Positions 1 to 23,112 of a DNA stretch of 23,112 nt are shown in pieces. The position numbers and the translations under genes are program-made. The stretch is from a virus, in the IMG/VR virus record IMGVR_UViG_3300005577_000088, positions 1 to 23,112 of that record, one strand, 5' to 3'. The notes under the pieces were generated by a model that made no database searches, was not told where the DNA came from, and saw only the letters and a list, made by a program, of their open reading frames with translations. Within the stretch, counting starts at the first letter, position 1. The number at the start of each line of letters is the position of its first letter.

Positions 1-160
1 CGTCTCGAAGTTGGCGCAAGACTTTAGGCTTCCGCCACCCGGTCAACGTGCCCGAGTAAAGGTACGCGTTGAGCGAGTAGGCGGCTTGGCCTTCCGGCAG
101 CAGGCTTTCGTCCCACGCAGGGAGCATGCCGCCGAACTTGTCCAACTTCAAAGACGTCAT
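1..160 (-). CDS. Virion-associated protein, N-terminal fragment (runs off left edge)
   Basis: This is the first 53 codons of a gene that continues past the left edge. The start ATG (158-160) overlaps the stop of the preceding 37-residue gene as ATGA. The protein begins MTSLKLDKFGGMLPAWDESL and continues with a segment containing NAYLYSGTLTGWRKPKVL. From memory, this opening (a FGGMLPAWD motif followed by AAYS-N-YLYSG) is typical of a conserved structural protein of podovirus-like phages that lies downstream of the tail genes. Its exact role is not known to me. It is the last visible member of the overlapping minus-strand tail block, so a virion or tail role is inferred from context. The fragment is too short to identify domains. 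Confidence 0.7.
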   Translation of the reverse strand, partial: MTSLKLDKFGGMLPAWDESLLPEGQAAYSLNAYLYSGTLTGWRKPKVLRQLRD

Positions 161-270
161 CGGATAGTCGCCTTCGACACCGTGAATACTTCGTTCATGC
201 CGGGGTTAGAGACATAGACCGGCGTAGTGGTGGCTAGGGTTTTTGGCCCCAGCTTATTTTTTCCCCCCAT
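157..270 (-). CDS. Small hypothetical phage protein, 37 residues
   Basis: A 37-codon gene beginning with ATG at 268-270 and ending in TGA at 157-159. It overlaps the end of the 126-residue upstream gene by 17 bases in another frame, and its stop overlaps the next start as ATGA. The protein contains TTTPVYVSNPGMNEVFTVSK, which has the look of a conserved short virion protein and not of random translation. A weak GAG-type ribosome site lies just ahead of the start. A longer reading from position 375 is open, but it would overlap the upstream gene deeply and begins with an arginine- and proline-rich stretch typical of a shadow frame. Function unknown. Confidence 0.6.
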   Translation of the reverse strand: MGGKNKLGPKTLATTTPVYVSNPGMNEVFTVSKATIR

Positions 271-634
271 CCGTCTCGTCGACGGTTGCAGCATTTCCTC
301 GGAGGGCGCGGGCGGCTCTGTCCATCTCCTCGTGCCGCTTGACGGTCTTGGCGCCGGCCTGCTGTTCGAGCTCAAGCCGCTTCTTCTGGCGCTCGCTCAA
401 CGGCGGCATCTCCACTGCCGGTTTCTGTTCGGCTTCCGCGCGCATCGCGCGGATACGATCGAGCAGCTGGTCGCGCGTCTCGCCATCGACCACCGGGCCC
501 TTGAAGTCTGCGATCTCCTGCTCTTCGGCCTTCGTCTTGGCTTCGGCCGCCATGGCCGCGCGGCGTTCCTCGTTGTGGACTTCGCTGTCGGTCTTCTGGT
601 CGTTCTTCTGGTCGTCGGTCTTTTTAGCGGCCAT
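254..634 (-). CDS. Highly charged hypothetical protein, 126 residues
   Basis: This 126-residue protein is rich in Lys, Glu, Asp and Ala, with almost no aromatic residues. It starts with MAAKKTDDQKNDQKTD and ends with a GGKK tail. It is probably largely helical and disordered, with long heptad-like stretches (about residues 20-60 and 75-105) that could form a coiled coil. An AGGAG ribosome site sits seven bases ahead of the ATG at 632-634. It follows the fibre-tail adaptor gene by ten bases in the same transcription unit. I do not recognise the family. A role in tail assembly or as a chaperone for the fibres is only a contextual guess. Confidence 0.65.
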   Translation of the reverse strand: MAAKKTDDQKNDQKTDSEVHNEERRAAMAAEAKTKAEEQEIADFKGPVVDGETRDQLLDRIRAMRAEAEQKPAVEMPPLSERQKKRLELEQQAGAKTVKRHEEMDRAARALRGNAATVDETDGGKK

Positions 635-644
635 CGTGGTGCTC

Positions 645-1027
645 CTATGGTGCTACGCAGTTGAAGATGATCGTGTCGTTTTTGATGTTGCCGAGCTTGT
701 CGGTCATCGTGAGCAAGAGCTTTGTCTTCTCGTTGGCTTCACCGCCAGAGATATAAAAGACAATCTCGTCGCCGAGAACCTCCACATTGCCGATCGTAAA
801 AATATCGTTGTCCGCGACAACGTCGATCTGGTCGATTTTCGACGTGTTCGCCAGCCAGTGCGCGTAACTGACGATCCAGCGCTTGGTGTCGCCGGCGGTG
901 TGGGTCCTGCTCCCGATCAGCATTTTGTCCTCGATCTCGATAAGCCGTATTTCAACAGGGACTTCGATTTCCCGGTCTTCGCCCGGGATCAGCAGACACC
1001 GATCTTCCTCCGGGATTACAAAATCGC

Positions 1028-1031
<4 letters not shown>
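645..1031 (-). CDS. Phage fibre-tail adaptor-like protein
   Basis: A 128-residue protein starting at GTG (1029-1031), which overlaps the stop of the collagen-C1q gene as GTGA. The longer reading to 1115 is rejected because it would lie inside that gene and adds an arginine-rich shadow segment. The C-terminal part (about residues 50-128: [20 protein letters not shown], then [20 protein letters not shown]) follows the pattern of the small Ig-like beta domain often annotated as phage fibre-tail adaptor. In that family a W-x-x-WL segment is followed by an SGG turn and a final beta-strand pair. Its place directly after the fibres fits a role in joining fibres to the virion. The family match is from memory of the pattern. 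Confidence 0.6.
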
Positions 1032-2568
<1,537 letters not shown>

Positions 2569-2569
<1 letters not shown>

Positions 2570-3309
2570 CAGAGCTCCATCATCAGATACGTGACGTCTC
2601 GAACGGCAGCGCCAACACCGCTCGAAGATTTCACCGAGAGATTGATCCAGTACGACTGGAAGAACGGGTAGACGTCGGTCGCCTCCGGCGTGAGCTCCAC
2701 GGTACCGAGCAAAGCAAAAGGAATGGTTAAGCCCGGGGCGGAAACTTCCAGCGGAAGGCTGACCTCAGTGCCGTACGCGGGATCGCCGCGGCTGGGGTAG
2801 TCGTCCGTGGCGGCGTTCGCCACCCGGATGGTCACGATGGTGCCGCCGTTGTCCGTGTTCAGCGCGGTGCCCGTGACGATGAACAGCATGCGTCCGGACG
2901 TCTGCGGGATGAAACTCGCCGCCTGCCCGAGCATGCGTTCGATCGTGTCGACGCCGGTGATGAAGTCTTGGTTGATCGGGTCTTTGTAAATATTGAAGCG
3001 CTGGTTGTCAGGATAATAGTCCAAGAACCCTGACGGACCCGTCGGGCCGGTGGGGCCCGTAGACCCGGCACTGCCGGGCGGACCCGTCGGCCCCGTGGGG
3101 CCGGTGAGTGCAGCGTCAGCGCCGGCAGGGCCGGTCGGACCGATCGCGCCGGTCGGACCGGTGACGCCGGTCGCACCGGTTGGACCGGTGACATCGGCGC
3201 CGGTCGGGCCCGTCGGACCCGTCAAGCCGCCGTTCGGGCCGGTCGGACCGCCGAGCACGACGGTCGGCACGGTCATGATCTGCGCGCGGACTACTTTTTG
3301 GATGGTCAC
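2569..3309 (-). CDS. Collagen-like fibre, 246 residues, GTG start
   Basis: Residues 1-20 are an N-terminal anchor-like segment ending in TVPTVVLGG. Residues 21-94 are Gly-X-Y collagen, mostly GPTGPTG, with a few breaks. Residues 95-246 form a beta-rich globular domain (for example [20 protein letters not shown]) with no cysteines, unrelated by eye to the heads of its neighbours. The start is GTG at 3307-3309, chosen because it overlaps the preceding stop as GTGA and gives an N-terminal segment of the same length as in the paralogues. An internal ATG at 3276 would remove half of that segment. It is expected to form a trimeric rod with a distal knob. The role of the knob is unknown. Confidence 0.82.
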
Positions 3310-4019
3310 ACCGGCACCTCGAAGATCGTCGCGGTGATGTTGGTAAGCGATCCGCCGTTCGGGTCAAAGCTGCTCGTGCCGGAAATGCCCGCCAAATCGA
3401 ACCAGCGGTCTCCCAGCGTCGTGGTGGTGTTGATGCGTTGCATGAACGAACAGAACACCGGAATTTTTTTGTTGGTCCCGTCTGGAAACAGGATCGACGT
3501 GTACGACGCGTTCACGGAATTGTTCGGGTAGCCGCCGAACACGCCCGGTGCCGGCCCCGGGCCGCTGCCAGTGATGATGCCGCACTTGAACAGTTTGTTC
3601 ACGGTGTCGGTGAACTGCGCGGTGAAAAACGCGAACAGATAGCTGCCGTTTTCTCCGCCTTTTACTTCGTACCGGAAATTGCAGCCCGCGCTCACACTGA
3701 GCGGCGTGAAGCCGCTGTAGCCGCTGATGTTCTCGCCATAGGCGAAATAGCTGTCGTCCGGAACAAGTAAAAATCGTCCTTTCGAGCCCCGCGGGCCTTG
3801 TGCGCCGAACGCAGACGCAGGCCCGAGCTTTCCAGTCGCACCCATCAACGCCGCGTAGACACCAGCCATGCCGGCCAAGCCTGTCGCACCGTGCCGCCCG
3901 ATCGCGCCCATGGGCCCGTCGGGGCCGAGCAACCCCAGCGCGGCAGGGCCAGTCGGTCCCTGTCGGCCGATCGCAGGGCCTTCCGGACCGCTGACGATGC
4001 GAACGAGTTCAGCGCGCAT
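3306..4019 (-). CDS. Collagen-like fibre, 237 residues, degenerate collagen region
   Basis: The start is the ATG at 4017-4019, which overlaps the upstream stop as TGATG. A TTG just before it also reads open but is not needed. Residues 11-81 form a collagen-type region that differs from the other fibres: few GPT triplets, more GATG, GLAG, GPRGSKG and several interruptions. Residues 82-237 are a beta-rich globular domain containing [14 protein letters not shown] and [19 protein letters not shown] and ending FEVPV. In this protein the Gly-X-Y rule holds but threonine use falls sharply, so its rod may differ in stability or modification. Part of the tandem fibre array; head function unknown. Confidence 0.8.
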
Positions 4020-4963
4020 CAACGAAGCCCTATGATCGGATAGCCGTTGGTGAACGAAAACGTCGCCGCTGAATTCGCCGTGTAGTCGTCGTTGCCCGTG
4101 AGATCGGGGAAATCACCTTCGTCGAAGGTGGCGTCGTAGGTGAGATTGTGCAGCAGCCTTTCCCAGCCGCTCGACGTGCAGCGGAGACCGAGTGTCTGAA
4201 TTGCGTAGCTTCCCGGAAACGATTTGAATTGAAGGTCCGTGCCGCACCAGATTGCGAGATAGTAAGGCTTCGGCGAGAGCGCAGCGCTGATCGTGACCGT
4301 CATCAGGTCCATGACCGGCACGAGGTTGCCGCTGTCCACGACGGGGACCGTCGGGTGCATTTCTTCGTCGCAGTCATAAATTCCTAGCCGAAATCTCGCC
4401 GCAGGATCAGCCTGATACGACTGGATGGCGAGCTTCGTGTAGACGCGCCCGTACGGAATAAAGACAGGAATGAGGGTGATCACATCCGGCGACACGATGG
4501 TCGTGCCGAGCGGGATGTTCGGCCCAGTCGGCATGACCAGATACGTGTTCGCGTCGGCGTAGAGCGGCACGCCGATGCCGGCGATGTTGCCCGCACCGAG
4601 CGGACCGACTGGTCCGGCCGGACCCGTTGGTCCTGTCGCGGGACCGTCTATGCCTGTCGCGCCGACAACACCCGTTGGCCCCGTCGGACCGGTGTAGCCG
4701 ATCGCACCTTGCTCGCCGGTCGGGCCTATCGGGCCGGCGCCGAACGGGCCTGTCTGTCCGGTTGCTCCCGTCGGACCGGTGGCGCCGTCTTCTCCTGCAG
4801 GGCCGGTCCCCATCGGGCCGGTCGGTCCGGTGTACCCCGTCGGCCCCGTGAGAGACACATCGCCTTGCGCGCCGGTTGGGCCCGTCGGACCGAAGCCGGG
4901 CCCGGTGGGGCCGCCGACGACCCGAACCGGCTTCGCATAGATGATGGTTGGCCCGTCTGTCAT
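4019..4963 (-). CDS. Collagen-like fibre, 314 residues, head domain family A
   Basis: Residues 18-125 are Gly-X-Y collagen with GPTGPTG, GATGPTG and occasional charged triplets such as GEDG and GEQG. Residues 126-314 form a head domain shared with the next upstream fibre. Matching landmarks are [14 protein letters not shown] here and [14 protein letters not shown] there, [10 protein letters not shown] and [10 protein letters not shown], and a C-terminal DLTG followed by IGLR or IGIR. The ATG at 4961-4963 overlaps the upstream stop as ATGA. The shared head indicates a tandem duplication followed by strong divergence, which is common for receptor-binding proteins under host-range selection. The fold is probably a beta-sandwich; no enzymatic motif is seen. 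Confidence 0.83.
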
Positions 4964-5922
4964 CGGATACCGATCAGGAAATTGGAATTGCTGTCGACGA
5001 GGGTCTTACCAGTAAGGTCCGGCAGGGGAGAACTAAAACTTGCACCGCCGGTGTAGTTGCGCGCGACGATGTTCGTCGACCACTGTTCGGCAGTTGCTGG
5101 CGGGTAGCGTTTCCAGCCCAGCACCGGAAGGATTTGCGCGCTGTTGAGGGCGCGGAAATTGTGACCGAACTCGACTTCCAGCGCCAGATAGTACGGCTTT
5201 GCGGCCAACGCGACGCTCATCACCGCGCTCATGCGCCCCGCGCCGATCGGCGTCATCGCGCCGCTGTCAAACGCAACCGTCGTCGGCTGCATGTTTTCGT
5301 CGCAGTTGTAAATTCCCATGCGCATGCGTACCGACGGCAGGCGCGCACTCTGGCTCTCGCATACGATCTGCGTATAGGTGCGCGCGAACGGCACGAACAC
5401 GGGCGAGAGCGCGATCGCTCCGCTCGCCAAGGCGCCGTACCCCCACGAAGAACTGCCCGCTATGGGCGTCATCGGCGAAACCAAGAACGCTTCGCTGTCG
5501 CCGAAGAACGGCACGATCGTCCCGCCGACATTGCCCGTCCCCGTGAGCCCGGTCGTACCGGTTATCCCTCGCGGCCCTCCGCCTCTGCCCTGCGCACCCG
5601 TGCGGCCCATCGGACCTGTATTGCCCGTGGGGCCGTCCAGCCCTTGGTCGCCGGCGTAACCTGTGGGGCCGAGCGTGTCGCTGTTGCCGCGAGGCCCTGT
5701 TGCTCCGCGCGGACCGGTCACACCGGTTGCCTTCGAAGCACCGGTCGGGCCCGTCGCGCCCATCTCGCCTTGCACGCCAGTCACGCCGGTCGGACCAGTC
5801 GGCGCGCGTGCGCCAGTCGGACCAGTCGATCCGGTTATATTAGACACGGGGCCGGTGGCCCCCGTGATCGCTATCGACGGAAGTTGGTAGACACGCGCAG
5901 GATCATCGCGCGTGATCGTCAT
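4960..5922 (-). CDS. Collagen-like fibre, 320 residues, head domain family A
   Basis: Residues 21-130 form the collagen region, more irregular than in the long fibres, with breaks around residues 37-41 and 61-67 and more Arg ([10 protein letters not shown]). Residues 131-320 are a head domain homologous to that of the following gene: the motifs [41 protein letters not shown] and a final FLIGIR align well by eye. The ATG at 5920-5922 overlaps the stop of the large beta-helix protein as ATGA, so the two are probably translationally coupled. It is the first of five collagen genes in a row. A role as a trimeric tail or head fibre is inferred from the collagen region and the context. Confidence 0.83.
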
Positions 5923-8900
5923 GCGGGCAGCCAGTCGTCATGGTTGATCCAGCCCGTGGTGCCGTCGCAATCGAGGTAGAGCTCCCATGCGCCGTCATCG
6001 GTCGCCGTCGACGTTACGCCGACCAGCTGCTCCCACGTTCCTGTGCTCGCGCTGCCGGTGGCGAGAACAACATCGGAGTTTTGCCCCATCGCGGAATTCG
6101 CACGCTGCATGAGGCGAATTTGGTTTCCGTTGTACGCCGCGCCGTCGCCGGCAGCGGACTTGCGCACGTACACCGACACGGATGCCGACGCGCCGCTGTT
6201 GCAAGCTACGAGGAAGCCACGGTGCTTGGCTGCGCTTTTCAATTTGTTGGACGCACTGCTTGGCGTCATGCGCGCAGACGGTGACGCCGTCTTGTAAATC
6301 GTGCTGTCCGTCTTGATCTGTCCGTACTTCAGGTCGGTGCGATGATCTCCCGCGGTCTTGTTGTATTTCTGATGCGTGAAGAAGCCGTCTTCAGTCCAGT
6401 CGGCCTTAACGCTGCCGCCAAAGACGGTAGTCGGAAAACGACAGTTGTTTGCAAAGCCCTCTACTTGGGCGTACTGGCTCGCAGAAGCTATGCTGAAACC
6501 AGCAATCGAAGGAGGGGCATAAATACCCGTGCCGGGGTTCATGTCCACGTCAATGAATTCAAATCTCTGGAGAGCCCCATACTGCGAATATATCGCGTAG
6601 GTTGGAGTGTACGTGGTATCGCCGCACAGTATTCCCGTGGATATGTTCAGAGCATCCACGTAGGCGTAAATGCAGGGGGACGCCGTTCCAAAGATCGTTA
6701 GGTTCGTAAATTTTACGCTTGCAGTATTGATGCCCGCGCTGAATTGAATTCCGTACCCGTTGTGTCTCCAGATGGTCAGGCCATCGATGATACCGTTCAG
6801 TCCGGTCGCCTGAAAAAGAGAACCGGGACCGCCACCAGAATGCGTAAGGTTATTCTGGAACGTTCCAATATTGTAAAGAGATATAGTCGCCTGACTGATA
6901 TTAAATCCTGAACTCGTGCTGGAACCACTCCCGACGGAAGTGTTGTTGGTGATGGTTCCTACCAATCCATCAGTAAAGCTAAAGCCGCTGCCGGTGCTGT
7001 AGCCTCCTGCGAGCATGTTTACGTTGTTGTCGAATGTATAATCGGCGTTAGTGACTTGGCCGACCAACGCGAACGGACCAGAATTCCATCCCATGCAATA
7101 GCTGATATTGGCGTTAACGGTGGTTACACCCGCGTCTATGTAGACAGTGTTGCTCTCGCCATCGTGGATGGAGCAATAGGACATCGTTTTCGCGTTGGCT
7201 AGCGTAGCCTCTCCGTCGAATTCTACGCCTCTCTTGTTGTTCGTGCTGGCAGAACCGCCCAAGAAGTAAAATTCCGCCCACGATGCGTTGAACGTAGCGC
7301 GCGAGTTGGCGTACACGTACGCCATGTTCGACGATGACGTCGAACATATCTTCACGTTCCGGGTGAGCAGAATGACTTCGGCCTGTATGGGCGAGCTACC
7401 GCTATGCGTGAAGGTCGGATACAGCACTGTCGTAAACGAGGAAACGCCCGCGTCGGCAGAAATAAGGAACAGTTCACATTCAGTGTTCGTCATAGACGTA
7501 GACGCAACGGCAACCAGATCGCCCGACTTCCATCCCGTGTCTTGGCTGATATTCCAAGTGGTCGTGGCAGGGATCGAGGAAGCGACGATCAACGCTACGT
7601 GGCTGTAAATGAAGCACTGCGTGGTGTCGCCAGCGTAGGACGTGGTACCGGCAGCGGAGCAGGCTAGGAAACCAATACCCGGAGTGGTTACCGTGCTGCT
7701 GGAGATGCTGCCGCTGATCTTGATGACATATCCGGTGCCATAGGCCGCGATGCTCGCCGATGGAGAGCCACCCGTGCCGAAGGCAGTTGGCGTGCCAATG
7801 GTGCCAGCCTGAAGGTCCACGTCGACGTAGACGCCGGTCGTGTGGCTGCCCACGGCAACCGCGTTGCCAAGCTGCACGCGCACGTAACGATTGCGCGTTC
7901 CGCTGCCTCGATTGAGCACAATCTGCCCGGACAGAACGGTGTTTCCTGTGATGCTCGCACCGGAAGTTCCGTATCCATACCCGTGATTGCCATTGGTGGT
8001 GTTATCAGTATACGCGCCATTGATGATCGAACCTTCCGGTCCAAGCGCGCTGGGGACGGAGAGGACCGAACCGTTGGTCGAGCTAGTGGTGGTCCAGATG
8101 CTCGCGCATGTAACGTCCGCCGTGAGCAGCGCCTTGACGATGTTCTTTCCGCTCGTGCGGGAAAGGCCCTTTATGTTGACTACACCGCCGAGAATATTAA
8201 GTCCAAAATCGTTATCCGCAGACACGGGCTGCATCTTTAACGCGGCAGTGCTGTCGCGCGGTATCTCCGCGCCGTTCGAACCCATGTTCAACGTGCCGCC
8301 CTCGTAGACGTACACGTCCCCGGCCACTTGGAGCAGGTAATTCGTCGCAGCCGTTGTTCCGTAAGTCAGCGTGCCCCATTGGCCAACCGCGACAAGTCCG
8401 CCGTAGACGGTCGTGGAGTTCACGCTGCCGCTGCCGTAGACGGTTGCCGCAGTGCTGTCCATCGTGACTGCGCGAGCGTTATGCGTGCCCGCTCCGGTCA
8501 ACTCTCCGACGATAATCAAGTTGTCAGCCGCCGCAGCAGTTGCGGCGGTGGTCGTACGCAGCGCACGGGTCCAGTCGTTGGTGGTGCCGGAATTACGACT
8601 AAGGACGACAGTAGCCGAGCCGGTACCGGCCACGGTCGTAAGAACAATGGTCCAGTTCGAACCACCGTCTCCGGTGGCCGTGCTTGTAAATTTAAAGACA
8701 ACAGGTATAGGCGTCGCAAAAGACGGCGCGGGTAAATCGGACTTATTAACGGTCACGGTTGCCTGCGAAACACCGCCCTTCTGCAAATCGACCTTGAACG
8801 TTCCGGTACCGGCGGTGCCGTTGCAGTAAAGAAACAGCAATATTCCGTCGATCACCTTGGCGTTTGTCACCGTGAAGGTAGGCGACGTTAGCGTCGTCGC

Positions 8901-9020
8901 GTTGGCCATCGTGACGTTGTTCGCCCGGATCATCGCCAACGCAGACGCGCCGGTCTCCGTCGCGGCAAACGTAGACGCGCCCGTAAGATTGCCGTCAGCG
9001 TTGGCGATCAGTGTGGCCAT
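5919..9020 (-). CDS. Large tail protein with parallel beta-helix, tailspike-like, 1033 residues
   Basis: The start is the ATG at 9018-9020, which overlaps the stop of the 58-residue gene (TGATG). Residues 1 to about 175 form a beta-rich N-terminal region, probably the virion attachment part. The long middle (about 180-850) is rich in Gly, Ser, Thr, Asn and Ile with repeated short strands (for example SISNLT-like, [28 protein letters not shown]), the usual look of a right-handed parallel beta-helix. The last 137 residues (about 897-1033) look like a carbohydrate-binding jelly roll ending in [20 protein letters not shown]. Such proteins bind or cut surface polysaccharide; no catalytic residues can be assigned by eye. 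The middle is clearly less GC-rich than neighbouring genes. Confidence 0.75.
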
Positions 9021-9196
9021 CAACCAGCCTTAAGCACGGGGCATGGAAGCCCGTTGAACCAATACTTCGTCGTCCCTGCGTCACGCGCGCCGATCTTGGT
9101 GCCCGGCAGGGGGAGACCGTTGAACCAGTAGCGCATGCTGTTGATCGTCACCGTCGTCGTGATGACCCAGAAAAATGGCTGGCTGTACGGCTGCAT
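9020..9196 (-). CDS. Small protein with duplicated YWFNGLP motif, 58 residues
   Basis: A short gene in the 180 bases between the 458-residue collagen fibre and the beta-helix protein. ATG is at 9194-9196 and TGA at 9020-9022; the stop overlaps the next start as TGATG, and the gap to the upstream stop is three bases. The protein begins MQPYSQPFFWVITTTVTINS and carries two copies of a 22-residue unit, RYWFNGLPLPGTKIG and KYWFNGLPCPVLKAG. The good fit into the overlapping gene chain and the internal repeat argue that it is real. No ribosome site stands out, so coupling to the upstream gene is likely. Function unknown; a small tail or fibre connector is possible. Confidence 0.65.
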   Translation of the reverse strand: MQPYSQPFFWVITTTVTINSMRYWFNGLPLPGTKIGARDAGTTKYWFNGLPCPVLKAG

Positions 9197-9199
9197 CGA

Positions 9200-10585
<1,386 letters not shown>

Positions 10586-10975
10586 TCATGGATAGGTGAC
10601 GCCCTGCACGACTTCCAGAATGCCATGCATGAGCGGGACGCGAACGCTGTTCGCGTCGATCATCACGAGGTCGTAAACGTAGACCCCCGGGTCGAGCGCG
10701 GTGCGCAAGCTGGCGGCGTCGACGTCGAAGTGGATGACCCGCTGGATGTTGTCGTCTGTAATGATGCGACCGTTTCCGGTCGTTAAAGACAGAAGCGGCG
10801 CGCTGTCGTAGGCGTTGCGGCGAACGTGGAGCTCGAACGTGCAGCCGGTGAGCTCCCACGTCGTGTCGTCGAGATCGCCGAACTGGAAGGCGTCCGACCA
10901 CGACCCGTTGTTGTCGACCGCAAGGTCGACCCGCGCGGACGTCGGGCTGTGGTTGTCGCCGCAAATATCGGTCAT
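10586..10975 (-). CDS. Ig-like/BppU-like tail adaptor protein, 129 residues
   Basis: The start is the ATG at 10973-10975, overlapping the upstream stop as ATGA; the longer open frame to 11485 is a shadow of the upstream gene. The protein has the order of strands seen in a widespread small phage beta domain: DNNGSWSDAFQFGD, then WELTGCTFELHVRRN, LLSLTTGNGRIITDD, a short helix-strand segment (SLRTALDPGVYVYDLVMID) and a final MHGILEVVQGVTYP. Such proteins often sit immediately ahead of fibre genes and resemble the N-terminal part of baseplate BppU-type attachment proteins. Here it directly precedes the 458-residue collagen fibre. It may form the attachment site for the fibre N-termini. Role inferred. 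Confidence 0.65.
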   Translation of the reverse strand: MTDICGDNHSPTSARVDLAVDNNGSWSDAFQFGDLDDTTWELTGCTFELHVRRNAYDSAPLLSLTTGNGRIITDDNIQRVIHFDVDAASLRTALDPGVYVYDLVMIDANSVRVPLMHGILEVVQGVTYP

Positions 10976-11619
10976 CGCTGCGTCGTCGGGTGAACGTTGA
11001 ACGTGCTCACTCCGCCCTTCTGACTTCTGGTCCGGAATGTCTGCGGGAAGGCCCACGCCTGCGCGCCGACGGTGTTGGCTTTGGTGGCGGCGACGCGTGC
11101 GTGCGCGCAACGATCGCGGAATTTCAGGAGATGGTAGTTCGCCATCTGCGTGTTGCTGTAGCTCTGCCCCGGCATCAGCATCATGCTGCCGATCAGGCCG
11201 TGCTGGATGCCGACGCCATGGGTCGGCAGCACCCAGTCCGGGATGTAGGGCGGGTAGCAGCACAGCGGATCGTTGACGGTTTTGACCACCGTCGCCTGCA
11301 TCATTTGTGCCTGCGTGTATGGAAACTGAAACCGCACGGAGCCGACGTCCGGCATGATCGCCGCCTGCACGGTGCCGTACTGGTCGACCACATGGAGAAG
11401 CCGCAGGACGCGCCCTTGCGCGGGATAGAGCTTGTAGTCCTGCGCTTCCGGGACGACCTGAACCGGCAGCGTCTCGGTCCAGCAATTGGAGAGATCGAAA
11501 AACTGTTCGAGCGTCTCATAAAGCTGCACGCGCAGTTGCGCTTTCGAGACACCAGACAGATGCGCTTGAGCTTGCCCGAAAAGTTTCCGCCAGTAGTTGT
11601 CGCTCTTTTTCGCGGTCAT
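10972..11619 (-). CDS. Head-tail connector/adaptor-like protein, 215 residues
   Basis: A 215-residue protein that starts at the ATG 11617-11619, overlapping the upstream stop as ATGA. The N-terminus has MTAKKSDNYWRKLFGQAQAH, followed by an alpha-helical segment (AQLRVQLYETLEQFFDLSNC) and then beta-rich segments with Y-LYPAQGRVLRLLHVVDQYG. This pattern, a helical start followed by DY-LYP and R-L-V, is familiar from phage adaptor or tail-accessory proteins located between the capsid and the fibre genes. Methionine-rich HGLIGSMMLMPG lies in the second half. I do not know a named family with certainty. Gene order (DUF6682-like adaptor, this protein, Ig-like adaptor, fibre) supports a neck or connector role. 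Confidence 0.6.
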   Translation of the reverse strand: MTAKKSDNYWRKLFGQAQAHLSGVSKAQLRVQLYETLEQFFDLSNCWTETLPVQVVPEAQDYKLYPAQGRVLRLLHVVDQYGTVQAAIMPDVGSVRFQFPYTQAQMMQATVVKTVNDPLCCYPPYIPDWVLPTHGVGIQHGLIGSMMLMPGQSYSNTQMANYHLLKFRDRCAHARVAATKANTVGAQAWAFPQTFRTRSQKGGVSTFNVHPTTQR

Positions 11620-12065
11620 CGACGTTCCTTACGGCCTTGCGGCGGCGAGCCGCCCTGCACGGGGCCAATGCCATGGCCGATGAGCCCGGTGGTAAACATT
11701 CCCAAAAAAGACGACGCGCGGCTGTCTTGAACATCTTCTTGATCGCGTTCAAGCGCGTGCGCGCAGAGCCCGTGCAGGACAGCGAGCCGGAATTGCGGCT
11801 CGATATCGACTGGCGTGTCGTCGACTTCCTCAAACGATTGGACCTGCCCGTCGAAATTATTCCAGACGAACAGGTCCGGACGCAGGCGGGAAGTTTCGAG
11901 CATCGTGATGTTGAGCGCCACCAGCATGGACGGATCGTCGTAGCGGTAAGGCGCGATGGTGTCCTGAAGCAGCGTGCGCGCGTCGGCGACGTAGTCCGAC
12001 ACCTTGCGCAGCGTGGGCTGGTCTTCGTCGGTGAAATTGCCGTGGTATGAGGGGGTAACAGCCAT
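11616..12065 (-). CDS. Head-tail adaptor-like protein (DUF6682-like), 149 residues
   Basis: The start is the ATG at 12063-12065, preceded by GGAG at a good distance; a longer frame to 12101 would start without a ribosome site and adds an arginine-rich piece. The protein opens MAVTPSYHGNFTDEDQPTLR and continues with VSDYVADARTLLQDTIAPYR, MLVALNITMLETSRLRPDLF and FRLAVLHGLCAHALERDQED. I recall this layout from small adaptor proteins annotated as DUF6682 in podovirus-like phages. They resemble gp6-type head-tail connectors: mostly helical, with a conserved aspartate/glutamate-rich second half. It is the first gene of the third minus-strand block, lying 40 bases downstream of a CtrA-type box. Confidence 0.65.
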   Translation of the reverse strand: MAVTPSYHGNFTDEDQPTLRKVSDYVADARTLLQDTIAPYRYDDPSMLVALNITMLETSRLRPDLFVWNNFDGQVQSFEEVDDTPVDIEPQFRLAVLHGLCAHALERDQEDVQDSRASSFLGMFTTGLIGHGIGPVQGGSPPQGRKERR

Positions 12066-12104
12066 TACGCGCTCCGATCGCGGCCGAAGCGTACGGACCA
12101 AAAC

Positions 12105-12120
12105 TTAAGAAAGGCTTAAC
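12105..12120 (+). promoter_or_regulatory. CtrA-type full site TTAA-N7-TTAAC, head of tail operon
   Basis: The sequence TTAAGAAAGGCTTAAC matches the alphaproteobacterial CtrA full-site consensus exactly as read on the plus strand; the TTAA half-sites also read on the minus strand. It lies 40 bases ahead of the start of the DUF6682-like adaptor gene, the first gene of the tail block. A start of transcription near 12080 would place the site around -32, the usual activating position. No clear -10 box is visible. Confidence 0.6.
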
Positions 12121-12133
12121 CTACGCAGCGAGG

Positions 12134-12163
12134 CTCTCAACGCCGTTTGCACAGCGTTGAGAG
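12134..12163. terminator. Perfect 10-bp hairpin after the capsid block, possible terminator
   Basis: CTCTCAACGC, a 10-base loop, then GCGTTGAGAG. The hairpin lies 17 bases past the stop of the 79-residue gene and just before the CtrA-type box of the next block, where a terminator or RNA-stabilising element would be expected. Neither side has an immediate run of T, so a classical intrinsic terminator is uncertain. Confidence 0.4.
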
Positions 12164-12179
12164 ATGTCGCGAAGGTCGT

Positions 12180-12419
12180 TCAGCCGGTGGCGCCGGACGT
12201 ACCGGTGCCGAGCGCCAAGAGATTGCCGAGCGCGCCGCCGGTCGCGTAATACTGACTGATGGCGGAGCCGCTCGCGTGAGCCGCCGTGTAGAGTTGCCCC
12301 CACACACCGGCGGTCGCGTTGTACTGGTTGAGCGCGGTTGCGTTCAACCCGAACTCGTTGGCCAACGCCTTGGCGACGCCGCCAGCTGCGTACTGGTCGA
12401 GAGTTGGGTTTACGGCCAT
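12180..12419 (-). CDS. Small Ala/Gly-rich protein downstream of capsid, 79 residues
   Basis: This 79-residue protein follows the major capsid gene by six bases (ATG at 12417-12419). It is rich in Ala, Gly, Asn and Thr, with no cysteine, lysine only at position 18 and recurrent NATA-, YATGGAL-like segments: LNQYNATAGVWGQLYTAAHA and AISQYYATGGALGNLLALG look like two divergent copies of one unit. A hydrophobic, weakly repetitive protein immediately after the capsid gene could be a capsid decoration or internal head protein, but I do not recognise a family. Its ribosome-binding region overlaps a short dyad containing the capsid stop codon. Confidence 0.6.
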   Translation of the reverse strand: MAVNPTLDQYAAGGVAKALANEFGLNATALNQYNATAGVWGQLYTAAHASGSAISQYYATGGALGNLLALGTGTSGATG

Positions 12420-12432
12420 GGACTATTAGTCC
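12420..12432. promoter_or_regulatory. 13-base dyad at capsid stop codon
   Basis: GGACTATTAGTCC is a perfect dyad around one central base. It contains the TAA stop of the major capsid gene and ends directly at the ATG of the 79-residue gene. As RNA only a 4-pair stem is feasible, so any effect on translation of the downstream gene would be weak; coincidence is possible. Confidence 0.25.
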
Positions 12433-13436
12433 CCGTTCGCCACGATGGCCTGCACCAGCGCGCTGCTGTCCACGATCTGGTAACCGTAGACCTGCAGGCC
12501 GCGCAGGATTTGGCCAAACGTGAGTTCGGACCGCAGCGTCTCCACCTTGCTGATCTGCGAGGCGAAGGTGAGCCCGTGGGCGTGCCCCGCGTAGATCGGC
12601 TGTTCGCCGGACGAGAGGTTGGTGCTGTCCGTCGAGTTCGTCGGCAGCAGGTTGGAGATGTAGAGCGTGAACCGGTCGATCATGCCGAGCCGGCCGTTGC
12701 GCAGCATCGACACGCTGTCGCCCGACAGATACGCCTGACGGAGCTCCGACTGCTTGATCATGCGGCCTGCCCAAGCAGGCATCACGATCCAGCGGCCTTC
12801 TTCCGGGATGTTCTGTTCGTCGAGGCACTGACCCATGCGCAGGATCAGGTCGATCAGGTTGACGTCGCCGCCCGAGGCGCCCGAGCCGACGATCGACACC
12901 GGGGTGCCCTTGACGCCGAGGTTCAGGTTGCCCGAGAGGACGCCGGCGGTTGCGCCGCGGTTGGTCGAGGCGGCGCCGCCGATGATGCTGCCGAGCACGT
13001 CACGATCGACGGTGATCTTCAGCTGCTGCGCGGCGTCATCCGACCACATCGACAGGACGTTGAGGTCGGACTGAACTTCCATCACGTCGTCGAGGATCAG
13101 CGAGAAATACTTGCCGATGCCGATGTAGAGCTCAACGGAGCCGCCCGACGGACGATCGAGACCGAGCAGACCGTCGGCCTTGTAGTCGCGGATGGTGATG
13201 GTGGGCTTGGTCCGGATTTTCACCCGGTCGCCCATGTTCTGGATTTCGCCTTCGTAGTCGGTGTTCGAGATCGCCGCGAGAACGGTCGATGCGTAGAACT
13301 TTTCGACCAGCTTGGCCGACCAGATTTCCGGGATGAAGCCCGTCGACTGGAGGGTGTTCGCGGTCGAGCCGGCCGGGGTCAGCGGCGGCAGAGAGCCCGA
13401 CGTTGCGCCGGGAAAACCCGAGGAAGGAATGGTCAT
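12426..13436 (-). CDS. Major capsid protein, 336 residues
   Basis: A 336-residue protein starting at the ATG 13434-13436 (MTIPSSGFPGATSG...). The TTG-start reading that adds four residues is not needed. Typical features of the HK97-fold capsid proteins of podovirus-like phages are seen: GFIPEIWSAKLVEKFYASTV near the N-terminus, then NTDYEGEIQNMGDRVKIRTK, a loop segment TIRDYKADGLL, the spine-helix region and a late WIVMPAWAGRMIKQSELR. The last third (TFASQISKVETLRSELTFGQ followed by ILRGLQVYGYQ) is also standard for the family, reflecting the final P-domain strands. The length suits a T=7 class capsid subunit without extra domains. It directly follows the scaffold-like gene, and a stem-loop covers its ribosome site. 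Confidence 0.88.
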   Translation of the reverse strand: MTIPSSGFPGATSGSLPPLTPAGSTANTLQSTGFIPEIWSAKLVEKFYASTVLAAISNTDYEGEIQNMGDRVKIRTKPTITIRDYKADGLLGLDRPSGGSVELYIGIGKYFSLILDDVMEVQSDLNVLSMWSDDAAQQLKITVDRDVLGSIIGGAASTNRGATAGVLSGNLNLGVKGTPVSIVGSGASGGDVNLIDLILRMGQCLDEQNIPEEGRWIVMPAWAGRMIKQSELRQAYLSGDSVSMLRNGRLGMIDRFTLYISNLLPTNSTDSTNLSSGEQPIYAGHAHGLTFASQISKVETLRSELTFGQILRGLQVYGYQIVDSSALVQAIVANGD

Positions 13437-13438
13437 GC

Positions 13439-13461
13439 GTAGCCCCAAGGTGTGGGGCTAC
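13439..13461 (-). promoter_or_regulatory. Stem-loop covering the capsid gene ribosome site
   Basis: On the minus strand GTAGCCCC, a 7-base loop and GGGGCTAC form a perfect 8-pair stem that ends two bases before the capsid ATG. The only plausible ribosome-binding bases (GGGG) lie in the 3-prime arm. The structure could regulate translation, stabilise the messenger or act as a processing site. Confidence 0.5.
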
Positions 13462-13488
13462 ACGAGCGTGACGCGGCAGCCCCGGTTG

Positions 13489-14547
13489 TTAGCGGATGCG
13501 CCCTTCGCGACCTGCAGCGATGATGTCCACTTCGAGGCGGGCCCATTCGGCCTCACGGCCAACGTAGGCTCCTCTACGTTTGTGCTCATACAGCGATGCG
13601 ATCTGGGGGCGGGTGTAAATGGGCTTGTCGGGCTGGATGTGGCTATCGCCGCCACCAGCTGGGACGCCCTTACCCGGTGCCGCCAAGGAAGCCAGTGGGA
13701 CTGCCGGGGCTCTCGGTGGCTCTGGTCGAGCGACGGGAGCGGGCGGCGTGGCTGCGATGTGGCCCGTAGCTGCTTCCTCATTGAGGAAGCTCTTGAAGAA
13801 CGAGATGACACGGGGGGCAGAGCCGGCCGCGATAGCTTCGTCCAACAGTCGTTGTCTAACACGTCCGGAGAGAAGGTCAATACCCATCAGCCAGCGATGC
13901 CAGCGAGGATCGTTGTCGATCTCTCTAAAATTTGGAACTGCCACTTCGATCGCCATGTCCATGGCGACTTTGCTTTGGTTCGCGAGACGACGACGCAGTT
14001 CGGCGTTCTGTTCTTCGAGCGACTGCACCACCGGTGCGACGACCTGCTGCGCGGCGCGCTGCGCGACGTCGAGTAATTCCGGACCGAAAGCCTCTTCGTC
14101 TTTCGGCGTCAAAAACTGCTTCGGCGCCGGCGGGGCTTCGCGTCGCGGCTTCGGCTGGCGCTGTGCGCGCTGGTGCTGCGCCACCTCGCGGTAATAGTCC
14201 TCCTGCAGCTGCCCGAGGTCTTGCCGCGTGGCGTGCAAACGACCTTCGGCGGTGAGCGCGCGCTCCTTCCAGTTCACGTCTTCCGCCGGCGGTGCTGCAG
14301 GCGGTTCGGTAGGAGCCGCCGCAGGCGCAGCAGGTGCTGCGGGCTCTGCTACTGCCTGCGGCGGGGTAGGAACTGGCGCTAGGGACGCCGGCTCCGCAAC
14401 AGGCGACGCCGCGGTCGGCGGAGCGTCACCCGAAGGACTGTAAAGCGCGTCGACCGCCGCGGCGCGTGCGCGCACAGCCGGCGGAATTGTGTTCGGATCG
14501 ATCGGCGCCTGCTGGCGCGGCTTGGCGTCAACTACGATTTCTACCAT
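13489..14547 (-). CDS. Capsid scaffolding-like protein, 352 residues
   Basis: A 352-residue protein with a Pro/Ala-rich, probably disordered N-terminal half (about residues 35-90). A helical central part follows (WKERALTAEGRLHATRQDLG, LEEQNAELRRRLANQSKV) that should form a coiled coil. The C-terminal third is more structured (VPNFREIDNDPRWHRWLMGI, RLLDEAIAAGSAPRVISFFK) and the end is basic (YVGREAEWARLEVDIIAAGR). Low complexity, coiled coil and a location immediately upstream of the major capsid gene are the usual signs of a scaffolding protein. The ribosome site AGGGG precedes the ATG at 14545-14547. Scaffold proteins diverge too much in sequence for certainty; identification rests on composition and position. 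Confidence 0.65.
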   Translation of the reverse strand: MVEIVVDAKPRQQAPIDPNTIPPAVRARAAAVDALYSPSGDAPPTAASPVAEPASLAPVPTPPQAVAEPAAPAAPAAAPTEPPAAPPAEDVNWKERALTAEGRLHATRQDLGQLQEDYYREVAQHQRAQRQPKPRREAPPAPKQFLTPKDEEAFGPELLDVAQRAAQQVVAPVVQSLEEQNAELRRRLANQSKVAMDMAIEVAVPNFREIDNDPRWHRWLMGIDLLSGRVRQRLLDEAIAAGSAPRVISFFKSFLNEEAATGHIAATPPAPVARPEPPRAPAVPLASLAAPGKGVPAGGGDSHIQPDKPIYTRPQIASLYEHKRRGAYVGREAEWARLEVDIIAAGREGRIR

Positions 14548-14556
14548 CGTTCACCC

Positions 14557-14769
14557 CTATTTCACCTTTTGTACATCGTTGAACAATCTCGACAGTTTCA
14601 TGCACATCTGCGCCTTGCCTTGCGCCGCGTGCACGTTCCCCTCTGTCTGCGCGAGCTCCGTCAGTTTCCCCAATGTGTAGCGTTCAAACGCAGCACAAAA
14701 CTCGCCGTACTGCTGCGGCGCGGCGTTGCGCATGAAGCGCAGGCGCTGTGTAAGATCGTCGTCGGTCAA
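14557..14769 (-). CDS. Small helical protein upstream of scaffold, 70 residues, TTG start
   Basis: This 70-residue protein appears to begin at TTG (14767-14769), overlapping the preceding stop as TTGA; the next ATG, at 14733, would remove 12 residues. I prefer TTG because the segment TDDDLTQRLRFMRNAAPQQY reads like the N-terminus of small helical phage proteins in this location. The remainder, GEFCAAFERYTLGKLTELAQ followed by VHAAQGKAQMCMKLSRLF, has the look of a short two-helix protein with an AQG-AQ-C-KL pattern that I recall near capsid or packaging genes. Function unknown. Confidence 0.6.
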   Translation of the reverse strand: MTDDDLTQRLRFMRNAAPQQYGEFCAAFERYTLGKLTELAQTEGNVHAAQGKAQMCMKLSRLFNDVQKVK

Positions 14770-14984
14770 ATGTCGTCTGCGTCGCCATCGCCGAGCATCA
14801 TCGGGTCGGCAGGCGCCGCCGGTGAGGACTTGGCGTAATTTCCGGGAAGTCGGAATGCATCCGCGCCGGTCACGGCATCTGCGTTGCTGGACGATGTCTC
14901 GCGCGCGCCCTTGCCGCGCTGCACCGTGACACCACCCTTGCCGATCGGCGTGAGGTCTTTCTTGAACGGGCCTTTACGTGCCAT
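14766..14984 (-). CDS. Small basic/acidic hypothetical protein, 72 residues
   Basis: The ATG at 14982-14984 overlaps the end of the 74-residue gene by 11 bases. The N-terminus is strongly basic and glycine-containing (MARKGPFKKDLTPIGKGGVT, QRGKGARET); the middle is Ser/Ala-rich and the end acidic (MMLGDGDADDI). It lacks hydrophobic core segments and is probably disordered. With the two preceding genes it shares GKGG motifs, which suggests a set of related small internal head or assembly proteins. No family recognised. Confidence 0.6.
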   Translation of the reverse strand: MARKGPFKKDLTPIGKGGVTVQRGKGARETSSSNADAVTGADAFRLPGNYAKSSPAAPADPMMLGDGDADDI

Positions 14985-15198
14985 AGGGCTTCAATCCTCC
15001 AAAGCCGACGCCTGCTCCGCGCTCGCTGCCCGTGTCGGGGACGCCGGAAAGCGGCGTGCCGCCCTTGCCGTAGTCGCGGGTGCTGACGGGGCGGATGCGC
15101 GGCGCGGCCATCACGGCCTTGGACGGGTCGGCCATCTTGGGGCGGCCCGTCTGCCCGGGGGCGGAGAGTGGCGCCGGTGCTTTGGGCAGCCGGGGCAT
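14974..15198 (-). CDS. Small Gly/Pro-rich hypothetical protein, 74 residues
   Basis: The ATG at 15196-15198 overlaps the preceding stop as TGATG. The protein is rich in Pro, Gly and basic residues (MPRLPKAPAPLSAPGQTGRP, RDYGKGGTPLSGVPDTGSER, GFGGLKPYGT) and is unlikely to fold alone. The segment YGKGGTPLSG resembles the FAKGG-T units in the preceding gene, so the two may have a common origin. The second of four small genes between a CtrA-type box and the scaffold gene. Possibly an internal virion protein; function unknown. Confidence 0.6.
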   Translation of the reverse strand: MPRLPKAPAPLSAPGQTGRPKMADPSKAVMAAPRIRPVSTRDYGKGGTPLSGVPDTGSERGAGVGFGGLKPYGT

Positions 15199-15425
15199 CA
15201 GCGCGCGCTCGTGCGGCCCGCCTGCTGCGGCTCTGCGCCATGGAAGCCGAACATCTTGTTCGTGCCGCCCTTGGCGAACGAGGCGCCCTTGCCGGTCGCG
15301 CCCGGATCGCCGGTCTGACCGGACTTCATCGGTTCGGCCTGCTGCTCACTGAACATCGGCGTGTCGCCACCCTTGGCGAACTCGACGTTGTGCTGGGCCT
15401 CTTTGGTCTTCGACGGCGCGACCAT
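15198..15425 (-). CDS. Small protein with tandem FAKGG motif, 75 residues
   Basis: The ATG at 15423-15425 is preceded by AGAGGA at a distance of seven bases. The protein carries two copies of one unit: FAKGGDTPMFSEQQAEPMKS then FAKGGTNKMFGFHGAEPQQA, each followed by a G-Q/R-T end. Short FAKGG-MF proteins of this kind occur, as I recall, near the capsid genes of many phages of Gram-negative bacteria, mostly annotated hypothetical. It is the first gene of the capsid block and lies 60 bases past a CtrA-type box. A small DNA- or capsid-associated virion protein is possible. Confidence 0.65.
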   Translation of the reverse strand: MVAPSKTKEAQHNVEFAKGGDTPMFSEQQAEPMKSGQTGDPGATGKGASFAKGGTNKMFGFHGAEPQQAGRTSAR

Positions 15426-15485
15426 GGAAAATCCTCTCAGTGGAGCCTGTCTGGAAAGCTATCTCTTCTGACGTAGAGCTAAACC

Positions 15486-15501
15486 GTTAAGGAAAAATTA
15501 A
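15486..15501 (-). promoter_or_regulatory. CtrA-type full site TTAA-N7-TTAAC, head of capsid operon
   Basis: On the minus strand CTTAATTTTTCCTTAACGG contains TTAA, seven bases and TTAAC, an exact match to the CtrA full site. It lies 60 bases ahead of the first gene of the capsid block and includes the TAA stop of the upstream coiled-coil gene. The distance leaves room for a start of transcription about 30 bases downstream and for the AGAGGA ribosome site. Confidence 0.6.
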
Positions 15502-15848
15502 GGGTCCGGCGGGTACTCGCGGTCGATACCGCGACGACCTTGGATGAAGCCGTCACCGTGACGCAATTCGCGGATGTCCTGTTCGGTTGCTGAAAGGCGG
15601 GCGGCAAGCACGCGTATCTCGCCGCGGATATCGGCGAGGTTAACCAAAATGTCGCCGAGTTTCTTTATCTCGACCTGCATCGAGTTGAGCTCTAGCTTGA
15701 GCGCCGCCGAGCCGAGCTTGAGCGTACCGACGTCGTGCTTCATCGTGATCAACACCAGCAGCCCGCCGCCGATAATTGCGGCAATTTCGATCATGTTGCC
15801 GATGGTGATCGTGTAATCGAGTGTCAACATTCCAAGCGTTCCGCTCAT
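15498..15848 (-). CDS. Membrane-anchored coiled-coil protein (spanin-like?), 116 residues
   Basis: The start is the ATG at 15846-15848, overlapping the holin-like gene stop as ATGA; the longer frame to 15956 is a shadow. One transmembrane segment (about residues 18-36: MIEIAAIIGGGLLVLITMK) is followed by a long heptad-like region (about 40-95: KLELNSMQVEIKKLGDIL, EIRVLAARLSATEQDIRE) and a charged C-terminal tail. This arrangement is typical of inner-membrane spanin subunits and of other small lysis or assembly proteins. The position as last gene of the lysis cassette supports an inner spanin, but no partner lipoprotein gene is seen, so this remains tentative. Confidence 0.65.
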   Translation of the reverse strand: MSGTLGMLTLDYTITIGNMIEIAAIIGGGLLVLITMKHDVGTLKLGSAALKLELNSMQVEIKKLGDILVNLADIRGEIRVLAARLSATEQDIRELRHGDGFIQGRRGIDREYPPDP

Positions 15849-16327
15849 TTGCCGACCAGCCGTTTCAGGTTGTCGACGATGCCGCCTGCGGCTGGTCCAC
15901 CCCGCAGCACCACCGCGCCGGCGCCGAACAGAAATGCCAGCAGCAGATACGCCCACTCAACCGTCGAGCCCGACGACGGATACTGGAAATTTGGAACCGA
16001 TTGACGGATCACGAAAACTAAAAACGGCACGCACCATTGGTGCCAGAACAAAACGAATAGCTGGGTGTATACCATCCAGCACCATGCCGTCTGCATCATT
16101 TGCGACGTACGCAGGGTTCCTTGAAAACTTTCAAACGTGCGCGCGGTCAGGTCGGCGTGGGCGGTCTCCACCTTGGTGAAGGAACCAAGAAACGCCTCTT
16201 TGAATTTTTCAGCGAGCTCTGCCTCGCTGATTTTCCTGTCTTGATAGTCTTTCAAGACGCCGCGGATATTGCCGAAGAACGCGTCGAACAGTTTTCCGCC
16301 GAGGGCAGCTGCGATGGCTTCCAGCAT
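15845..16327 (-). CDS. Holin-like protein (GTA holin 3TM type), 160 residues
   Basis: The chosen start is the ATG at 16325-16327, which has AAGGA six bases upstream; the frame to 16354 lacks a ribosome site. The N-terminal half is soluble and helical (about residues 1-80: DAFFGNIRGVLKDYQDRKIS...). The second half has hydrophobic segments at about 84-108 (WCWMVYTQLFVLFWHQW, then FLVFVI) and 126-146 (WAYLLLAFLFGAGAVVL), with a short final basic tail (NLKRLVGK). This resembles the 3TM holin family described from gene transfer agents of alphaproteobacteria. It is flanked by the muramidase and the coiled-coil membrane protein. Best candidate for the holin. Confidence 0.65.
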   Translation of the reverse strand: MLEAIAAALGGKLFDAFFGNIRGVLKDYQDRKISEAELAEKFKEAFLGSFTKVETAHADLTARTFESFQGTLRTSQMMQTAWCWMVYTQLFVLFWHQWCVPFLVFVIRQSVPNFQYPSSGSTVEWAYLLLAFLFGAGAVVLRGGPAAGGIVDNLKRLVGK

Positions 16328-16328
16328 G

Positions 16329-16718
16329 TCAATCCTTGTGCGGTACGCGTTCAATAAAAGAGCGGATGACAGGCATCGCGGCCGCCCCGAGGCGGATGGA
16401 CGTCGTCACCCAGTCAGGCAGGATATAGGCCGACAGGTCGACCCCTGCGATCGCGGGCAGCAAATCCCCCAGCACTTGCGAGGTTAACACTGCGGCGTCG
16501 AGCGCACCGTTCCATAGCGACGGGAACGACACGATCATTCCGGCCGTGACCACGTCCCAACGAACCCTCAACCACGACAGGATGGCGCCGCGGAATTGCT
16601 GGAACTCAGGACGGTCTTTAATACGCGGGCGCACCATGAGAAAGTAAAAAATCAGGGTGGCGACCGTGACCAAAATCCAGATGACGGTCTGCGGCTTGCT
16701 GATGAATGTAATTTCCAT
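16329..16718 (-). CDS. Small membrane protein in lysis cassette, 129 residues
   Basis: This 129-residue protein starts at 16716-16718, one base after the muramidase stop. The N-terminus is a strong transmembrane segment (about residues 12-29: VIWILVTVATLIFYFLMV) followed by a basic cytoplasmic-type patch (RPRIKDRPEFQQF). Further moderately hydrophobic stretches lie at about 58-75 and 80-115. No enzymatic motif is seen. Sitting between the muramidase and the 3TM holin-like gene, it may be an accessory holin, antiholin or pinholin-like protein. Assigned only by position and topology. Confidence 0.6.
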   Translation of the reverse strand: MEITFISKPQTVIWILVTVATLIFYFLMVRPRIKDRPEFQQFRGAILSWLRVRWDVVTAGMIVSFPSLWNGALDAAVLTSQVLGDLLPAIAGVDLSAYILPDWVTTSIRLGAAAMPVIRSFIERVPHKD

Positions 16719-16719
16719 G

Positions 16720-17427
16720 TCATGCTCCCTTTTTGAGCAAGGATAAAAATGCTTCCAGCAAGCCTTTGGGCTTTGCGTTCGGCGGCGCGGTGGCTGGTTT
16801 CGCCGCCGGTGCCGGGACAGTTGCCGGGTTGTACGGCGTGTCCTTGATTTTCGACCAGCGTTCGAACGCGCGTTTCAATTTGCCGTCGTAGTCGTTCTGG
16901 CGGTAGTTCGCGCCGTTGTAGCCTTGCGCGAACCGCGCCCAATCCTTCATCCGCAACGCCCGGTCCAGCCCCTTGCTCTTGATGAAGCGGATCATCGCTT
17001 CAAGCTGGTTGGCTTCGTCCTTGCAGAAGTCCGCCACCATGGCCTGCGGCGACAGATAGCCGGCGGCCTGATAGTTCTCGCCGAGAATTTGCCCGAGGCC
17101 CCATGAGCACGCTTTCAGCGCCGCGGTCTCGTCGATCTCCATGGCCCGCAGCAGGCGCGGATAGCTGTCAGGCGGATATTCGCCCGGCCGCCACTGCGAG
17201 TAGGCGAGCCCCTGCGAGACCGCCGCTGCACGCTTGTCCTGCGGCAGGCAGCGGAAGAACACATGCGGCTCGAACAGCATCTTCAGCCGGCCTTGGCGGT
17301 CAAAGCCCGAGCCCGAGCTCTCCACGTCGAGCACCGCGTGGATTTCGTCCTCGCCGACGCCGATCAACGCGCCAATCCGCGGGATGTCGTAGTCGTCGAG
17401 CCGTTTGCCCGAGCCCTGAAAGTTCAT
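16720..17427 (-). CDS. Endolysin, N-acetylmuramidase family, 235 residues
   Basis: The start is the ATG at 17425-17427, overlapping the previous stop as ATGA; the open frame to 17697 is a shadow. Residues 10-190 match the N-acetylmuramidase family (PF11860-type): AVLDVESSGSGFDRQGRLKM with the probable catalytic Glu36, LFEPHVFF, the helix-turn SWGLGQILGENYQAAGY (about 108-124) and FAQGYNGANYRQNDYDGKL near the end. The enzyme should cut the glycan strands of peptidoglycan at lysis. Residues 200-221 form a Pro/Ala linker, and the last 14 residues (GLLEAFLSLLKKGA) form an amphipathic helix that may help it reach or disturb the outer membrane. There is no signal peptide, so holin-dependent release is expected. 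Confidence 0.85.
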   Translation of the reverse strand: MNFQGSGKRLDDYDIPRIGALIGVGEDEIHAVLDVESSGSGFDRQGRLKMLFEPHVFFRCLPQDKRAAAVSQGLAYSQWRPGEYPPDSYPRLLRAMEIDETAALKACSWGLGQILGENYQAAGYLSPQAMVADFCKDEANQLEAMIRFIKSKGLDRALRMKDWARFAQGYNGANYRQNDYDGKLKRAFERWSKIKDTPYNPATVPAPAAKPATAPPNAKPKGLLEAFLSLLKKGA

Positions 17428-18092
17428 GACCGCACTCCCATGTAGTTGGTGAATAAAGTCTGGTCGTGGTCGGCGGCGTACCACCACAGTGGAAATTCCG
17501 GATTGCGCTCTTCGAGCCGGGCGAGCGTGTTCACTTCCCACGACACGTTGCCGGTTTCTTCGATCCAGCGGACGTACTCGTTCTGCATGGCGTCGTTGAA
17601 CTGCACGACGTATTTCTTGGGGACGACCATCACCCCGCCGCAAAACCTCCAGCATGGATGGTTGTCGTCGTAGGTATACGTTCCTTTTGGCCAGCAACCG
17701 GGGATGGTCACCGCGCGCTCGCCTTCAGCGCGGGCTAAAAAGTCGTCTATAATTTTCGCGGTGACGCCCGGTACGTGGAAAATACCGGCGTCGATCCAGA
17801 CGAACACGTCTGTTTTCGGGTATTCCACCCACGCCTTCTCGATCCATTGCGTCTTTTGCGCCTGCACGATGTGATACCCGAGCGTGTTCTTCGCCGGATT
17901 GTCAGACACCGAGTGCGTGCAGGACTGTTCGCTGTTGCACAGGTACTGATGCAGCCAGCATTCTTCGAGTTCGGGTTTGTAGAGCAGCACGCTGTGCTCG
18001 ATGTTGAACAGCTTGCGGACAAGCTGTTCGTACTCCCGCTTGGGCCGCGGGTGGTTCGGGAGCTCGACGTATCCGGTTACGACGGTGATCAT
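17424..18092 (-). CDS. Glycosyltransferase-like protein (HtrL/YibB-like), 222 residues
   Basis: This 222-residue protein starts at the ATG 18090-18092, immediately after the stop of the large glycosyltransferase gene. The first strand MITVVTGYVELP is Rossmann-like; KTDVFVWIDAGIFHVPG (about residues 93-109) has the D-A-G form of a nucleotide-sugar site, like the W-x-D-A-G motif of HtrL/YibB-type proteins. Near the end EVNTLARLEERNPEFPLWWY is followed by AADHDQTLFTNY, similar to the C-terminal active-site region of that family. Probably a soluble GT-A type transferase. Substrate unknown. Together with the upstream gene it forms a two-gene glycosylation module between portal and lysis genes. Confidence 0.6.
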   Translation of the reverse strand: MITVVTGYVELPNHPRPKREYEQLVRKLFNIEHSVLLYKPELEECWLHQYLCNSEQSCTHSVSDNPAKNTLGYHIVQAQKTQWIEKAWVEYPKTDVFVWIDAGIFHVPGVTAKIIDDFLARAEGERAVTIPGCWPKGTYTYDDNHPCWRFCGGVMVVPKKYVVQFNDAMQNEYVRWIEETGNVSWEVNTLARLEERNPEFPLWWYAADHDQTLFTNYMGVRS

Positions 18093-20069
18093 CTAGTCCT
18101 CCAGCGTGAACCGGACGACTTCGTCGGCGTCCATAATCGCGAGCCGTGCCTCGCAATCGCGCACGCCATACGAGATGACGATCTCTTTGCTGTCCGGCAG
18201 ATACCCGAGCCCGGCAGCGAACTCGATTTCCTTCGCGTGGAAACAGAACGGATGCGAGAGCGCGTGGAGGTTTTTGTCTTCCCGGAACAGCGCGAACCGG
18301 TGTCTGTAATAGCGCTTCGGCTGGCCGGGGATTTGCCCGGCCTCGTGCACGATCGCGAGTTTTCTCCCCTCGCCGATGTCGACCACTTGCGAACCGCCGC
18401 TGACGTTGCCAACATCCCATTGCTGCGGATGGTCAACGACGAATTTTCCATCGGTGTCGATCAATGCCCCGAGACGATAGACGAACCGCAGGTCGTTACC
18501 TTCGACCCATGGCATCCAGTTTTTCTCGTTCCGCCGGTGCTCTGGCAGGATACGTTTCCAGTTGTTTCCGTATCGCCATCGACCATTCTCGTTCACCAGC
18601 GGTGCAAGAACTTGCTCGCACCATCCTTCACGGTTCAGCTGCCGCACAGTCGAGAGCGTCCAGAAATCACCGCGCCACTTAAAAAGACGGCTGTCTTCAA
18701 AGCCGTGGACGAGGTCCCATTCCATCGGCCAGTTTTCGGAGGGCATAAGAATTTCTTCCCAGCCGCCATCCCGCCGGTCGATGAAATTGCGGGTCTTGAT
18801 CGGATGGTCGAACTCGCTGACTGATCCGTCTTCGTTGTTGATCATGTAGCGGCCGTCGACGATCGAGTAGTTCACCGTCCGGACCAGCGTGCGCGCTCTC
18901 CCGTCTTCGTCGACGAACACGGAAGGGTTCATCGCCTTGTAGCCGGCGGGAGGCGTGAACGAATACTTCTCGGACGTAAAAGACGGCACGAAGGTCTTCA
19001 GCGGCTCCAGATACCAGTAGAGGTTTCCTCTCGCCTGCTGCGAGCCTTCGAGCGACAGCATCGCCGCAACCTTGGCGCCTTCGGCCCGATGCTTGTTGTC
19101 GTAGCCCGCGCAGATCGCGAACTCTTCCCGCAGGCCCGTCCGGTAGACTTCCTCGTTGACGAACAGGAGATCGCCCGGCCGCTTGAGCTTCATCCCCATC
19201 GTCGAGAACAGCAGCGACGTCTTCTGGCGGTCGGGCTTCTCGCGGTAAAACCGCGCAAGGTCGTAGAGCGCCTCCGCGCGCGAAGGCCGCATCTCGTAGG
19301 CTTTGAGCATGTGGTGGACGTAGGCAGGCTCGTCGTCCATCTTCAAAAGACAGTAAGCGTACTTGACCTGCGCGTTCCAGACTTCCTCGTCCCAGCCGCC
19401 GAGCTCGACGCGGCGCTTGTAGAACGCGGCCGCCGTACCCCATTCGCCGCCGTCGAAATAAGACTGCGCCAAATAGAACGTGTAGCGCTGCACCAGCCCC
19501 GGGTCTTTTTCCGTTGCGAGCGCCTTGGTCAGAAGATCGATGTCGCGCTTGTACTTGTCCGGCCGGTTGGCGCCGTCGGCGTGGTCGACGAAGTACGCCG
19601 CGTCTTCCGGAATGATCGGGCCGGCGACGTCGAGATACTCGTGCGTGACGCCGCGATATTTGCCGGTGGCGTCCTTGCTCACCAGCCGCATGTTGAAGTA
19701 GCCGATCGTGCCGCCGGCGAACTGTTTCATGTTGTAGCCGGGCGCCGTGAGGCCGACGTCCCACTCGCCCTTGCGAACGACGAGCTCCATGTCGGCGTCG
19801 CACAACAGAAGATAGTCCCACGGCAGCTTGCTCGCGCGCGCGAGCTTCAGCGCCTGATTGCGCGCCTGCTCGAAGTTCTCGAACGGTGCGTGGCCGATCT
19901 CAAGCGGCTTGCCGGCTTCCTTGAAAAGGCTGGTCAGCTTGACCAGCGTGTCGTCGGTTGACCCGGTATCGACGATGATGGCGCCGGCGATCTGCGGCAG
20001 CAGGCTCTTAACGCAACGTTCGATGCGCGCGCCCTCGTTCTTGACGATGGCGTTCCAGAAAAGTTTCAC
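18093..20069 (-). CDS. GT2 glycosyltransferase fused to TPR-like and GH130-like domains, 658 residues
   Basis: The start is GTG (20067-20069) with a strong AAGGGGG ribosome site seven bases upstream. Residues 1-150 are a family 2 glycosyltransferase: NAIVKNEGARIERCVKSL, IIVDTGSTDDT (31-41) and the metal-binding DAD at 91-93. Residues about 175-340 are helical and TPR-like (RYTFYLAQSYFDGGEWGTAA, AEALYDLARFYREKPDR). Residues about 375-658 resemble a five-bladed GH130-like propeller, with NPSVFVDEDG, HGFEDSRLFKWRGDFW (455-470), NEKNWMPWVEGNDLRFVY, HEAG (575-578) and SYGVRDCEARLAIMD near the end. A single chain could therefore add and trim or phosphorolyse sugars. It sits between the portal and the second glycosyltransferase. 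Target (virion fibres or host envelope) unknown. Confidence 0.8.
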   Translation of the reverse strand: MKLFWNAIVKNEGARIERCVKSLLPQIAGAIIVDTGSTDDTLVKLTSLFKEAGKPLEIGHAPFENFEQARNQALKLARASKLPWDYLLLCDADMELVVRKGEWDVGLTAPGYNMKQFAGGTIGYFNMRLVSKDATGKYRGVTHEYLDVAGPIIPEDAAYFVDHADGANRPDKYKRDIDLLTKALATEKDPGLVQRYTFYLAQSYFDGGEWGTAAAFYKRRVELGGWDEEVWNAQVKYAYCLLKMDDEPAYVHHMLKAYEMRPSRAEALYDLARFYREKPDRQKTSLLFSTMGMKLKRPGDLLFVNEEVYRTGLREEFAICAGYDNKHRAEGAKVAAMLSLEGSQQARGNLYWYLEPLKTFVPSFTSEKYSFTPPAGYKAMNPSVFVDEDGRARTLVRTVNYSIVDGRYMINNEDGSVSEFDHPIKTRNFIDRRDGGWEEILMPSENWPMEWDLVHGFEDSRLFKWRGDFWTLSTVRQLNREGWCEQVLAPLVNENGRWRYGNNWKRILPEHRRNEKNWMPWVEGNDLRFVYRLGALIDTDGKFVVDHPQQWDVGNVSGGSQVVDIGEGRKLAIVHEAGQIPGQPKRYYRHRFALFREDKNLHALSHPFCFHAKEIEFAAGLGYLPDSKEIVISYGVRDCEARLAIMDADEVVRFTLED

Positions 20070-20089
20070 TGATTTCCCCCTTCATGATG

Positions 20090-22396
20090 TCAGCCCGGCC
20101 CTCCGACGGGGCCCGGCAGGCGTTGGCCGGGTTGCGGGGGCTTGCGCTGGTTTCCAACGACGTCGACGCCCATGGCTGGGGCGTTGTTCATCGGTGATGC
20201 TTGGTTGCCTTGCGCCTGTCTTGCGTCGCGATCCATTGCACCGGACGGAGGGCCGGGGGGGTTTCCGTCCATTCCGCCCGGTGCAGGGGGTTGGGGTGAG
20301 CCGCCCCCCTCCTCCGGCATCGACGCCCTCGACGCCAGAAAGCCGGTGGTGAGTTCTTTGGTGATGCCCTGAACACCGAGCTCGACACCCTTCTGGATGC
20401 CTTTGTCGACCTGCTCGCTGATGGCCTTGTTCTGCTGCTCTTCCTGCTGCTTGGCCTGTTTCTTGAGAAGCTCTGCTTCCGACGGAACGACCTTGTCGCT
20501 GGACAGGCCGATCGTGTCGGCAACCGAGCGCAGCACCGAGCCGCGGCCGGCGAGACCGACGATCGACATGTCGACCGGGTTGTTGGTGTGTTGCAGGAAC
20601 TCCAGCTGGCGCTGGCGCTGCGTCTCGCGCTGCACCGCGACCGTGGTGCCCTGCACGTAAAACTTCTCTTCGCCCGTGAGCATCCCGGTCGTGTCGGTGA
20701 GCATCACGAGGTCGCCAAGCTGCTGCAGGGCCACTTCGAAGATGTCGCGGTCGATGTTGGCGGCGACGGTCTGGAGGATTTTGGACGCGTTGCCCATGAG
20801 CATCGCGAGGCCCGACGCGGTGCGGCCGGCGCCGCCCGACGCGCTGCCGCCGACATACTTCGGGATCGCCGAGATGTCGTCGGAGAACTCCACCAGCGCT
20901 TTATAGACGGCGAGCAGTTCCTGCGCGTTCGACTGCGGCTGGAAGAACTCCACCGGCGCCTTGGAGTTGGTGCCGACCGGGTCGTTGGCGGCGTGCCAGC
21001 GCTTCCACGGGAAGAGCTCGTCGACGTTGTCTTCCGGGCGTACGCGGTCGGTGTTGACCACCACTTGCGGACCGGACGCGATCGCCATGTTGTTGAGCAG
21101 CGACCGCAAGGTCGCGTTGGCCGCGTCCTGCAGGTCCGCCATCAGGTCGGAGAGCGAGTTGCCGAGCGGCGTGCCGGGCACTTTCTCGAACGACGTGGTA
21201 AAATAGTTGTGCCGTGCACGGGGGGAAGGCGACAGGTTCGCCTTGATGACATGACGCCCGATCAAATAGACGTCGACCCGGTAGTCACGGAGCTCATCGT
21301 TGACCCCGGGCATACCATAGTCCTGCAAAATCCGGCCTTGAACGTTGCCGTGATATTCCAGCATGGTGATCAGGCCGGACCTGTTCCATGCTGGGTTCTC
21401 ACGACTTTCAAGGGTCGCCCGCTCTGCGTCCGTGGTATCCCAATGCTCGTAGAGCCCGCCACGCCCGTACTCGTCGAGCACGGCCCGAACAGCGTTACGA
21501 TCGTAGCCGGGCAGGTCGAGCAGATCATTGATCTCGGCACGGGTCAGGCGCGACTTCTCGATCACGTCGGCGTTGGCGATGTCGGCGACGCCCGGCGTCC
21601 ACCAGATGTCGAACGGTGACACCCGGGTCCAGAACATCTTCGGTACCTGCTGGACCGTCGGCGGGCCGCCGCCGGGCGGCCACACGACTTCCGGGACGAT
21701 CTTGACCGTCGGGCCCTTGATGCAGGCGAACGGGAAGATCGGCAGGTCGACGATGAACTCCGCCAGCGCGTGGTAGAAGCCGCCTTCCCGGAGATACTCC
21801 TCGATCCGGTCTTCGGCGACCTTGGCCTGCTTGGTGGCCTTTTTCTTCGCCGCTTCGGCCGCGCTCTCAAGCAGCGCCTCGCGCCGCTTGCGCGCACCGT
21901 CCGGGTCCGGCGGGACGCCGGCCTGCATGATCGTCTGCTCCTCGTGCTGGAGCAACGTACCGATCTTCTCCAGCACGTCCGGCGGAATATCCGGGTCGGC
22001 CGGCGGCTTCACCGCCCACGGCCGGTCCTGTCCCAAATAGATGTCGCGCAAAAGAGACGACGCCGCCCGGCATTTCTGGGCGGTGATGCGGGCGTAAATT
22101 TCCGACCCGCCGAATTTCTGCACCTCGCGCAGTTTGTCGGGCGAATACTGGCCGTTGAAGGTCCGCAGCGCCTCGATCAGCCGGCCCGACCAGCCCGCCG
22201 CGGTGTTGCGGTGGTTGCGCATGATCTCGAACTGGGTGCGGACGAAGCCGCCTAGCTCGTCCGGTGGCGACTGTGTATTTTGCGCGTAGGCAGCGGCTTG
22301 CGCCTGCTGCCGCTGTTGAAGCTGCGCTTCCAGCGCCGCCGGCGGGACGACCTGAAGAACACCTTGCTGGTTACCGAGAGGGATCGAAGCGGCCAT
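20090..22396 (-). CDS. Portal protein, 768 residues
   Basis: A 768-residue protein starting at the ATG 22394-22396. It has the features of large podovirus-like portals: FVRTQFEIMRNHRNTAAGWS near the N-terminus, the clip/stem part with MFWTRVSPFDIWWTPGVADI, SRLTRAEINDLLDLPGYDRN, then SLSDLMADLQDAANATLRSL and the segment AIPKYVGGSASGGAGRTASG characteristic of the portal core. Toward the C-terminus are a Glu/Gln/Lys-rich helix (EAELLKKQAKQQEEQQNKAI) and a long Pro/Gly/Met-rich tail (about 700-768). Twelve copies would form the DNA gate at one capsid vertex. It heads the first minus-strand block and diverges from the small-terminase-like gene. Its ribosome site is weak. Confidence 0.9.
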   Translation of the reverse strand: MAASIPLGNQQGVLQVVPPAALEAQLQQRQQAQAAAYAQNTQSPPDELGGFVRTQFEIMRNHRNTAAGWSGRLIEALRTFNGQYSPDKLREVQKFGGSEIYARITAQKCRAASSLLRDIYLGQDRPWAVKPPADPDIPPDVLEKIGTLLQHEEQTIMQAGVPPDPDGARKRREALLESAAEAAKKKATKQAKVAEDRIEEYLREGGFYHALAEFIVDLPIFPFACIKGPTVKIVPEVVWPPGGGPPTVQQVPKMFWTRVSPFDIWWTPGVADIANADVIEKSRLTRAEINDLLDLPGYDRNAVRAVLDEYGRGGLYEHWDTTDAERATLESRENPAWNRSGLITMLEYHGNVQGRILQDYGMPGVNDELRDYRVDVYLIGRHVIKANLSPSPRARHNYFTTSFEKVPGTPLGNSLSDLMADLQDAANATLRSLLNNMAIASGPQVVVNTDRVRPEDNVDELFPWKRWHAANDPVGTNSKAPVEFFQPQSNAQELLAVYKALVEFSDDISAIPKYVGGSASGGAGRTASGLAMLMGNASKILQTVAANIDRDIFEVALQQLGDLVMLTDTTGMLTGEEKFYVQGTTVAVQRETQRQRQLEFLQHTNNPVDMSIVGLAGRGSVLRSVADTIGLSSDKVVPSEAELLKKQAKQQEEQQNKAISEQVDKGIQKGVELGVQGITKELTTGFLASRASMPEEGGGSPQPPAPGGMDGNPPGPPSGAMDRDARQAQGNQASPMNNAPAMGVDVVGNQRKPPQPGQRLPGPVGGPG

Positions 22397-22419
22397 CTCG
22401 ACACCAAAAATGATAAACC

Positions 22420-22435
22420 TTAAGAAAGAATTAAC
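22420..22435 (+). promoter_or_regulatory. CtrA-type full site TTAA-N7-TTAAC in divergent intergenic region
   Basis: TTAAGAAAGAATTAAC is an exact full CtrA site. It lies in the 62-base gap between the divergent portal and small-terminase-like genes, 24 bases from each start. On the portal side a TATCAT sequence (22415-22410 on the minus strand) could serve as -10. Activation at the classical distance would give nearly leaderless messages in both directions, so repression, or control of one side only, is equally possible. Confidence 0.6.
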
Positions 22436-22458
22436 CGGTCACTGCTAGGGGGAGTTGC

Positions 22459-23013
22459 ATGGCACCCGACCTCGATGAAAGCACTCTGGCGAAACTCGCG
22501 CGCGAGATCGTCATGAACATCAGGAACTACAAAGAGACCTTCGAGACCTTCGGCATCACCGAAGAGGACTACTACGAGATCGAGAAGAACGAGTTCTTCA
22601 AGAAGGTCAAAGAGCAGTTCGCGATCGAGTGGAACGCGACGACGTCGACGTCCGAGCGGCTGAAAGTCGGCGCCATGGCCTATTTCGAGCAGCTGCTGCC
22701 GCGGCTGACCCGGCGCGCGATCGCCGGCGAAGACACGCTGGCCGCCTCGACCGAAGTCGGCAAGCTGCTGATGAAGACCGCCGGCATGGGGGAACAGACC
22801 AAGGGCGAGCCGAACCTCGCCGAGAGGTTCGTCATCACCATCAACATGGGCGGCGACACCGAGAAGTTCGACAAGCCGCTGGATATCACGACGATCGACG
22901 CGCCGGTGCTCACGCCCGCGCCGGCCGCGATCGCAGCGCCTGAAAAGCGCAAACGCGGGCGACCACGGAAGACCTACGATCAGGTCGCAAACATAGGGGG
23001 TCAAAATGGCTGA
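22459..23013 (+). CDS. Small terminase-like protein with AT-hook, 184 residues
   Basis: A 184-residue plus-strand gene with a strong ribosome site (AGGGGGAG) six bases before the ATG. Residues 10-60 form a helical DNA-binding-type segment (LARELVMN-like start, FGITEEDYYEIEKNEFFKKV); residues 60-110 are helical (SERLKVGAMAYFEQLLPRLT, STEVGKLLMKTAGMG); then FVITINMGGDTEKF forms a short beta segment. I recall this layout from small-terminase-like proteins next to portal or large terminase genes. The C-terminus KRKRGRPRK (163-171) contains an AT-hook core RGRPRK. The stop overlaps the next start. If correct it recognises the packaging site and recruits the large terminase, whose gene should follow on the right. 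Confidence 0.6.
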   Translation: MAPDLDESTLAKLAREIVMNIRNYKETFETFGITEEDYYEIEKNEFFKKVKEQFAIEWNATTSTSERLKVGAMAYFEQLLPRLTRRAIAGEDTLAASTEVGKLLMKTAGMGEQTKGEPNLAERFVITINMGGDTEKFDKPLDITTIDAPVLTPAPAAIAAPEKRKRGRPRKTYDQVANIGGQNG

Positions 23014-23112
23014 TAATCCGCACGGCAGCATCGGCGCATTTCGCGTGCGCGAGAGCTTCAATCCGTCGCAAGACAACATGGTCGACAAGCTGAAGCGCTA
23101 CACGGCCGACCT
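23006..23112 (+). CDS. Start of an Acb2/Tad1-like short protein (runs off right edge)
   Basis: The ATG at 23006-23008 lies inside the end of the small-terminase-like gene (8-base overlap) and has GGGGG five bases upstream. Thirty-five codons are visible: MADNPHGSIGAFRVRESFNP, then SQDNMVDKLKRYTAD. The combination R-V-R-x-x-FNPS-x-x-x-x-V-x-x-K-x-x-x-A is, from memory, the usual start of the small helical-hairpin proteins annotated as Acb2/Tad1 domain, which sequester cyclic-nucleotide signals of the CBASS and Thoeris defence systems. Only the first part of the hairpin is present in the window, so the assignment is a hypothesis. Other small phage helical proteins could start similarly. Confidence 0.45.
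   Translation, partial: MADNPHGSIGAFRVRESFNPSQDNMVDKLKRYTAD

Follow-up and report, generated by a model that had tools for sequence, protein, structure and literature searches.

CtrA-type boxes at the heads of the late operons in a group of uncultured phages that encode a CtrA-like protein of their own

Background

CtrA is the master cell-cycle regulator in many alphaproteobacteria. A phage fragment with full CtrA-type sites ahead of its structural genes raises the question of whether those sites are promoters of the late operons and, if so, whether the host's CtrA or a protein of the phage itself binds them. The fragment analyzed here, referred to as the window, is a complete IMG/VR record of 23,112 bases and is linear. 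It belongs to a large, uncultured and widespread group of phages from soil. The nearest isolate is Rhizobium phage RHph_TM3_14A, with a capsid protein 66% identical to that of the window phage, and the hosts of the nearest isolates are Rhizobium. A capsid scan of genome contigs, in which a prophage would point to a host, found no relatives, and plasmid searches gave no matches. Within 385 alphaproteobacterial genomes no lysogen of the phage family was found, with three distant matches only.

Three boxes and the genes behind them

A search of the whole window for TTAA-N7-TTAAC gave exactly three matches, at 12105-12120 (+), 15486-15501 (-) and 22420-22435 (+), and no further TTAA-N7-TTAA lacking the final C was present anywhere in it. 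The first-pass annotation had reported three full CtrA sites and no other paired site, which the search confirms; 0.02-0.04 would be expected, and three was never attained by any shuffle. All three boxes are intergenic, that at 15487 adjoining the upstream gene's stop codon, and they are dispersed over 10.3 kb with one per operon. An abundance of sites within genes, which the annotation had named as evidence against its proposal, was not found, the majority of sites being intergenic. Protein families likewise bear out that each site heads a late operon, namely portal/terminase, scaffold/capsid and tail.

The first box, TTAAGAAAGAATTAA (22420..22434, no strand assigned), lies between divergent genes. 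Leftward is the gene for an SU10-type portal protein (20090..22396, minus strand), the first of the portal/lysis operon. Rightward is a phrog_36773 gene (22459..23013, plus strand) in the position of the gene that precedes the terminase large subunit in RHph_TM3_14A. The annotation had placed this site ahead of the portal/lysis block, which is correct as far as it goes, but the terminase side has to be added; being situated between divergent genes, the box is able to serve both. At 11 bp from the box there is a rightward -10-like TAGGGG (22446..22451, plus strand), while the leftward -10 position, at the same distance, holds a weak TTTGGT (22403..22408, minus strand).

The second box, TTAATTTTTCCTTAA followed by C at 15486 (15487..15501, minus strand), precedes the scaffold/capsid block, with a -10-like TACGTC 11 bp away (15470..15475, minus strand). 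The first gene of the block (15198..15425, minus strand) starts at 15425, and the operon includes the major capsid protein (phrog_267; 12426..13448, minus strand). The third, TTAAGCCTTTCTTAA (12105..12119, minus strand), precedes the tail block and has a -10-like TACGCT at 11 bp (12088..12093, minus strand), located within the 5' arm of a hairpin. For the first tail-block gene (phrog_23601; 11616..12065, minus strand) the ATG at 12065 was preferred over a TTG at 12101.

Other regions of the window carry additional features. Collagen-like genes rich in GPTGPTG repeats occupy 1028-5922 and 9200-10576; they are probably tail fibre genes and probably duplicates of each other. In the late operon, the interval between portal and endolysin (17424-20069) contains two genes, one for a family 2 glycosyltransferase (18093-20069) and another at 17424-18092.

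Spacing and conservation among relatives

More than 400 relatives were identified in IMG/VR by capsid search, of which 80 loci (916 kb) were retained. Across these loci TTAA-Nn-TTAA occurs 61 times with a spacer of 7, and 0-8 times with each other spacer from 0 to 20. A TA lies 27 bases from the box start in 31 of 87 oriented sites, whereas other offsets give 0-9, mostly 0-3. In a grid of spacers 5-9 against gaps 6-17, spacer 7 with gap 11 alone was prominent (47 exact vs 0-8), and the full TTAA-N7-TTAA-N11-TAnnnT was found 37 times in relatives vs 0 in Markov sequence. The counts include near-identical copies of some loci and thus overstate the number of independent events; the promoter-like sites collapse to 82 distinct ones. 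The pattern was replicated in 56 other loci found via a different gene, with 42 vs 0-8 for spacer 7 and 32 vs 0-9 for gap 11.

Three slots are common to the relatives: the portal/terminase gap, the position before small pre-scaffold genes, and the position immediately after the capsid gene. The slot of the 22420 box is also occupied in loci G003, G021, L236, L238, L240, L245, L247, L258 and L261, that of the 15487 box in G003, G021 and many other loci, and that of the 12105 box is kept directly behind the capsid gene. In complete relatives the boxes are dispersed. One promoter consensus, ggcTTAACCATTTCTTAAGaaTT-n-CcTAGnCTCC, recurs in the three slots and includes the CtrA motif TTAACCAT. The likeness of the window spacers noted in the first pass holds when they are oriented along the genes, nnTTTC preceding the second half in two of the three and TTTCC in the remaining one; among relatives the spacer consensus is TTAACCATTTCTTAAG. 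As spacer and flanks are conserved in relatives, the proposed phage-specific form of the site can be retained in part. Half-sites are degenerate in some sub-groups, and no box was found in the genome of RHph_TM3_14A.

Ordinary sigma-70 promoters were considered as operon starts and set aside, none of consensus type being present above chance at 11.5-23.1 kb of the window; the boxes thus have no -35 rival at the operon heads. In a second sub-group (L016, L017, L022, L024, L036, L042, L045 and L059), a degenerate box such as TAAACCAATGCTTAAG abuts an intrinsic terminator after the capsid gene. The terminator loop seemingly contains the -10, so that terminator and promoter are nested.

Relation to CtrA-activated promoters

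With a -10-like TAnnnT at a fixed 11 bp, the box is placed over the -35 region, as are activating CtrA sites, at about -38 to -24 from the predicted start. In Caulobacter, activating full CtrA sites are found near -35, with that of ctrA P2 at -39 (PMC4287350). The phage promoters share with these the TTAA-N7-TTAA full site, its position over -35 and the fixed distance to the -10. They differ in that the host promoters serve host genes, while the phage boxes serve structural operons and have start codons at leaderless distance on both sides. The same register is visible in bacterial genomes. Gap 11 was enriched in 24 Hyphomicrobiales genomes (53 vs 16 and 21 for gaps 8 and 14), and -10s of CCTAGCCT or similar sequence stand behind such boxes in Bradyrhizobium genomes. 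The upstream regions of ctrA itself, used as a register control, contain few exact N7 sites. Taken as promoters, the window boxes are very likely functional late promoters of the CtrA type, a statement made with high confidence.

Measured from the box ends, the portal ATG (22396) lies 38 nt and the rightward ATG (22459) 39 nt from the 22420 box. In relatives of the window type the portal/terminase box is likewise often 38-39 bases from the start codons on both sides, and many have TA at the -10 offset in both directions. With 6-7 bases between -10 and ATG, both divergent messages would be leaderless, and the rightward mRNA at 22459 may be such a message. A comparable arrangement is known from R. 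sphaeroides, where a single CtrA site serves the divergent fliL2p and fliF2p promoters (PMC6180460), just as one box would serve two promoters here.

The tail slot carries a covarying hairpin (12066..12095, minus strand), the 5' arm of which contains the -10 and the 3' arm the GGAG ribosome-binding site beside the ATG at 12063-12065. In an alignment of 14 sequences its 13 pairs were 96% paired, and 34 cells were changed on both sides vs 8.2 when shuffled and 0-5 when slid. The same slot has a hairpin in L007, L011, L044, L052, L061, L063, L065 and L081, and in another sub-group T runs follow it, giving it a terminator-like look. A transcript from the tail promoter would start in the hairpin loop and have its ribosome-binding site exposed, and in a read-through transcript from the capsid operon the site would be masked. 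It is possible, then, that the hairpin is a translation lock against read-through messages. Gene e of phage T4 follows the same logic, with a hidden ribosome-binding site and a late promoter within the hairpin that silences read-through messages. The pairing of -10 side and ribosome-binding site by which the tail-slot hairpin resembles this class is conserved among relatives and weak in the window's own copy.

A receiver-less CtrA-like protein

A profile built from 76 CtrA proteins matched short frames in relatives of the window phage. The proteins of this family are about 165-215 residues long and combine a helix-turn-helix at the N-terminus with a winged helix of the OmpR type at the C-terminus; Pfam PF00486 (Trans_reg_C) scored above the gathering cut-off in all four factors tested. 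A receiver domain was sought at the N-terminus and is absent, the helix-turn-helix being located there. The family is found in 87 IMG/VR loci and in all 15 records of at least 58.7 kb, and had no match among 50,697 isolate phages at 1e-5. The factor of the window phage itself was located on contig G001 (98.2% identical over 15.7 kb) at 271-783, a gene that maps about 3.5 kb past the right window edge.

Several comparisons relate the factor to CtrA. When the factor profile was run on eight whole alphaproteobacterial genomes, CtrA was the top full-length response regulator in seven; in the eighth a slightly better match was given by a regulator that we take, from its sequence, to be ChvI. The Cys typical of the CtrA recognition helix is present in 44 of 54 distinct factors and in 75 of the 76 CtrA proteins (one was unreadable by pattern), while other regulators have H, S or G where readable. 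Scored as single sequences, 39 of the 54 factors prefer CtrA. For the window's factor the result is a near tie (16.8 bits for CtrA vs 15.7 for other regulators), and its kinship to CtrA, taken alone, is therefore weak. The NCBIfam CtrA model gave the four factors 17-34 bits, against a cut-off of 350, and was the best regulator model for three of them. Being far below that cut-off and having no receiver, the factor was rejected as a CtrA ortholog. An AlphaFold model gave weak matches to OmpR-type domains (SaeR, probability 1.00, E 0.05).

In relatives, the 4 kb upstream of the factor gene contain 25 boxes with spacer 7 vs 1-5 for other spacers, which suggests feedback. RHph_TM3_14A has only a 104-residue version of the factor, truncated and with a changed helix. 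A strict coupling of factor and boxes was considered and is not claimed, given the following exceptions. L304 (IMGVR_UViG_2920053212_000002, 60,155 bases) contains the factor and has no exact box. Roseobacter phage RDJL3 (L334:1378-2217), Paracoccus phage R3 (L336:1078-1878) and Rhizobium phage RHph_X2_30 (L337:1279-1818) encode proteins that carry the annotation 'CzcR-like response regulator' or HTH regulator and match CtrA in their DNA-binding domain (e.g. KIIDVFVCKMRKKL); no TTAA-N7-TTAA was found in the genomes of these three phages. These proteins may act on host CtrA sites.

Two further observations concern the factor gene and its kin. A 143-aa receiver-less CtrA-like frame in L316 (Bradyrhizobium sp. 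Ai1a-2) scores higher with the phage profile than does the CtrA of that genome and may belong to a mobile element. In nine loci (L264, L268, L269, L275, L277, L285, L286, L296 and L312) a conserved element, ggaaata(c/t)ctngg...aaaa...TTAACCTTTTGTTAAGGT, lies 1-3.6 kb upstream of the factor gene; it is likely an early promoter, with a box nearby.

Which protein binds the boxes

From these features we infer how the late promoters would be bound, activated and timed, and which of the two proteins would be decisive. A CtrA-type winged-helix protein would bind the two direct TTAANNNNNNN repeats, with their 11 bp period, at about -38 to -24. The bound protein would replace the -35 contact and recruit the host sigma-70 polymerase to the TAnnnT -10 exactly 11 bp away. 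In the window this would create three units: a bidirectional one for portal and terminase, one for scaffold/capsid and one for tail. The phage factor would be made before the late genes and be active without phosphorylation, and host CtrA~P may occupy these boxes as well, priming or tuning the late promoters. Since it is a core protein that lacks a receiver, resembles CtrA and is linked to the boxes, the phage's own factor is the binder that we somewhat favor, ahead of host CtrA alone. It could activate the late genes irrespective of the cell cycle.

The annotation had proposed that late expression is tied to the host cell cycle or to a motile cell type. As it stands this is not upheld, since nothing in the sequence singles out host CtrA as the binder and the phage family has a CtrA-like DNA-binding protein of its own that lacks a phosphorylatable receiver. 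Cell-cycle coupling of the late genes is nevertheless possible. Host CtrA~P alone might activate the late operons and so couple virion production to its own cell cycle or to motile cells, as in lytic deferment, with the factor acting elsewhere, for example on the host CtrA regulon. Box and register do match host CtrA promoters, and promoters of other alphaproteobacterial phages are bound and regulated by host CtrA (PMC9437464). The box-free genomes of RDJL3, R3 and RHph_X2_30 point the same way, as such proteins may target the host. However, the factor gene belongs to the core of the family and has boxes upstream of it, and boxes are missing from RHph_TM3_14A, which has a degraded factor but a Rhizobium host in which CtrA is to be expected. 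The sites are also single per operon and not clustered as in lytic-deferment phages. On balance we regard action by host CtrA alone as rather unlikely.

Use of the boxes by both proteins, with host CtrA~P having early or stage-dependent access and the phage factor following as competitor or amplifier, appears improbable. Half-site and register are common to both, and through the boxes ahead of the factor operon host CtrA would be able to initiate a positive loop or to gate it, but the sub-groups with degenerate half-sites are a caveat for host CtrA affinity. That AT-rich gaps simply yield TTAA pairs has next to no likelihood: the gaps are AT-richer than genes, yet spacer 7 and gap 11 are specific in two separate locus sets and against shuffles, and these controls refute an artefact of chance or composition.

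In its fullest form the preferred reading, in which the phage factor is the binder, is tentative and falls somewhat short of probable. The factor would be a receiver-less core mimic of CtrA and a constitutive late activator working through CtrA-type promoters. It would thereby decouple virion production from the host cycle and also act on the host CtrA regulon, tail translation being locked by the promoter-containing hairpin.

Comparison with known phage systems

T4 MotA is a phage-made activator that replaces the -35 contact. The logic proposed here is shared with it, the difference being that in the present phages the activator's domain and its site correspond to those of the host's CtrA. 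Phages with CtrA sites have been described before (Mascolo 2022, PMC9437464; also PMC10589892). The alphaproteobacterial phages vB_BsubS-Delta, the PhiCbK group, MMDA13, Palo and Pasto have TTAA-N7-TTAA in promoter regions, as here, but with clustered sites in one region, often beside genes of unknown function, and regulation is by host CtrA (PMC9437464). The present phages, unlike these, have a single box per structural operon, a fixed -10 and their own CtrA-like protein; the three window sites, over 10.3 kb, do not show the clustering of the lytic-deferment phages. PhiCbK also encodes a homolog of GcrA (PMC3556154), likewise a phage relative of a host cell-cycle regulator, but GcrA is not CtrA and a matching late regulon is undescribed.

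No phage-encoded CtrA-like late activator was found in the open-licence literature, and a CtrA-type late regulon together with its own factor looks new. If the proposal is true, a virus has adopted and short-circuited a cell-cycle network by taking a CtrA-like domain minus the phosphorylation switch, and the phage may run the late switch itself instead of awaiting the host cell cycle. The fixed promoter formula would also make such phages recognizable in metagenomes.
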